From Rivularia sp. MS3 (GTDB taxonomy: Bacteria > Cyanobacteriota > Cyanobacteriia > Cyanobacteriales > Nostocaceae): DNA of 50,968 nt. A program made the position numbers and the translations under genes. Below the pieces are notes generated by a model. That model worked only from the letters and a program-made list of their open reading frames with translations, ran no database searches and was not told the DNA's origin. This document shows positions 1-50,968 of the stretch, one piece after another. Every line of letters begins with the position of its first letter. Positions within the stretch are counted from its first letter, which is position 1. The stretch is from the NCBI GenBank assembly GCA_019192545.1, contig JAHCMI010000068.1, forward strand, positions 1 through 50,968, written 5' to 3'.

Positions 1-20
1 GAGATGGGGAGATGGGGAGT
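1..20. repeat. STRR array, unit agatgggg (cut by window edge)
   Basis: Two or more copies of the octamer agatgggg run off the left edge of the window. A further copy lies at about 88-98 and includes the start codon of the following gene. The reverse complement of the same unit forms the array at 479-555, so the four-helix gene lies between inverted arrays. Confidence 0.8.
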
Positions 21-90
21 TAAAAGATTGTTAGTAATGAAGGTTTTTGGGGAATTATAGAGGAGAAAAGTTGATTGGAGCATTATAAAG

Positions 91-477
91 ATGGGGAGAG
101 GGCATATTAAGAGTCATGAGGATTTGGAAGTTTTGCAGATTGCTTTTGATGCCGCTATGAGAATTTATGAATGCTCGAAAATATTTCCTGTTGAAGAAAA
201 ATATTCGCTAACGGATCAAATTCGCCGTTCATCTCGTTCCGTATGTGCTAATTTAGCCGAAGCATGGAGAAAGCGCCGTTACCAAGCAGCTTTTATCGCA
301 AAATTAAATGATTCAGAAGCAGAAGCGGCCGAAACACAAATTTGGATAAAATTTGCCGTCAAATGCAACTATTTAAATGTCGAATCCGGAAGGGAAATTT
401 ACACTACCTACAACCAAATTCTAGGTAGCTTAGTAAAAATGATAAACAACTCATCAATCTGGATTCTCAAAAAATAA
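91..477 (+). CDS. Four-helix bundle protein (S23 / 23S rRNA-intervening-sequence family)
   Basis: A 128-residue, mostly helical protein. It has the family pattern: an N-terminal 'HEDLEVLQIAFD' helix, a central 'QIRRSSRSVCANLAEAW' segment (the family's R-R-S-x-S-x-x-x-N-L-A-E motif), and a C-terminal amphipathic pair with alternating E/A. The family is named for ORFs inside 23S rRNA intervening sequences, but free-standing copies are common in cyanobacteria and their role is unknown. The ATG lies inside a copy of the agatgggg repeat, with no clear Shine-Dalgarno sequence. Inverted arrays of that octamer flank the gene (1-20 and 479-555). A second, divergent member is at 45554-45913, also between inverted repeats. 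The family call is firm; no function can be given. Confidence 0.8.
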   Translation: MGRGHIKSHEDLEVLQIAFDAAMRIYECSKIFPVEEKYSLTDQIRRSSRSVCANLAEAWRKRRYQAAFIAKLNDSEAEAAETQIWIKFAVKCNYLNVESGREIYTTYNQILGSLVKMINNSSIWILKK

Positions 478-478
478 A

Positions 479-555
479 CATCTCCCCATCCCCCCATCTC
501 CCCATCCCCCTATCTCCCCATCTCCCCATCTCCCCATCTCCCCATCCCCTCATCT
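479..555. repeat. STRR array, unit atctcccc
   Basis: About nine imperfect copies of the octamer atctcccc, with some units enlarged by an extra c. It lies between two convergent genes: directly after the four-helix gene and five bases before the stop of the glycosidase on the other strand. The unit is the reverse complement of the repeat upstream of the four-helix gene. Confidence 0.9.
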
Positions 556-559
556 ATTC

Positions 560-1951
560 TTAACTCTTCGAGTTAGCTAAAAGATTCGGATACTTGGCTG
601 GGGTGGAAAATAATTCCTGTAAACCAGACAGACGCTGTTGCGATGGTTGTTTGCTTAGGTTCCACAGGGTTTCGTAGAAGAAGAAAGATACTCCGGCAAA
701 GTTGCGATCGCGAACTTCTTTTACTTGTGCTTCGATTTGTTCTACTGGTACGTGTTTGTTTTTTAAGCCGGAAAGAATGCCGATACTTGTAGGAATATGT
801 TTTTTAGCCGCGATGACTTCGGGATACCCCAATTCTTTGATAAACACGTTCATGTCATTGCGGTAAATTTGAATAATCAAATCTTCGATTAATCCCATAC
901 GCTCCCATCTTTGCCAATCTGCTAAAAAGTATTCGTAGGAAAAGCGTTGGGGGTTTGGCGCTACGGAAACAATACAGTTTTGATCGACGGCTTTAATGGC
1001 AAAGAATACGTCTTTCATGAAATCGGTAATCTTATCTGCACGCCACTTTACCCATTCTGGATTTTTATTATCTCTGGGAGGTGCTTTACCGTTATGTTCT
1101 TTTTTGTATAGCGCTACAGTATATCTATCGTATCCATATTCCGATGGTAAGCCGAAATGGTCGTCAAATTGAATGCCATCGATATCGTAATTTTGCACCA
1201 TTTCCACGATTAAATCTTTGATAAATCGCTGCACGTCAGGACGAAACGGATTTAACCAAACTCTATCGTGAACCCCTTCTTTTTTGATTTTGCTGCCGTC
1301 AACTTTACTTGTAAGCCATTGAGGACGACGTTTTGCTAATAGGGAATCGGCAGGAGCCATAAAGCCAAATTCAAACCAGGGAATTACTTTTAAACCCCTT
1401 TCGTGTCCTTCACTAACTGCTTCTGTAAGCATATCGCGTCTTCTAAGTCCAGGTTCTGGATCTACGCTACGTCCAATAACTCTTCTGGCAACTCTACTAG
1501 GATACAAAGTGTAACCCCAATTCCATACCGCAGGATATACAACGTTAAAATTTAAATCTTTGAGGCGCGTTAAAGCATTAGTAAGATTTCTACTTGAAAA
1601 TAAAACATCGCTATCAATGTTAGTTAACCATACCCCTCGTAACTCAGTTAATTGCTCGCGGTTTGTAACAGTTTGCGGTTGAGGAGGTTTAATCGTCGGT
1701 AGCTGCCTTGGTGTAACCGTTGGCAATCGACCAGGTTTACTCGTTGGTACGGGTGGTATAACAGTTGGTAACTTTTGGTTGATAATGGTTGGTTGCTGAC
1801 GAGTTTTAATAATCACTTGAGCCGGTGCGGGAACAGAAAACATCACCCCAGCCATCAGCGAAAGAGTAAAAACAGCTGCAAGAAACGCCGGTTTCTGTCT
1901 GCGTTGACTCAACGAAAACTGGTTAATACACCACTTGACAAATTTTCTCAT
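560..1951 (-). CDS. Secreted glycoside hydrolase-like protein (GHL10 / DUF187 family)
   Basis: 463 residues. The N-terminus is basic, followed by a hydrophobic stretch (about 24-44) ending in 'APAQ', which looks like a Sec signal peptide. Residues 50-95 are a low-complexity Pro/Thr/Lys-rich linker. The rest matches the GHL10 (TIM-barrel glycosyl hydrolase-like) family: 'LRGVWLTNIDSDVLFS' opens the barrel, and 'YDIDGIQFDDHFGLPSEYGYD' is the hallmark active-site strand with paired Asp. Members are exported and thought to act on cell-envelope or exopolysaccharide glycans; the substrate is not known. Its stop is close to the 479-555 STRR. The gene is monocistronic and convergent with the four-helix gene. 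Family confident, substrate unknown. Confidence 0.85.
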   Translation of the reverse strand: MRKFVKWCINQFSLSQRRQKPAFLAAVFTLSLMAGVMFSVPAPAQVIIKTRQQPTIINQKLPTVIPPVPTSKPGRLPTVTPRQLPTIKPPQPQTVTNREQLTELRGVWLTNIDSDVLFSSRNLTNALTRLKDLNFNVVYPAVWNWGYTLYPSRVARRVIGRSVDPEPGLRRRDMLTEAVSEGHERGLKVIPWFEFGFMAPADSLLAKRRPQWLTSKVDGSKIKKEGVHDRVWLNPFRPDVQRFIKDLIVEMVQNYDIDGIQFDDHFGLPSEYGYDRYTVALYKKEHNGKAPPRDNKNPEWVKWRADKITDFMKDVFFAIKAVDQNCIVSVAPNPQRFSYEYFLADWQRWERMGLIEDLIIQIYRNDMNVFIKELGYPEVIAAKKHIPTSIGILSGLKNKHVPVEQIEAQVKEVRDRNFAGVSFFFYETLWNLSKQPSQQRLSGLQELFSTPAKYPNLLANSKS

Positions 1952-2333
1952 AATTATACTAAGTACAAAACTTCACAACTTTGATGACTTCCATAACAAG
2001 GCGGATGTTGCACGAATTGAGAATTGGGGATTGGTAATGGGAAATGAAAATACTAAGCACTGCGTTTACGCACTACTAACAACTAACTCTTAACTCCTAA
2101 CTCCTATCCCCTTCGTATTTTTACCGATACATCATACTGAGTAAATAAAAATGCGGGGTGTGGCACTACATCCTCAATAATTACCTTATGAGTATACTTA
2201 AGTAGTTGAAGCAAAAAAGTGATTCAGTTTACTTGTACATATCATCTACTAGCATGAGTTTGTTGGGTGATTGTACTGATAAATTGAATACCATGTTTGG
2301 ATATTTCTATTAAGAGAAACGAGTGAATTACTG
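1952..2333. other. Divergent intergenic region with short STRR
   Basis: 382 bases between divergent genes. It contains a short heptamer STRR (about 2078-2105, unit aactcct/aactctt). Promoters for both flanking genes should lie here but none stands out. No ORF or RNA gene was recognised. Confidence 0.5.
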
Positions 2334-2840
2334 ATGATTAGCTTGATTGATTCTCAGAACAGTACGACAAGTGATATGGCGGTTGTTCAAAGGTTGGCAA
2401 GAGCGATTAATCTCGCTGCTGCGCCGAATGGATTTGCCAATGGAGAGTTTTCGCTGCTTTTGGCGTGCTGCAATTCTGCGAACAAGCAAGAAGAAATTCT
2501 CAGCGTTTTGAGAGAATTTTCAACGGTGAATATCAGAAAGGTGATTCTTTCATCAAAAGCACAAACGCTTTACTCTAATATCGTTTCCGTACTGGGTTCC
2601 GCTCAACCCGATGCTTTAGTTGTTAGGGGTTTGGAGTCTGTAGAAGCAATTAATGAACTGATTATTTCTACAAATTTGATGCGAGATGAATTTGGTAAAA
2701 AGTTTAAGTTTCCTTTGGTACTGTTCGTGAATGAAGATATTTTACGCAAGTTGATTCGTTTAGCGCCCGATTTGAAAGACTGGGCTGCTAGTACTTTTAG
2801 GTTTCAAAATTATTCCCAAAGAGAGTCGATCGGCTTTTAG
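2334..2840 (+). CDS. Orphan N-terminal domain of a large cyanobacterial TPR/WD-type protein (probably truncated)
   Basis: 168 residues with the pattern of the N-terminal domain in large cyanobacterial multidomain proteins (P-loop and TPR or WD40 proteins): 'FSLLLACCNSANKQEEIL', 'VRGLESVEAINELI', and the block 'FPLVLFVNEDILRKLIRLAPDLKDWA'. In full-length relatives this is followed by several hundred residues. Here the frame closes shortly after 'AASTFRF', and no continuation was seen in the next kilobase. A strong terminator follows at 3003-3045, so the short gene may still be transcribed as a unit. It is either a decayed remnant or a stand-alone adaptor. The family link is from memory and moderately sure; no enzymatic role can be inferred. 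Confidence 0.55.
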   Translation: MISLIDSQNSTTSDMAVVQRLARAINLAAAPNGFANGEFSLLLACCNSANKQEEILSVLREFSTVNIRKVILSSKAQTLYSNIVSVLGSAQPDALVVRGLESVEAINELIISTNLMRDEFGKKFKFPLVLFVNEDILRKLIRLAPDLKDWAASTFRFQNYSQRESIGF

Positions 2841-3002
2841 GAAGTAGGTAATTATAAGTAGATAGATTTGATTGTAATTGCGGAAAATACTGAATGCTGT
2901 TTCTAAGTAAATATTCTTAAACTTATGAGAGTCAGCTTTAGTTTTACTCTACGATAAAGAATTAAAGCAATTTCTGACTTTGACAGATTGTTCCTAGCAC
3001 AG

Positions 3003-3045
3003 CGCCTTATCTTTTCACCCTATACGAAAGATAAGGCGTTTTTAT
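3003..3045 (+). terminator. Rho-independent terminator
   Basis: Perfect 12-bp stem cgccttatcttt / aaagataaggcg (3003-3014 and 3027-3038) with a 12-nt loop, followed by tttttattt. It is 160 bases after the orphan domain gene at 2334-2840 and is the likely end of its transcript. Confidence 0.85.
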
Positions 3046-3149
3046 TTGTGGGTTTGGGAATAAATTACCGATGCTAACGATTTGTTAAGCAAGAATCAAA
3101 GCTTCTATTAGAGGTAATATAGCGGTTTTCAGTCGAATCCAACACACTC

Positions 3150-3207
3150 GAAACCTCACCCCGCCCTACGGGCACTCCTCTCCCTTACTAAGGCTACGGT
3201 GTACACA
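3150..3207. repeat. Dispersed repeat 'aacctcaccc...aaggctacggtgtaca'
   Basis: Shares two blocks (aacctcaccc and aaggctacggtgtaca) with the reverse complement of 20899-20940. Partial relatives with the gtgaggtt end are at 18742-18780 and 25102-25146. Non-coding. Confidence 0.7.
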
Positions 3208-3230
3208 GAAGTCGTTAAAACCATTACCCG

Positions 3231-3399
3231 CCAGGGACTGTAAGTCCCTGGCTAATAGCACAAGTCCTATAAATAGGACTAAATTAATAACTATCATGTT
3301 GTTTTAGGTAATTTTTTAGTCGTCTGTAAGCGAAGCTTTCTCGAAGAGAAGACGACTTGGGCTATTAGCCGGGGGTTTCCAACCCTCGGCGGACTTGTG
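3231..3399. repeat. Nested inverted repeats (structured intergenic element)
   Basis: Several stems nest here: gccagggact/agtccctggc (3231-3253), ggctaatagc (3250-3259) with gctattagcc (3361-3370), cacaagtcc (3259-3267) with ggacttgtg (3391-3399), and agtcgtct/agacgact (3319-3326 and 3350-3357). Their order suggests a non-autonomous mobile element or a foldable RNA rather than coding sequence. Confidence 0.65.
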
Positions 3400-3460
3400 T
3401 GTAAACCTTAGCCAACCTTACTTAAAGCCAAGAGAAAAGACTGTTTTCACCCCAAAAAAA

Positions 3461-3616
3461 TAAGAGTGGAAGGATGCATACCACAAGCAATCACTTCCAC
3501 TCTTACGTTTGCTGCTGAAGCGCTTCGGAATACGTACAAACATTGCCTTGATTTTGGGGGCTGTTTTTGGGTCAACGCAATATCTGTACGCGGTTGGTAT
3601 TCCTAATGCAGCAAAC
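3461..3616. repeat. Folded element: hairpin plus multi-stem structure
   Basis: A perfect 12-bp hairpin (3461-3472 with 3494-3505, arm taagagtggaag) is followed by nested complementary segments: gtttgctgc (3507-3515) with gcagcaaac (3608-3616), ggaata (3527-3532) with tattcc (3598-3603), and cgtac (3533-3537) with gtacg (3586-3590). A palindrome gaagcgcttc sits at 3517-3526. It does not match any RNA family known to me. Confidence 0.55.
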
Positions 3617-4117
3617 TAAACTTAAATTTTTGGAAATTTTCTGTTGACAATTATTTAATTCTTTTGTTAGGATAAATATCCTTCAAAACAAAGGAAAAAC
3701 ATCCTTTAAAGAATAAATAATTTACCGGTAGAAAGTGTATCACCTTGTCGTTATTAAAGTGATACACCCTGATAACAACACCCTTGAAGTCGTTTATCTT
3801 GATTAAAGATAACTGAGTTAATTGTAAGTTGGTTGCCATTCTGGCAGGTTTTATAATTTGTTTTGAAAAACAAGCAAGAAAATGCTTAGTTGCTTGATTT
3901 GTAGCGGATTTTGAATGTCCCCTCCCAGGTTTTATGGAGCATTTTAATTTCAATATGGCTCTGCTTTCCCTAACTGAGTGAATCGGGAGACTATTTCACC
4001 ATATTAATTTTGTTAGGTGTCATCCAACCCGTAAAGGACTGAGAAAATACCTCTTATAACTTATGTGTTGGAGTACTATTGGTTTATCCCATCAATTCTG
4101 ATGGCTCAATTTATATA

Positions 4118-4152
4118 ACCGCAGAGAGCGCAGAGGACGCTGAGAAAGAGAG
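4118..4152. repeat. Dispersed 'ctctgcggtt' repeat (reverse orientation)
   Basis: The reverse complement reads ctc...ctctgcggtt. The same module occurs forward at 13741-13777 and 24190-24238. It is a common intergenic repeat type in Nostocales, with no coding content. Confidence 0.6.
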
Positions 4153-4245
4153 TTTAGAGAATTAATCTTAAAAAGTAAAATTGGTGTTACCCCTGATAAT
4201 TTATGTGATTGACTATTAGTAGTGAGTGGTGCATTTCATTAATTT

Positions 4246-4372
4246 AGGAATGGCCGCAACTGGCATGTTTTTCTCGTAGGGTGCTGTGACACTTTGACTA
4301 ATTCTGAACGTAGTAATAACATGCAGGCTGTGTCACGCACCAACCGGCATTGTGACAATTGCGGCCATTCCT
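4246..4372 (+). mobile_element. MITE copy 1 (127 bp, ends aggaatggccgcaa)
   Basis: Terminal inverted repeats aggaatggccgcaa / ttgcggccattcct. The interior holds tgctgtgacacttt, gaacgtagtaa and tgtcacgcaccaac. It matches the reverse complement of copy 2 (14474-14599) over its whole length; shorter or disrupted copies are at 17918-17991 and 38406-38580. There is no ORF, so transposition would need a transposase in trans. No clear target duplication was seen. Confidence 0.85.
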
Positions 4373-4518
4373 GTAATTATGATGGGCATATCGTGAATAT
4401 AAAAAATATTTTTTTCCCCCACTCTCCCAGTCTCCCCCTCCCCCACTCCTCGTCCTCACCCATAATATTTAATGAAAGCGAGTACTCTTGTTTTCATTTC
4501 TGTTTCCTCTACAAAAAC

Positions 4519-4558
4519 AAAAAAACACGCATCTCGATGGTAAATACTCGAAAGCGTG
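4519..4558 (-). terminator. Likely terminator for the 4630-5313 gene
   Basis: Read on the minus strand, an imperfect hairpin (cacgc/gcgtg outer stem at 4526-4530 and 4554-4558, plus an inner tcga pair) is followed by a run of seven U. It lies about 70 bases past the stop codon at 4630. Confidence 0.5.
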
Positions 4559-4629
4559 GATAAATAACCCTTTATTTTTTTAACTTTTAAAACCTAGCTT
4601 TAAAACTATTAGCTTACTTTAACTGATTA

Positions 4630-5313
4630 CTACTTACGTAACATTGAAGACAAAGGTGTCTGTTTGCGAATATCCATGATGTCAGCCAAAGAATCTTTAT
4701 CTTGTTGATTTGGCTCAAAATTGTGTTCTGGCGGTAAAACGGTTACAACAGGTTTTGGCTTCGGTTTTTGTGGAGGCATAGCCATTATAGGAGTTCTTCT
4801 CGGTCCGTTAGAGGTACGAGCAGGTGTTTTTCTTTTTGGCAACCGTGCTTCCATCGCTTGATAGCGTCGCTGTGCCAAACGTATTTCATGACGATTGACA
4901 ACCTGTTTCTTAACTTTCGGCTTTTGCTTCGGACGGTTAAGAACTCTTAAAATCACCAAGCATCCACTAGCACAGCTAAGAGCTATTGCGGCTACCATCC
5001 ATAAAGGTATAGGGTTTTGGCTTTTTTCTTCGACAGGAGCTTTTGGAGGTATTACCTCTGCCTGTAGCGTTGTTTCCGAGCCTTTGCGCCTTATGCTTTC
5101 ATCAACATAGCCCAAACTATATATTGATATGGCACCCCCTCCCAAAAACATCAATAACAAACCTGCTAAGAACAGCCAGGGATAATGCATAAATAAGTAT
5201 ACGGCTACATTTTTGAGCCGATTTACTCTGCTTTCCGGTTCGTTACTGTCTGAAATGGGTGCGGACTCTTTGACTTCAGACGACTCTTGTTGTACGCTCT
5301 GAGTGTTTTCCAT
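4630..5313 (-). CDS. Two-TM membrane protein of unknown function
   Basis: 227 residues from the ATG at 5313. An upstream TTG at 5340 would add nine residues but has no better ribosome binding site. Residues 1-35 are polar and acidic. Two transmembrane helices are seen at about 45-68 ('WLFLAGLLLMFLGGGAISIY') and 103-124 ('PLWMVAAIALSCASGCLVIL'). Between them is a loop of about 35 residues, and after them a long basic, Pro/Lys-rich tail (about 128-227, with P-K-P-K-P-K). No enzymatic motif is visible. It lies downstream of ddl on the same strand with a 138-base gap, so co-transcription is possible. Similar two-TM proteins with disordered tails occur in many filamentous cyanobacteria, but I do not recognise a named family. 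Confidence 0.65.
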   Translation of the reverse strand: MENTQSVQQESSEVKESAPISDSNEPESRVNRLKNVAVYLFMHYPWLFLAGLLLMFLGGGAISIYSLGYVDESIRRKGSETTLQAEVIPPKAPVEEKSQNPIPLWMVAAIALSCASGCLVILRVLNRPKQKPKVKKQVVNRHEIRLAQRRYQAMEARLPKRKTPARTSNGPRRTPIMAMPPQKPKPKPVVTVLPPEHNFEPNQQDKDSLADIMDIRKQTPLSSMLRK

Positions 5314-5451
5314 GACCTTTTTCAGATTTGTACTTCTCAAAGTATTGATTGTACTTGAGTACGAAGGTTTTACGTATCCGTATTCTTTATCTAAATTTAA
5401 GTAGTCTTTTTTGAAACTTTACACTACCTAATCTGCTAAATATTGCTTTCT

Positions 5452-6537
5452 TCAAGTACTTAAGGATACTTCGGGTTTTTCCGATGTTGAATTAATTTCG
5501 ATGGCTAACTGTACCAGCTTATCAACTAGTTCGGGAAAGGAAACACCGCTGCTTGCCCAAAGTTGCGGATACATACTTGTTGACGTGAAACCTGGTAGGG
5601 TATTGATTTCATTAATTAAAATCTCGCCGGTAGCTTCAACATAGAAGAAATCGACTCGTGCTAAACCAGCGCAATCAAGAGCGGTAAATGCCTGTATTGC
5701 CTTTTCTTGTATTTGCTCTATTACTCCATCTGGCAATGGTGCCGGAATCAGTAAATCTGCTTTACCAGAAGTATATTTTGTTTCGTAATCATAAAAGTCA
5801 CTTTCGTAAGTGATTTCACCGACTGTTGAAGCCTTGGGACTATCATTCCCTAAAACAGCGCATTCAACTTCTCTTGCAGTAACTCCAGCTTCTACAATAA
5901 TTCTCCTGTCGTAGCTTGCCGCACTATCCAAGGCTGCTTCTAATTCCGAGCGCGATCGCACTTTAGCAATACCAACGGATGAGCCAAGATTAGCGGGTTT
6001 GACGAAACAAGGATATCCTAAATTTTGCTCGATGTCATCGCAAAGTTTGGGGAAGATACAGGGATTTGACCAAACTTGCTCTCTAGTTAAAGCCATGTAT
6101 TTAACTTGTGGCAATCCTGCTTGAGCAAATATGGATTTCATGCCAATTTTATCCATACCAGCAGCAGAACCCAATACTCCAGAACCGACAAAGGGAACCT
6201 GCATTAAACTGAGCAATCCTTGAATAGTACCATCTTCCCCGTTTGGCCCGTGAAGAATAGGGAACCATACATCTACGGTTTCTGCTTCTGCGGGAAACTG
6301 CCAAAGTAATGGTTGGGAATTTTCACAAGATAAAGCCACTCCCGATGATAAAACCACTCGTGCAACGTCGGGACTTTGCCAAGCACCATCTTTTCTTATA
6401 TAAAAAGGCAGTAATTCGTATTTATTGGCATTTTCTTCGGCAGTTAGAGCTTCTGAAATTGCTTTAGCTGAAACAATAGAAACTTCATGTTCTCCAGAAC
6501 GACCACCAAATAGTAAACCTACCCGTAATTTTGTCAT
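5452..6537 (-). CDS. ddl: D-alanine--D-alanine ligase
   Basis: 361 residues, normal for the family. It joins two D-Ala with ATP hydrolysis to make the D-Ala-D-Ala of the peptidoglycan stem peptide in the cytoplasm. Visible signatures: N-terminal '[17 protein letters not shown]' (substrate-binding loop), '[18 protein letters not shown]' (HGxxGEDG), '[18 protein letters not shown]' (ATP-grasp, P-loop-like), and the C-terminal '[26 protein letters not shown]' with the Mg-binding D/E/N residues. All key motifs are intact. Vertebrate-type VanA/B specificity cannot be excluded from sequence alone, but this is the usual housekeeping form. murQ at 33564 is the other wall-precursor gene in the window. 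Confidence 0.95.
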
Positions 6538-7387
6538 CTTGAATACTTAATAAAATAACTAATTGCGACCTAGATTATCACAACCGATAAAAATTGCTAA
6601 ATATTTTTTACTACGTAATCTTTAAACATGAATTAAAACAACAATTAAAACATCAAAAACCCAGCCATAAAGACCGAGTTTTTGAAGGTTTCATATAAAG
6701 ATAGGGGCCATAGTTCCCCCAGTTAAATATAGTTAGCAAGCAATAAGTCGCTCATCTAAGATAGGATACTAATATTAAGATGTCAATTCCGGAAAGTTTA
6801 AAAGTTTTTGAAAAAGTTTTTTGGCATAGTTTTTGTACGGTAGAACACATTTTAATATCTTGATTTCTTAGGGAATTGGCTTTCAACCCGTTCTAATGGT
6901 AATTGGCAGGTTGAATTAGATGCACGGAAAGATTTCATAATTAATTAATTAATTTAAATTAGGTGGTAATCCAAGAAAGCACCTTATGATTCAACCTGAA
7001 ATTACCCAGCAGACATATTTGGGTAAAGCGCGGAAAGATTCAAGTTCGAGGAAATTTCGAGTAAATAATGTCATAATTAATGTATACCTGCCATGAGTGC
7101 AAATATACAACTACATGGGTTGTCGCAGCTAATTAGGAAGTCAAAATTCTGGAAATTTCTGCGTTAGGGAAAGCAAGTTGAAAATCTTCGTGGACTGGAT
7201 GCGAGGCAAGTATCGGTAAAGATGCTCCAGTTGGCACGGGAATTAAAAAGAACAGCAGCGAGGTGATGGAATCCCTGTCCTCAAAGTAGTTGTTAGCGAA
7301 GCTCCTCTCAAAGAAGTGCGTCGTCAAGCTGCTTGGGGTGGGTAAGATTTCAAGCTAGCTGTTGTCGCGTGAGACGCGATTAGATAT
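6538..7387. other. 850-base region with diverged repeat and possible decayed coding sequence
   Basis: Divergent spacer between ddl and the symporter. It holds copy A of a direct repeat (6905-7031; copy B is 8833-8957) and, at about 7130-7350, sequence with short open stretches on both strands broken by stops. I could not identify a parent gene. An 8-bp hairpin (tcaaaaac/gtttttga, 6653-6685) has no U-tract on either strand. Confidence 0.45.
6905..7031 (+). repeat. Diverged direct repeat, copy A
   Basis: Begins ggcaggttgaattagatgca and ends near gggtaaagcg. It aligns throughout with 8833-8957 (ggtaggttgggttagacgca ... gaatgaagcg), including a shared 'ttatgattc...ctgaaatta' core. The two copies flank the symporter gene. 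Confidence 0.6.
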
Positions 7388-8803
7388 ATGAACAACAAAA
7401 TAGGCATTATTATTGCTTTCATATTTTTTTCACTATCATTTACCTTCGTAGGAATTTTATCCGCCAAACATAAGACAAACACTACTGAAGATTATTTGTT
7501 GGCGAGTCGGAATGTAAACCCTTGGTTGACTGCTTTATCGGCAATGTCTACCGGGCAAAGCGGCTTTTTGTTTACTGGACAAGTTGGTTATGCTTATCTC
7601 AATGGAATTTCTGCTATTTGGCTGGTAATTTGCTGGGCGATCGGCGATTATCTTGCTTGGTGGTGGGTGTTTAGAAAATTACGAGTTGTTTCTGAGGATA
7701 CTAATTCAGAAACGGTTTCGGCTTTTCTAAGTCAAGAAAAAAGTGGTTTCCCTTGGATTAAATCAATAACAGCTTTAATTATTGTTGGTTTTCTAGGTTC
7801 TTACGCTGCGGCACAGTTGGTAGCAAGTAGCAAGACGCTGCATACGGTATTTGGTTGGAATTATTCCTTGGGTGCAATTGTTGGTGCGGTAATTGTGGTG
7901 ATTTACTGCTTTTCTGGAGGAATTCGTGCCGATATTTGGACGGATGCAGTTCAGTCTGTGGTAATGATTGTGTCTTTGATTGTGCTATTGGTAACGCTGA
8001 TTTCTCATAGTGGCGGCATCGATAATATTTGGACGCAATTACAAGCGATTGATTCCAACTTAGTTGAAGTGTTTCCTTCTAATTTAGCTTGGGGTTTTAC
8101 TGCCTTTTTTGTCGGTTGGTTAGCGGCTGGGTTTGGCGCTATCGGACAGCCTCACATTTTAACTAGGGCAATGGCGATAGATTCGGCAGACAATATTGGA
8201 TTTGCCCGTAATCTTAAAACTGCGTGCGGTTTAGTAGCTTCTTCGAGTGCTATTGTTATCGGGCTTGCAGCTAGAGTGTTATTACCGCAACTGGCAACAG
8301 GAGGCGATCCAGAATTAGCGCTGCTATACTTATCTGCGGACTTACTGCCACCTGTTTTAGTAGGATTAATGCTAGCGGGTTTATTTGCGGCGATTGTTTC
8401 CACTGCTGATTCTCAAATCCTTTGTTGTTCGGCGGCACTAACCCAAGATATCTTTCCCGGAATTGCTAAATCTCGTAAATTAGCAATGTTAGGTACTTTA
8501 ACCGTTACCGCAGTTGTTTTAATCATTGCTTTATCTGACAATCAAAGCGTTTTCTCTTTAACTATCTTTGCTTGGTCGGTATTAGCTGCGGGATTGGGGC
8601 CATTATTGGTAATTCGGGCTTGGCAAAAACCAGTTGATACTCCTTTAGCTCTGGCAATGATATTCGCTGGAACTGCGACTGCGTTGATTTGGAATTTGGG
8701 TTTAAAACTATCGAGCGCACTTTATGAAGTTTTACCCGGTATGGCTGCTGGTTTTTTAGTTTATGCTTTAGCTCGGTTGTTTTATCGGAAATTGAGAAGA
8801 TAA
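7388..8803 (+). CDS. Sodium:solute symporter (SSS family, PutP-like)
   Basis: 471 residues, almost all hydrophobic, with about 12-13 predicted transmembrane helices. The N-terminus has the SSS family arrangement: 'LASRNVNPWLTALSAMSTGQSGFLFTG' covers TM1-2 with the unwound Na+/substrate site. 'FSGGIRADIWTDAVQSVVMI' (about 178-197) is the very conserved GG-x-x-A-V-x-x-D/Q-x-x-Q segment, and 'GQPHILTRAMAIDS' is the 'P-x-I-x-x-R' loop. This points to Na+-coupled uptake of a small organic solute at the plasma membrane; proline is the closest guess by overall pattern but is not proven. Diverged direct repeats flank the gene (6905-7031, 8833-8957), so it may have moved as a unit. Confidence 0.85.
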   Translation: MNNKIGIIIAFIFFSLSFTFVGILSAKHKTNTTEDYLLASRNVNPWLTALSAMSTGQSGFLFTGQVGYAYLNGISAIWLVICWAIGDYLAWWWVFRKLRVVSEDTNSETVSAFLSQEKSGFPWIKSITALIIVGFLGSYAAAQLVASSKTLHTVFGWNYSLGAIVGAVIVVIYCFSGGIRADIWTDAVQSVVMIVSLIVLLVTLISHSGGIDNIWTQLQAIDSNLVEVFPSNLAWGFTAFFVGWLAAGFGAIGQPHILTRAMAIDSADNIGFARNLKTACGLVASSSAIVIGLAARVLLPQLATGGDPELALLYLSADLLPPVLVGLMLAGLFAAIVSTADSQILCCSAALTQDIFPGIAKSRKLAMLGTLTVTAVVLIIALSDNQSVFSLTIFAWSVLAAGLGPLLVIRAWQKPVDTPLALAMIFAGTATALIWNLGLKLSSALYEVLPGMAAGFLVYALARLFYRKLRR

Positions 8804-8832
8804 CTAATTCTTTTCTAATAATATTAACTACT

Positions 8833-8957
8833 GGTAGGTTGGGTTAGACGCACAACAATATTTAATGATTAACTCACTAACTTAAATTGCGTCGTAACCC
8901 AACAAAGCGTTTTATGATTCGATCTGAAATTATCCAACATACATTTTTGAATGAAGC
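8833..8957 (+). repeat. Diverged direct repeat, copy B
   Basis: Counterpart of 6905-7031. Its right end lies a few bases from the point where the PemK/MazF toxin reading frame is lost (about 8969), so its arrival may have removed the rest of the toxin gene. Confidence 0.6.
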
Positions 8958-8968
8958 GTCTTGTTTTG

Positions 8969-9053
8969 TATAGATGGACGTTTTTTAGTAGTAGTTTGAT
9001 CTGTGAAGGGGAAAGGTACTAAAACAACATCGCGCCTCTTTATAATTGGTCAT
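8969..9053 (-). pseudogene. Remnant of a PemK/MazF-family toxin gene
   Basis: Read on the minus strand, an ATG at 9053 overlaps the end of the antitoxin gene (M-T-N-Y-K). One base out of frame it continues as 'RRDVVLVPFPFTDQTTTKKRPSI', the characteristic start of PemK/MazF endoribonucleases (usually R-G-D-V-V-L-V-P-F-P-F-T-D). Sequence similarity then stops and the dispersed repeat 8833-8957 begins. About 25 of the usual 110 or so residues remain, with a frameshift, so the toxin is dead. Confidence 0.75.
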
Positions 9054-9249
9054 ATTCCGCGTCTTCAGGATTATCCCAAATTTTTTGCAGCGTTGGTTCG
9101 GAAAGCTTTGTCGCAGCTAGGGTAAGGTTATAATCTTCATTTTGCCCAGATAAGGAATCAATAAAGTTTTCAACTAACACCACTTGTTCGGGAACTAGCT
9201 GACGTATTTTTTCGATTAGTCTTTGTTCTGATATTTTGTCGGCTTGCAT
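9040..9249 (-). CDS. Antitoxin-like protein, orphaned partner of a PemK/MazF toxin
   Basis: 69 residues. The N-terminal helical half ('LIEKIRQLVPEQVVLVENFIDSL') resembles DUF2281-type antitoxins. The C-terminus ends 'LQKIWDNPEDAEYDQL', a tail very common in cyanobacterial antitoxins of PemK/MazF pairs, where it would wrap the toxin. The frame is intact with an ATG start. The cognate toxin is only a stub overlapping its 3' end (8969-9053). The gene lies downstream of miaB on the same strand, separated by a 10-bp hairpin (9274-9294). If expressed it could neutralise related toxins elsewhere in the genome; that is inference. Confidence 0.75.
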   Translation of the reverse strand: MQADKISEQRLIEKIRQLVPEQVVLVENFIDSLSGQNEDYNLTLAATKLSEPTLQKIWDNPEDAEYDQL

Positions 9250-9273
9250 TGTTTATATCCTCAAATTGTAAGG

Positions 9274-9294
9274 AGACGTTGCACTGCAACGTCT
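9274..9294. repeat. Hairpin repeat agacgttgca/tgcaacgtct
   Basis: A 10-bp perfect inverted repeat with a single-base centre between miaB and the antitoxin gene. There is no U-tract on either side, so it is not a terminator. It is of the 'gtagagacg' cyanobacterial hairpin type also seen at 33461-33492. Confidence 0.6.
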
Positions 9295-9315
9295 TTACAT
9301 CATTATTATTATCAA

Positions 9316-10677
9316 TCAAACACCAACAACTTCCCGCACTTCCACAACTTCCCCTGTTAAACTAAACGGACGCACGACAGTAATTTTCACCTTAACTATC
9401 TTCCCTTTTAACTCCTTAATATCACCGGTAAAGAAGGTAAGACGATTTCCCCTTGTTCTTCCCATTACCTGATTTTTATCTTTAGGATTCTCATCTTCTA
9501 CTAAAACCTCCTCAATACGCCCCATATAACGTTGCGATCGCTCGGCTGCTTTTGTACCTACAAGATGATTCAACCGTTGCAATCTATCGCTTTTAACTTC
9601 TTCACTCAATTGCTCGCCCATTTCTGCCGCAGGGGTATTTGGACGTGGGGAATATGCTGCTGTATTCAACAAATCAAAACCGATATCTTCTGTTAGTTCC
9701 ATTGTCTTCTGAAACTGTTTTTCGGTTTCTCCAGGGAAAGCTACGATTGCATCGGCACTAATTGACGCATCTGGCATATATTCGCGAACTTTATTGATAA
9801 TTCGACGATATTTTTCATGGGTATAGCCACGCGCCATGCGTTTCAAAATTTCGTTATCTCCCGATTGGAAAGGTATATGAAAATGCTCGCAAACTTTGGG
9901 TAATTCGGCGCAAGCTTTAATTAATCTTTCCGTGAAATAACGGGGATGAGAAGTTGCAAATCTAATTCTTTCAATACCGGGTACGTCGTGGACGTAATAC
10001 AATAAATCCGTCAAAGTGTTCTGACGACGACCTTCTGGCGTAATTCCTGGTAAATCTCTGCCGTATGCGTCAATATTTTGACCGAGTAAAGTAACTTCCT
10101 TATAACCCTGTCTTCCTAACTCTTCCATTTCAGCACGAATCGCTTCCGGTGTCCGCGACTGCTCTACACCACGCACTCCAGGAACCACGCAATAAGTACA
10201 GCGTTCGTTGCAACCGTAAATCACATTTACCCAAGCCGTTACTTTACTATCACGGCGCGGCTTGGTGATATCCTCCATAATATGCACTGGCTCGGTTGCT
10301 ACTACTTGAGAACCACCGTAAACTTCATGCAGTAAATCTTTTAAACGATTGGCATGTTGCGGCCCCATTACCAAATCTAATTCGGGAACTCTTCTTAATA
10401 AAGTTTCTCCTTCCTGCTGCGCGACACAACCGGCGATAACCAAAGTCAAATCCGGTTTTTCACGTTTGCGTTTTGCCTGTCTGCCAAGATAAGAATATAC
10501 CTTCTGTTCCGCATTATCCCGAATAGAGCAAGTATTGCAAATAACTATATCTGCATCGTTTTGGTCTTCCGACCACTCAAAGCCCATATCTTCTAAGATG
10601 CCAGCCATGCGCTCTGAGTCGGCTTTGTTCATCTGGCAACCGAAGGTAATAATGTGGTACTGGCGTTTGGTGGTCAT
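9316..10677 (-). CDS. miaB: tRNA-2-methylthio-N6-dimethylallyladenosine synthase
   Basis: 453 residues from the ATG at 10677; an upstream in-frame ATG (10725) adds 16 residues not typical of the family. It is a radical-SAM methylthiotransferase that adds the ms2 group to i6A37 in tRNAs reading UNN codons, using two Fe-S clusters. Visible: the N-terminal UPF0004 domain starting '[18 protein letters not shown]' with cluster cysteines in 'ICNTCSIRD' and 'IAGCVAQQ'; the radical-SAM triad in '[11 protein letters not shown]' (CxxxCxxC); 'GQNIDAYG'; and a C-terminal TRAM domain (about 385-450). All cysteines are present. The gene is divergent from the small membrane protein at 10817. Confidence 0.95.
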
Positions 10678-10816
10678 TGGTAATTTTTCGTTGGGGAATG
10701 TAGTATTTATTAGTTTCATTATCAATTTTACATAAAATTGTTCTATTAAATATTGCCGCTATATTTATATAAATTAAAATACTCTCAATAAATAAAATTA
10801 TCTGTCTTCCAAAAAT

Positions 10817-11026
10817 ATGTACAAATTATTAGCCCCTATACTGTTCGTATTAATCGGCTTATTCTCAGTTACAGCTAGCTATTTTAACTGGGATTGGTAC
10901 TTTAACAATTATCGCGCTCGCTTTCTAGTTAAAATAATTGGTCGTCGCGGCGCACGAATATTTTACACGTTTTTAGGTTTGTTCCTCGTTGGTTTGGGAT
11001 TATCCATTTTACTAGGCAATATATAA
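10817..11026 (+). CDS. Small two-TM membrane protein (immunity 17-like)
   Basis: 69 residues. TM1 is at about 4-22 ('LLAPILFVLIGLFSVTASY') and TM2 at about 48-67 ('FYTFLGLFLVGLGLSILLG'), with a basic, aromatic loop between ('NWDWYFNNYRARFLVKIIGRRGARI'). This pattern, NWDWFFN...GRxGARIFY...G, matches small proteins labelled immunity-17 (Imm17) family, which in other genomes may guard against polymorphic toxins. No toxin gene is adjacent here, so the family name should not be read as function. It is followed 86 bases later by the RNA ligase gene on the same strand. Confidence 0.6.
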   Translation: MYKLLAPILFVLIGLFSVTASYFNWDWYFNNYRARFLVKIIGRRGARIFYTFLGLFLVGLGLSILLGNI

Positions 11027-11112
11027 AGTTGATTTTATATATACTACAATAAATTACAAACAAAGTATGTAGTCAGCGATTTATCGCTAATTATCGTTAA
11101 ATTACTATAAGA

Positions 11113-12201
11113 ATGGATATCGAATACATAGCTTATGAGAAGATACCCGAAAATCCCAATCGATGGAATTTAACAGAGTCAGATTACCGAAATTTTAACA
11201 AAAGTGATTGGGTAGTAACAGAAAAGATTCATGGTGCTAATTTTGGTATTGTCACGGATGGTTTAGAGGTTAAATTTGCTAAAAGAAAGCAATTTTTGGA
11301 TTCCGGTGAAGATTTTTTCGGTTATCAGTTGTTGCAAAATCAATTAATTATCAAAACTAAAGAAATATTTAAAATTTTACAAGCTGAAAAAACAAGCTTA
11401 CAGAAAATATATATTTATGGAGAATTATTTGGGGGAGAATATCCCCATCCGGAAGTAACTCCTGTTAGTGGAGTACAAGCAATACAAACAGGAGTCTACT
11501 ATTCTCCGAATATTGAATATTATGCTTTTGATATTGGCATTGTAGAAAATACCAATAACGATGAGAAAATTTATTTGGATTATGACATTGCGCTGCAACT
11601 ATTTGAAAAAGTAGGAATGATGGCTGCAAAGCCTTTGTTTATAGGTAAATACGAAGAAGCAACGGCATATAATATTGAATTTGAGTCTACAATTCCCCAA
11701 AGTTTGGGTTTACCGCAGCTACAGCAGAAAAATAAAGCGGAAGGAATTGTAATTAAGCCAGTTAAATCATTTTATATAGAAACTCGTAAAGGTAGAATTC
11801 GTCCGATTATTAAATATAAAATACCGGAGTTCGCAGAAGATAGTCGCTATCATCAAGCACAAAAATGGAATTATCAAAATACGTTTAACCAAAATCAACA
11901 TCAAAATCAAGAATTAAGCTTTGAAGATGAACTATGTCAGGAAATGCTTGCTTTGGTGACTGCAACAAGGTTAGATAATGTCATTTCCAAATTCGGAAGA
12001 GTTACAGAGAGAGATAGAGAAAAGCAACAGCAAATAGTTTATTTATTAGAAAAAGATGTTTTAGAAAGCTTTTACGAAGAATATAAAAGTATTTTTAAAG
12101 CTTTATCTTTAGAAATTCAGAAAGATATGATGTACGATTTACATCAAGCCTCGCAAAGGTTGGTGAATAGCTATTTGAGCGCCAAAAATAATTGGCGCTA
12201 A
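11113..12201 (+). CDS. Rnl2-type RNA ligase
   Basis: 362 residues. It has the covalent nucleotidyltransferase motifs in order: motif I 'TEKIHGANF' with the AMP-accepting Lys38; 'YGELFGG' at 102-108; 'YAFDIGI' at 137-143; motif IV 'EGIVIKP' at 210-216; motif V 'IIKYK' at 232-236. The K-I-H-G-A-N form of motif I is typical of the T4 Rnl2 branch (including trypanosome editing ligases), which seals nicked duplex RNA using ATP. About 120 residues follow motif V, a helical C-terminal domain as in Rnl2. It should act in cytoplasmic RNA repair. No RtcA/RtcB, kinase-phosphatase or toxin gene is adjacent. It ends 18 bases from the convergent carotenoid oxygenase. The gene is somewhat AT-richer than its neighbours, a weak hint of transfer. 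Confidence 0.85.
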   Translation: MDIEYIAYEKIPENPNRWNLTESDYRNFNKSDWVVTEKIHGANFGIVTDGLEVKFAKRKQFLDSGEDFFGYQLLQNQLIIKTKEIFKILQAEKTSLQKIYIYGELFGGEYPHPEVTPVSGVQAIQTGVYYSPNIEYYAFDIGIVENTNNDEKIYLDYDIALQLFEKVGMMAAKPLFIGKYEEATAYNIEFESTIPQSLGLPQLQQKNKAEGIVIKPVKSFYIETRKGRIRPIIKYKIPEFAEDSRYHQAQKWNYQNTFNQNQHQNQELSFEDELCQEMLALVTATRLDNVISKFGRVTERDREKQQQIVYLLEKDVLESFYEEYKSIFKALSLEIQKDMMYDLHQASQRLVNSYLSAKNNWR

Positions 12202-12219
12202 AGCGCAACTACGAACAAT

Positions 12220-13656
12220 CTACGCATTCTTCCAAGTACCGTGAAAACCTGGAGGAATTACACTTGGTAAACTCAATTTACAAACGGGTTTTTTATCTAA
12301 ATTATCCGCATCAAATATCCACAATTCGCTACTGTCAGAATTACCATTGTAAACAACCGTCAAAATAAAATCCTGCGCGTAGATGGGTTCGGAAGGATAA
12401 AGATTTTCGCCAAAGTTTGCTTCGGTAATAGTATCAGTTTGATGGTCAAAGCAAGCAATACTATTTAATATTTCCTTACTAATATCAGTACCTTGCTTAA
12501 CTGTAGAAAGATAGGTATATCGAGAAGGTTTTCCCACGTTTTGCTGCGGTACGATAGGAAATTCGCAATGTCTATCGAATAATGTTTCTATATTGCTAAC
12601 TTTACCAGTCTGCGGATTTAAAATTACTCGCGCTAACTTACTTTTTGAAGCAGTATGAGTTTCACCAGTGGGAACTTCTTTAAGAAATTGATTGGTTTGA
12701 AAATCTTCATAACTTGCAATATCAATAATTGCAGCACCGCTATTATCTATAAAACCATTAGAAAAATGCCATTGAAACCAAGGCTCAGTCTCGCTACGAC
12801 TGACAATATTTAAATCGCGATCGCAAACTATAATTTGAGTACCTTTACTTGGCTGCCATTCTAACGCATCGCTATAGCAACTCAATCCTATTGCTGGCAT
12901 TAATAAATTTAACCGCACTGGGGAAACAAAAAATATTAAATATTCTCCAGCCAAAACAAAATCATGCACTAAAGGTACACCATCTAATTTATGTGCAGCT
13001 TTCTTAATAATTCTTCCAGTAGCATCGCTTTTATAAATATTAAGAGTTGCATTTACACTAACTGAGATACCAAAATTAAAAATTTCTCCCGTTTCAGAAT
13101 CAACTTTTGGATGTGCCGAATAAGCTAACCCAGCATCCAATCCTTCTAAATTATCCTTTCCTAAAGTTTCGAGGTTTTGTAAATCAAGTTTATGCGGATT
13201 ATCACCTTCCCATAAAGCTAAAAGTTTATCCGGTAAAGCTAAAACTGAAGTATTCGCAACATTTTTAATCGGTTTAAACCACTGATTCCAAACTGCACCC
13301 GGTGCTGTCATCCCATAATTACCGTAAAGCAATTTTCCTGCACTCGCTTCTTCTTTGAATCCCTCAGTTTGAACATAACGATAAACTGCTGAAGCATTAC
13401 CCCTTTTTATTGCCCCTTCTGAAGGCAGATTTGAATTAAAATGCACCGCAAGAATTGCACCATCACCATCAAACCAATGCCCTACAGAAATACCACCACG
13501 TTCTAATCTCCCCGGCCCGTTGCGGTAAAGAGTACCATTTAAACTTAGGGGAATTTCACCTTCAATTATTGAAAGAGGAGTTAAAGGAAATTCCGTTGCA
13601 GGTTTTTCAAAAGCTTTAGCCCAGGCTTGTTTCGAGGATTTTTCAACTGTTTGCAT
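12220..13656 (-). CDS. Carotenoid (apocarotenoid) cleavage oxygenase
   Basis: 478 residues, the normal length for the RPE65/CCD family. It is a non-haem Fe(II) dioxygenase with a seven-bladed propeller that cleaves a carotenoid or apocarotenoid double bond with O2, giving for example retinal. The four iron-binding His can be placed: His182 ('SAHPKVD'), His231 ('LVHDFVL'), His297 ('FQWHFSNG') and His472 ('FHGTW' at the C-terminus). The N-terminal family signature 'LYRNGPGRLERGG...HWFDGDG' is present. It most resembles cyanobacterial apocarotenoid-15,15'-oxygenases; exact regiospecificity cannot be read from sequence. Monocistronic and convergent with the RNA ligase gene. Confidence 0.9.
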   Translation of the reverse strand: MQTVEKSSKQAWAKAFEKPATEFPLTPLSIIEGEIPLSLNGTLYRNGPGRLERGGISVGHWFDGDGAILAVHFNSNLPSEGAIKRGNASAVYRYVQTEGFKEEASAGKLLYGNYGMTAPGAVWNQWFKPIKNVANTSVLALPDKLLALWEGDNPHKLDLQNLETLGKDNLEGLDAGLAYSAHPKVDSETGEIFNFGISVSVNATLNIYKSDATGRIIKKAAHKLDGVPLVHDFVLAGEYLIFFVSPVRLNLLMPAIGLSCYSDALEWQPSKGTQIIVCDRDLNIVSRSETEPWFQWHFSNGFIDNSGAAIIDIASYEDFQTNQFLKEVPTGETHTASKSKLARVILNPQTGKVSNIETLFDRHCEFPIVPQQNVGKPSRYTYLSTVKQGTDISKEILNSIACFDHQTDTITEANFGENLYPSEPIYAQDFILTVVYNGNSDSSELWIFDADNLDKKPVCKLSLPSVIPPGFHGTWKNA

Positions 13657-13740
13657 TGTAAATTAACTTTAAGCACTTATAAAATAATTTTAATCTTTAT
13701 TTGTTCTTATTTACAGATTAAAAAATCTATATCTCTCTAC

Positions 13741-13777
13741 CTCTTACCTCCGTGTTCTCCGCGTCTCTGCGGTTTTT
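13741..13777. repeat. Dispersed 'ctctgcggtt' repeat
   Basis: Forward copy (gcgtctctgcggttttttat), similar to 24190-24238 and the reverse of 4118-4152. It lies in the divergent promoter region of the carotenoid oxygenase and the 13813 gene. Confidence 0.6.
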
Positions 13778-13812
13778 TATAATCTTTAATTTCACAATCA
13801 AAACAAACTAAT

Positions 13813-14415
13813 ATGAGCATAGATTATTGGTGGTTTTTTATTCACCTTTCTGACGACGAAGAAACCAAGATTCTGCCGTTTTATCAAGATGCTTTGCAAA
13901 AAGCTGTCTTATCGGATAGTTCAAAAGACATTTTGCAACAGTGGCGAGATAATCACGAAACCTTTATATTTACAAATGATGATTGGGTTTTATTTTACAA
14001 TCAATTTATTTCGTCTTTTATAGTTCCTAGCTTTCAAAATTTTGGCGAACAACTTATTTCCGAAAAACTAGTTCCAGGATGGCAACTCAATGAAAATAAC
14101 TATTTAGATCTCATATCAGTTAATAGATGCTCTCCAATAGCTGCATTATTTTACGCATTAAAACCCGAACTCGCAGATAGAATTCCGGGTTTTATGGGAA
14201 ATATGTTTATTCGTCAAAATGAAATTAAGCAAACTTTGAAATTAGTTGAAGAGATATTCAGTAAAACCGATTATCAAACCTTAAATTTTCAGGCAAGTAG
14301 CTTAATTATGGGTAGCGATGATGCTTCTGATGTATTAAATGCATTGCCGAAAGCTCTTGCAAGTGCAAATGAAAAAGGTTGCGGCTTGTTAACTTTCGCA
14401 ACGTATCCTTGGTAA
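13813..14415 (+). CDS. Hypothetical protein, about 200 residues
   Basis: I do not recognise the family. The protein is acidic, soluble and rich in aromatic residues (starts MSIDYWWFFIHLSDDEE), with no signal peptide, TM helix or catalytic motif visible. The middle part looks alpha-helical; the C-terminus 'EKGCGLLTFATYPW' is short and hydrophobic. It begins with an ATG and has cyanobacterial codon use like its neighbours, and the frame stays open over the whole length with no competing frame, so it is very probably real. It stands alone between the carotenoid oxygenase (divergent) and a MITE copy. Confidence 0.65.
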   Translation: MSIDYWWFFIHLSDDEETKILPFYQDALQKAVLSDSSKDILQQWRDNHETFIFTNDDWVLFYNQFISSFIVPSFQNFGEQLISEKLVPGWQLNENNYLDLISVNRCSPIAALFYALKPELADRIPGFMGNMFIRQNEIKQTLKLVEEIFSKTDYQTLNFQASSLIMGSDDASDVLNALPKALASANEKGCGLLTFATYPW

Positions 14416-14473
14416 TTAATAAACTGACTATTGTCTAAATCTACAAATCAATTGCTCGCGGGATAACTGTATC

Positions 14474-14599
14474 AGGAATGGCCGCAATTGTCACAACACT
14501 CGGTTGGTGCGTGACACTGAAAACATTGTTACTACGTTCAACATTAATCAAAGTGTCACAGCACCCTACACAAAAAATGTGCCGGTTGCGGCCATTCCT
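14474..14599 (-). mobile_element. MITE copy 2 (126 bp)
   Basis: Same element as copy 1 in the opposite orientation. The ends aggaatggccgcaa / ttgcggccattcct are intact, and the interior (gtgtcacagcaccctac, ttggtgcgtgacact) matches copy 1 reversed. No coding capacity. Confidence 0.85.
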
Positions 14600-14791
14600 A
14601 TGTATTAACAACGGAGAAAATTCTTCTGGTGTTAATGCTAGTAATGAAAAATAGCTGAAAAGCCACAGATATCAAACTTTTTACTTCTTACTTCCGCGAA
14701 GCGGTACTAGGCTGTTAGCGGAGCATGTCCGCAAGGACATAAGCTGGTTAATGGTAATTATTACAGTTTTAAGAACTTTAAGAATACATAC

Positions 14792-14820
14792 AAAAAAACC
14801 TCGGGTCTCAATCCGAGGTT
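14792..14820 (-). terminator. Terminator-like hairpin, minus strand
   Basis: Stem aacctcgg/ccgaggtt (14797-14804 and 14813-14820) with an 8-nt loop. Read on the minus strand it is followed by a run of U (the a-run 14792-14798). It is 290 bases beyond the stop of the 15107-16753 hydrolase, the only minus-strand gene that could use it. Confidence 0.7.
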
Positions 14821-15043
14821 AGTAGAAGAAAACCAAATGTCTACCGTTGTTAAAGATATTAAAAATTTCAATTCACATCAAAGCCATATCAACCAAGCTT
14901 TGGTTTTGTGAACTTATGTAAATAATCTTAATGAAATCATTACAAAATGTCAATCAGCCTTGACACTGATTTTTTTTGTATATATTGAACAAAACTTAAG
15001 TATATTACGCAGTTTAGGGAAGAGGGGGAAGAAAAAATATTAT

Positions 15044-15127
15044 TAACTCCTAACTCTTAACTGCTCACTGTTCACTGTTCACTGTTCACTGCTCACTGTT
15101 AACTGCTCACTGCTCACTGATAACTGT
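15044..15127. repeat. STRR, heptamer (ttcactg)n
   Basis: About eleven imperfect heptamers (ttcactg, ctcactg, ttaactg). The array runs into the coding end of the hydrolase: the last codons and the TGA stop (15107-15109) are made of repeat units. Confidence 0.9.
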
Positions 15128-16753
15128 TTCTATCACTTTTGCAGCTTCGGGGGGAATTTCTGTAACTAAACGAAATGGAAATTCTTCGGTGGAAGCAATT
15201 TGAGCGTAATCTGCTGTAAGAAACACTTTATATTCATCTGCTTCAGGAGTCAGTTGAGCAGCAAAGGCTAAAACAATCGCTTTAACAAATTTACGAATAT
15301 CAGCAGCTTGTTCCCCGATTACTTCACCACCAGTCAAAGGAGTATTAGGTTTTCCTTCTTGGCTCACTGTTGCACTAGGATCTTTTACGCTCAGATGTGT
15401 TGCTCCAACCATACCAACCAACCATTTTGGTGAAGGAATTTTACGGAAACCGATTATCTGCTCGGTTAAAGCCGGGTTGGTTTTATCGGCAGAACTCGCT
15501 AAAACTAAAGTAGGAACTGCTACAGATTCTAATCCCGTTTCACCAAACATCAAAGAACTTGTGGGATTGAGAGCAACTATACTTTTGACTCGCTCGTCAC
15601 GTAGTTGATAGCTATTTTCTGGCAATTCTTGGGCTATACATTGAAGCCCTTGCCCAAAGCTCAAAATCGCTAAATTCCCCTGACAGCGCTTTCTAAGACT
15701 TTCTGGTTGCAAACGCGCCCCACCTATTGATAAAGCTGTTCCACCTCCGAAAGAATAACCCACCACCATGACTTTATCGGTTGCGAGTTTTCCTTTTAAA
15801 GGATTATCTGCTGTTTTATTAATTTTTTCTAATTCATCTATTACAAAACTAATATCTTGAGGACGTTCTAAAAATTCTTGTGGTTTTAAAAGTCTGGTTT
15901 TACCTGCAATTGCCGCATTGGTATTTGCTTCGTTACTACCGGGATGCTCTACTGCTGCCACTACAAAACCATAAGATGCAAGATGTGAAGCTAAATAACG
16001 TAATTCATGGCGCACCGAACCCATACCGTGACTAAACACGATAACTGGCTTGTCTGCACTCGCAATATTTGACCAATATATATCAACGGGTAAGTCTCTA
16101 TTTCTTTTGTTATCGTTCAAATTTAAATTGATTTCTTTTACTTCACCCCTTCCCGGTTGAGTAGCATCAAAGGGTAATGAAACCTCGGGATCTCTACTCG
16201 CAAGCTGAGGCGCGATTGCACTCATAAACTCTTGAGTCTGCCAAAATGCTGTATTTAAATTTTTGAATACTCTAAATGCTTGAGATAAATCAATTTCTAA
16301 ACGTTCGCTGGGATAAGCAGCAATAGAAGAAAGCAAAGAAAATCCATTTGGTTCGCTAGCACCTAAAATCAAACTGTCTCTAAGGGCTTTTGCTCCGGCA
16401 TCATCTTCTGTGTGTATTACTGTTGCTAAATCTTCTAAAATTGTCGCCCCTACTTGAGTATTAAGTAAATTACTCATTGTCGCAACATTAATTGGAACTT
16501 TTGTTCTTAATGCTCCCACAATTAAGCTGCGTTGTTCTTCAGATAATTTATTAGTGTAAGATTTGAAACTCTGAGGAAAATCCCCCGTTTTGACTATGTT
16601 TTCTAATTCAGCAATTGAGATAGATTCCGCAAACGAACCGTAACGTACTACTACGGTTTCTGCTGCCTGTAATGGTTTATCTGCCAACTGTCCAATCATT
16701 AAAGTACAAAATAAACTTACAAATATCTTCAAACATCTCCCACTATATTTCAT
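15107..16753 (-). CDS. Secreted alpha/beta hydrolase with N-terminal DUF1400 domain
   Basis: 548 residues. A signal peptide is seen at 1-30 (hydrophobic 'CLKIFVSLFCTLMIGQLA', cleavage near 'LQAAET'). Residues about 35-165 are the DUF1400 domain found before esterase/lipase domains in cyanobacteria ('VVVRYGSFAESISIAELE'). The hydrolase domain follows: 'PVIVFSHGMGSVRHEL' (oxyanion region), the nucleophile elbow 'VMVVGYSFGGGTAL' (GxSxG), and a His near 'MVGATHLSVKD' to complete the triad. It is probably a periplasmic or exported esterase; the substrate is unknown. The C-terminus (V-I-S-E-Q-stop) is encoded by the heptamer repeat, so the original end may have been overwritten. Confidence 0.85.
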   Translation of the reverse strand: MKYSGRCLKIFVSLFCTLMIGQLADKPLQAAETVVVRYGSFAESISIAELENIVKTGDFPQSFKSYTNKLSEEQRSLIVGALRTKVPINVATMSNLLNTQVGATILEDLATVIHTEDDAGAKALRDSLILGASEPNGFSLLSSIAAYPSERLEIDLSQAFRVFKNLNTAFWQTQEFMSAIAPQLASRDPEVSLPFDATQPGRGEVKEINLNLNDNKRNRDLPVDIYWSNIASADKPVIVFSHGMGSVRHELRYLASHLASYGFVVAAVEHPGSNEANTNAAIAGKTRLLKPQEFLERPQDISFVIDELEKINKTADNPLKGKLATDKVMVVGYSFGGGTALSIGGARLQPESLRKRCQGNLAILSFGQGLQCIAQELPENSYQLRDERVKSIVALNPTSSLMFGETGLESVAVPTLVLASSADKTNPALTEQIIGFRKIPSPKWLVGMVGATHLSVKDPSATVSQEGKPNTPLTGGEVIGEQAADIRKFVKAIVLAFAAQLTPEADEYKVFLTADYAQIASTEEFPFRLVTEIPPEAAKVIETVISEQ

Positions 16754-17103
16754 TTATATTTGTACCCTGATTGATATTTGCCTACGCAAAAATACTGACA
16801 AAATACTGAAGTAATATAAGCGCGAGATTTTAGTTTTAGCTTATTAATTCTATGAGTGACAACAATATAAATAACCTGCATTCCAATAAACAACAATATG
16901 AATAATCTGACAATCTTGTTTCATGCCCACAAACAATGATTCAGGAAAAAAATAACGTCCATAAAAATTGACATTTAAGCAATTGCTTAACTATAATTAT
17001 TAAGCAATCACTTAAGTTTGATTTGAGTAAATTTACGTATTCATTTAAGAAGGTAATTTTATCAATGCTTTACGTATGAATGAATTATCAGTTTTAAGTT
17101 GAC
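16754..17103. other. Divergent promoter region
   Basis: 350 bases between the hydrolase and the arsR-like gene. It contains the well-defined promoter/operator at 16968-17015. The rest is AT-rich with no other recognised site. Confidence 0.6.
16968..17015 (+). promoter_or_regulatory. Sigma-70 promoter with ArsR-type operator in the spacer
   Basis: A consensus -35 ttgaca (16968-16973) and -10 tataat (16992-16997) are 18 bases apart. The spacer holds a perfect 16-bp palindrome ttaagcaattgcttaa (16975-16990). A second, imperfect copy (ttaagcaatcacttaa, 17000-17015) covers the expected transcription start. This is the layout of an autorepressed ArsR-family promoter. Confidence 0.85.
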
Positions 17104-17424
17104 ATGAGCAGAAAATGCGCTAGTGCAGATGTTTTTCAAGTAATAGCAGATCCAACCAGAAGGGCAATATTGGATTTGTTAGTTGTTGGTGAGCAGCCTG
17201 TAAAGCAGTTAGCCGAACCCTTTGCGATGAGTTTGCCAGCTATTTCTCAGCACTTACAAGTTTTATGTGAAGCTGGCTTAGTGGAAATGCGTAAATCTGG
17301 TCGTCAGAGGTTGTATAAGCTGAAGCCAGAACCGTTAAAACAAGTTTCACTTTGGCTTGCTAATTACGAACAATTTTGGGAGCAAAAACTTAATGCTTTG
17401 GGCAATTATTTGGAGGAAGATTGA
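17104..17424 (+). CDS. ArsR-family winged-helix repressor
   Basis: 106 residues. It has the classic ArsR HTH: 'FQVIADPTRRAILDLLVVGEQPVKQLAEPFAMSLPAISQHLQVLCEAGLVEMRKSGRQRLYKL', with the recognition helix in 'SLPAISQHLQVL' and the wing in 'MRKSGRQRLYKL'. The alpha-3 metal site ELCVCDL is absent, so this is not a classic As/Cd sensor. It belongs to the subgroup paired with AHSA1/SRPBCC proteins. It overlaps the next gene by one base (tgatg), so the two are translationally coupled. It very likely represses its own operon through the palindromes at 16975-17015, and what ligand releases it is unknown; its partner is a candidate modulator. Inference. Confidence 0.9.
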   Translation: MSRKCASADVFQVIADPTRRAILDLLVVGEQPVKQLAEPFAMSLPAISQHLQVLCEAGLVEMRKSGRQRLYKLKPEPLKQVSLWLANYEQFWEQKLNALGNYLEED

Positions 17425-17897
17425 TGTTTGTAAAGTTAAATAAAGAGGTGCTGTTACCTCATCCTCCCGAGAAAGTGTGGCAAGTAATAACTAACAGTCG
17501 TGCTTTAGCTGCATGGTTGATGGAAAACGACTTCGAGCCGAGAGTTGGATGTAAATTTTGCTTTTACAGTCAATCTTTACCGGGAATAGATACAAATATT
17601 AGATGCGAAGTAATCGAAGTTGATAAACCCAAGCGTCTGGTTTATACCTGGCAAGATTGCATGATGAATCAACCTTCTATCGTTACTTGGACTTTGCAAG
17701 CTGTTGAAGGCGGTACGCAATTGCGTTTGCAACATCGCATAAGAGAAACTGCTATAAGCGGTGTGAGAAAGCCAGTTTATTCTCAGATGCAGCCTGTAAA
17801 TATAAAACTATCCCAAAGTTTTATTCTGGAATCTTATTTAAATGGGGGATGGGAAGACAAGCTTTGCAACCAGTTACCGAAAATATTAATTGCCTGA
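17424..17897 (+). CDS. AHSA1/SRPBCC-domain protein
   Basis: 157 residues from the ATG at 17424, preceded by a strong ggagg (17412-17416). A TTG at 17421 is too close to that site. The START/Bet-v1-like fold is suggested by 'VLLPHPPEKVWQVITNSRALAAWLMENDFEPRVG' at the N-terminus and 'RLVYTWQDC...VTWTLQAVEGGTQLRLQHRI' in the middle, the W-E-V-x-P-P-x-R-L-x-y-x-W pattern of AHSA1 proteins. The cavity would bind a small hydrophobic ligand. It is co-transcribed with and coupled to the ArsR-like gene. A GST and a cupin follow on the same strand, a context consistent with handling of toxic small molecules. Confidence 0.85.
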   Translation: MFVKLNKEVLLPHPPEKVWQVITNSRALAAWLMENDFEPRVGCKFCFYSQSLPGIDTNIRCEVIEVDKPKRLVYTWQDCMMNQPSIVTWTLQAVEGGTQLRLQHRIRETAISGVRKPVYSQMQPVNIKLSQSFILESYLNGGWEDKLCNQLPKILIA

Positions 17898-17917
17898 ATT
17901 TTATCTTTGATGTCATT

Positions 17918-17991
17918 GGGAATAGCCGCAACTGGCATATTTTTTTTGTAGTCACGCACCAACGGACATTGTGACAATTGCAGCCATTCCT
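17918..17991 (+). mobile_element. MITE copy 3 (74 bp, internal deletion)
   Basis: Same orientation as copy 1. The left end is gggaatagccgcaactggca and the right end ttgtgacaattgcagccattcct. About 50 bp of the interior (the part with tgctgtgacactttgac...gtagtaa) is missing. Confidence 0.8.
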
Positions 17992-18007
17992 AGTACTTTA
18001 CCAAGTC

Positions 18008-18027
18008 AACTTTGCGGGGTGTATCGT
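18008..18027 (+). repeat. 20-nt inverted repeat, left copy
   Basis: aactttgcggggtgtatcgt. Its exact reverse complement is at 19674-19693; similarity extends outward to ccaag/cttgg. The pair brackets the GST, cupin and SnoaL genes. Confidence 0.85.
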
Positions 18028-18059
18028 GAAAAAAAGTCTCTTTTCCCCCGATAAAATCT

Positions 18060-18701
18060 ATGTTGAAGTTTTACTACAATCCAATTTCTGTAAATGCTCG
18101 TCGAGTTTGGGTAGCTTTGCTTGAAAAGCAAATTCCCTTTGAGCTAATAAAAGTCAACCTTGATGGCGAGCAGTTTGACAATGATTTCACAGCAATTAAT
18201 CCGCTTGGGCGAATTCCGGTGATATTAGACGACAAATTGCGGGTTGTCGAATCATTGGCAATTTTAGACTATCTAGAAGCAAAATATCCGACTCCATCAT
18301 TAATGCCTAGCGAACCCTCTGCAATTGCTACTGTGAGGATGATTGAAACAATTACGGTTGTTGAGCTTCAACCTGCGACAATTCCTTTAACTGCTTCGTT
18401 GTTAGGGCTTGAAGTTGAATCTCAGAAGCTGGAATTAGCTCAGCAGAGAGTAACCAGTATTTTGCAAATGTTTGAAGAGTTGCTAGGCAAACAAACTTAC
18501 TTCGCAGGAGAAGAATTTACACTTGCAGAAGTTGTAGCTGGAACGTTAATTCCTTCCCTACCTTTAGAAGACTATCCAAACTTAAAAGCTTTAACCGAAA
18601 GACTTGCTCAACGAGACAGTTGGCAGCAAACTGATGCTCCTCCGGAAGCGATTGAAGCAGCCCTTCCCAATATTCGAGAAATTTTGCAACGACGTTTGTA
18701 G
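18060..18701 (+). CDS. Glutathione S-transferase family protein
   Basis: 213 residues. The N-terminal thioredoxin-like domain (1-80) starts 'MLKFYYNPISVNARRVWVALLEKQIPFELIKVNL' with Ser/Asn at the active-site position, then 'NPLGRIPVILDDKLRVVESLAILDYL' (cis-Pro loop 'RIPVI' and the E-S glutathione-binding pair). The C-terminal all-helical domain (about 90-210) has 'YFAGEEFTLAEVVAGTL', matching the conserved N-capping box (S/T-x-x-D variant). It would conjugate or reduce electrophiles with glutathione in the cytoplasm. It is the first gene of a cluster bracketed by the 20-nt inverted repeat. Confidence 0.9.
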   Translation: MLKFYYNPISVNARRVWVALLEKQIPFELIKVNLDGEQFDNDFTAINPLGRIPVILDDKLRVVESLAILDYLEAKYPTPSLMPSEPSAIATVRMIETITVVELQPATIPLTASLLGLEVESQKLELAQQRVTSILQMFEELLGKQTYFAGEEFTLAEVVAGTLIPSLPLEDYPNLKALTERLAQRDSWQQTDAPPEAIEAALPNIREILQRRL

Positions 18702-18741
18702 CAACTACCAACAAGTCTATAGCTTATGGGATAAACATCTT

Positions 18742-18780
18742 ACATCCCTCTTTTTAATAAGGGGAAGGGGGTGAGGTTAA
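18742..18780. repeat. Dispersed 'catccctc...gtgaggttaa' repeat
   Basis: Resembles 25102-25146 (acatccctctccttaataaa...gtgaggttaa) and the right part of 20899-20940. Non-coding. Confidence 0.5.
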
Positions 18781-18820
18781 ATACTGTATACCAAGTTAAA
18801 AGTTAAAAATTAGATTCCAA

Positions 18821-19156
18821 ATGTCCCAAAAATTCATCGACACCAACAATCAACAGTGGGAAAAACTACCCTCTTTTCCAGAAACAGAAATACTCTTTCT
18901 AGCTCAAGCAGTTCCCCGAGGCTCAATTCATAAATTACGCATGAGCGCCGGTACGGTAATTCCAGTTCATTCTCATCCATGCGACGAGTATGTTTATGTT
19001 CTCGAAGGAACTATTGAAACCGGAGGAAGAGAGTGCAAGTCTGGAACCTTCTGGTTTACTCCTGCTAATACTAAAAACGGCTCTCATAAGGCGATTACAG
19101 ATGTAGAGATTCTGACTATTCGTCTGGGTGAAATGGGGAAATTTGAAAACGATTAA
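18821..19156 (+). CDS. Cupin-domain protein (ChrR-like)
   Basis: 111 residues forming a single cupin barrel. The metal-binding motif 1 is visible as 'PVHSHPCDEYVYVLEGTIETGG' (H-x-H-x(4)-E...G). Motif 2 is weaker: 'GTFWFTPANTKNGSHKAI' with the candidate His. The pattern is like the cupin of ChrR anti-sigma factors, but there is no N-terminal zinc anti-sigma domain and no sigma gene nearby. Probably a small metal-dependent or ligand-binding protein; its reaction is unknown. It lies between GST and SnoaL genes, all on the plus strand. Confidence 0.85.
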   Translation: MSQKFIDTNNQQWEKLPSFPETEILFLAQAVPRGSIHKLRMSAGTVIPVHSHPCDEYVYVLEGTIETGGRECKSGTFWFTPANTKNGSHKAITDVEILTIRLGEMGKFEND

Positions 19157-19185
19157 ATATAAAGACAGCAAAACAAAAAGTAAAC

Positions 19186-19584
19186 ATGGCGATAATTATG
19201 AGTTCAAATCAACAATTTCTGCAAAATCTATACGATGCCTTTAACAACCGTGAAATTGAAACAATTATCTCGTTTATGCGCCGGGATGTAAAATGGGCAA
19301 ACGGATTGGAAGGCGGTTTTGTTTACGGGCGTGACGCAGTGCGCGAATACTGGTGCAATCAATTTAAGAATATTCAAGTGGAGCTTGAGACGCTAAAATT
19401 CGAGACGGATGAAAATAATCGCAACGTCGTTACCGTCCATCAAGTCATCAAAGATTTACAGGGCAATTTACTTGGGGATGCAACAGTTGTGCAAATCTTT
19501 ACCATTGAGGATGGTTTGATTAGCCTTTACGAAATTGGCAAAACTGAAACAATCCAAGAGATGATTCAAAAGGCGAGAACCTAG
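19186..19584 (+). CDS. SnoaL-like / NTF2-fold protein
   Basis: 132 residues; the start may be the ATG at 19186 or the in-frame one at 19198 (neither has a good Shine-Dalgarno). The SnoaL-like polyketide-cyclase/NTF2 pattern is 'QFLQNLYDAFNNREIETIISFMRRDVKWANG', then 'GRDAVREYWCNQFKNIQVELETL' and 'GLISLYEIGKT'. Members have a cone-shaped pocket and act as isomerases, cyclases or binding proteins; the substrate is not deducible. Last gene before the right-hand copy of the 20-nt inverted repeat. Confidence 0.85.
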   Translation: MAIIMSSNQQFLQNLYDAFNNREIETIISFMRRDVKWANGLEGGFVYGRDAVREYWCNQFKNIQVELETLKFETDENNRNVVTVHQVIKDLQGNLLGDATVVQIFTIEDGLISLYEIGKTETIQEMIQKART

Positions 19585-19673
19585 TACTCGAACAAGCCTA
19601 GATTGCCGGGTGAGGCAAGGGAGGGGGAGAGAGGGAAGATGGGGGAGAGGGGGAAGAAAAAATTTTTTTCTTG

Positions 19674-19693
19674 ACGATACACCCCGCAAAGTT
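19674..19693 (-). repeat. 20-nt inverted repeat, right copy
   Basis: Exact reverse complement of 18008-18027. It is preceded by a gaaaaaatttttttc tract and a purine-rich 'ggggag' stretch (19611-19655). A partial relative (atcgtgaatataaaaaat) is at about 4391-4412. Confidence 0.85.
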
Positions 19694-19795
19694 TCCTTGG
19701 TTGACTACTAGCTATCAACAACCGAACTTCAACAAGTTATAGCCACTTGGTTTAGTCAAAATTTGTAATTTTGTAATCAATAAAGGATTTAAATC

Positions 19796-20812
19796 ATGAA
19801 AATTTTAATTATCGGTGGTACTAATTTTATTGGTCCGTGGGTGGTTCGTCATTTAGTTACTATGGGACACGATGTAACTATATTTCATCGCGGAAAAACG
19901 AAAGCTGATTTACCCGAAAACGTACATCATATATACGGCGATCGCTCTCAACTTCAAGATTTTAAAAGTGAATTTGAGAATCTTTCACCCGATGTTGTAG
20001 TAGATATGATTTGCTATACGGAATCGGAAGCACGGATGTTAATAAACGTATTTAAAGGCATTACGCGGCGCGTTGTGGCAATCAGCAGCATGGATGTATA
20101 CCGCGCTTACTCCATTATTTTAGGTAAGGAATCCGGTACAGAAAAAGTTCCGCTAACGGAAGATTCAGCTTTACGTACTTCGCTATATCCTTTTAAAGAT
20201 TTATCAATAAAACTTTCTGAGAAACCTGCCGATTACGACAAGATTTTAGTTGAAAGAGTCGTGATGTCATCTGAAGTACCAGGAACAATCATCAGATTAC
20301 CGATGGTTTATGGAGAAAATGACCCATTGAACCGAATATCACCCTATTTAAAACGTATGGATGATAGTCGCGATGCGATTATATTTTTAGATATTATTGC
20401 TAAATGGCGGGGTTCTTATGGTTATGTTGAAAATATTGGATATGCAATTGCTTTAGCTGTTACTAACGAAAAAGCAGCAGGTAGAATTTATCATGTTGCC
20501 GAGCCAGAAGCATTTTCTGAAGGGGAGCGAGTTACTAAAATTGGAAAACTCGCAGGATGGAAAGGTAAAGTTGTTAGTTTATCTAAAGAGAAGTTTCCAC
20601 AAGACTGGAATTTACCTCTTAAGTCAGAGCAAGATTGGTGTTTAGATTCCACTCGCATCCGTAATGAATTGGGATACAAAGAAATTGTATCGGTAGAGGA
20701 AGCGTTGAAGAGAACTATTGAATGGGAAAGAAATAATTTATCTACCGATATGCAGCAATTGGTAGCACCATTTTTATTGGATTATGCAACCGAAGATGCC
20801 ATTCTCAAATGA
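19796..20812 (+). CDS. NAD-dependent epimerase/dehydratase (extended SDR)
   Basis: 338 residues. The N-terminal Rossmann motif is 'ILIIGGTNFIGPWVVRHL' (GGTxFIG, the atypical-SDR form also used by CSP41-like and isoflavone-reductase-like proteins). 'VVDMICYTESEARMLINVFKG' and 'RRVVAISSMDVYRAY' follow; a Tyr-x-x-x-Lys dyad is not clearly in place, 'YDKILVE' being the nearest match, so catalysis is uncertain. The C-terminal part 'GYKEIVSVEEALKRTIEWER' is the normal substrate-domain end. Good ribosome binding site (aaagga, 19783-19788). Likely a nucleotide-sugar epimerase or RNA-binding SDR relative; which one is not clear. Confidence 0.85.
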   Translation: MKILIIGGTNFIGPWVVRHLVTMGHDVTIFHRGKTKADLPENVHHIYGDRSQLQDFKSEFENLSPDVVVDMICYTESEARMLINVFKGITRRVVAISSMDVYRAYSIILGKESGTEKVPLTEDSALRTSLYPFKDLSIKLSEKPADYDKILVERVVMSSEVPGTIIRLPMVYGENDPLNRISPYLKRMDDSRDAIIFLDIIAKWRGSYGYVENIGYAIALAVTNEKAAGRIYHVAEPEAFSEGERVTKIGKLAGWKGKVVSLSKEKFPQDWNLPLKSEQDWCLDSTRIRNELGYKEIVSVEEALKRTIEWERNNLSTDMQQLVAPFLLDYATEDAILK

Positions 20813-20837
20813 TATATAGGGAAATAAAATTTAAAAT

Positions 20838-20867
20838 CCCCCCTTTTTAAGGGGGGTAGGGGGGATC
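20838..20867. repeat. Hairpin cccccctttttaagggggg
   Basis: A 6-bp G/C stem with a small loop in a common cyanobacterial intergenic repeat, just after the SDR gene. It could serve as a weak terminator, but the sequence after it is G-rich and not U-rich. Confidence 0.45.
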
Positions 20868-20898
20868 TAAACGTTGTGAAAGAAACTTAGAATATTTG

Positions 20899-20940
20899 GA
20901 TGTACACCGTAGCCTTAATAAGGAAGTGAGGGTGAGGTTT
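20899..20940. repeat. Dispersed repeat, reverse copy of 3150-3207
   Basis: tgtacaccgtagccttaata followed by gtgagggtgaggtt is the reverse complement of the blocks at 3150-3207. It abuts the stop of the subtilase gene. Confidence 0.7.
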
Positions 20941-20946
20941 TACCGC

Positions 20947-23082
20947 TTATTTCCCATACTTCCTCAACTGACGCTGAACTTCCTTTACTGCTGTATGGGC
21001 GTTCACTAAACCGTTACCGAAGAAGTATTGCTCAATTGAAACTCCATCAGGAATATTTCCAGATAGTAATAAAAATTTGTAAACCTCTTTTTCTCTATTA
21101 GGAACAGAAAGCGCATCGTAAGAAGCCGTGCGCTTAAGAATAGCAATAATATCTTTGCGGCTTAAACGGCGCTGTGGATCTTCTCCTTTCATCAAAGCTA
21201 TGATTCCGGCGACAACTGGAGAAGAAAAAGAAGTTCCCTCAACTCTTACATATTTGCCTCTATTGTCGAATGATGAACCCCAAGGAGATTTAGGTTGAAT
21301 GAGAATTCCTCGCCAAAAATTATCTGTTCCCGTGCCTCCAGTAGTCAGAATTGCACCGCGTAAACCAATTTTTGTTGAGCTATCTCCACCGGGAGCAACC
21401 ACTGTTAAACCATTACCAAAATTGCTGTAAGGGGCGCGATATCCATTAATATTAGTCGCACCAACTGCAATTACTCCTTTTACCGCCGCCGGAAAACTAA
21501 CTTCTAAATCCGTTTCGTTTCCAGCCGCAGCTACAAAAACTATATTAGGGTTTTTATTCTGGGCGCGGATAATTGAATTTTTGACTTCTGCTGTTGGCAA
21601 AAAACCACCAAAACTCATGTTTATCACATCTGCTCCCCTAGCCACAGCGTAGTCAATGCCTTCTAAAACGTCAGACATTTCTATTGATTGTTCAAATCCA
21701 TACAAGGGGTGGAACAAAGTCTTACCAATATTTACTGGCAATATGCTTGCTTGAGGAGCAACACCAGATAGCCCATTTATTTCAGGAGAATTTGCTGCAA
21801 TTACCCCAGCGACAAAAGTACCGTGAAACAAACCCGTAACTTCGTAGCGTAAATAATCTCTAAGAATTGCCACAATATCTTTCCGACTCAAACCTATCTG
21901 CGGCTTATACCGCAAAAGCTTTCTCACTAACGGGATACCACCATACTTTTCTAACAAGCTATCATCACTTAATCGATATGAATCTTGAAAGATAGAGCCG
22001 AATGTAGAGAATTCTTTTTGGCTCATCTTAGTATCGGCATCATCGTCAGCGAAATCCCAACCATTGATTTCACCACGACGCTTATCTTTTATATCTCCAG
22101 ACTTATAAACATTATTTACCAAGTCTGGATGATTCCATTGAATCAGAGAGTCAAGCACAGCAACAACAACTCCCTTACCAGCTTTGGAATTACGCCAAGC
22201 TTCTGTTGCACGTATGCCTGTGTTGGGTAGAGATAAACCAGATTTTTTATACAAAGCTTTACTTAAACATTTATCTACATCATCAGTAAACTTAGTCAAA
22301 CAAACTCTTAAAGGATTGCTCTGAAGATGCCATTGTCGTAAAAGCAGATTACTTTGAAAATCCAATTTCGATTTTATTTGACTTTTTTTTAATCTATCTA
22401 TTGCTTCTTTTGCTTTGCGAGCAACATCTTTATTTCGTAGCAAAATGAAGTTAGGTGTTGCAGATTTAACTCCTCTAACTTGATATATTCGATTAGCAAC
22501 TTTTAAAATATCCGTTCCGGATGTAGAAGTGGATTTAACTACATAGCGATTTTTACTGAAGCGTAAAGGGCGGATTATTTCTAATTTATGCCTATTTAAA
22601 ATTACTTGTTTTTCAAATGGTGAAATTTGTTCCTCGAAGCTGACAATAATCTCGTTTGGTAGTATTATCTCCTCACTATATTTCCGCCGAGAAAATACGG
22701 GGAAAGTTTTATCAACATAAGCTTTTTGACTCAAACGTAACTGCATTACAGTAGAATTGCTGCTATCTGAAGCTAACTTCATTAATGCATAATGCTTATT
22801 TAAAGGTTCTATTTCTACCTTTGTATCTCGATTGCGTCGAAAATCCTGCTGAAGTTTTATATACAGCGGTACATTAGTATTCTGTGTAGCTTCTGGCTTA
22901 AAAGCAACAGCAATAACATCGTTTCGCTGCTCTAAATGAATTTTTTTGCCATCATAATTATAAAAAAGTTCGCCCTGCTCTTGTGACTTTTTTACAACTA
23001 AAGTTTCCGCTCTCGAAGATAAATTACTTGTTAGCACCCATAAACCGCTCGTCAAGAGAATACCGGACAATAAACGCTTCAT
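20947..23082 (-). CDS. Secreted subtilisin-like serine protease (S8)
   Basis: 711 residues from the ATG at 23082 (signal peptide 'MKRLLSGILLTSGLWVLTS'); an upstream in-frame start adds 13 unlikely residues. Residues about 25-270 are an N-terminal region with an inhibitor-I9/fervidolysin-type propeptide look ('IIVSFEEQISPFEKQVILNR...VRGVKSATPNFILL'). The catalytic triad is Asp311 ('VAVLDSLIQWNHPDL'), His420 ('LFHGTFVAGVIAA') and Ser618 ('GTSFSSPVVAG'); oxyanion Asn is in 'VAAAGNETD'. Asp-His spacing is 109 residues, against about 32 in subtilisin: an extra segment is inserted, and it carries 'LSRKDIVAIL', a near-copy of 'LSRKDIIAIL' near the C-terminus. An active exported protease is expected; the target is unknown. 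Confidence 0.9.
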   Translation of the reverse strand: MKRLLSGILLTSGLWVLTSNLSSRAETLVVKKSQEQGELFYNYDGKKIHLEQRNDVIAVAFKPEATQNTNVPLYIKLQQDFRRNRDTKVEIEPLNKHYALMKLASDSSNSTVMQLRLSQKAYVDKTFPVFSRRKYSEEIILPNEIIVSFEEQISPFEKQVILNRHKLEIIRPLRFSKNRYVVKSTSTSGTDILKVANRIYQVRGVKSATPNFILLRNKDVARKAKEAIDRLKKSQIKSKLDFQSNLLLRQWHLQSNPLRVCLTKFTDDVDKCLSKALYKKSGLSLPNTGIRATEAWRNSKAGKGVVVAVLDSLIQWNHPDLVNNVYKSGDIKDKRRGEINGWDFADDDADTKMSQKEFSTFGSIFQDSYRLSDDSLLEKYGGIPLVRKLLRYKPQIGLSRKDIVAILRDYLRYEVTGLFHGTFVAGVIAANSPEINGLSGVAPQASILPVNIGKTLFHPLYGFEQSIEMSDVLEGIDYAVARGADVINMSFGGFLPTAEVKNSIIRAQNKNPNIVFVAAAGNETDLEVSFPAAVKGVIAVGATNINGYRAPYSNFGNGLTVVAPGGDSSTKIGLRGAILTTGGTGTDNFWRGILIQPKSPWGSSFDNRGKYVRVEGTSFSSPVVAGIIALMKGEDPQRRLSRKDIIAILKRTASYDALSVPNREKEVYKFLLLSGNIPDGVSIEQYFFGNGLVNAHTAVKEVQRQLRKYGK

Positions 23083-23375
23083 AGTTCGGGTACCTCGCAG
23101 ATGGGTTTGCAACACAAACAACTAGTAAATATAGATACTTGTTGTTAGATAATACTGCGTATATTTAGTTGTTGTCTGCTACAAAAAACACAACCCATAC
23201 TGTATTTATCACAATTTTATCGATAGATAATCAAGTAATTTAGATTGCTAATAAATGATAATTTGTCATACAAATTGACAAGAACATGTAAAACAAATCA
23301 CCCTTGAGGGTACTGTAAATAATGCATCATGTTTTTTACCATGCAGGTAATAGAACTTTTATCAAAAATAATCAA

Positions 23376-24011
23376 ATGGCACAAACTTACATATCAAAAG
23401 TCAATGTTGACTTATGGAAACAAGAAGTAACCTTGGAATGGACAGGAGCGAATGCATCGGCACAACAGAAAGGCCCTTTTCACTGTACTCCCGGTGAAGG
23501 TATGCCGGGACTCAATTGTGATGATGTTACAACCAGCAGAAAGGGCGGAACAAACTGTACTCCAAAAGGTGAATTCAAGGTAATTCGTCACGAGCGCCGT
23601 TTTAGCAAGTTCCCTGAAGCTGAATGGGTAACACGTTTTCAAGATGATTCTCGTGGAATTGCCCTTCACTACTACCCCAATGTTCCCGAATATCCCGACT
23701 CCAACGGATGCGTTCGCATTGGTAACAAAGAAGTAGCAAAACGAATTCATGACAATACGAAAGCTGGAGTATCTGTTGTCAGCGTACATGGAGAGTTAAG
23801 ACCAGATTTTCGCAATACCTTAAGACGAGGTTCTAAGGGTGAAGATGTGAAGAAAATGCAGCGTCAGCTTAAGAATAAAGGATATCAACTTGCAATTGAT
23901 GGCGATTTTGGCCCAGCAACCGAAGCAACAGTTAAACAATTTCAACGAGACAAGCAACTTTTATCTGACGGAATATGCGGCAGGCAAACCTACGGAGCGC
24001 TTTTTGCTTAA
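23376..24011 (+). CDS. L,D-transpeptidase (YkuD-like) with C-terminal peptidoglycan-binding domain
   Basis: 211 residues from the ATG at 23376 (M-A-Q-T-Y); an upstream ATG at 23322 would add 18 residues. Residues 1-130 are a divergent L,D-transpeptidase catalytic domain: His98 ('ALHYYPNVPE') and the nucleophile Cys112 in 'SNGCVRIGN' (S-x-G-C-x-R). Residues about 150-210 are a PG_binding_1 domain ('LRRGSKGEDVKKMQRQLKNKGYQLAIDGDFGPATEATVKQFQRD'). The pair would make 3-3 crosslinks or anchor proteins to the wall. No Sec signal is visible, which is odd for a periplasmic enzyme; either the start is elsewhere or the protein is exported or released in another way. Divergent from the subtilase. Confidence 0.85.
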   Translation: MAQTYISKVNVDLWKQEVTLEWTGANASAQQKGPFHCTPGEGMPGLNCDDVTTSRKGGTNCTPKGEFKVIRHERRFSKFPEAEWVTRFQDDSRGIALHYYPNVPEYPDSNGCVRIGNKEVAKRIHDNTKAGVSVVSVHGELRPDFRNTLRRGSKGEDVKKMQRQLKNKGYQLAIDGDFGPATEATVKQFQRDKQLLSDGICGRQTYGALFA

Positions 24012-24189
24012 TGGTTTTGCCCTTGAAATATAACTGTTTTTACCTGAATAAAATACAAAATATTTATATTTCAATTGGGCAACGCCAGATTAACTACTCC
24101 CATTCCGCTCTAAGATTTCCTATGAAAATTTCTCCCTCACTCCCTCCCTCAACCCCAAACGGTAATCTTCTACCGGGAAGGGAGTATCT

Positions 24190-24238
24190 CTCTTTACCTC
24201 TTGACTCTGTGTACTTTGTGTCTCTGCGGTTTTTTTTA
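24190..24238. repeat. Dispersed 'ctctgcggtt' repeat
   Basis: ctctgtgtactttgtgtctctgcggtttttttt, same family as 13741-13777 and, reversed, 4118-4152. The gcggtttttttt end resembles a terminator tail but lacks a stem. Confidence 0.6.
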
Positions 24239-24271
24239 TCGGTAATCATCTCTTAGCAAGAAAGTATCTAT

Positions 24272-24499
24272 TTACTTTTCATCATCAAACGATACACAGG
24301 GACTATCAACTTCCTGCATTGGTTGAAAAGAATTGCAAAAAATCACGTTAGAACAATTCACTGGCAATTCCTCTGGATGAGTGCATTGCACTTGAGTATT
24401 TGATTTACTATTTAACTTAGTATCTAATAATGTGTGAAAAGCACATTCATTGCAAATAGTTTTAACAGAATATGTTTTGCGTTTAGTTAAATCTGACAT
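24272..24499 (-). CDS. Small Cys-rich protein (75 residues)
   Basis: The open frame runs further upstream, but the likely start is the ATG at 24499 (or 24502), since sequence beyond it overlaps the GNAT gene on the other strand. Features: 'TICNECAFH' (CxxC), then further Cys in 'QCTHPEELPVNCSNVIFCNS' and 'SPCVSF', six in all, spaced like a small zinc- or cluster-binding fold. The C-terminus is acidic. I believe short proteins of this type are conserved in Nostocales, but I cannot name a family. Its start is 70 bases from the divergent GTG of the GNAT gene, so they may share a control region. Confidence 0.55.
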   Translation of the reverse strand: MSDLTKRKTYSVKTICNECAFHTLLDTKLNSKSNTQVQCTHPEELPVNCSNVIFCNSFQPMQEVDSPCVSFDDEK

Positions 24500-24569
24500 C
24501 ATTTTTGAAATAAGAGGTAAAAATAGGCTTATTTTAGGATTAACCACATCCGATTCCGGAGCAATCAAA

Positions 24570-25028
24570 GTGAAGCAATTACCAAAAGGATGTATTCTCC
24601 GCAAAGCCATCTCTAAAGACGCTTCATCAATTCGCTGGCTAGTATTCAAAGCGAAACTTGACCCCACACAATTAAAATGGCAGCAATTTTGGATAATCGA
24701 ATTTAATAGCAATATAGTTGCTTGCGGACAATTACGCAATTTTAACGAAGCTCAAGAACTTGGAAGCTTAGTAGTTAAAAACAACTGGAGAAATCGCGGT
24801 TTAGGAAGCTTTCTGACTCAACATTTGATCGAGCAAGCGACTCAGCCGCTTTATTTAGAATGTTTGGGTAAAAAATTAGTGAGTTTCTACCAAAAATTTG
24901 GTTTTTTTGCAGTCGATTTTCAAGATTTACCTGCATCTCTCAAAAGCAAATTTAAAATATCTCAGTTAGGTAAAAAAATTATTGGTGTTCCTGTAACTTT
25001 TATGAAACAGGAAATCAGTGAACAGTGA
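24570..25028 (+). CDS. GNAT-family N-acetyltransferase
   Basis: 152 residues from a GTG at 24570 with ggag eight bases upstream; the open frame extends to 24450 but that part is not GNAT-like. The domain is complete: 'CILRKAISKDASSIRWLVF' (beta1-alpha1), 'QFWIIEFNSNIVACGQLRNF' (beta2-3), 'AQELGSLVVKNNWRNRGLGSFL' with the acetyl-CoA pyrophosphate loop R-N-R-G-L-G, and 'LYLECLGKKLVSFYQKFGF' (the Y-x-K-x-G-F end). The substrate is unknown. The last residues I-S-E-Q and the TGA stop are made of the adjacent heptamer repeat (25014-25063). Confidence 0.85.
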   Translation: MKQLPKGCILRKAISKDASSIRWLVFKAKLDPTQLKWQQFWIIEFNSNIVACGQLRNFNEAQELGSLVVKNNWRNRGLGSFLTQHLIEQATQPLYLECLGKKLVSFYQKFGFFAVDFQDLPASLKSKFKISQLGKKIIGVPVTFMKQEISEQ

Positions 25029-25063
25029 ACAGTAAGCAGTGAACAGTGAGCAGTTATCAGTTA
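25014..25063. repeat. STRR, heptamer (cagtgaa)n
   Basis: Seven imperfect units. It starts inside the GNAT coding end and supplies its stop codon (25026-25028). The unit is the reverse complement of the array at 15044-15127. Confidence 0.9.
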
Positions 25064-25101
25064 TAGAGGTTTTGATTGAACGAATACATCTTAAATTTCA
25101 G

Positions 25102-25146
25102 AACATCCCTCTCCTTAATAAAGAGAAGAAATGAGGGTGAGGTTAA
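25102..25146. repeat. Dispersed 'acatccctc...gtgaggttaa' repeat
   Basis: Related to 18742-18780 and to the right part of 20899-20940; between convergent genes. Confidence 0.5.
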
Positions 25147-25180
25147 ATTTGTATTGCACCCTGGGTGATATTTACTATAC

Positions 25181-26254
25181 CTAACTCGGCGTTGCCAAAC
25201 TACCGCTACCTTGCAATAAAGAGTTGGTGGCATTAACAATTAACTGTGCTGCTCCTTTAAAAAAATCACGTTCAATATTAGCTGGAGTATCGCTTGGTTG
25301 ATGATAATAAGAACTACGTAAATTAGCTGTATCTGTTACTAATAAAGCTCCGATTCCTTGCAGCCAAAAAGGTGCATGATCGCTACGTAAAACATCGGGG
25401 GTAAAAAATCCTTTAAGAGGAACCGGTAAAGTAAATACTGGTGGTAATTCAGATGATTTATCCAGATTCTTAAAAGTATTAATTAATGGTAAATGTTCGG
25501 TATCGCCTACTACGGCTAAAAAGTCACCTTTATCGCTAGTGGGAGTTATAGGTAAACCAGAGGGAGTCTTTTGACAACCTACTGTATAACAAGCATAACC
25601 AACCATATCCATGACAACTACACCGCGTAAGTTTTGTAAGCGGGCTTGATTCTTAGCGAAAGCACGACTACCTAACAAACCGGCTTCTTCTTTATCGAAA
25701 AAAGCTAATTGCAAAGTTCGAGGAGTTTCTACAGAATTAAACAGTCTGGCAGCTTCTAGCAATACGGCAACACCAGTTGCATTGTCATCAGCACCGGGAG
25801 AATTTAAAACAGTATCGTAATGTGCGGCTAGTAAAATTGCTCCGGCTTCGCTATCAGTTCCCGGTTTTTCTGCAAAGACATTAATACCTCGGGGAAACTG
25901 TTGCAAAGAAGATTGCCAACCAATTTTTTTTAATTCATTAATAATATAATTGCGAGTACGTCTGCGTTCGGAAGTTGTAAAACGCTGAAAACTCAAGTTT
26001 TTTAAGTCAGCAAACAATCTTTCTGGTTCTACTTGAGGAATATTAGTTTGTGTATTTTGTTGTGTATTTTGTTGTGTATTCTGAGTTGGTGAATTCTCAA
26101 TTTTTGTTGATTCTTCTTGAATTGTGGGAGTTTCTATCTTAATACTATTAAACTCAGCAGTTTCTTGAAATTGACCAAAAAAATTATTTCCGAAAAAAAA
26201 AGTAACCGCAACACCTATTAATATCAACAGCAAAAATACAATATTTTTCTTCAT
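25181..26254 (-). CDS. M28-family zinc aminopeptidase, membrane-anchored or secreted
   Basis: 357 residues. An uncleaved signal anchor or signal peptide is at 4-24 ('NIVFLLLILIGVAVTFFFG'), followed by a low-complexity linker (about 40-75, with repeated 'NTQQ'). The M28 zinc-peptidase core follows: 'ILLAAHYDTVLNSPGADDNATGVAVLLEAARL' with the His-x-Asp ligand pair and bridging Asp ('GADDNATG'), and 'FFDKEEAGLLGSRAFAKN' with the catalytic Glu and ligand Glu. 'VVMDMVGYA' gives another ligand Asp, and 'DVLRSDHAPFWLQGI' the last His. All zinc ligands appear to be present. It would trim peptides outside the cytoplasm. STRR 26263-26325 lies upstream. Confidence 0.9.
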   Translation of the reverse strand: MKKNIVFLLLILIGVAVTFFFGNNFFGQFQETAEFNSIKIETPTIQEESTKIENSPTQNTQQNTQQNTQTNIPQVEPERLFADLKNLSFQRFTTSERRRTRNYIINELKKIGWQSSLQQFPRGINVFAEKPGTDSEAGAILLAAHYDTVLNSPGADDNATGVAVLLEAARLFNSVETPRTLQLAFFDKEEAGLLGSRAFAKNQARLQNLRGVVVMDMVGYACYTVGCQKTPSGLPITPTSDKGDFLAVVGDTEHLPLINTFKNLDKSSELPPVFTLPVPLKGFFTPDVLRSDHAPFWLQGIGALLVTDTANLRSSYYHQPSDTPANIERDFFKGAAQLIVNATNSLLQGSGSLATPS

Positions 26255-26262
26255 AAAGAATA

Positions 26263-26325
26263 ATTGTTAGTGGTTAGTTGTTAGTTGTTAGTTGTTAACT
26301 GTTCACTGTTAACTGTTCACTGTCA
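26263..26325. repeat. STRR, heptamers (gttagtt)n then (gttcact)n
   Basis: About nine imperfect units. The last bases (tca, 26323-26325) are the stop codon of the tamB gene on the minus strand. Confidence 0.9.
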
Positions 26326-29300
26326 AAACCTTCTTTGATATTCAATCACAGCACGACTATCATCATCAAAATTGGTAGAGCCGCGAAGACGAATTCTATC
26401 CTTTAATCGGTAATTAATACCAAATTGGAATGGGTCATCTGCTGTTAAAATCTTTAAAGCAGAAATCGAAATTTTGTCGGTGACATCGACTCCAGCTTCT
26501 GCTGCAAGTTCAACAGTAGAATTACTTTTTCCGGCATCGGGATTATCAGAAATGATAGTTGGAAATACTCGCAGTTCGTCTAAACCGAAAGCAGTACCGA
26601 TTTCATTAAATGCGGTTTGTAAATTACCAAAAACTGCGGAGCCAGCAATATTAAGTAATCCTACGGCGGAACTAGCTCTTCCCTCACCATCAAACCCACC
26701 TCCTAACAAAGCTACAATTTCTGTTTCTGTGCGTGCGGGGCTGCTTTTTAATTCTAGGTTTTCGTTAATTTTACTAGCTGGGCCATTTACTTGTGCTTCT
26801 ACACGAACCGTTTCTAAAGCTGCTAAACCTGTGGCATTTGCTCTACTAAAGTCGGAATTTTGAATTACATCTAATACTTTAGCAAATAAGCTGATATCTA
26901 AAATTGGATCGCGGGGTTGATTTTTGATAAATATGGCGGTGTTTTCTTCACCTTTATCTATATTGAATTGGGTAGTAAATAAATTGACTCCTCCTTTTTT
27001 CAATTTTAGAGTGCCAACCGGTATGGGATTGCTAAATGTACCGTTTACGTTTAAAAGTCCCTTTGCTGTAATGCTAATTATTGGAGGGCGTTCGACTTTG
27101 ACATCTTTACCTAAAGTTAATTTTAGGTTATCAAATTTTCCTCTGGCATTTTCTTCTCGATCGATTTGTTTATTAGCCTGTAAGCGTTTGATTTTGCTGC
27201 TGCTCGCGGCAGCAGTTTCTGTTTCATTTTCTGGTAGCAATACCAAGCCGTTACTCAAATTTATATTACCGCTAATAATTGGACTCAATGCGGAACCTTT
27301 AACAACTACTTTACCTCCGACACCACCTTGATAAAGTCCTTTGAGATTTATCGCTAATTTATCCAAAGTCACTGCAAGTGGGTTGTTAATTTGAATAAAT
27401 TGGTCGTCATATATCGGAATTTCGCCTTTTGCGACTACTTTACCTCGACTAAAGTCTCCTTGAAGAGCATCTATGACTATGGTGTCAAAATCAAATTGTA
27501 CTTTCCCAGTCACGTTTGTGAGTTTTTCTGGTAAAGCTTGAGCCGAAAATGTCGCATTATTAAGAGTCGCATTGCCATTAACTACTGGTTCTTGTAAAGT
27601 TCCGCGTACTGTTAATTGAATTTCTCCTTCACCTTTTTCAAAGGTTGCTTGATTGCTAATTAAATTAAGTACAGCCAAACCTTCATTTTTGACGTTTACA
27701 TCTAAATTAATTTGATTGCTTTCAGGAGCCACTGAAGCGAAAGGTAATTTATAAGGAATGCTGCCATTAATATCAACGGGTTCGGCATCATTAACCATGA
27801 TGTTACTAGCAAAATTCAAGCGTCCGTTGCTATAACTAAAGCTGGCTGCTGCTGATTCTATTCCTTTTTGATTTAAAGTTCCATCGGTAATTCTAAATTC
27901 TCCCTTGGTTAAAGGATTGCCAACGCTACCGGCTAAAGCTGCTCTGCCATTAAGATTTCCAGTTAAGCCTACAGGCAAATTAATAAAGCTATTGAGTACT
28001 TCTATCGGAAAATTATTTACTTGTAGAGTACCGTATTGTTCGTCGCCACCAACCGCACCACTAAAGCTAAAAAGTCTATTTGTTGATTCGATTCGTAACG
28101 GTATTAATCTCAAAACCCCATTTTCAAAAGCTCCTTGGGCAATAACTTGCTGTGCCTTATAGCGTTCTGGATCTTCTTCTGTTCCCCAAGTAAAGTTTTT
28201 TCCTTTGATATCAAATTGCGTACTTATTCCTTTGTCTTCGGCTGTATCTAAGCTAATTTCACCATTAAATGTTCCTTTCAAGTTTCCTAATTCAGGAAAA
28301 GGAGAAGCATCGCGTCGCTGTTGTTTTTGCTGCGCTAATAATGCTTGTATTTCTGAATAGCGACGCAGTTGAGTTAATAAACTTTGATTTGGTAAACCGA
28401 CTGGGGTTGTTTCGAGTTGATTGGCTTTACCATAAGTTGGTTCTTCTAAACCACGTTGAATATCTTCTAATTCGTATATTTGGAGTGCGGTTAAAACGTC
28501 TTGTATTTTACCTTCTTTGACATTTACCGTACCCTTAATTTGCGGTGTTGTATCTGTTTTAGTTACTGTCCCGGCAAGACTATAGCTGCTTTCTCCTTTG
28601 ATAAATTCACCTTTAATAACCCTAAGTTTTTTGCCATTATAATTAAAATTGGCAACTAATCTATCACCTTTTAAACGTCCAACTTCTGGGTTTTTGACTG
28701 CAATCTCTCCGGAAGCTGTAGCAAAAGTTTTTTGATTAATTCGCAGGTTTCCACTAAATTCTCCAGCTATTTTACCGGAACCGAGATAGCGATTAACTGG
28801 TAAAGGCAATTTTAATAGCCGTAAAGGAAATTTATTTACGTTCAGTGCTAAAATATCTCCTTGAGATTCACCGGAAGCAAATGCTTCACCACGTTTAATT
28901 AAAAAAGATTCGGGACGATTATCACCATTTAAATTAACTGCAATTTTATCTTGCTTTCCCGCAACATTCAATTGCAAACCGCTTCCTTGTTGGGATTTCA
29001 CGTTACCAGCTAAAACTGGCTCAAATGCAATATCGTTGACTGCAAAATCTTTTAATGCTACCTGCCCTAGGATATTTGGTAAAGGCAGTTTACCAGTTAT
29101 TTTACCGTTAAAATCTACTTTACCAGCGACTTTGACAGCGTTAGAAATATCTACGGGTAACTGCTTCAAATCAAAATCATTAGCTCGAACATTCAAATCT
29201 AACTGCGTAATTGTAGGTATTCCCGCACTCTTAGCATTAGCAAAAATATCGCCGCTAACATATAAACCCGGTGCGCTGGCTCGTGCAATTCTGAGTTTAT

Positions 29301-32300
29301 TACCATTCCAGGCGATCGCCGCATCAATTGGTTTCTCAAATCCTGGAATCCCTTGAGAAAACTGCACGTTTCCATTAGCCCGCACGTCAGCCAAACTGGG
29401 ATTTTTCCAATTACCGGCAATTTGTAAATTACCGTTAAATTTACCGCGCAAGTTTTGATTTAACTGGTTTAATTCCAAATTTGCAGCATTAACAACTGCT
29501 TGATAGCTTCCGTTTTTCAGTTGAATATTAGAGGCTGCAATTCTACCACCTGCCGCATCTATGGCAGCATTACCCGCAGCAGTTAAACTATCAAAGGAAT
29601 TTAGCGAACCGGCAATATTAAGTTTACCGGTTAATGTTCCAGCTAAAACTTCCGGTACCTGTGGTGCAATTTTTTTTATGTTTACTTGATTTGCAGCAAC
29701 TACAGCTTGATATTTACCGTTACTAACCAAAATATCCGACGCTGCAATCTTCCCAGCACCAGTATTTATCGCAGCATTTCCCGATGCAGTTAAATCTTCA
29801 AAGGAATTTACCGAGCCTGCAACGTCAAATTTACCAGTTAATCTTCCCGAAAACGATTTAGGTATTTGCGGCGATAATTGCCTTACTAACAAATCGCTGG
29901 CAACAACCTTGGCTTGATATCTACCGTTATACACAGCAATATCTGAAGCTGCAATCCTACCACCTGCGGCATTAACAAAACCATTTCCAGATATAGTTAA
30001 ATCTTCCAAGGATTTTGTCGAACCTGCAATATCAAAATTCCCCGTTAACTTTCCTGGGAAGGATGAGGGAACCTGCGGGGATAATTGACGTACATCTATA
30101 TTATTTACCTTAACCTTAGCTCGATATTCTCCCCTGGCAAACTCAATATCCCTCGCCAAAATTTTACCGGCAGCAGTATTTAAATTTCCTCTTCCCGATA
30201 CAATCAAGTTTTCCGGTGCAAAAGAATCCAACGAACCAGCAACGTTGAATTTACCACTCAATCCGCCAGCAAAAGACTGAGGAATCTGCTGCGATAATTC
30301 CCGCACTCGGACATTATTCGCCACGACATCGGCTAAATAAACTCCGTTTTTGACTTGAATATTATTAGCTGCGATCGCACCACCGGCGGTTACAATTTCA
30401 GCTTTACCATTAGCTACTATACTTTCTGGTTGCAAGGAATCCAAAGAACCCGCAACGTTGAAATCTCCCCTCAATTTCCCTTTAAACGACTTTGGTATTT
30501 GCTCGGATAATTGCTGCAACTGTAAATTATTAGCTTTAACTCTAGCTAAATAAACACCATCTTTTACCTGAATATCCGACGCTGTAATTATTCCTCCAGC
30601 AGCCCTTAAACCAGCATTCCCTCGCACCTGCAAAGTTTTCATATCGAAATTGCTAGTATTACCCGATACCTGAAACTTTCCGCTCAAAGAACCATTAATA
30701 GGTAAACTAACATTTTTCAACAAACGTCCGACTTGAACCCCAGAAGCGACTAAATCGGCAGAAAACTGTTGCTCGTCAAACTTAACTGAATTAACCGCAA
30801 CTCTTCCCCCAGCAACCTTAATATCGGCATTTTCAGTTTTGATTTGAGCGATTTTAAACGGTGTTGAACTACCCGAAACAATCACCTTACCGTTAAAATC
30901 AGCGCTCTCAAGATTTACCTTCTCCAACTGCTCCCGACTGACAAATTGATTAATTTTTATCCCTTTAGTATTTGCCACAGCCTGCCAGCGCTGCTGATTC
31001 CAACTCCCGTAAGCCAAAGCCGTACCGCCAGCCACAGCCAAAGCACTTTGAAACTTTAAGCTCCTATCCCGATTAACAATTACTTCCCCCGTTGCCGGAT
31101 ATGTAGCTTGAGGAGCATTAAATTTAACTAAAGTACGGATAGTTTCCGGCGTACCGCTTAAATTAGCAGCTGCTGCGACTTTCCCAACTTGAAACGAAGG
31201 TGTAGGGATATCATAAATTGTCGCTAAACTATCTCCCGGTGCGTTGCTAGTAAGAAAATTAAAATTAACTTGAGAACTTCTACCTACCGTATCATCACCA
31301 ATTAAAATTTTACCGGCACCGCGCACATCTCCACCTACAGCAGCAGTACCGCGAATATCTGTAAAAGTAATTGTTGAATCGGCTGTAACAAAAGCAAATT
31401 TACCGCTAGCGGTTTTTAATTTAACTTTATCGACGATACCTGGCTTAACAGTGGCAACAGTACCGGAAATAACTGGTTGAGTAATAGCCCCCGTCATTTT
31501 CAAATCGCCTTTGACAACTCCGCCTACCGGTAAAGGTGACTGAATATCAAGAGTTTGTAAAGTATCGTTGACGCTAACAGCATTCACCCGAGCCGTCAAA
31601 TCGTAACCTGTTTTCCAATCAATGATGCCGCCACCACTCAAAGGAATTTTCCCGTAACTGGTAACTACATCGTTTAATCTGACTTTTGTACCGTCAAACT
31701 GCAAATTTCCCACAGAATTAACCAACGGCTTTGGCATCCGGGCAACTTGAAAATTCAACCCTTCAACTCGAGCCTTGCCGTATAATAAAGGCTGTATTTT
31801 TTCCCCGAATGGTAATTTTACCTGTAAATCCCCGTTTATTTTCCCTCCCTGCAACTTAACTGGTAGCTCGACAAGGGGCGTAACCTCTGATGCAATTAAA
31901 TCTTCTAAGAGTAACTGTAAATTACCCGTTTTTGTTTTAATTCCTACCTTACCCCTCACCGAAACATTACCACTGCGTCCCGGTTTTCCCCCAACTTCAA
32001 ATCTAACTGTTTGATAATTATCGAAAAACTTAGCGTAACCATTAAGCTCTGAAAATACTACCTTGGGAGATACTTGCCGATTCTCTCCAAAAGGCATTAA
32101 TGTTACACTTCCATTACGTAAATTAACTTTATCTACATCTATGGCAATGGCTCCGGGTTCTTCGGGTAACACAATTTTAGTTGTAATCCAACGTCCTTGT
32201 TCGTCTCGATCCACATAGCCTACTGGGTTGACTAAAGTTATATCTAGCTTTAATCTACGATTGAACAATAACTTTAGCGGGTCAAATCCAACTTCTATAG

Positions 32301-32610
32301 CATCAGCTTTAACAGTATCCGCATCTGTTGCTGTCTTAGGAACAGCCGAAGCTCCAAACCTGACACCAGAAAGCGAAAAACCCTCTACTTCTCCTAACTC
32401 AAGCGGGCGATCGATGATATTAGTCAGATTTTTTTCTACTAGCGGAGCTAAATCTTGTTGAATAAAAACCTGTAGCCGCCAGATTCCCACGGAAATTCCC
32501 ACAACTAGCAATCCACCAAAAGCCAATCCGCCGCGACTAAGTACCAAAAACCACAAGCGTTTGCGATTTTTGGATTTAAAACATTTTTTAGTGGAAGAGG
32601 AATTAGTCAT
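26323..32610 (-). CDS. tamB: TamB-like translocation/assembly module protein (AsmA-like, DUF490)
   Basis: 2095 residues, in the long size class seen in cyanobacteria. A single N-terminal transmembrane anchor (about 22-47, 'GGLAFGGLLVVGISVGIWRL') is followed by a very long beta-rich body that should form a hydrophobic-grooved bridge from inner to outer membrane. The C-terminal DUF490/TamB domain is recognisable from 'FVVKGSALSPIISGNINLSNG'-like blocks through 'ETEIVALLGGGF' to the final 'FGINYRLKDRIRLRGSTNFDDDSRAVIEYQRRF'. Residues about 660-1075 are six tandem repeats of about 70 residues ('AAGGxIAASDIxVxNGxYxA...QIPxSFxGxLxGxFxVAGS'). Inferred role: lipid transport or outer-membrane protein assembly. 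No bamA/tamA is adjacent; the gene is alone between M28 and DUF3110 genes. Confidence 0.92.
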   Translation of the reverse strand: MTNSSSTKKCFKSKNRKRLWFLVLSRGGLAFGGLLVVGISVGIWRLQVFIQQDLAPLVEKNLTNIIDRPLELGEVEGFSLSGVRFGASAVPKTATDADTVKADAIEVGFDPLKLLFNRRLKLDITLVNPVGYVDRDEQGRWITTKIVLPEEPGAIAIDVDKVNLRNGSVTLMPFGENRQVSPKVVFSELNGYAKFFDNYQTVRFEVGGKPGRSGNVSVRGKVGIKTKTGNLQLLLEDLIASEVTPLVELPVKLQGGKINGDLQVKLPFGEKIQPLLYGKARVEGLNFQVARMPKPLVNSVGNLQFDGTKVRLNDVVTSYGKIPLSGGGIIDWKTGYDLTARVNAVSVNDTLQTLDIQSPLPVGGVVKGDLKMTGAITQPVISGTVATVKPGIVDKVKLKTASGKFAFVTADSTITFTDIRGTAAVGGDVRGAGKILIGDDTVGRSSQVNFNFLTSNAPGDSLATIYDIPTPSFQVGKVAAAANLSGTPETIRTLVKFNAPQATYPATGEVIVNRDRSLKFQSALAVAGGTALAYGSWNQQRWQAVANTKGIKINQFVSREQLEKVNLESADFNGKVIVSGSSTPFKIAQIKTENADIKVAGGRVAVNSVKFDEQQFSADLVASGVQVGRLLKNVSLPINGSLSGKFQVSGNTSNFDMKTLQVRGNAGLRAAGGIITASDIQVKDGVYLARVKANNLQLQQLSEQIPKSFKGKLRGDFNVAGSLDSLQPESIVANGKAEIVTAGGAIAANNIQVKNGVYLADVVANNVRVRELSQQIPQSFAGGLSGKFNVAGSLDSFAPENLIVSGRGNLNTAAGKILARDIEFARGEYRAKVKVNNIDVRQLSPQVPSSFPGKLTGNFDIAGSTKSLEDLTISGNGFVNAAGGRIAASDIAVYNGRYQAKVVASDLLVRQLSPQIPKSFSGRLTGKFDVAGSVNSFEDLTASGNAAINTGAGKIAASDILVSNGKYQAVVAANQVNIKKIAPQVPEVLAGTLTGKLNIAGSLNSFDSLTAAGNAAIDAAGGRIAASNIQLKNGSYQAVVNAANLELNQLNQNLRGKFNGNLQIAGNWKNPSLADVRANGNVQFSQGIPGFEKPIDAAIAWNGNKLRIARASAPGLYVSGDIFANAKSAGIPTITQLDLNVRANDFDLKQLPVDISNAVKVAGKVDFNGKITGKLPLPNILGQVALKDFAVNDIAFEPVLAGNVKSQQGSGLQLNVAGKQDKIAVNLNGDNRPESFLIKRGEAFASGESQGDILALNVNKFPLRLLKLPLPVNRYLGSGKIAGEFSGNLRINQKTFATASGEIAVKNPEVGRLKGDRLVANFNYNGKKLRVIKGEFIKGESSYSLAGTVTKTDTTPQIKGTVNVKEGKIQDVLTALQIYELEDIQRGLEEPTYGKANQLETTPVGLPNQSLLTQLRRYSEIQALLAQQKQQRRDASPFPELGNLKGTFNGEISLDTAEDKGISTQFDIKGKNFTWGTEEDPERYKAQQVIAQGAFENGVLRLIPLRIESTNRLFSFSGAVGGDEQYGTLQVNNFPIEVLNSFINLPVGLTGNLNGRAALAGSVGNPLTKGEFRITDGTLNQKGIESAAASFSYSNGRLNFASNIMVNDAEPVDINGSIPYKLPFASVAPESNQINLDVNVKNEGLAVLNLISNQATFEKGEGEIQLTVRGTLQEPVVNGNATLNNATFSAQALPEKLTNVTGKVQFDFDTIVIDALQGDFSRGKVVAKGEIPIYDDQFIQINNPLAVTLDKLAINLKGLYQGGVGGKVVVKGSALSPIISGNINLSNGLVLLPENETETAAASSSKIKRLQANKQIDREENARGKFDNLKLTLGKDVKVERPPIISITAKGLLNVNGTFSNPIPVGTLKLKKGGVNLFTTQFNIDKGEENTAIFIKNQPRDPILDISLFAKVLDVIQNSDFSRANATGLAALETVRVEAQVNGPASKINENLELKSSPARTETEIVALLGGGFDGEGRASSAVGLLNIAGSAVFGNLQTAFNEIGTAFGLDELRVFPTIISDNPDAGKSNSTVELAAEAGVDVTDKISISALKILTADDPFQFGINYRLKDRIRLRGSTNFDDDSRAVIEYQRRF
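29450..30640 (-). repeat. Six tandem about-210-bp coding repeats inside tamB
   Basis: Each unit encodes an alternating 'N-A/G-A-x-x-A-A-G-G-x-I-A-A-S-D-I' strand pair and an 'A-G-S-x-x-S' end. Units 3 to 5 are the most alike, suggesting recent expansion by unequal crossing-over; the outer units are more diverged. Boundaries are approximate. Confidence 0.75.
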
Positions 32611-33008
32611 GTTATATTACTTCTGACTTTAGCCGATGCAACCTACAGGCTGATATGGGATTCATAGTACGCTTGCCATAAACCCTTCTAGAATAACTTG
32701 CTGCTCGAACCTTAATAATTTTTGAATAACAAGAATAATTTAGAATTGCTTGCTTGTTTTAACGTGTTTCTCGATCAATCAAGTTTATTTAACCCATTTT
32801 TAACAGTAGTTTTGAGCAATCCAGGCAAAAATAACCAAAACTGAAACGGCACGCTTAATTGAAACAACGCTTTTTTATATTCCCGTCAAAATAAAAGCCG
32901 AGTCAGGAAAATGTTAAGAAAGCGAGAATTATTACTTCAACTTTCCCCCAAGTGCATCCTAGAACTTTAATATGGATAGAACCCAAACAAAAGGAAAGGT
33001 GATTACAG
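32611..33008. other. Divergent promoter region
   Basis: 398 bases between tamB and the DUF3110 gene. AT-rich; no repeat, ORF or RNA recognised. A good ribosome binding site (aaaggaaagg, ending near 32999) precedes the DUF3110 start. Confidence 0.5.
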
Positions 33009-33401
33009 ATGGGGCGCGTTTTTGTGTTAATCTTTAATGCCCGTACAGAAAATGAGGGAATTCATACAATTCGGATTGGCGATCGCAATAAAGTGTTGAT
33101 GTTTGAATCCGAAGACGACGCTACGCGCTTTGCATTAATGCTAGAAGCGCAGGATTTTCCTACTCCCGCAGTCGAAGCAATGGATATGTCAGAAATCGAA
33201 CAGTTTTGTAAAAGCGCTGATTATGACTACGAAGTCGTTCCTGCTAACGGTGACTTAATAGTTCCTCCAGAACAAAACGTCGATGAAACTGATTGGCGTG
33301 AAGACGGTTCAACTCCTACCGAACCAAAAGTTCAGCCAGAAGAGGAGATGTCAAACACTGAACTAGACAATATCCGTCGCAAGCTGGAAGGATTGTTATA
33401 A
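33009..33401 (+). CDS. DUF3110 protein
   Basis: 130 residues. The DUF3110 domain covers about 3-85 ('VFVLIFNARTENEGIHTIRIGDRNKVLMFESEDDATRFALMLEAQDFPTPAVEAMDMSEIEQFC'), a family shared by cyanobacteria and plant chloroplasts with no established function. The tail (85-130) is acidic and low-complexity. Soluble, no catalytic motif. It is followed by the hairpin 33461-33492 and then murQ (162 bases), so it may be separate from murQ transcriptionally. Confidence 0.85.
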   Translation: MGRVFVLIFNARTENEGIHTIRIGDRNKVLMFESEDDATRFALMLEAQDFPTPAVEAMDMSEIEQFCKSADYDYEVVPANGDLIVPPEQNVDETDWREDGSTPTEPKVQPEEEMSNTELDNIRRKLEGLL

Positions 33402-33460
33402 GGTGCAAAAATTTGTGATTTTGGATTAAACCTACGGATAAAACCGGGTATAAATTACAA

Positions 33461-33492
33461 TGTAGAGACGTAATATTATCAGCGTCTCTACA
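33461..33492. repeat. Hairpin repeat tgtagagacg/cgtctctaca
   Basis: Perfect 10-bp inverted repeat with a 12-nt loop between the DUF3110 and murQ genes. There is no clean U-run after it, so terminator function is doubtful. Same type as 9274-9294. Confidence 0.65.
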
Positions 33493-33563
33493 AAATTTCG
33501 ATTTCACAAGCAACTCAACCTAAAATCTAAAATTGGTTTGGCATTAATCAAGGATTAAAATAC

Positions 33564-34475
33564 ATGACTGATTTGCAAGAGCGCGGACATTTACTAACGG
33601 AACAAGTTAATCCTGATAGTTTTAATTTAGATCGGTTAAGCAGCGTGGAATTTGTCGAACTGTTTAATCGCGAAGACGCAAAAGCTGTCGCTGCGGTTGC
33701 TGCTGCAAAAGAAAGTTTAGCGAAAGCGATTGATTTAGCAGCCCAAAGTCTTGAAAAAGGCGGACGCTTATTTTATGTTGGTGCGGGTACTTCTGGTAGG
33801 TTAGGTGTATTAGATGCTGCTGAATGTCCGCCGACTTTTTGTACTCCTCCAGAATTAGTACAAGGTATAATCGCTGGCGGTGCCGGTGCCTTAGTACGTA
33901 GTTCAGAGGACTTAGAAGATTGCGCTCAAGATGGCGAAGCTGCTATGGCACAACGAGAAATTACTCAGCTTGATGTGATAGTAGGTATAACAGCAGGCGG
34001 AACTACTCCTTTCGTCCACGGTGCAATCGATGCAGCTAAAAGCCGGGGTGCCACTACTGTATTCATGGCTTGCGTTCCATCCGAGCAAGTCAGTGTAGAA
34101 GTTGACGTTGATATTCGCTTGCTTACAGGGCCAGAAATATTAGCCGGTTCAACTCGTCTAAAAGCCGGTACTGCAACAAAGTTAGCTCTGAATATTATTT
34201 CTACAGGCGTAATGGTTAAACTTGGTAAAGTTTACGGCAATCGCATGGTAGATGTAGCAGTTACAAATCAAAAGTTACAAGATAGAGCTTTACGAATTTT
34301 ACAAGATTTAACTAATTTAAGTCGCGAAGCTGCTAGCACTTTACTCGAACGTAGCGGTAAATGGGTTAAGTTAGCAATTTTAATGCATGAAACTGGTTTA
34401 GATAAACAACAAGGTGACAAGCTTCTTTCTCAACATCGGGGGAACCTTAGAGAAGCAATTGAAGCGAAAAAGTAA
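33564..34475 (+). CDS. murQ: N-acetylmuramic acid 6-phosphate etherase
   Basis: 303 residues. It cleaves the lactyl ether of MurNAc-6-phosphate to GlcNAc-6-phosphate and D-lactate, in cytoplasmic wall recycling. The SIS domain has 'GGRLFYVGAGTSGRLGVLDAAECPPTF' (sugar-phosphate binding and the catalytic Glu region) and 'VIVGITAGGTTPFVHGAIDAAKSRGA'. 'GPEILAGSTRLKAGTATKLALN' is the second very conserved MurQ block, and the C-terminal UBA-like bundle ends at 'NLREAIEAKK'. Complete and typical. No anmK or MurNAc phosphotransferase is adjacent. Confidence 0.95.
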   Translation: MTDLQERGHLLTEQVNPDSFNLDRLSSVEFVELFNREDAKAVAAVAAAKESLAKAIDLAAQSLEKGGRLFYVGAGTSGRLGVLDAAECPPTFCTPPELVQGIIAGGAGALVRSSEDLEDCAQDGEAAMAQREITQLDVIVGITAGGTTPFVHGAIDAAKSRGATTVFMACVPSEQVSVEVDVDIRLLTGPEILAGSTRLKAGTATKLALNIISTGVMVKLGKVYGNRMVDVAVTNQKLQDRALRILQDLTNLSREAASTLLERSGKWVKLAILMHETGLDKQQGDKLLSQHRGNLREAIEAKK

Positions 34476-34951
34476 AGGATTAAATAATAGCCCATCTGTT
34501 TATTTTAATTATGGATAAGTAACAAAACAAAGATTGTTAAATATCACCCATCAAGATTAATATGGTTGTTTTATCTGATTCGGATAATTACTTATCATCA
34601 GTTTTTCTTTGCAGCTAAGTTTAAGTCAAATTGCGCTTTTGCATCAATGAATTACAAATGTTTAACCGAACACAATAGTAACTACCAACCGTATTAATTT
34701 TGATGAATTACACATTTATAGTCAAACTGTCTGGCTCTTTGCTTGAAATCGTAAATTAATTTGCTTTTATATATCCAAAATTATTTATTATTCTCTTAAG
34801 ATAAATATAACTACATTCAATAGTGATATTTAAGTGATTGTACTTATACAAAAACATGAATAATTAATTATTCAATGGGTATAAACCCTGTTGGCGTTTG
34901 AAAACTGTCCACAGATAATCGGAGGTGCAGTTATCTAAAAGCTAGTTAATC
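34476..34951. other. 476-base intergenic region before the signalling cluster
   Basis: AT-rich, no ORF. It should hold the promoter for the V4R-like/Roadblock genes. A purine-rich ggaggtg at 34921 is 25 bases before the ATG, too far to be its ribosome binding site. No other element recognised. Confidence 0.45.
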
Positions 34952-35413
34952 ATGTTACGTAAAGAACTTGGAGATTTTTCCAGTATCGTTTGCTTCAAAG
35001 CTGCTATTACTGGAATGGAAGAAGCTTTAGGAGAAAAAGCAACTGCAATTGCTTTAATCGCAGCAGGCCGCAGTCGCGGTAAAAATCTTGCCAAAGAATT
35101 AGGTTTGTCACAATCAAATATTGGATGGGATTTAGTTGCAGATAAAGTTGGTTTCGCCCTAGGTATCAATGGAACCAAGCTTTGTAAAATAGAAAGTATT
35201 GTTGAAAAAGACGATGTAGTTAAAGTATTCACTTCAGAAACTTTGTGTTCGGCTGGCGAACCTGAAGGCTCAACTCGTAAATGCACCTATACTTTGGGCG
35301 CGGTTTGGGGAGTGATAGAAGAAATTAGTGGCAAGCGCTTAAAAGGCAGCCATACCGAATCCGTACTTCGTGGTGGAAATCACGATGTTTTTGAATTTAC
35401 CCCTTTAGTATAA
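34952..35413 (+). CDS. Conserved signalling-associated protein, V4R-like
   Basis: 153 residues, soluble. The first half is helical ('MLRKELGDFSSIVCFKAAITGMEEALGEKATAIALIAAGRSRGKNLAKELG'). The second half has the shape of a V4R (4-vinyl-reductase-like) small-molecule-binding domain: 'CTYTLGAVWGVIEEISGKRLKGSHTESVLRGGNHDVFEFTPL', like the usual Y-x-x-G-x-x-x-G-x-x-E...G-x-x-x-C-x-F end but with H-D-V-F in place of the last Cys. The assignment is tentative. It is 80 bases upstream of the Roadblock gene, so probably co-transcribed with it, and it could be a sensor or adaptor for the GTPase module. I know of no characterised homologue. Confidence 0.6.
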   Translation: MLRKELGDFSSIVCFKAAITGMEEALGEKATAIALIAAGRSRGKNLAKELGLSQSNIGWDLVADKVGFALGINGTKLCKIESIVEKDDVVKVFTSETLCSAGEPEGSTRKCTYTLGAVWGVIEEISGKRLKGSHTESVLRGGNHDVFEFTPLV

Positions 35414-35493
35414 AGATGATGAAATCTAATAGCCTTATTGATTTGGCTATCAGAAATTTTGGTTAATTAATTACAAGGAATAAGGACAATAAA

Positions 35494-35865
35494 ATGCCTA
35501 TCAACGCTGGCAAAATCGAAAGTATTTTACAAAATTTTGTAAGCGGTACTAGTGATATTCAAGGAGCAACCCTTGTTTCTCCTGATGGTTTATCTTTAGC
35601 TACAGTTTTACCAAGTACGATGGACGATGAAAAAGTATCTGCGATGTCTGCGGCGATGCTATCTTTGGGCGAACGTATAGGTAGTGAATTATCAAGAGGC
35701 AGTATAGACCGTATTTACGTTGAAGGCGATAAAGGCTATGGTGTATTAACCAACTGTGGAGATGATGCTGTATTACTAGTATTAGCTAGTCAATCAGCTA
35801 AACAAGGTTTATTGATGTTGGAAATCAAGCGACTCACAGAAGAATTAAAATTGGTTTTAATGTAA
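35494..35865 (+). CDS. Roadblock/LC7-domain protein (MglB-like)
   Basis: 123 residues, a single Roadblock/LC7 domain: 'IESILQNFVSGTSDIQGATLVSPDGLSLATVLPSTMDDEKVSAMSAAMLSLGERIGSEL', then 'IDRIYVEGDKGYGVLTNCGDDAVLLVLAS' and a C-terminal helix. Such proteins dimerise and act as GTPase-activating or scaffolding partners (MglB of Myxococcus, CvnB of Streptomyces conservons). Good aaggaataagg ribosome binding site. Its neighbour downstream is the small GTPase at 36217, the classic pairing. The terminator-like hairpin 36094-36112 lies between them, so coupling may be partial. Confidence 0.88.
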   Translation: MPINAGKIESILQNFVSGTSDIQGATLVSPDGLSLATVLPSTMDDEKVSAMSAAMLSLGERIGSELSRGSIDRIYVEGDKGYGVLTNCGDDAVLLVLASQSAKQGLLMLEIKRLTEELKLVLM

Positions 35866-36216
35866 GCTTGAATCAAGGATATTTTTTGGCTCCGATGTAA
35901 ATTCGGCACTCATAAAAATAAAAAAGTTTGCATTCAAAAGATTTATTAAGCAATTGCACTAAGTTGATAGTAGTCCGCGTTTATTACTTGATTTACTAAT
36001 TTTAAATAGGAAAACAATAGTTCATAAATAAATTCCTAGATAAATGCTAATTTTAAAAATCCAAGTAACTAACCGGACGTGAAAGCGTTAGTAGAAGGTT
36101 TAGTAAACCTTCATTTTTATCCGAAATAACAACAATTATCAAGAAAAAAAAAGCGTAAGTCATATTATTGATAATCGGCTATTTCATTCTGCTGTCTATT
36201 TTTTTTAGCAAATTCT
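35866..36216. other. 351-base spacer between Roadblock and GTPase genes
   Basis: AT-rich, with the terminator-like hairpin at 36094-36120 and nothing else recognised. Confidence 0.45.
36094..36120 (+). terminator. Terminator-like hairpin after the Roadblock gene
   Basis: gaaggttta/taaaccttc (36094-36102 and 36104-36112; in practice an 8-bp stem with a 3-nt loop) followed by atttttat. If active, the GTPase gene needs its own promoter, or it sets a lower level. Confidence 0.55.
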
Positions 36217-36771
36217 ATGGAAATCATGCGTATGGTTGTTACCGGTCCGGTGGGGGCTGGTAAATCTACATTTATTCGTTCAATTAGCGAAATTGAAGCT
36301 GTAGATACAGACCGCAAAGCAACAGATGAAAGTTCATTACTCAAGAAAAACACTACTGTTGCTTTTGATTTTGGTAGATTGCAGTTTAACCCAGATATGG
36401 CACTGCATCTTTACGGTACACCAGGTCAAGAACGATTTAATTTTATCTGGGATATGTTAATTCGTAAGGCTCATGCCTACATATTACTAGTAGCTGCCCA
36501 TAGACCGGGAGAATTTCGTTATGCTCGTAAAGTGATTTCTTATATGAATCAAAGAGCGCAAATTCCCATGATTATTGGGTTGACTCATATGGATTGTCCT
36601 GATGCATGGTCTCAAGAAAATATTATCGCTGCTTTAGGTTATTACGATATCAGTTCTCAACCTCCTGTTGTTATTGTTAATCCTAATGAAATGTCTTCTG
36701 TTGCTAATGCCGTCATTAAATTAGTACAACATTACGTACAGTATAATGCTTCAAAAGCTATGGCTGTGTAA
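36217..36771 (+). CDS. Small Ras-like GTPase (COG2229 / CvnD-MglA type)
   Basis: 184 residues. Walker A is 'GPVGAGKST' (10-18), G2/switch I 'KKNTTVAFDFG', G3 'HLYGTPGQERF' (the usual Asp is a Thr-Pro-Gly-Gln form as in MglA/CvnD GTPases) and G4 'GLTHMD' (T-H-x-D instead of N-K-x-D). The G2 'T-T-V-A-F-D-F-G' is typical of COG2229. Cytoplasmic; expected to cycle GTP/GDP with the Roadblock protein at 35494 as GAP or partner. The adjacent PATAN protein and phototaxis cluster suggest cell-pole or pilus-machinery positioning. Family confident, role inferred. Confidence 0.9.
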   Translation: MEIMRMVVTGPVGAGKSTFIRSISEIEAVDTDRKATDESSLLKKNTTVAFDFGRLQFNPDMALHLYGTPGQERFNFIWDMLIRKAHAYILLVAAHRPGEFRYARKVISYMNQRAQIPMIIGLTHMDCPDAWSQENIIAALGYYDISSQPPVVIVNPNEMSSVANAVIKLVQHYVQYNASKAMAV

Positions 36772-37152
36772 TTCTTTAATATCTGCCTTTACTAGAAAAT
36801 GTTTCTATCTGTTTTATTAATGCAATTAACAACAAATATTTTATTAAATAAATAAAATATTATAGCTATAATTTTCTATTTAAGCACGATTAGTATAAGT
36901 TTATTTCTCGAAATGGTCTTAAGCTATTGTTCTTGTATTTGTCTCATTAAAGTTAAATATTTGTATCAAAACCAATCTGTTATAAAAAATATAACAATCT
37001 TTGATGCAGAATGAATTTATAATATAAGTGCTTTGTATAATATTTTTATTCAAACTTAGATGAAGCACTTATTTGTCAGTGTATCCGGTCTGAGACAGTA
37101 CAATAAATAGATTAATTAGTGTTCATTAAAAGAGTATTTTACGTAGAAAAAT
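36772..37152. other. 381-base spacer before the stand-alone PATAN gene
   Basis: AT-rich, no ORF. It holds a 10-bp inverted repeat ataagtgctt/aagcacttat (37024-37033 and 37063-37072) with a tataat-containing loop, possibly a regulatory site of the 37153 gene. Confidence 0.45.
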
Positions 37153-38154
37153 ATGGCATTTACTGGTTACTTATCTAAATTTTCTTTACCAGAAATATTT
37201 GAATTTTTAGAGCAAGGATTCAAAACTGGCTTGCTTAGTATTCGTACTTTAAAATCCGAGCAGGATGAACCAGTCGAGAATCATTATATATGGCTGCGTC
37301 AAGGACGTATCATAGCGGCAGCTAGCAAACTAGATAATCAGGGATTAGTTTCACTGATTAATCACAGAGGTTGGGTAAGCCATAATTGTGCTATGGAAAA
37401 GTTTCAAGCCAGCGGTGGAAAAATGGCAATGGGCTTATGCCTTAAATCTCAAGGTTTGCTGTCAGCAGAACAGCTAACACTATTGTTTCGTGCCCAAATA
37501 ATGGGACAAGTTTCTCGTTTATTTGAACTTGAAAATGGTAAGTTTAATTTTGATTTTCAAGCTCCTATCCCAGTTGCAGAAATGACTGGACTAAGTATGA
37601 TAACTACTGAAGCCACAATCAAAGGCTTACGAAGCCTGCGAAACTGGTCTGCATTAACAGCAAAACTACCAGATCCCACCTCAGCTATCTTAAAGAAAAC
37701 AGAGATTATATCTAATGTACAGTTGGATTCTCAAGAATCAAGAGTTTGGGAATATGCGAATGGTGAAACTGACTTGAACCAAATAGCTAATCAGTTGTTA
37801 ATTCCATTAGAAAAAGTACAGCAGATTGCTTTCCGATTAATTGTCAGCAATTTAGTAGAAGAGGCTTTTATTATGCATAACAACAGAGTTCCTATAGTTG
37901 AAAATACTGAAGAATTTGCTGATTTAAATTCTACAAATGGATTTGGTCAATTATCATCTGAGGCTTTTGCAGCAAATTTATTTACTTTAAATACTCAAGA
38001 ACCTTCATATACTTTGAACTCTAGAGAAGAACAAACTGTAGATGTAGAGAACAAAATATTAGAGAAAACCCCTAGTTTTTCCAGTGGTATTGATGTCAGT
38101 CAATCATTTTTACAAAATTTGGTTGGTTTCCTAAAAACAAAAGTTGAAAACTAA
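37153..38154 (+). CDS. PATAN (DUF4388) domain protein without receiver
   Basis: 333 residues. The DUF4388/PATAN N-terminal domain covers about 1-165: 'FTGYLSKFSLPEIFEFLEQGFKTGLLSIRT...YIWLRQGRIIAAAS', then 'LTLLFRAQIMGQVSRLFELENGKFNFDF' with the family's G-x-F-x-F end. A winged-helix-like segment follows at about 190-240 ('VWEYANGETDLNQIANQLLIPLEKVQQIAFRLIVSNLVEE'). The last 85 residues are polar and probably disordered. There is no REC domain, unlike PatA/PixG. PATAN proteins of cyanobacterial phototaxis bind the pilus motor PilB and other partners; here the domain sits next to a GTPase, so it may be the GTPase-controlled output (inference). Confidence 0.85.
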   Translation: MAFTGYLSKFSLPEIFEFLEQGFKTGLLSIRTLKSEQDEPVENHYIWLRQGRIIAAASKLDNQGLVSLINHRGWVSHNCAMEKFQASGGKMAMGLCLKSQGLLSAEQLTLLFRAQIMGQVSRLFELENGKFNFDFQAPIPVAEMTGLSMITTEATIKGLRSLRNWSALTAKLPDPTSAILKKTEIISNVQLDSQESRVWEYANGETDLNQIANQLLIPLEKVQQIAFRLIVSNLVEEAFIMHNNRVPIVENTEEFADLNSTNGFGQLSSEAFAANLFTLNTQEPSYTLNSREEQTVDVENKILEKTPSFSSGIDVSQSFLQNLVGFLKTKVEN

Positions 38155-38405
38155 CAGGACGTAATTTATTTTCCCTGATTTGGGAACTGTATATTTATTG
38201 GTTGCTGGAATCTTGGATATACATTAATGCTGGCAAATAGTGTATTTTCTTTATTTATAAGACTATAGTTAAAAAATAAGGTTAATTATTCTCGGCTTAG
38301 TACAAATTTTGTAACTAAGAATATTTTTTACTATTGTGAGTTATTTATAATTACGCATTCATGTATACCAAAATGTTCTAATAGCCTCTTTGGCTTAAAA
38401 CTATC

Positions 38406-38580
38406 AGGAATGGCCGCAATTTTCACAATGCCCGATTGGTGCATGATACTAAAACTTTTTTAATACGTTCAGAATTAAAAAAATGTCACAAATTAGGTAG
38501 CCAAAAGTGGCACGAAGTGACATATTACGAATTATAATCATAGACTCTACAATATAAATGTGTCGGTTGCGGTCATTCCT
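38406..38580 (-). mobile_element. MITE copy 4 (175 bp, with insertion)
   Basis: Ends aggaatggccgcaa / ttgcggtcattcct, orientation as copy 2. The interior aligns (ttggtgcatgatact, tacgttcagaattaa) but about 50 bp of unrelated sequence is added near tggcacgaagtgaca. Diverged, probably old. Confidence 0.8.
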
Positions 38581-38871
38581 AACTATATTAAATAGGTTTA
38601 TGTTGAAATTATAGAGATTTCAAACATACTTTAATATGTAACATTTTTATCTTAACAGCAGACAATTTATAAGAAAAAGTATTTAGGATACGATAAAAAC
38701 ATTGGGTAACGTAAATAATATAATATAAGATAAAAATAATAATTTTATTTTATTATGTTTTTAATTTTATTTTTGAATAAAAGTTGAAAATATCAATAAA
38801 ATATCTTGATTAAAGTGTATGCAAATATAATTATATTGCTATTAATTTTATTTGAGATTTTGATAATATCA

Positions 38872-38957
38872 GGACTTACGCAACGGCAACGTTAATCAGC
38901 GTTTTCCAGACATTTAAGATTTCCCCAACTACCCTTTACAATGGGGGTTTGCGTCAG
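38872..38957. mobile_element. Degenerate MITE-like element, ends ggacttacgcaa
   Basis: The left end ggacttacgcaa is intact; the right end (tttgcgtcagtt) is a poor match of the reverse complement. It shares the left end with the better-preserved element at 45397-45458. Confidence 0.45.
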
Positions 38958-39420
38958 TTATAAATATATTTTTACAACTTATTTTATAGGATTTTAGATT
39001 ATATATGATTAATAAATAATATTTCAATATAATCATTTGCACGAGTTTAAATCCGTACAAACAACATATGTGTAAAAAGAGAAAATCAGAATATACACTG
39101 ATTCAGTTATAGTGACATTCAATCTAAGATGATATATAACCAGTTGGTGCATATTCGTAGGACTACAGCCATTCTTGAAATGATTCGTGAAATCTCTACA
39201 GATGTATAGAAAAAATAATCAATAATTTTTTCTGTAGATTCATGTAACAGATATTCTCGGTCTTTAATAAAAAGAATTATTAAACTGTACTTCGAGTTAG
39301 GGCAACCATCCGGAGTTAGTTTGCTTTTTTATATTGCAAACAAAGAAACATACCTCCTGACTGCTATAAGCGCTAGCCTGGAAAATTAAAGGAAAGACCT
39401 ATTAATAAAGGGAACAAAGT

Positions 39421-40638
39421 ATGAGCCATCCGGAAATGATGGTATCGAGTGAACTACTCGATGAATTTAGAACTTGTACTCAAATACAATATAGTGGCAA
39501 ATTAAATATCAAAAGTTCCAAAGGGCATAAGTGGACATTCTACTATCGATTGGGACGTATTGTTTGGGCTACTGGAGGAACTCATCCTTTCCGACGTTGG
39601 CGCAGACACATGACTCAACATTGCCCGGAAATTGATATTGACAAAATGCAGTTTGATTCCAAAGAATTATCAATATCTAATGATTATTGGGATTATAAAC
39701 TGCTTGAAGTCTTGCATGAAAATCAGAAAATTAAACGCGAGCATATCAACTCTGTTGTAGAAAGGACTATAGCAGAATTGTTGTTTGATTTAGCTCAACA
39801 AGCACATTTCAATCAAATCCAGTGCGATCGCACTAATGATGTGATATTGGAAGCCCCAATGAGCTTTACAAGTGCAGATATGTCTTTGAAGTTCATGCAA
39901 GATAGCTGGAAGCATTGGTCGGAAGCTGGATTAGCAAATTTTTCTCCAGACTTAGCACCAATTCTCCGCAGACCGGAACAATTACAGCAAATGGTGAGTC
40001 CGGCTGTCTACAAAAATTTTGTGAATTTGATGAACGGCAAATACACTTTACGAGATTTAGCCGTCAAAATGAAGCAAAATCCCTTACCTATAGCTCGTTC
40101 TTTATTACCTTACGTGCTTAAAGGGATAATTGAACTAATCAAAGTTCCCGATCTGCCTTTCAAGATAGGTGATGGTCAACAAATATCGAATATAGAACCA
40201 GAACCTGAAGCTCCGTCCGGACCTTTGATAGCTTGCGTGGATGATAGTCCGCAAGTCTGCCAAATGCTCGAACAAATTCTTGTTCCTAAAGGGCTGAGAT
40301 TTATTAAGATTCAAGACCCCGTTCAGGCTCTACCAATCTTGATTGAAAACAAGCCAGATTTGATTTTCTTGGATTTAGTGATGCCTGTTGCAAGTGGTTA
40401 CGAAATCTGCGCTCAATTGCGTCGAATTTCAGTATTTGCTAACACACCGGTGATTATACTTACCGGTAGTGATGGTCTATTTGATAGAGTTCGTGCCAAA
40501 GTAGTAGGCTCTACAGACTTCATTACTAAGCCTGTTGTTGCTGACAAAGTAATGGGAGTTATACGAAAGTATATACAAACTCCACCACAGAATAAAAACA
40601 ATTCTGATAGCCAAACTTTGTCATTTGGACATTCTTAG
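39421..40638 (+). CDS. pixG: PATAN-REC response regulator (PatA/PixG family)
   Basis: 405 residues. N-terminal PATAN domain (about 1-200, 'YSGKLNIKSSKGHKWTFYYRLGRIVWATGG'), then linker, then a REC domain (about 268-388): 'LIACVDDSPQVCQMLEQIL', phospho-acceptor Asp318 ('LIFLDLVMPVASG'), 'VIILTGSDG' and the conserved Lys in 'FITKPV'. It is the first gene of a cluster in the order PATAN-REC, CheY, CheW, MCP, CheA, the layout of the pix/ptx (phototaxis) and hmp/pil loci. Its job would be to pass the CheA signal to the type IV pilus motor. Symbol by synteny with pixJ downstream; the hmpA name is the alternative. Confidence 0.85.
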   Translation: MSHPEMMVSSELLDEFRTCTQIQYSGKLNIKSSKGHKWTFYYRLGRIVWATGGTHPFRRWRRHMTQHCPEIDIDKMQFDSKELSISNDYWDYKLLEVLHENQKIKREHINSVVERTIAELLFDLAQQAHFNQIQCDRTNDVILEAPMSFTSADMSLKFMQDSWKHWSEAGLANFSPDLAPILRRPEQLQQMVSPAVYKNFVNLMNGKYTLRDLAVKMKQNPLPIARSLLPYVLKGIIELIKVPDLPFKIGDGQQISNIEPEPEAPSGPLIACVDDSPQVCQMLEQILVPKGLRFIKIQDPVQALPILIENKPDLIFLDLVMPVASGYEICAQLRRISVFANTPVIILTGSDGLFDRVRAKVVGSTDFITKPVVADKVMGVIRKYIQTPPQNKNNSDSQTLSFGHS

Positions 40639-40888
40639 GACGGTCTGTTTCTACAAGCAAGAAATAAGCGGTTTCTGTTTTACGTTTTTCAGACTGAAAC
40701 AATAGTGATGATACATTTATTAAGTTTAGTAAAATAAGCTGCACTTTTAGGAAGCATGAGTGTTTTTACTGTAGCTTAATTAACAAAAAATGCATCAAAA
40801 TTAGAGAAAGCGATTAGTTTATAAAATTACTAGTTTGACAGTTAAATCGCTGTTTTTCATTTTTAAATAAATCTGATAGGTAATTACT

Positions 40889-41251
40889 ATGAGTACTATT
40901 TTAGTTGTTGAAGACGGTATCACTGATATGCAGATGATTAGCCGTTATTTAGAACAAGCAGGTTATCGCGTCATGGGAGCAAAAAGTAGCGAGGAAGCTC
41001 AAGCAAAAATCACCGAGAATAAACCAGACGTGATATTTCTGGACGTAATTTTGCCTGGTAAAAGCGGTTTTGAAATCTGTAGGGAACTGAAAGACAATCC
41101 TAATACTAAGACTATTCCAGTAGTATTTTGTTCTACTAAGAATAGCGATGTAGATAAAATGTGGGGCGATATGTTAGGCGCGGATGCCTATATTTCTAAG
41201 CCCGTACAGAAAGACGAGTTAGAAGGAGTATTGCAAAAATTAAATAAATAA
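40889..41251 (+). CDS. pixH: CheY-like single-domain response regulator (PixH type)
   Basis: 120 residues, one REC domain. The acidic pocket is in 'TILVVEDGITDMQMI', phospho-acceptor Asp52 is in 'VIFLDVILPGKSGFE', Ser/Thr in 'VVFCSTKNSD' and Lys in 'YISKPVQ'. No output domain. It fits the second gene of the pix order and would carry a phosphoryl group from PixL, as a diffusible output or a phosphate sink. Confidence 0.88.
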   Translation: MSTILVVEDGITDMQMISRYLEQAGYRVMGAKSSEEAQAKITENKPDVIFLDVILPGKSGFEICRELKDNPNTKTIPVVFCSTKNSDVDKMWGDMLGADAYISKPVQKDELEGVLQKLNK

Positions 41252-41313
41252 AGAAAATATAAACAGATGTTTTGTAGATGAATGTGAATAATTACGTTTA
41301 AGGAATAATAACC

Positions 41314-41790
41314 TTGGATACGACGGAAGAAAAGTTTTTAAGCTTCAATTTGGGTGTTAAAGATACAGCAATTATTTCATTGAACAACGTCACAGAAATT
41401 TTACCCGTGTCTTTAAATGAAGTTTGCTGCGTTCCTCAGATGCCTAGCTGTGTATTTGGTATCTATAATTGGCGCGGTGAAATGCTGTGGTTGATTGATT
41501 TAGAAGAAATGTTAGGCTACTTACCTTATTCCTATGGTAGTAGCTTTGTTTCAAAAATGATGGCAATTATTTTAGAGAAAGAAGGCAAATCTTTGGGATT
41601 GCTGGTGCGGCAAATTATGGATATTGAAGAGTTTAATTTAAAACAAATGAAGCCACCATCACCCGAATTAGTTTCTCAAGAAGTCGTTCCTTTTCTAGAA
41701 GGATATTTTATTAATTCTTCAGAAGAGATGATTGTCAGCTTAGATGCCTCTGCAATTTTGCAATCTCCTCTATGGTCAATTCATAATTAG
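41314..41790 (+). CDS. pixI: CheW-like adaptor (PixI type)
   Basis: 158 residues from a TTG at 41314 that has aaggaa eight bases upstream; no ATG fits better near the domain start. CheW domain: 'FLSFNLGVKDTAIISLNNVTEILPVSLNEVCCVPQMPSCVFGIYNWRGEMLWLIDLEEMLG' with the N-x-R-G-x-x-L-x-x-I/V-D motif. It couples the receptor to the CheA kinase in the membrane-associated or cytoplasmic array. Third gene of the cluster. Confidence 0.88.
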   Translation: MDTTEEKFLSFNLGVKDTAIISLNNVTEILPVSLNEVCCVPQMPSCVFGIYNWRGEMLWLIDLEEMLGYLPYSYGSSFVSKMMAIILEKEGKSLGLLVRQIMDIEEFNLKQMKPPSPELVSQEVVPFLEGYFINSSEEMIVSLDASAILQSPLWSIHN

Positions 41791-41901
41791 ATTTATACAA
41801 ATCAGGGAATGGGGAAGAAAAATATTCTAGTAAAGTTATATATTTACCCATCCATAATTTAATGCAATTTAACGTAATTTAAAATAATTTGAGGTGCAAA
41901 A

Positions 41902-44900
41902 ATGACTAGCGCATATCAAGAAAATACAGGAAATGGACATCATATTCCTGGTATTGAACCATCCGATAAACTTAGCGAGTTAAATAAGAAAGCTTCAGAT
42001 TCATCAAACAGCGAGCAGAAATTTAAGAGTTGGAGAATACAGTTAACATCAATTCTTAATCAAATTCGTAAAGCTAAAAACTTAGAAGAATTAATACAGG
42101 TTACAACAGCAGTTATTAAAGAAAAAATTTCCAGCGATAGAGTCGTACTTTATCGTTTTGATTCTTCAACCTCTGGGGTAGTTATAGGAGAATCAGTTGC
42201 TTCCGGTTGGACTCCTGCAATCAACGAAAATATCCCAGCGATGATTTTCGGTTTAGATACAAGGGAAGAATATTTAGAAGCACTCAGCATTAACGATATT
42301 AAGGAAGTTGAGCTTACAGCTTACAAAGCACAGATTTTAGAAAAATTTCAGATCGCAGCTAGCTTAAGTGTTCCGATTCTAGCTGAAAATCAAATCTGGG
42401 GATTATTAGGCGTTCAAAATTGTGCAACTGCACGTCATTGGGAAGAATCGGAAATTAGCTTGTTATCTCAAGTCACCACCGAAATTTCTCATAAGTTAGA
42501 AAGCTTTAAATTAGAAAGAAAACTCGAACAGCAAGCCCACGAGTTTAAATCGATCACCAAAGTTATTGATAAAATTCAGCTTGCTTCTAGTCTAGATAAG
42601 TTATTCCGCACAACGACTCAGGATGTCCGCGAATTAATACAGTGCGACCGTTTAGCGGTTTATCGCTTCAATGCTGATTGGAGTGGTAAATTTATTGCCG
42701 AATCTGTAGCTAATGGTTGGGTACCTCTTGTTGGACCAGGGATTGAAACTGTTTGGGAAGATACTCATTTACAGGAAACCAGAGGAGGTCGTTATCGGCA
42801 GCATGAAATCTTAGTTGCTAACGATATCTATGAGATGAATCATGCTCCTTGCCATGTAGAAATATTAGAGCAGTTCCAAGTTAGAGCTTATGTAATTGTT
42901 CCTGTATTTGCAGGACAAAAACTCTGGGGTTTACTTGGTGCCTATCAAAATAGTGGTACCTATGAATGGCAGCAAGAGCAAATTAAACTGTTGCGTCAAA
43001 TTGCAGTTAACTTAGGTGTAGCTGTATCTCAAGCAGAATTTGCACAGCAGAGTGAAGAAAAATCACAGCAGTTAGCTAAGACAGCAGAACGTCAGCAAAG
43101 TCTTATTAGCTTGACTCGTAAGATTGGTAAAGGACTTACAGAAAAAGTTACTAATTCATCTCAATTTAATGGAATTCTTCAAACAACAGTATATGAAGTT
43201 CGACGCTTATTAGAAACTGACCGTACTGTAGTTTATCGCTTTAACGAAGATTGGAGCGGTGAGTTTATTGCCGAATCTGTAGGTAAAAACTGGAAGCCTT
43301 TTGTAGAAACAGAAATTGACCAAGATTTATTACAAGAAAACGGTCATTGCGATTCTCTTCGCAGTCTCAACGCTATAAAAGAACAAGATACTTATCTTCA
43401 AGATAATCAAGGAGGTCGTTATAAGAAAAAAACTAGTTTCGTTGTTAACGATGTAGAAAAACAAGGATTTCCTCCCTGCTACAAAGAGCTTTTAGACCAG
43501 TTTGAAGCTAAAGCTTATCTTACCGTTCCTATTTTCCAAGGTGATAAACTTTGGGGATTATTAGCAAGCTATCAACATTCTGCTACTCGTCAATGGCAAG
43601 AATTTGAAATCAGCGCTATGGAGCAGATTGCCGTGCTGCTTGCCGTAGCTATGCAACAGTCACAAACATTAGATAGATACGAGCAGCAATCCAAGAAGAT
43701 GGAACGAGATGCAAATCGCGATCGCGCTTTATCTAAAGTCATTGACAAAATCAGACAATCACTCGACATTGAAAGCATCTTTCTAACTACTACTCAAGAG
43801 ATGCGGGCACTTTTAAATACCGACCGCGTAGCAGTATACCGTCTCAATCCAGATTACAGTGGGGAATTTATCGCTGAGTCTGTAAGCCCTGGTTGGCTGC
43901 CTTTGGTAGATAGACAGCATCAAATTCGACGATTACAAGAAAGTATAAGTAGCTGTAGTCGGATGCGAACTCTGTTTAAGGAAAACGAAATAGGCACTAC
44001 GGGTAATGCAGACCCTTACTTACAAAGTAGTTTAGCTGGTAAAGGTTCAGAAAATCAATCCTACGTTGTTTCTGATATATACGCTAAGGGATTTAACGAT
44101 TGTTACGTCCAGGTGTTGGAGCAATATCAATGTAAGGCTTACGCTATTGTCCCCATCTATCAAGGACAACAACTTTGGGGAATGCTAGCAGCTTATCAGA
44201 ATGACGGTCCCCGCGAATGGGAGGATGGAGAAGTTAACCTGTTAACTAAAATCGCCAACCAATTAAGCGTAGCGCTACAGCAAGTTGAATTTCTCCATCA
44301 GCTACAGTCACAGTCTTCACAGGTTGCAGAAGCAGCAGCAAGAGAAAAGCAAGCCAGAGAATCTTTACAGCAAGGAGCGATGCAACTGCTCTCAGCAGTT
44401 AGGCCTGCCTTAAACGGAGATTTAACAGTACGCGCACCAATTACAGAAGACGAACTAGGCACAATCGCCGACGCTTATAACAACACCTTACAAGCATTAC
44501 GGAAAATCGTTCTCCAAGTTCAAGCAGCTGCTCAACAAGTTGCAGAGACTTCGGGTAACAGCAACGTATCTTTGAATGGATTGACAGACTTAGCACATCA
44601 ACAGTCGAAAGAAATTAGTGGTGCTTTGACTGAAATTCAACAAATGGTAGATTCTACTCAAGAAGTGGTATCAAATGCCGAATCAGTGCAAGTTGCAGTA
44701 CAAAAAGCCAATCAAACTGTAGATTCAGGCGATGCAGCCATGAATATGACTGTAGAAGCCATTCAAGGCATTCGCGAGACAGTTTCTCAAACCAGTAAAA
44801 AGATTAAGCGTTTGAGTGAATCTTCCCAGAAGATTTCCAAAGTGGTTAACTTAATTAGTAACTTTGCAACTCAAACAAACGTACTGGCGCTAAATGCAGC

Positions 44901-45351
44901 TATTGAAGCTACCCGTGCGGGAGAATACGGTAAAGGCTTTGCAGTAGTAGCCGATGAAGTACGCTCCTTATCGCGTCAGTCAGCAGCTGCAACCATCGAA
45001 ATTGAAAAGCTAGTTCAAGAAATTCAAGAAGAAACGGGTGAAGTAGCTGTAGCGATGGAAACAGGTATTCAGCAGGTAGTCGAAGGTACCAATCTGGTAA
45101 ATGAAACCAGACAAAACCTCAACGACATTGTTGACGCAACCGCTCAAATCAGCGATTTACTCGAAAGAATTACCGATGCAACCCAAACTCAGATGCTGCA
45201 ATCGGTATCAGCGACAGCATCAATGAAAGATGTAGCCCAAATCTCCCAAAAAACTTCCACCGAAGCTAACAGTATTGCCTCAGTATTCGAGCAGCTATCT
45301 GAAATGGGACAGGAATTGTTAGCAAGTGTAAGTAAATTCAAACTCAACTAA
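41902..45351 (+). CDS. pixJ: Methyl-accepting chemotaxis receptor with four GAF domains (PixJ-type photoreceptor)
   Basis: 1149 residues, no transmembrane helix seen. Four GAF domains at about 55-205, 230-375, 420-585 and 620-800; a HAMP at about 828-880; and the MCP signalling hairpin with '[27 protein letters not shown]' at about 994-1020. GAF2 has the signature set of a bilin-binding cyanobacteriochrome: Trp285 and Asp287 ('[10 protein letters not shown]'), 'GGRYR', and Cys317-His318 ('[10 protein letters not shown]'), spaced like Trp289, Asp291, Cys321 and His322 of Anabaena PixJ. GAF3 has Cys526-Tyr527 and GAF4 Cys734-Tyr735, without the His; GAF1 lacks the Cys. Four GAFs with only GAF2 binding phycocyanobilin is the AnPixJ design, a red/green photoreceptor. 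Confidence 0.92.
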
Positions 45352-45358
45352 CAATGAA

Positions 45359-45392
45359 AGTTAGAAGTTAGGAGTTATGAGTTAGGAGTTAT
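45359..45392. repeat. STRR, unit agttagg
   Basis: About four imperfect heptamers between pixJ and the following elements. The unit is the reverse complement of the array 45946-46022; the pair brackets the four-helix gene. Confidence 0.85.
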
Positions 45393-45396
45393 GTAT

Positions 45397-45458
45397 GGAC
45401 TTACGCACGAATAATAGAATAGTATTACGTTTTCTATTTGAAACTAAAGCGTAAGTCC
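45397..45458. mobile_element. Short MITE-like element, ends ggacttacgc/gcgtaagtcc
   Basis: 62 bp with perfect 10-bp terminal inverted repeats, in the pixJ/four-helix spacer. The ends resemble those of cyanobacterial IS elements; no ORF. Relative at 38872-38957. Confidence 0.7.
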
Positions 45459-45553
45459 TAGCTATAAATTTTAACTCCTAATTTATTACTTCTAATTCGT
45501 AAAAGTCAGAATTAAAAGTAATAAATTAGGCTTTGATTGTAGGAGGGTAGTTT

Positions 45554-45913
45554 TTGGCAACAAGTATTATACAAACAAAAAGTTTTAATTTTGCTTTGGA
45601 AATAATTAATCTTTATACTAAACTTCAACAACACAAGGAATATGTAATTTCCAATCAATTATTTAAATCCGGGACAAGTATCGGAGCCAATGTTGAAGAA
45701 GCCAGTGGAGGTCAAAGTAGAAAAGACTTCTTAGCGAAAATGTATATTGCTTACAAAGAAGCTAGAGAGACTAAGTACTGGTTGCGATTACTAAAACATT
45801 CTAAATTAGTAAATATTGATGTTACAAAAGAACTTAAATATATAGATGAAATAATTCGTATTTTAAGTTCAATAGTTAAAACAACCGAACAATCAATAAA
45901 CAAACAAACTTAA
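45554..45913 (+). CDS. Four-helix bundle protein (S23 family), second copy
   Basis: 119 residues. The start is a TTG at 45554 with a perfect aggagg (45541-45546) seven bases upstream. Family pattern: 'FALEIINLYTKLQQH...NQLFKSGTSIGANVEEASGGQSRKDFLAKMYIAYKEARETKYWLRLL' (the S-x-S-I-x-A-N-x-x-E-A segment and the E-x-x-E-x-x-Y-W helix), closer to the classic form than the copy at 91-477. It lies between pixJ and pixL, inside the phototaxis operon, with inverted STRR arrays on both sides. Translation signals are strong, so it is probably made. Nothing links it to phototaxis; it looks like an insertion. Confidence 0.85.
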   Translation: MATSIIQTKSFNFALEIINLYTKLQQHKEYVISNQLFKSGTSIGANVEEASGGQSRKDFLAKMYIAYKEARETKYWLRLLKHSKLVNIDVTKELKYIDEIIRILSSIVKTTEQSINKQT

Positions 45914-45945
45914 ATAAATAATTATACATACAAATAAGTAAAATT

Positions 45946-46022
45946 TACTCCTAATTCCCAACTCCTAACTCCTAACCCCTAACTCCTAATTCCCAACTCT
46001 TAACTCCTAACTCCTAACTCTT
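45946..46022. repeat. STRR, unit aactcct
   Basis: About ten imperfect heptamers (aactcct, attccca, aactctt) ending six bases before the pixL start codon. It occupies the place where the pixL ribosome binding site should be. Confidence 0.9.
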
Positions 46023-46028
46023 CAAATC

Positions 46029-49000
46029 ATGATTACTGATTCTTCTATTCGCGAACAAGGGTATATCTATTTTCTCAGTGAAGCTCCAGAATTACTGCAA
46101 ACTATTGAAGAAGAACTTTTCAGTTTAGTTGAAGACAGAAGTACCAATAGAGTGCATAATTTGATGCGAGCTACTCATACGCTTAAGGGCGGAGCAGCTA
46201 ATGTTGAACTAGAATCAATTAATAAAATAGCTCATTCTTTAGAAGATGTTTTCAAGGCTTTATATAATCCGGAAGTCGAAATTGATTCTCAACTACATTC
46301 TTTACTGTTACAAGCTTTTGAGTGCCTGCAATTGTGTTTGACTTCGGAAATTACGGGGACAAAAATTGACGATGATGAACTGATGCAGCGAGCGGCTTCA
46401 GTTTTTGCTCAGTTACAAGAAAAACTTGGCGATGCATTCGGTGCTGAAGCTCATATTCCTACTTCTGAAGAATTGGGTTTTGATATCGTACTATCAATTT
46501 TTGAAACTGGTGTCACTCAACGTATAGATAATATTGATGAATTAGTTAAAAATCCTCCTAACAATCAAGAGGTTGCTAATTTTTTACGTACACAAGCCGA
46601 AGTTTTTACAGGCTTATCTGAGTCATTGAATTTACCCGGATTTGGTGAAATAACTCAAGCTATTTTAGCTGCATTAGACGCTAATTCTTCTCAAGCTTTA
46701 GAAATTGCAAAAATAGCTAATCGCGATTTGCAACTGGCAAGGAAAGCTGTTTTAGAGGGCGATCGCGAACGTGGTGGAGAAGCTTCAACAGACTTACTTG
46801 CTTTTTCACAACCTACAGCTATTAATTCTCAGGTAGAAGATACCGAAAATGTTGTAATACCATCCGAGTTGACAGAAGATAGTTCTGTTGATTTAACAAC
46901 TGATACTTTAAACAATGACTCAATCGCCAAATCCTTAAGAAATGAGATAGAAGAATTATACGAGTTTTTTACAAAAGGCAATTTTGATAACGAACCTCTT
47001 AAACCAAAATCTGTCAAATTCCATTTAAAAGTAATTAGATGTGTTTTAGGTTGGTTTAATCATGAATTAAATATTCCTCAAGAAAAACTCAATTTAAATT
47101 TATTAATTCCGAATATTAATCAAGAAAATTCTGTAGAGTATGTAGAGAATTGGCTCCAAGAATTTTTAGAATTTGTGCAAGAAGACACGGACAGCCCTAG
47201 TCTGTGTCTTTATCGCCTTGGAGGTATTTTAACAGTTCTCTTAGCGGTGACAAAATTTAAATGCTATCAAGAAAATCTTTGCGATTTTTCAGCTATTGAG
47301 ACTTTACAAAGCAAAGTATCCGATATAGCAAAAGAATATAAAAACTATTCTCCGGTAACTGCCGAAGAGAAAAAATGGCTTGATAGTGAAAAACTACAAA
47401 AACTTTTAGAAGTTAAAAAAGTTGTTTCTTCACAGATACCTATCAATCAAGGAGGAAACATGCTTGAAGCTATCTGGGGAGAAGAAATCGACGCTAACTT
47501 AGAATCTAATATTTTTGAAGAAAAAACAAAACAAAGTCAAGTAGAAAATAATCCAGCTAATTTAATTGCTAGCACTCAATCATTAGAATCTACTAACGAG
47601 GAAGATGAGCATTCATCCGAGACAATTATTCAATTTGCGGCTAATTCAGTTACTCAAAGTGAGAATCAAATAGATAAAAAACCAGCAGTTCCTACTAAAA
47701 ATTCCAAATTACCTTCTTTTGTACGTGTTGATGTAGAAAGTTTACAGCGTCTTAACTATTTAGCAGGAGAATTGCTAATTCATCAAAAGCGCCGCACTTC
47801 GCAAGATGAGCAACTGAAATTAATGATTCAGCAATTGCATGAAAAAATTAATAAACATCAACAAACTTTAGAACAGTTGCGAGAATTACCTTTACATTCT
47901 CAAAAAGTAGTATCGCAAAATATGCTTAATGTAGCTTCTGTTGACTTCGATTCTTTAGAAATGGATGACTACACCGAGTTTCATTTAGGTTTACACGAAG
48001 CTACAGAACAAGCAACACAATTACAGGAAATTTTAGAGTCAGCAGAAGTAATTCTTCAACAATCAATTCAAGTTCACGATAAGAAGCAGCGTTTAGCACT
48101 TGGTATTATTGATAATTTAGTCGAAGCAAGAATGTCACCTTTAGGTAATATTCTCAATCGCTTCCCCCAAATGGTGCAGAATCTGAGCAACGTTCACGGT
48201 AAAACCGTACACTTGCAGTTAAGTGGTGGTTCTGTTTTAGTAGATAAAGCAATCGCTGAAAAGCTTTACGACCCATTATTACACTTGGTGCGTAATGCTT
48301 ACGATCATGGTATTGAGTCAGCAGAAATTCGTCGCGATCGCGGTAAATCCGAACAAGGTTTAATTGAAATTTGTGCTTACAACCGAGGTTCTCAAACTGT
48401 GATCGAAGTTCGAGACGATGGCGGAGGATTGAATTTCGACAAAATTCGCAATAAAGCTATCGAATTAGGACTTTTACGCTCGGATAAAGAATTTTCCAAT
48501 CATGATTCTGGCTTGATGCAAGAAGAATTATTAGATTGTTTATTTTCTGCGGGATTTTCAACTGCTGGCAAAGTTAGCGATATTTCTGGAAGGGGTATTG
48601 GATTAGATATCGTCCGAAATCAACTGCAAGCACTCAACGGTTCTATTGCTGTCTATTCGCAACCCCAGCAAGGAACAACATTTGTACTAAAAATTCCTTT
48701 TTCTATGACTACCGAAAAATTAATGATTGTTCAGACAGGGGGTTCTGCTTACGCACTACTGCTAGACAGCATTGCGAAAATATTACTTCCATCTCCCGAA
48801 CAAATTAAACATTTTGAAAATAAAAAGGTTCTTTACTGGAATACAGGAAAAGAAGAACGTATGGTAAATCTGCTGAATCTTTCAGATTTAATGCAATATC
48901 ATCGTTCCTTCGAGCGTGAGAATACTTTACTCAATCAGTCTGCTATTAATAATGCGGATGAAACTGTAAATCCAATATTACTATTACGCAATAAAGACCA

Positions 49001-49694
49001 AATTGTAGGTTTAGAAATAGATCAAATTATTGGGGAGCAAGAGTTAGTGGTTAGACCTTTAGGTCAAGCCATTGCTCCCCCGAAATATGTTTACGGCTGT
49101 AGTAGTTTAGCAAATGGTAATTTAATTCTAGTGATTGACGGTACTTTGCTACCATCTGTTGGCGAAATGCAAGCATCATTAGATTCGATGGCGTTACCTT
49201 CAGCATCTTCTACAAGCAAGAAAGCTTTGCAAATGTCAGGGGAAATTATTACGTCTAAGGCTTTGCTTGCTGCTTCTAAATCTGTCAATAATCCTCAAAT
49301 TACTTCTGGTAAAGCTAAATCTTCAAAAGTCGTTTTAGTCGTTGATGATGCTATTAGTCTGCGACAAACTATTTCACTAACTTTACAAAAATACGGTTAT
49401 CAAGTGTTACAAGCTCAAAATGGTGTAGAAGCTTTAGAAAAATTACAGCATCATCCGGAAGTTGATTTAGTAATATCCGATTTAGAAATGCCTCGGATGA
49501 ATGGTTTTGAATTGTTGAGCAATTTACGTCAAAGCAGTAATCTTGCAAATGTTCCTGTAGTTGTACTTACTTCTCGTAGTGCCGAAAAACATCGTCAACT
49601 TGCAGAAGCATTAGGCGCAAACGCTTACTTAACTAAACCTTATTTAGAACATGAATTTCTTTCTCAAGTTGAGCAGTTAGTCACAGCTAATTAA
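46029..49694 (+). CDS. pixL: Hybrid CheA histidine kinase with C-terminal receiver (PixL type)
   Basis: 1221 residues. HPt domain at 1-115 with phospho-His50 ('MRATHTLKGGAANV'); a long variable region (about 150-565); the dimerisation domain (about 575-700); HATPase_c from about 735 with N-box Asn756 ('LVRNAYDHGIE'), 'VRDDGGGLN' and 'GRGIGLDIV'; a CheW-like regulatory domain (about 885-1050); and a receiver (about 1100-1220) with Asp1151 ('LVISDLEMPRMNGF') and Lys in 'YLTKPY'. All catalytic residues are present. It phosphorylates PixG/PixH in response to the pixJ receptor. No ribosome binding site is visible because an STRR fills the upstream 80 bases. A terminator follows at 49742. Confidence 0.9.
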   Translation: MITDSSIREQGYIYFLSEAPELLQTIEEELFSLVEDRSTNRVHNLMRATHTLKGGAANVELESINKIAHSLEDVFKALYNPEVEIDSQLHSLLLQAFECLQLCLTSEITGTKIDDDELMQRAASVFAQLQEKLGDAFGAEAHIPTSEELGFDIVLSIFETGVTQRIDNIDELVKNPPNNQEVANFLRTQAEVFTGLSESLNLPGFGEITQAILAALDANSSQALEIAKIANRDLQLARKAVLEGDRERGGEASTDLLAFSQPTAINSQVEDTENVVIPSELTEDSSVDLTTDTLNNDSIAKSLRNEIEELYEFFTKGNFDNEPLKPKSVKFHLKVIRCVLGWFNHELNIPQEKLNLNLLIPNINQENSVEYVENWLQEFLEFVQEDTDSPSLCLYRLGGILTVLLAVTKFKCYQENLCDFSAIETLQSKVSDIAKEYKNYSPVTAEEKKWLDSEKLQKLLEVKKVVSSQIPINQGGNMLEAIWGEEIDANLESNIFEEKTKQSQVENNPANLIASTQSLESTNEEDEHSSETIIQFAANSVTQSENQIDKKPAVPTKNSKLPSFVRVDVESLQRLNYLAGELLIHQKRRTSQDEQLKLMIQQLHEKINKHQQTLEQLRELPLHSQKVVSQNMLNVASVDFDSLEMDDYTEFHLGLHEATEQATQLQEILESAEVILQQSIQVHDKKQRLALGIIDNLVEARMSPLGNILNRFPQMVQNLSNVHGKTVHLQLSGGSVLVDKAIAEKLYDPLLHLVRNAYDHGIESAEIRRDRGKSEQGLIEICAYNRGSQTVIEVRDDGGGLNFDKIRNKAIELGLLRSDKEFSNHDSGLMQEELLDCLFSAGFSTAGKVSDISGRGIGLDIVRNQLQALNGSIAVYSQPQQGTTFVLKIPFSMTTEKLMIVQTGGSAYALLLDSIAKILLPSPEQIKHFENKKVLYWNTGKEERMVNLLNLSDLMQYHRSFERENTLLNQSAINNADETVNPILLLRNKDQIVGLEIDQIIGEQELVVRPLGQAIAPPKYVYGCSSLANGNLILVIDGTLLPSVGEMQASLDSMALPSASSTSKKALQMSGEIITSKALLAASKSVNNPQITSGKAKSSKVVLVVDDAISLRQTISLTLQKYGYQVLQAQNGVEALEKLQHHPEVDLVISDLEMPRMNGFELLSNLRQSSNLANVPVVVLTSRSAEKHRQLAEALGANAYLTKPYLEHEFLSQVEQLVTAN

Positions 49695-49741
49695 TAATAA
49701 AAATTTTCCTGATATTTTAAATTAACCGCTCAAACAATTCG

Positions 49742-49775
49742 CAACCCAGTTTTGATTGTAAAAACTGGGTTGTTT
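49742..49775 (+). terminator. Rho-independent terminator after pixL
   Basis: Perfect 12-bp stem caacccagtttt / aaaactgggttg (49742-49753 and 49761-49772), 7-nt loop, then tttatt and a T-rich stretch. Ends the phototaxis cluster. Confidence 0.85.
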
Positions 49776-49989
49776 ATTAATTATTATTTTTTTCAAATAC
49801 AGTTTTTTATTGTATAAAGATTCACAAAATTTTCAATTGATACCGCACTTCGTATTACAATTTTTCTCTAATCAATATCAAAAATTTATCTACCAATAAT
49901 TTTGTAGTGTCCATAATCGGGAAACTGATGCTACCGTAGTGAATCTAGATATATATATACTTCGTTTTCGTGGGTTTATGAGGTTGTTG

Positions 49990-50691
49990 ATGCGTCGCAT
50001 ACTTTACTGGGTAGCCCCCTTTAGCCTACTTGCTGGATGTTCTAGTGTCGAAATTATTGAACCAATACCAACAGTGCCGGAAACTCCTTTAAAAACACCT
50101 GAATCTTTGACGCTGGATAACAATCTCTCGGCTTTAGAAAAACGAGTCATTGCACAAATGAATTTAGCTCGCACAAATCCTCAAGCTTATGCTGCTATAT
50201 TGGAAGATTACAGAAAACGCTTTGAAGGTAAACGTGTCAAAATTTCTAATAACGTCTATTTAATAACTCAAGAAGGTGTATCCGCTGTTGATGAAGCTAT
50301 TAAATACCTTAAAACTGTCGATCCCGTACCTCCTGTAACTATTTCCAAGGGAATGTCTTTAGCAGCTAAAGATCACGTTAAAGACCAAGGTCCTAAAGGT
50401 ATTGTCGGTCACAACGGTAGCGATGGCAGCAACCCTTTCAAACGTTTGAATCGTTACGGCAAATGGCAGGTAACTGCTGGTGAAAATATCAGCTACGGTT
50501 CCCACACTGCAAAGGATATTGTGATGCAGCTAATTATTGATGATGGAGTTCCCGATCGCGGGCATCGAATCAATATGTTTAACCCAGATTTTAAGGTATC
50601 GGGTGTTGCTTTCGGAATTCATAGCTACTATAGGCAAATGTGCGTTATTACCTATGCTGGAGGATATAAAGAAAAGTCAGTTAACAGTTAG
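49990..50691 (+). CDS. CAP-domain lipoprotein (SCP/PR1-like)
   Basis: 233 residues from the ATG at 49990, which has gagg (49980-49983) six bases before it; starts at 49978 or a GTG at 49939 would lengthen the N-terminus. The signal peptide '[17 protein letters not shown]' ends in a lipobox (L-A-G-C), so it is a predicted membrane lipoprotein. After a Pro/Thr-rich linker comes a CAP domain: '[30 protein letters not shown]', then '[38 protein letters not shown]' (the H-N-G-S-D-G-S-x-x-x-R cluster), 'GENISYG' and '[28 protein letters not shown]' (G-H-R-x-N). Family members bind sterols or lipids or act as proteases in other systems; role here unknown. Confidence 0.9.
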
Positions 50692-50968
50692 CAGCTAACA
50701 ATTATCAAAGTGTAATTAATCATGATTCGGGATATTTTTGTTAGTTAGTATAATCGCTAAAAACATTGCACAATTACCAAAACGGAAGATTGAGAACTTT
50801 AGCCACCTTACTATTTATCCTCGTTTTTTAGTTTTTTACTTGTTACTTACTACTTATTACTTGCGACTTATTAAGTAAGTCTCCGAACCCAAACTAACGT
50901 TAATTACACAACTCAACTCCTAACTCCTAACTCCTAACTCCTAACTCCTAACTCCTAACTCCTAACTC
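50692..50968. other. Right edge: intergenic region ending in an STRR
   Basis: No gene seen. From 50911 to the window end there is a heptamer array (aactcct)n of at least seven units, cut by the edge; this is the same unit as 45946-46022. Confidence 0.7.
50911..50968. repeat. STRR, unit aactcct (cut by window edge)
   Basis: At least seven near-perfect heptamers running off the right edge. Confidence 0.9.

What the first reader, a model, noticed from the sequence alone, without database searches (positions are those of the whole stretch)
34952..38154. V4R-like / Roadblock / GTPase / stand-alone PATAN module beside a phototaxis Che cluster
Seen: four plus-strand genes encode a V4R-like protein, a Roadblock/LC7 protein, a COG2229 GTPase with P-loop 'GPVGAGKST' and a PATAN protein lacking REC, directly upstream of pixG. 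Known: Roadblock-GTPase pairs (MglB/MglA, CvnB/CvnD) set polarity or relay signals; PATAN proteins contact pilus motors. Inference: this may be a GTP-switched polarity unit that positions or reverses type IV pili in hormogonia in response to light, with the V4R-like protein as ligand sensor and the PATAN protein as effector. I know of no description of this four-gene set.
Basis: partly seen in the sequence, partly recalled or inferred. Interest (0 to 1): 0.72.

Follow-up and report, generated by a model that had tools for sequence, protein, structure and literature searches.

The report
Ras-like GTPase switch beside phototaxis genes
Four neighbouring cyanobacterial genes look like a small molecular switch (a sensor, a Ras-like GTPase, its partner and an output protein) that recurs in several bacterial phyla with two alternative sensors, and that in this lineage sits as a removable cassette next to the genes steering movement by light.

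Summary
Four + strand genes encode a V4R-like protein, a Roadblock, a small GTPase and a REC-less PATAN (DUF4388) protein, as reported; they lie 1.27 kb, not immediately, upstream of pixG. The set is a conserved module. In 70 cyanobacterial loci with adequate context, Roadblock lies near the GTPase in 65, PATAN in 57, and a sensor in 55: V4R-like, or a protoglobin (not in this window). Module genes are co-directional (210 of 211). It recurs in Chloroflexi with true V4R, in Thermus with protoglobin, and as natural PATAN-GTPase and GTPase-V4R fusions. Most PATAN partners end in a similar amphipathic helix-like motif. The pix link is real but local: the cassette sits between murQ and pixG in four other genomes, while four relatives have an empty site, and pixG keeps its own conserved upstream region. 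Best reading: a ligand-gated Roadblock/GTPase switch whose PATAN effector, here, probably biases the type IV pilus motor beside the Pix pathway. The module is well supported, the pilus role is inference. PATAN near MglA/MglB was already in print; my searches showed no description of the sensors, fusions or tail.

The parts
34952..35413 (+). V4R-like protein (153 aa), proposed ligand sensor
   Evidence: ORF; no significant Pfam hit; family similar to one set of true V4R proteins by profile comparison, not to a second set
35494..35865 (+). Roadblock/LC7 protein (MglB-like), 123 aa
   Evidence: PF03259 8e-16; one of two found in the genome
36217..36771 (+). Small Ras-like GTPase, 184 aa; G1 GPVGAGKST, G2 TT, G3 GTPGQ, G4 THMD
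   Evidence: Pfam GTPase families; motif counts over 96 cyanobacterial sequences
37153..38154 (+). PATAN (DUF4388) protein without REC, 333 aa; sub-threshold winged-helix match after PATAN, then a variable linker
   Evidence: PF14332 5.6e-24; HTH_47 0.022, below its cut-off
38095..38151 (+). C-terminal tail of the PATAN protein (last 19 residues), possible amphipathic helix
   Evidence: C-termini of 40 cyanobacterial PATAN ORFs, pattern counts, non-cyanobacterial C-termini
39049..39420 (+). pixG upstream region, ~70% identical to that of relatives lacking the cassette; marks the right edge of the cassette
   Evidence: blastn against the murQ-pixG gaps of L215 and L216, E 1.35e-35 and 9e-38
33009..33401 (+). 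DUF3110 gene, left flank marker
   Evidence: PF11360 8.8e-40; conserved flank
33564..34475 (+). murQ-like SIS gene, left flank of the cassette site
   Evidence: GKRP_SIS_N 2.5e-18; conserved flank; the name murQ is recalled
39421..40638 (+). pixG-like PATAN-REC response regulator
   Evidence: Pfam DUF4388 and Response_reg
40889..41251 (+). pixH-like REC protein
   Evidence: Response_reg 7e-24
41314..41790 (+). pixI-like CheW
   Evidence: PF01584 1e-27
41902..45351 (+). pixJ-like receptor, four GAF plus MCP signalling domain
   Evidence: PF01590 four stretches, PF00015
46029..49694 (+). pixL-like CheA hybrid kinase
   Evidence: Hpt, HATPase_c, CheW, Response_reg

Best explanation
The four genes are one signalling module: a small-molecule sensor (V4R-like here, protoglobin elsewhere) acts on a Roadblock dimer, which sets the nucleotide state of a Ras-like GTPase; the GTPase controls a PATAN effector that carries a C-terminal amphipathic tail (docking to membrane, or to Roadblock/GTPase). 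In this lineage the module was placed as a cassette next to the Pix phototaxis cluster. There the PATAN protein most likely competes or cooperates with the PATAN-REC protein PixG at the type IV pilus extension motor PilB, adding a second (metabolic or redox) input to light-directed movement. Shown: the conserved module, the two alternative sensor genes, the fusions, the recurring tail motif and the cassette at the pix site. Inferred: that the V4R-like protein binds a ligand, the GEF/GAP role of Roadblock, PATAN as effector, and the pilus output.
For: Of 70 cyanobacterial loci with at least 4 kb on both sides: Roadblock 65, PATAN 57, both 55, V4R-like 32, protoglobin 37, at least one sensor 55; module genes co-directional 210 of 211. 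The sensor abuts Roadblock for 32 of 44 V4R-like and 29 of 44 protoglobin genes; GTPase and PATAN are neighbours in 71 ordered pairs. Protoglobin PF11563 4e-18 in the second module of the same genome. Chloroflexi sets with all four genes, L066 and L071; V4R in 15 of 36 PATAN-linked non-cyanobacterial loci against 0 of 35 others. Natural fusions: PATAN-GTPase L067; GTPase-V4R L099 (V4R 9.1e-17). Thermus set DUF4388-GTPase-Roadblock-protoglobin. Same cassette at the pix site in L203, L204, L156 and, with Roadblock reduced to a remnant, L205. PATAN regulators bind PilB in Synechocystis (PMC12288463 and PMC10519157 passages).
Against: 15 of 70 loci have no V4R-like or protoglobin gene nearby, and 13 of 70 no PATAN. 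Among the 88 loci only the window and L156 have the full pix set; L203-L205 add three. Four relatives keep murQ-pixGHIJL without the cassette, so Pix does not need it. Roadblock is lost at L205. pixG has its own conserved upstream region, and terminator-like sites lie between Roadblock and GTPase and just after PATAN, so one transcript is not implied. V4R membership of the window protein is borderline. No structure, complex, expression or ligand data.
Confidence: 0.5

Rival explanations
1. It is a general sensor-GTPase switch with no special link to pili. Its PATAN output acts on other targets (for example two-component proteins or, through the helix-turn-helix-like part, gene expression), and the pix neighbourhood is a local accident of insertion.
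For: Most of the 88 loci are not next to pix. Chloroflexi examples sit near ORFs that match the pixG or pixL profiles (response-regulator and kinase type) and alpha/beta-hydrolase-like ORFs (by eye). The PATAN protein has only sub-threshold winged-helix matches (HTH_47 0.022; HTH_20 0.0013 in L079).
Against: Cyanobacterial PATAN regulators that have been studied bind PilB, and the pix position is shared by two genera.
Confidence: 0.3
2. A polarity unit in the strict MglA sense: the GTPase oscillates between poles and reverses filaments or pili, with Roadblock as GAP.
For: Roadblock-GTPase pairing as in MglB-MglA; a Che-type cluster next door, as Frz is linked to MglA (PMC4316618 section 18).
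Against: The GTPase lacks the Group 1 signature (TVPGQ, arginine in G2) and has GTPGQ and TT instead; no polarity evidence; the cassette is absent from relatives with pix.
Confidence: 0.12
3. A decaying or recently acquired cassette with little function in this strain.
For: Presence/absence at the pix site within the genus and loss of Roadblock in L205.
Against: All four window ORFs are intact; identity within the genus is 69-96% over the four products with the order kept, and another genus keeps them at 46-83%.
Confidence: 0.08

Closest known systems
MglA/MglB polarity module (Myxococcus, Thermus)
   Same: small Ras-like GTPase next to a Roadblock partner; links to chemosensory systems and type IV pili
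   Different: GTPGQ/TT signature instead of TVPGQ/arginine; added V4R-like or protoglobin gene and PATAN protein; no polarity data
MglA Groups 2-5 of Wuichet and Sogaard-Andersen 2014, especially Group 5 near PATAN
   Same: GTPGQ in G3, Thr in G2, Roadblock and sometimes PATAN neighbours already reported
   Different: the cyanobacterial clade has [TS]HxD in G4 (91 of 96) instead of [NT]KxD; the words V4R and protoglobin do not occur in the held text of that paper
Actinobacterial conservon (CvnA-D)
   Same: works alike: sensor plus Roadblock plus GTPase in one operon
   Different: the conservon sensor is a histidine-kinase-like protein; no PATAN among its four core proteins (listing of PMC13343842)
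TRAPP / Ragulator (eukaryotes, Asgard archaea)
   Same: V4R/Bet3-fold and Roadblock/longin-fold proteins together with a Ras-like GTPase
   Different: separate bacterial genes and a GTPase-V4R fusion; no GEF activity or assembly shown
Pix/TaxD1 phototaxis cluster
   Same: pixG-H-I-J-L gene set downstream
   Different: the four-gene cassette is an accessory, absent from the same site in four relatives

Membership tests
Roadblock/LC7 (MglB-like) | Robl_LC7 domain above Pfam cut-off | tested here: met
   58 bits, cut-off 23
Roadblock/LC7 (MglB-like) | Asp-Gly pair of partners of MglA Groups 2-5 | tested here: met
   SPDGL in the window protein; D and G at least 90% conserved in the alignment of 41; feature from PMC4316618 section 15; that it is the same pair is my reading
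MglA Groups 2-5 | GTPGQ in G3 and Thr in place of the G2 arginine | tested here: met
   GTPGQ in 89 of 96 and each T of TT in 95 of 96 cyanobacterial sequences, window included
MglA Group 5 | G4 consistent with [NT]KxD | tested here: not met
   THMD here; [TS]HxD in 91 of 96
MglA Group 5 | position in the published MglA tree | not tested
   published alignment not at hand
MglA Group 1 | TVPGQ and arginine next to the G2 Thr | tested here: not met
   GTPGQ and TTVAFD
PATAN (DUF4388) | DUF4388 domain above cut-off | tested here: met
   85 bits, cut-off 25
V4R (PF02830) | Pfam score above cut-off | tested here: not met
   no V4R hit for the window protein; weak hits in 2 of 15 (best 0.016) and 3 of 16 (best 0.0054) scanned relatives, where unrelated families score alike, DUF7317 0.0024
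V4R (PF02830) | profile similarity to true V4R | tested here: inconclusive
   against 11 cyanobacterial V4R: prob 80, E 1.5e-5, above 60 of 60 decoys; against 13 Chloroflexi/Aquificota V4R: prob 0.5, 4 of 60 decoys higher, although those two V4R sets match each other at prob 92
V4R (PF02830) | V4R/Bet3 fold | not tested
   structure job accepted, interrupted, service then closed
Actinobacterial conservon | histidine-kinase-like CvnA beside the Roadblock-GTPase pair | tested here: not met
   none among the ORFs between 33009 and 39421; the CheA-like pixL lies about 9 kb downstream
TRAPP-like GEF | GEF activity of V4R plus Roadblock on the GTPase | not testable with these tools
   needs biochemistry
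Pix phototaxis cluster | PATAN-REC, REC, CheW, GAF-MCP, CheA in order | tested here: met
   domains by Pfam; that this order defines Pix is recalled

The most novel reading that the evidence does not exclude
Bacteria have a TRAPP-like, ligand-gated switch: a V4R (Bet3-fold family) or protoglobin sensor docks on a Roadblock dimer and acts as the exchange factor or GAP of a Ras-like GTPase, which in turn releases a PATAN effector held by an amphipathic tail. Cyanobacteria plugged this switch into phototaxis, so that metabolic or gas state gates light-steered pilus placement. It would make the Bet3 + Roadblock + GTPase partnership older and wider than the archaeal-eukaryotic line.
Probability: 0.22. 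Interest if true: 0.9.

Novelty: new variant of a known kind. Interest (0 to 1): 0.7.

Why it matters
How cyanobacteria set pilus polarity in phototaxis is an open question: passages of the 2025 review PMC12288463 call for work on it, and a term search of its text found neither 'GTPase' nor 'MglA'. This cassette gives a concrete candidate switch with natural with/without pairs of close strains. More broadly, a conserved set of V4R or protoglobin sensor, Roadblock, Ras-like GTPase and PATAN, with natural GTPase-V4R and PATAN-GTPase fusions, would be a new class of ligand-gated small-GTPase signalling in bacteria and bears on the origin of TRAPP-type GTPase regulators.

Tried and rejected
Direct homology of the V4R-like family to solved structures by sequence: nothing significant, best E 1. 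RomY as a known PATAN co-GAP: the term search of its paper found no 'DUF' or 'PATAN', so dropped. Strict mutual exclusion of V4R-like and protoglobin: rejected, 14 of 70 loci have both. 'pix linkage is general': rejected. Anti-phage defence: only weak P-loop matches of the GTPase. Promoter-like sites: 30 against a shuffle mean of 26.2; terminator-like sites: 6 against 1.9, two of them on the + strand at 36094 (between Roadblock and GTPase) and 38171 (after PATAN). The strict tail motif matched 57 of 78 distinct cyanobacterial PATAN ORFs of 270 or more codons; shorter ORFs were dropped. Of the 21 misses, 19 look like near-matches by eye and two (L030, L031) do not; two further 257-codon PATAN ORFs in L030 and L031 also lack it. 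In shuffles the tail moment alone is only weakly unusual (median p 0.04 for the 57, 0.10 for 35 others); its position, basic charge and recurrence are the argument.

No model was obtained, so no fold search was made.
Full report
OBSERVATION. The four ORFs exist where stated, all on the + strand: 34952-35413, 35494-35865, 36217-36771, 37153-38154. Pfam gives Robl_LC7, Ras-like P-loop GTPase matches and DUF4388 (PATAN) without a receiver domain; the first protein has no significant family (NCBIfam adds nothing specific). Downstream lie pixG, H, I, J, L by domain content. Gaps are 80, 351, 381 and, to pixG, 1,266 bp, so 'directly upstream' is loose. Terminator-like sites at 36094 and 38171 leave the number of transcripts open.

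A SECOND COPY AND A FIFTH PLAYER. The same genome has one further GTPase of this family (57% identical). It lies in a cluster PATAN-GTPase-Roadblock followed by a protein that Pfam calls Protoglobin, 4e-18. The two Roadblock genes found in the genome, the one protoglobin found and the two shortest of eight DUF4388 frames are all in these two clusters.

CONSERVATION IN CYANOBACTERIA. The GTPase was found in 31 of 147 genomes sampled from the order and 37 of 386 from the phylum (where at most 8 candidates per genome were scored), so it is patchy. I fetched every GTPase place listed by those two searches, as stretches of at most about 20 kb and often cut by contig ends, plus 8 cyanobacterial loci of the named collection: 88 loci with the window. 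Several come from one genome, so they are not independent. Within 6 kb of the GTPase, of 88: Roadblock 80, PATAN 69, V4R-like 37, protoglobin 44. Of the 70 with at least 4 kb on both sides: Roadblock 65, PATAN 57, both 55, V4R-like 32, protoglobin 37, either sensor 55, both sensors 14, neither 15; the window's full set 26. Module genes lie on the GTPase's strand in 210 of 211 cases (255 of 257 over all 88). Sensor genes have Roadblock as a co-directional neighbour within 1 kb in 32 of 44 (V4R-like) and 29 of 44 (protoglobin) cases, typically sensor then Roadblock; the median gaps near 50 bp are between stop-to-stop frames, so true gaps are longer. These profiles were built from the loci themselves, so counts of weak members lean towards inclusion.

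OUTSIDE CYANOBACTERIA. Of its 71 non-cyanobacterial loci, 36 have a PATAN neighbour (E below 1e-20); of these 15 have V4R, 2 protoglobin and 11 Roadblock. The 35 without such a neighbour have V4R 0, protoglobin 1 (L096, whose DUF4388 match is sub-threshold) and Roadblock 29. Fourteen of the 15 are Chloroflexi and one Aquificota, so they are not independent. Ten V4R proteins (L099 and nine others from eight loci) were checked with Pfam's own PF02830 model: seven exceed the cut-off and three fall below it. L071 has PATAN-GTPase-Roadblock-V4R with V4R above the cut-off; L066 has the same set, its V4R by my profile only. A Thermus thermophilus plasmid carries DUF4388-GTPase-Roadblock-protoglobin as annotated; a Thermaceae locus, L079, shows the same four by Pfam or profile. 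Natural fusions, one case each: PATAN-GTPase in one ORF (L067, Chloroflexi) and GTPase-V4R in one ORF (L099, Aquificota), next to PATAN.

IS THE FIRST PROTEIN V4R? Mixed. For: profile match to 11 true cyanobacterial V4R proteins (prob 80; 42-sequence version prob 74, score 38.5 against a maximum of 25.6 in 60 decoys); a phmmer hit of 0.008 from the L099 V4R domain to the relative in L167. Weak: Pfam V4R hits in 2 of 15 and 3 of 16 relatives (best 0.016 and 0.0054), all without reaching significance, while unrelated families reach similar values (DUF7317 0.0024, ALOG in 4 of 16). Against: no V4R hit for the window protein; no PDB match; no match to the 13 Chloroflexi/Aquificota V4R proteins (prob 0.5; 4 of 60 decoys score higher), although the two true V4R sets match each other (prob 92). 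The unrelated control gave prob 0.1. A structure could not be obtained. I call it V4R-like, probable but unproven.

GTPASE. Both T of G2 in 95 of 96 and G3 GTPGQ in 89 of 96 cyanobacterial sequences fit the published signature of MglA Groups 2-5. G4 is [TS]HxD in 91 of 96, a departure from the [NT]KxD of Group 5 (PMC4316618 section 15); PATAN-linked GTPases outside cyanobacteria gave NK in 29 of 36 by a simple pattern.

PATAN TAIL. Most PATAN partners end in a short helix-like motif after a variable linker: in cyanobacteria of the type SQSFLQNLVGFLRSK (strict pattern 57 of 78, 19 of the 21 misses near-matches by eye), and in Chloroflexi, Aquificota, Actinobacteria and others of the type KSLVNRLINRIRSL at or near the C-terminus (mean net charge +3.2 in 35; L127 lacks it and L119 is doubtful). 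In the L067 fusion a similar stretch precedes the GTPase. This suggests membrane targeting or docking on Roadblock/GTPase; neither was tested.

THE PIX SITE. In L203 and L204 (same genus) and L156 (another genus; the four products 46-83% identical) the order is DUF3110-murQ-[V4R-like, Roadblock, GTPase, PATAN]-pixGHIJL; L205 (same genus) is alike but keeps only about the last 22 codons of Roadblock, as read by eye. In L215, L216, L217 (same genus) and L218 (another genus) the order is DUF3110-murQ-pixGHIJL with no cassette; in L217 pixG and pixL are each split over two ORFs. L219 has pix without the cassette and without murQ in the stretch. About 372 bp before pixG (39049-39420) match the empty-site strains at 70%; the stretch between murQ and the V4R-like gene found no significant match, so the left edge is open. 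The cassette thus lies within 34476-39048. In a GTPase tree the five pix-linked members fall in a group of eight leaves with support 0.78, which also holds a truncated contig (L206), L207 (not beside pix) and a lone divergent GTPase (L036). One insertion with later losses is the simplest reading, not proven.

MECHANISM. Sensor-Roadblock and GTPase-PATAN adjacency suggest two contacts: sensor on Roadblock, GTPase on PATAN. Roadblock/longin dimers act mainly as GEF, sometimes GAP, platforms for small GTPases (PMC10933270 passages). PATAN regulators bind PilB in Synechocystis, and PixG goes to the leading pole (PMC12288463 passages; PMC10519157 passages). PATAN proteins also turned up among proteins co-occurring with SgmX in Myxococcus (PMC11580455 passages). 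From these I infer that the module adds a ligand-dependent input to the pilus motor beside Pix. Bet3 of TRAPP is homologous to V4R (PMC2253512, part 1 of 2 read), which makes V4R + Roadblock + GTPase reminiscent of TRAPP; that is a resemblance, not membership.

PRIOR ART. PMC4316618 (abstract, passages, sections 15 and 18) reports that some Group 1 and 5 MglA genes lie near PATAN genes and cites Makarova 2006 (not seen) for MglB near PATAN. The two targeted searches for V4R or protoglobin with Roadblock, MglA/MglB or PATAN listed 3 and 2 papers; I saw passages of four of the five entries' papers and no description of this module. The wider searches showed only part of their hits where these were many (20 of 44, 20 of 43, 20 of 1,370), by title and start of abstract. 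All this is one open-access library, so absence is weak evidence. PMC9090330, PMC9481161, PMC11580455, PMC10519157, PMC10933270 and PMC12288463 were seen as passages; PMC13343842 and PMC3000849 as starts of abstracts in a listing; Han 2022 only as cited.

VERDICT.

Noticed in passing
45554-45913: Small ORF (119 aa) between pixJ and pixL that looks like a four-helix-bundle (S23-type) protein; recalled, not tested.
   Followed up: no
L038, L039, L040, L041: Arrays with two Roadblock genes, each next to a V4R-like or protoglobin gene, with one or two GTPases and no PATAN called.
   Followed up: partly
L205:14801-15260: Roadblock gene of the pix-linked module lost except for about its last 22 codons while the other three genes stay.
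   Followed up: yes
L070, L073, L074, L080, L084, L085, L088, L089, L092: In Chloroflexi an alpha/beta-hydrolase-like ORF lies between the GTPase and V4R genes (family not tested).
   Followed up: no
L010:10031-10663: Roadblock of the second module has an N-terminal extension starting MPLGNIIKLLKEAF, another helix-like peptide, similar in L063.
   Followed up: no
window 36217-36771 and relatives: G4 motif [TS]HxD instead of [NT]KxD in 91 of 96 cyanobacterial GTPases; effect on nucleotide choice unknown.
   Followed up: partly
L030:12347-14905, L031:10864-13383: Long ORFs (about 850 codons) matching the pixG profile a few kb from the module, with further PATAN genes.
   Followed up: no
L217:8740-9959 and 2-3252: pixG and pixL of this cassette-free relative are each split over two ORFs; real breaks or assembly errors.
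   Followed up: no
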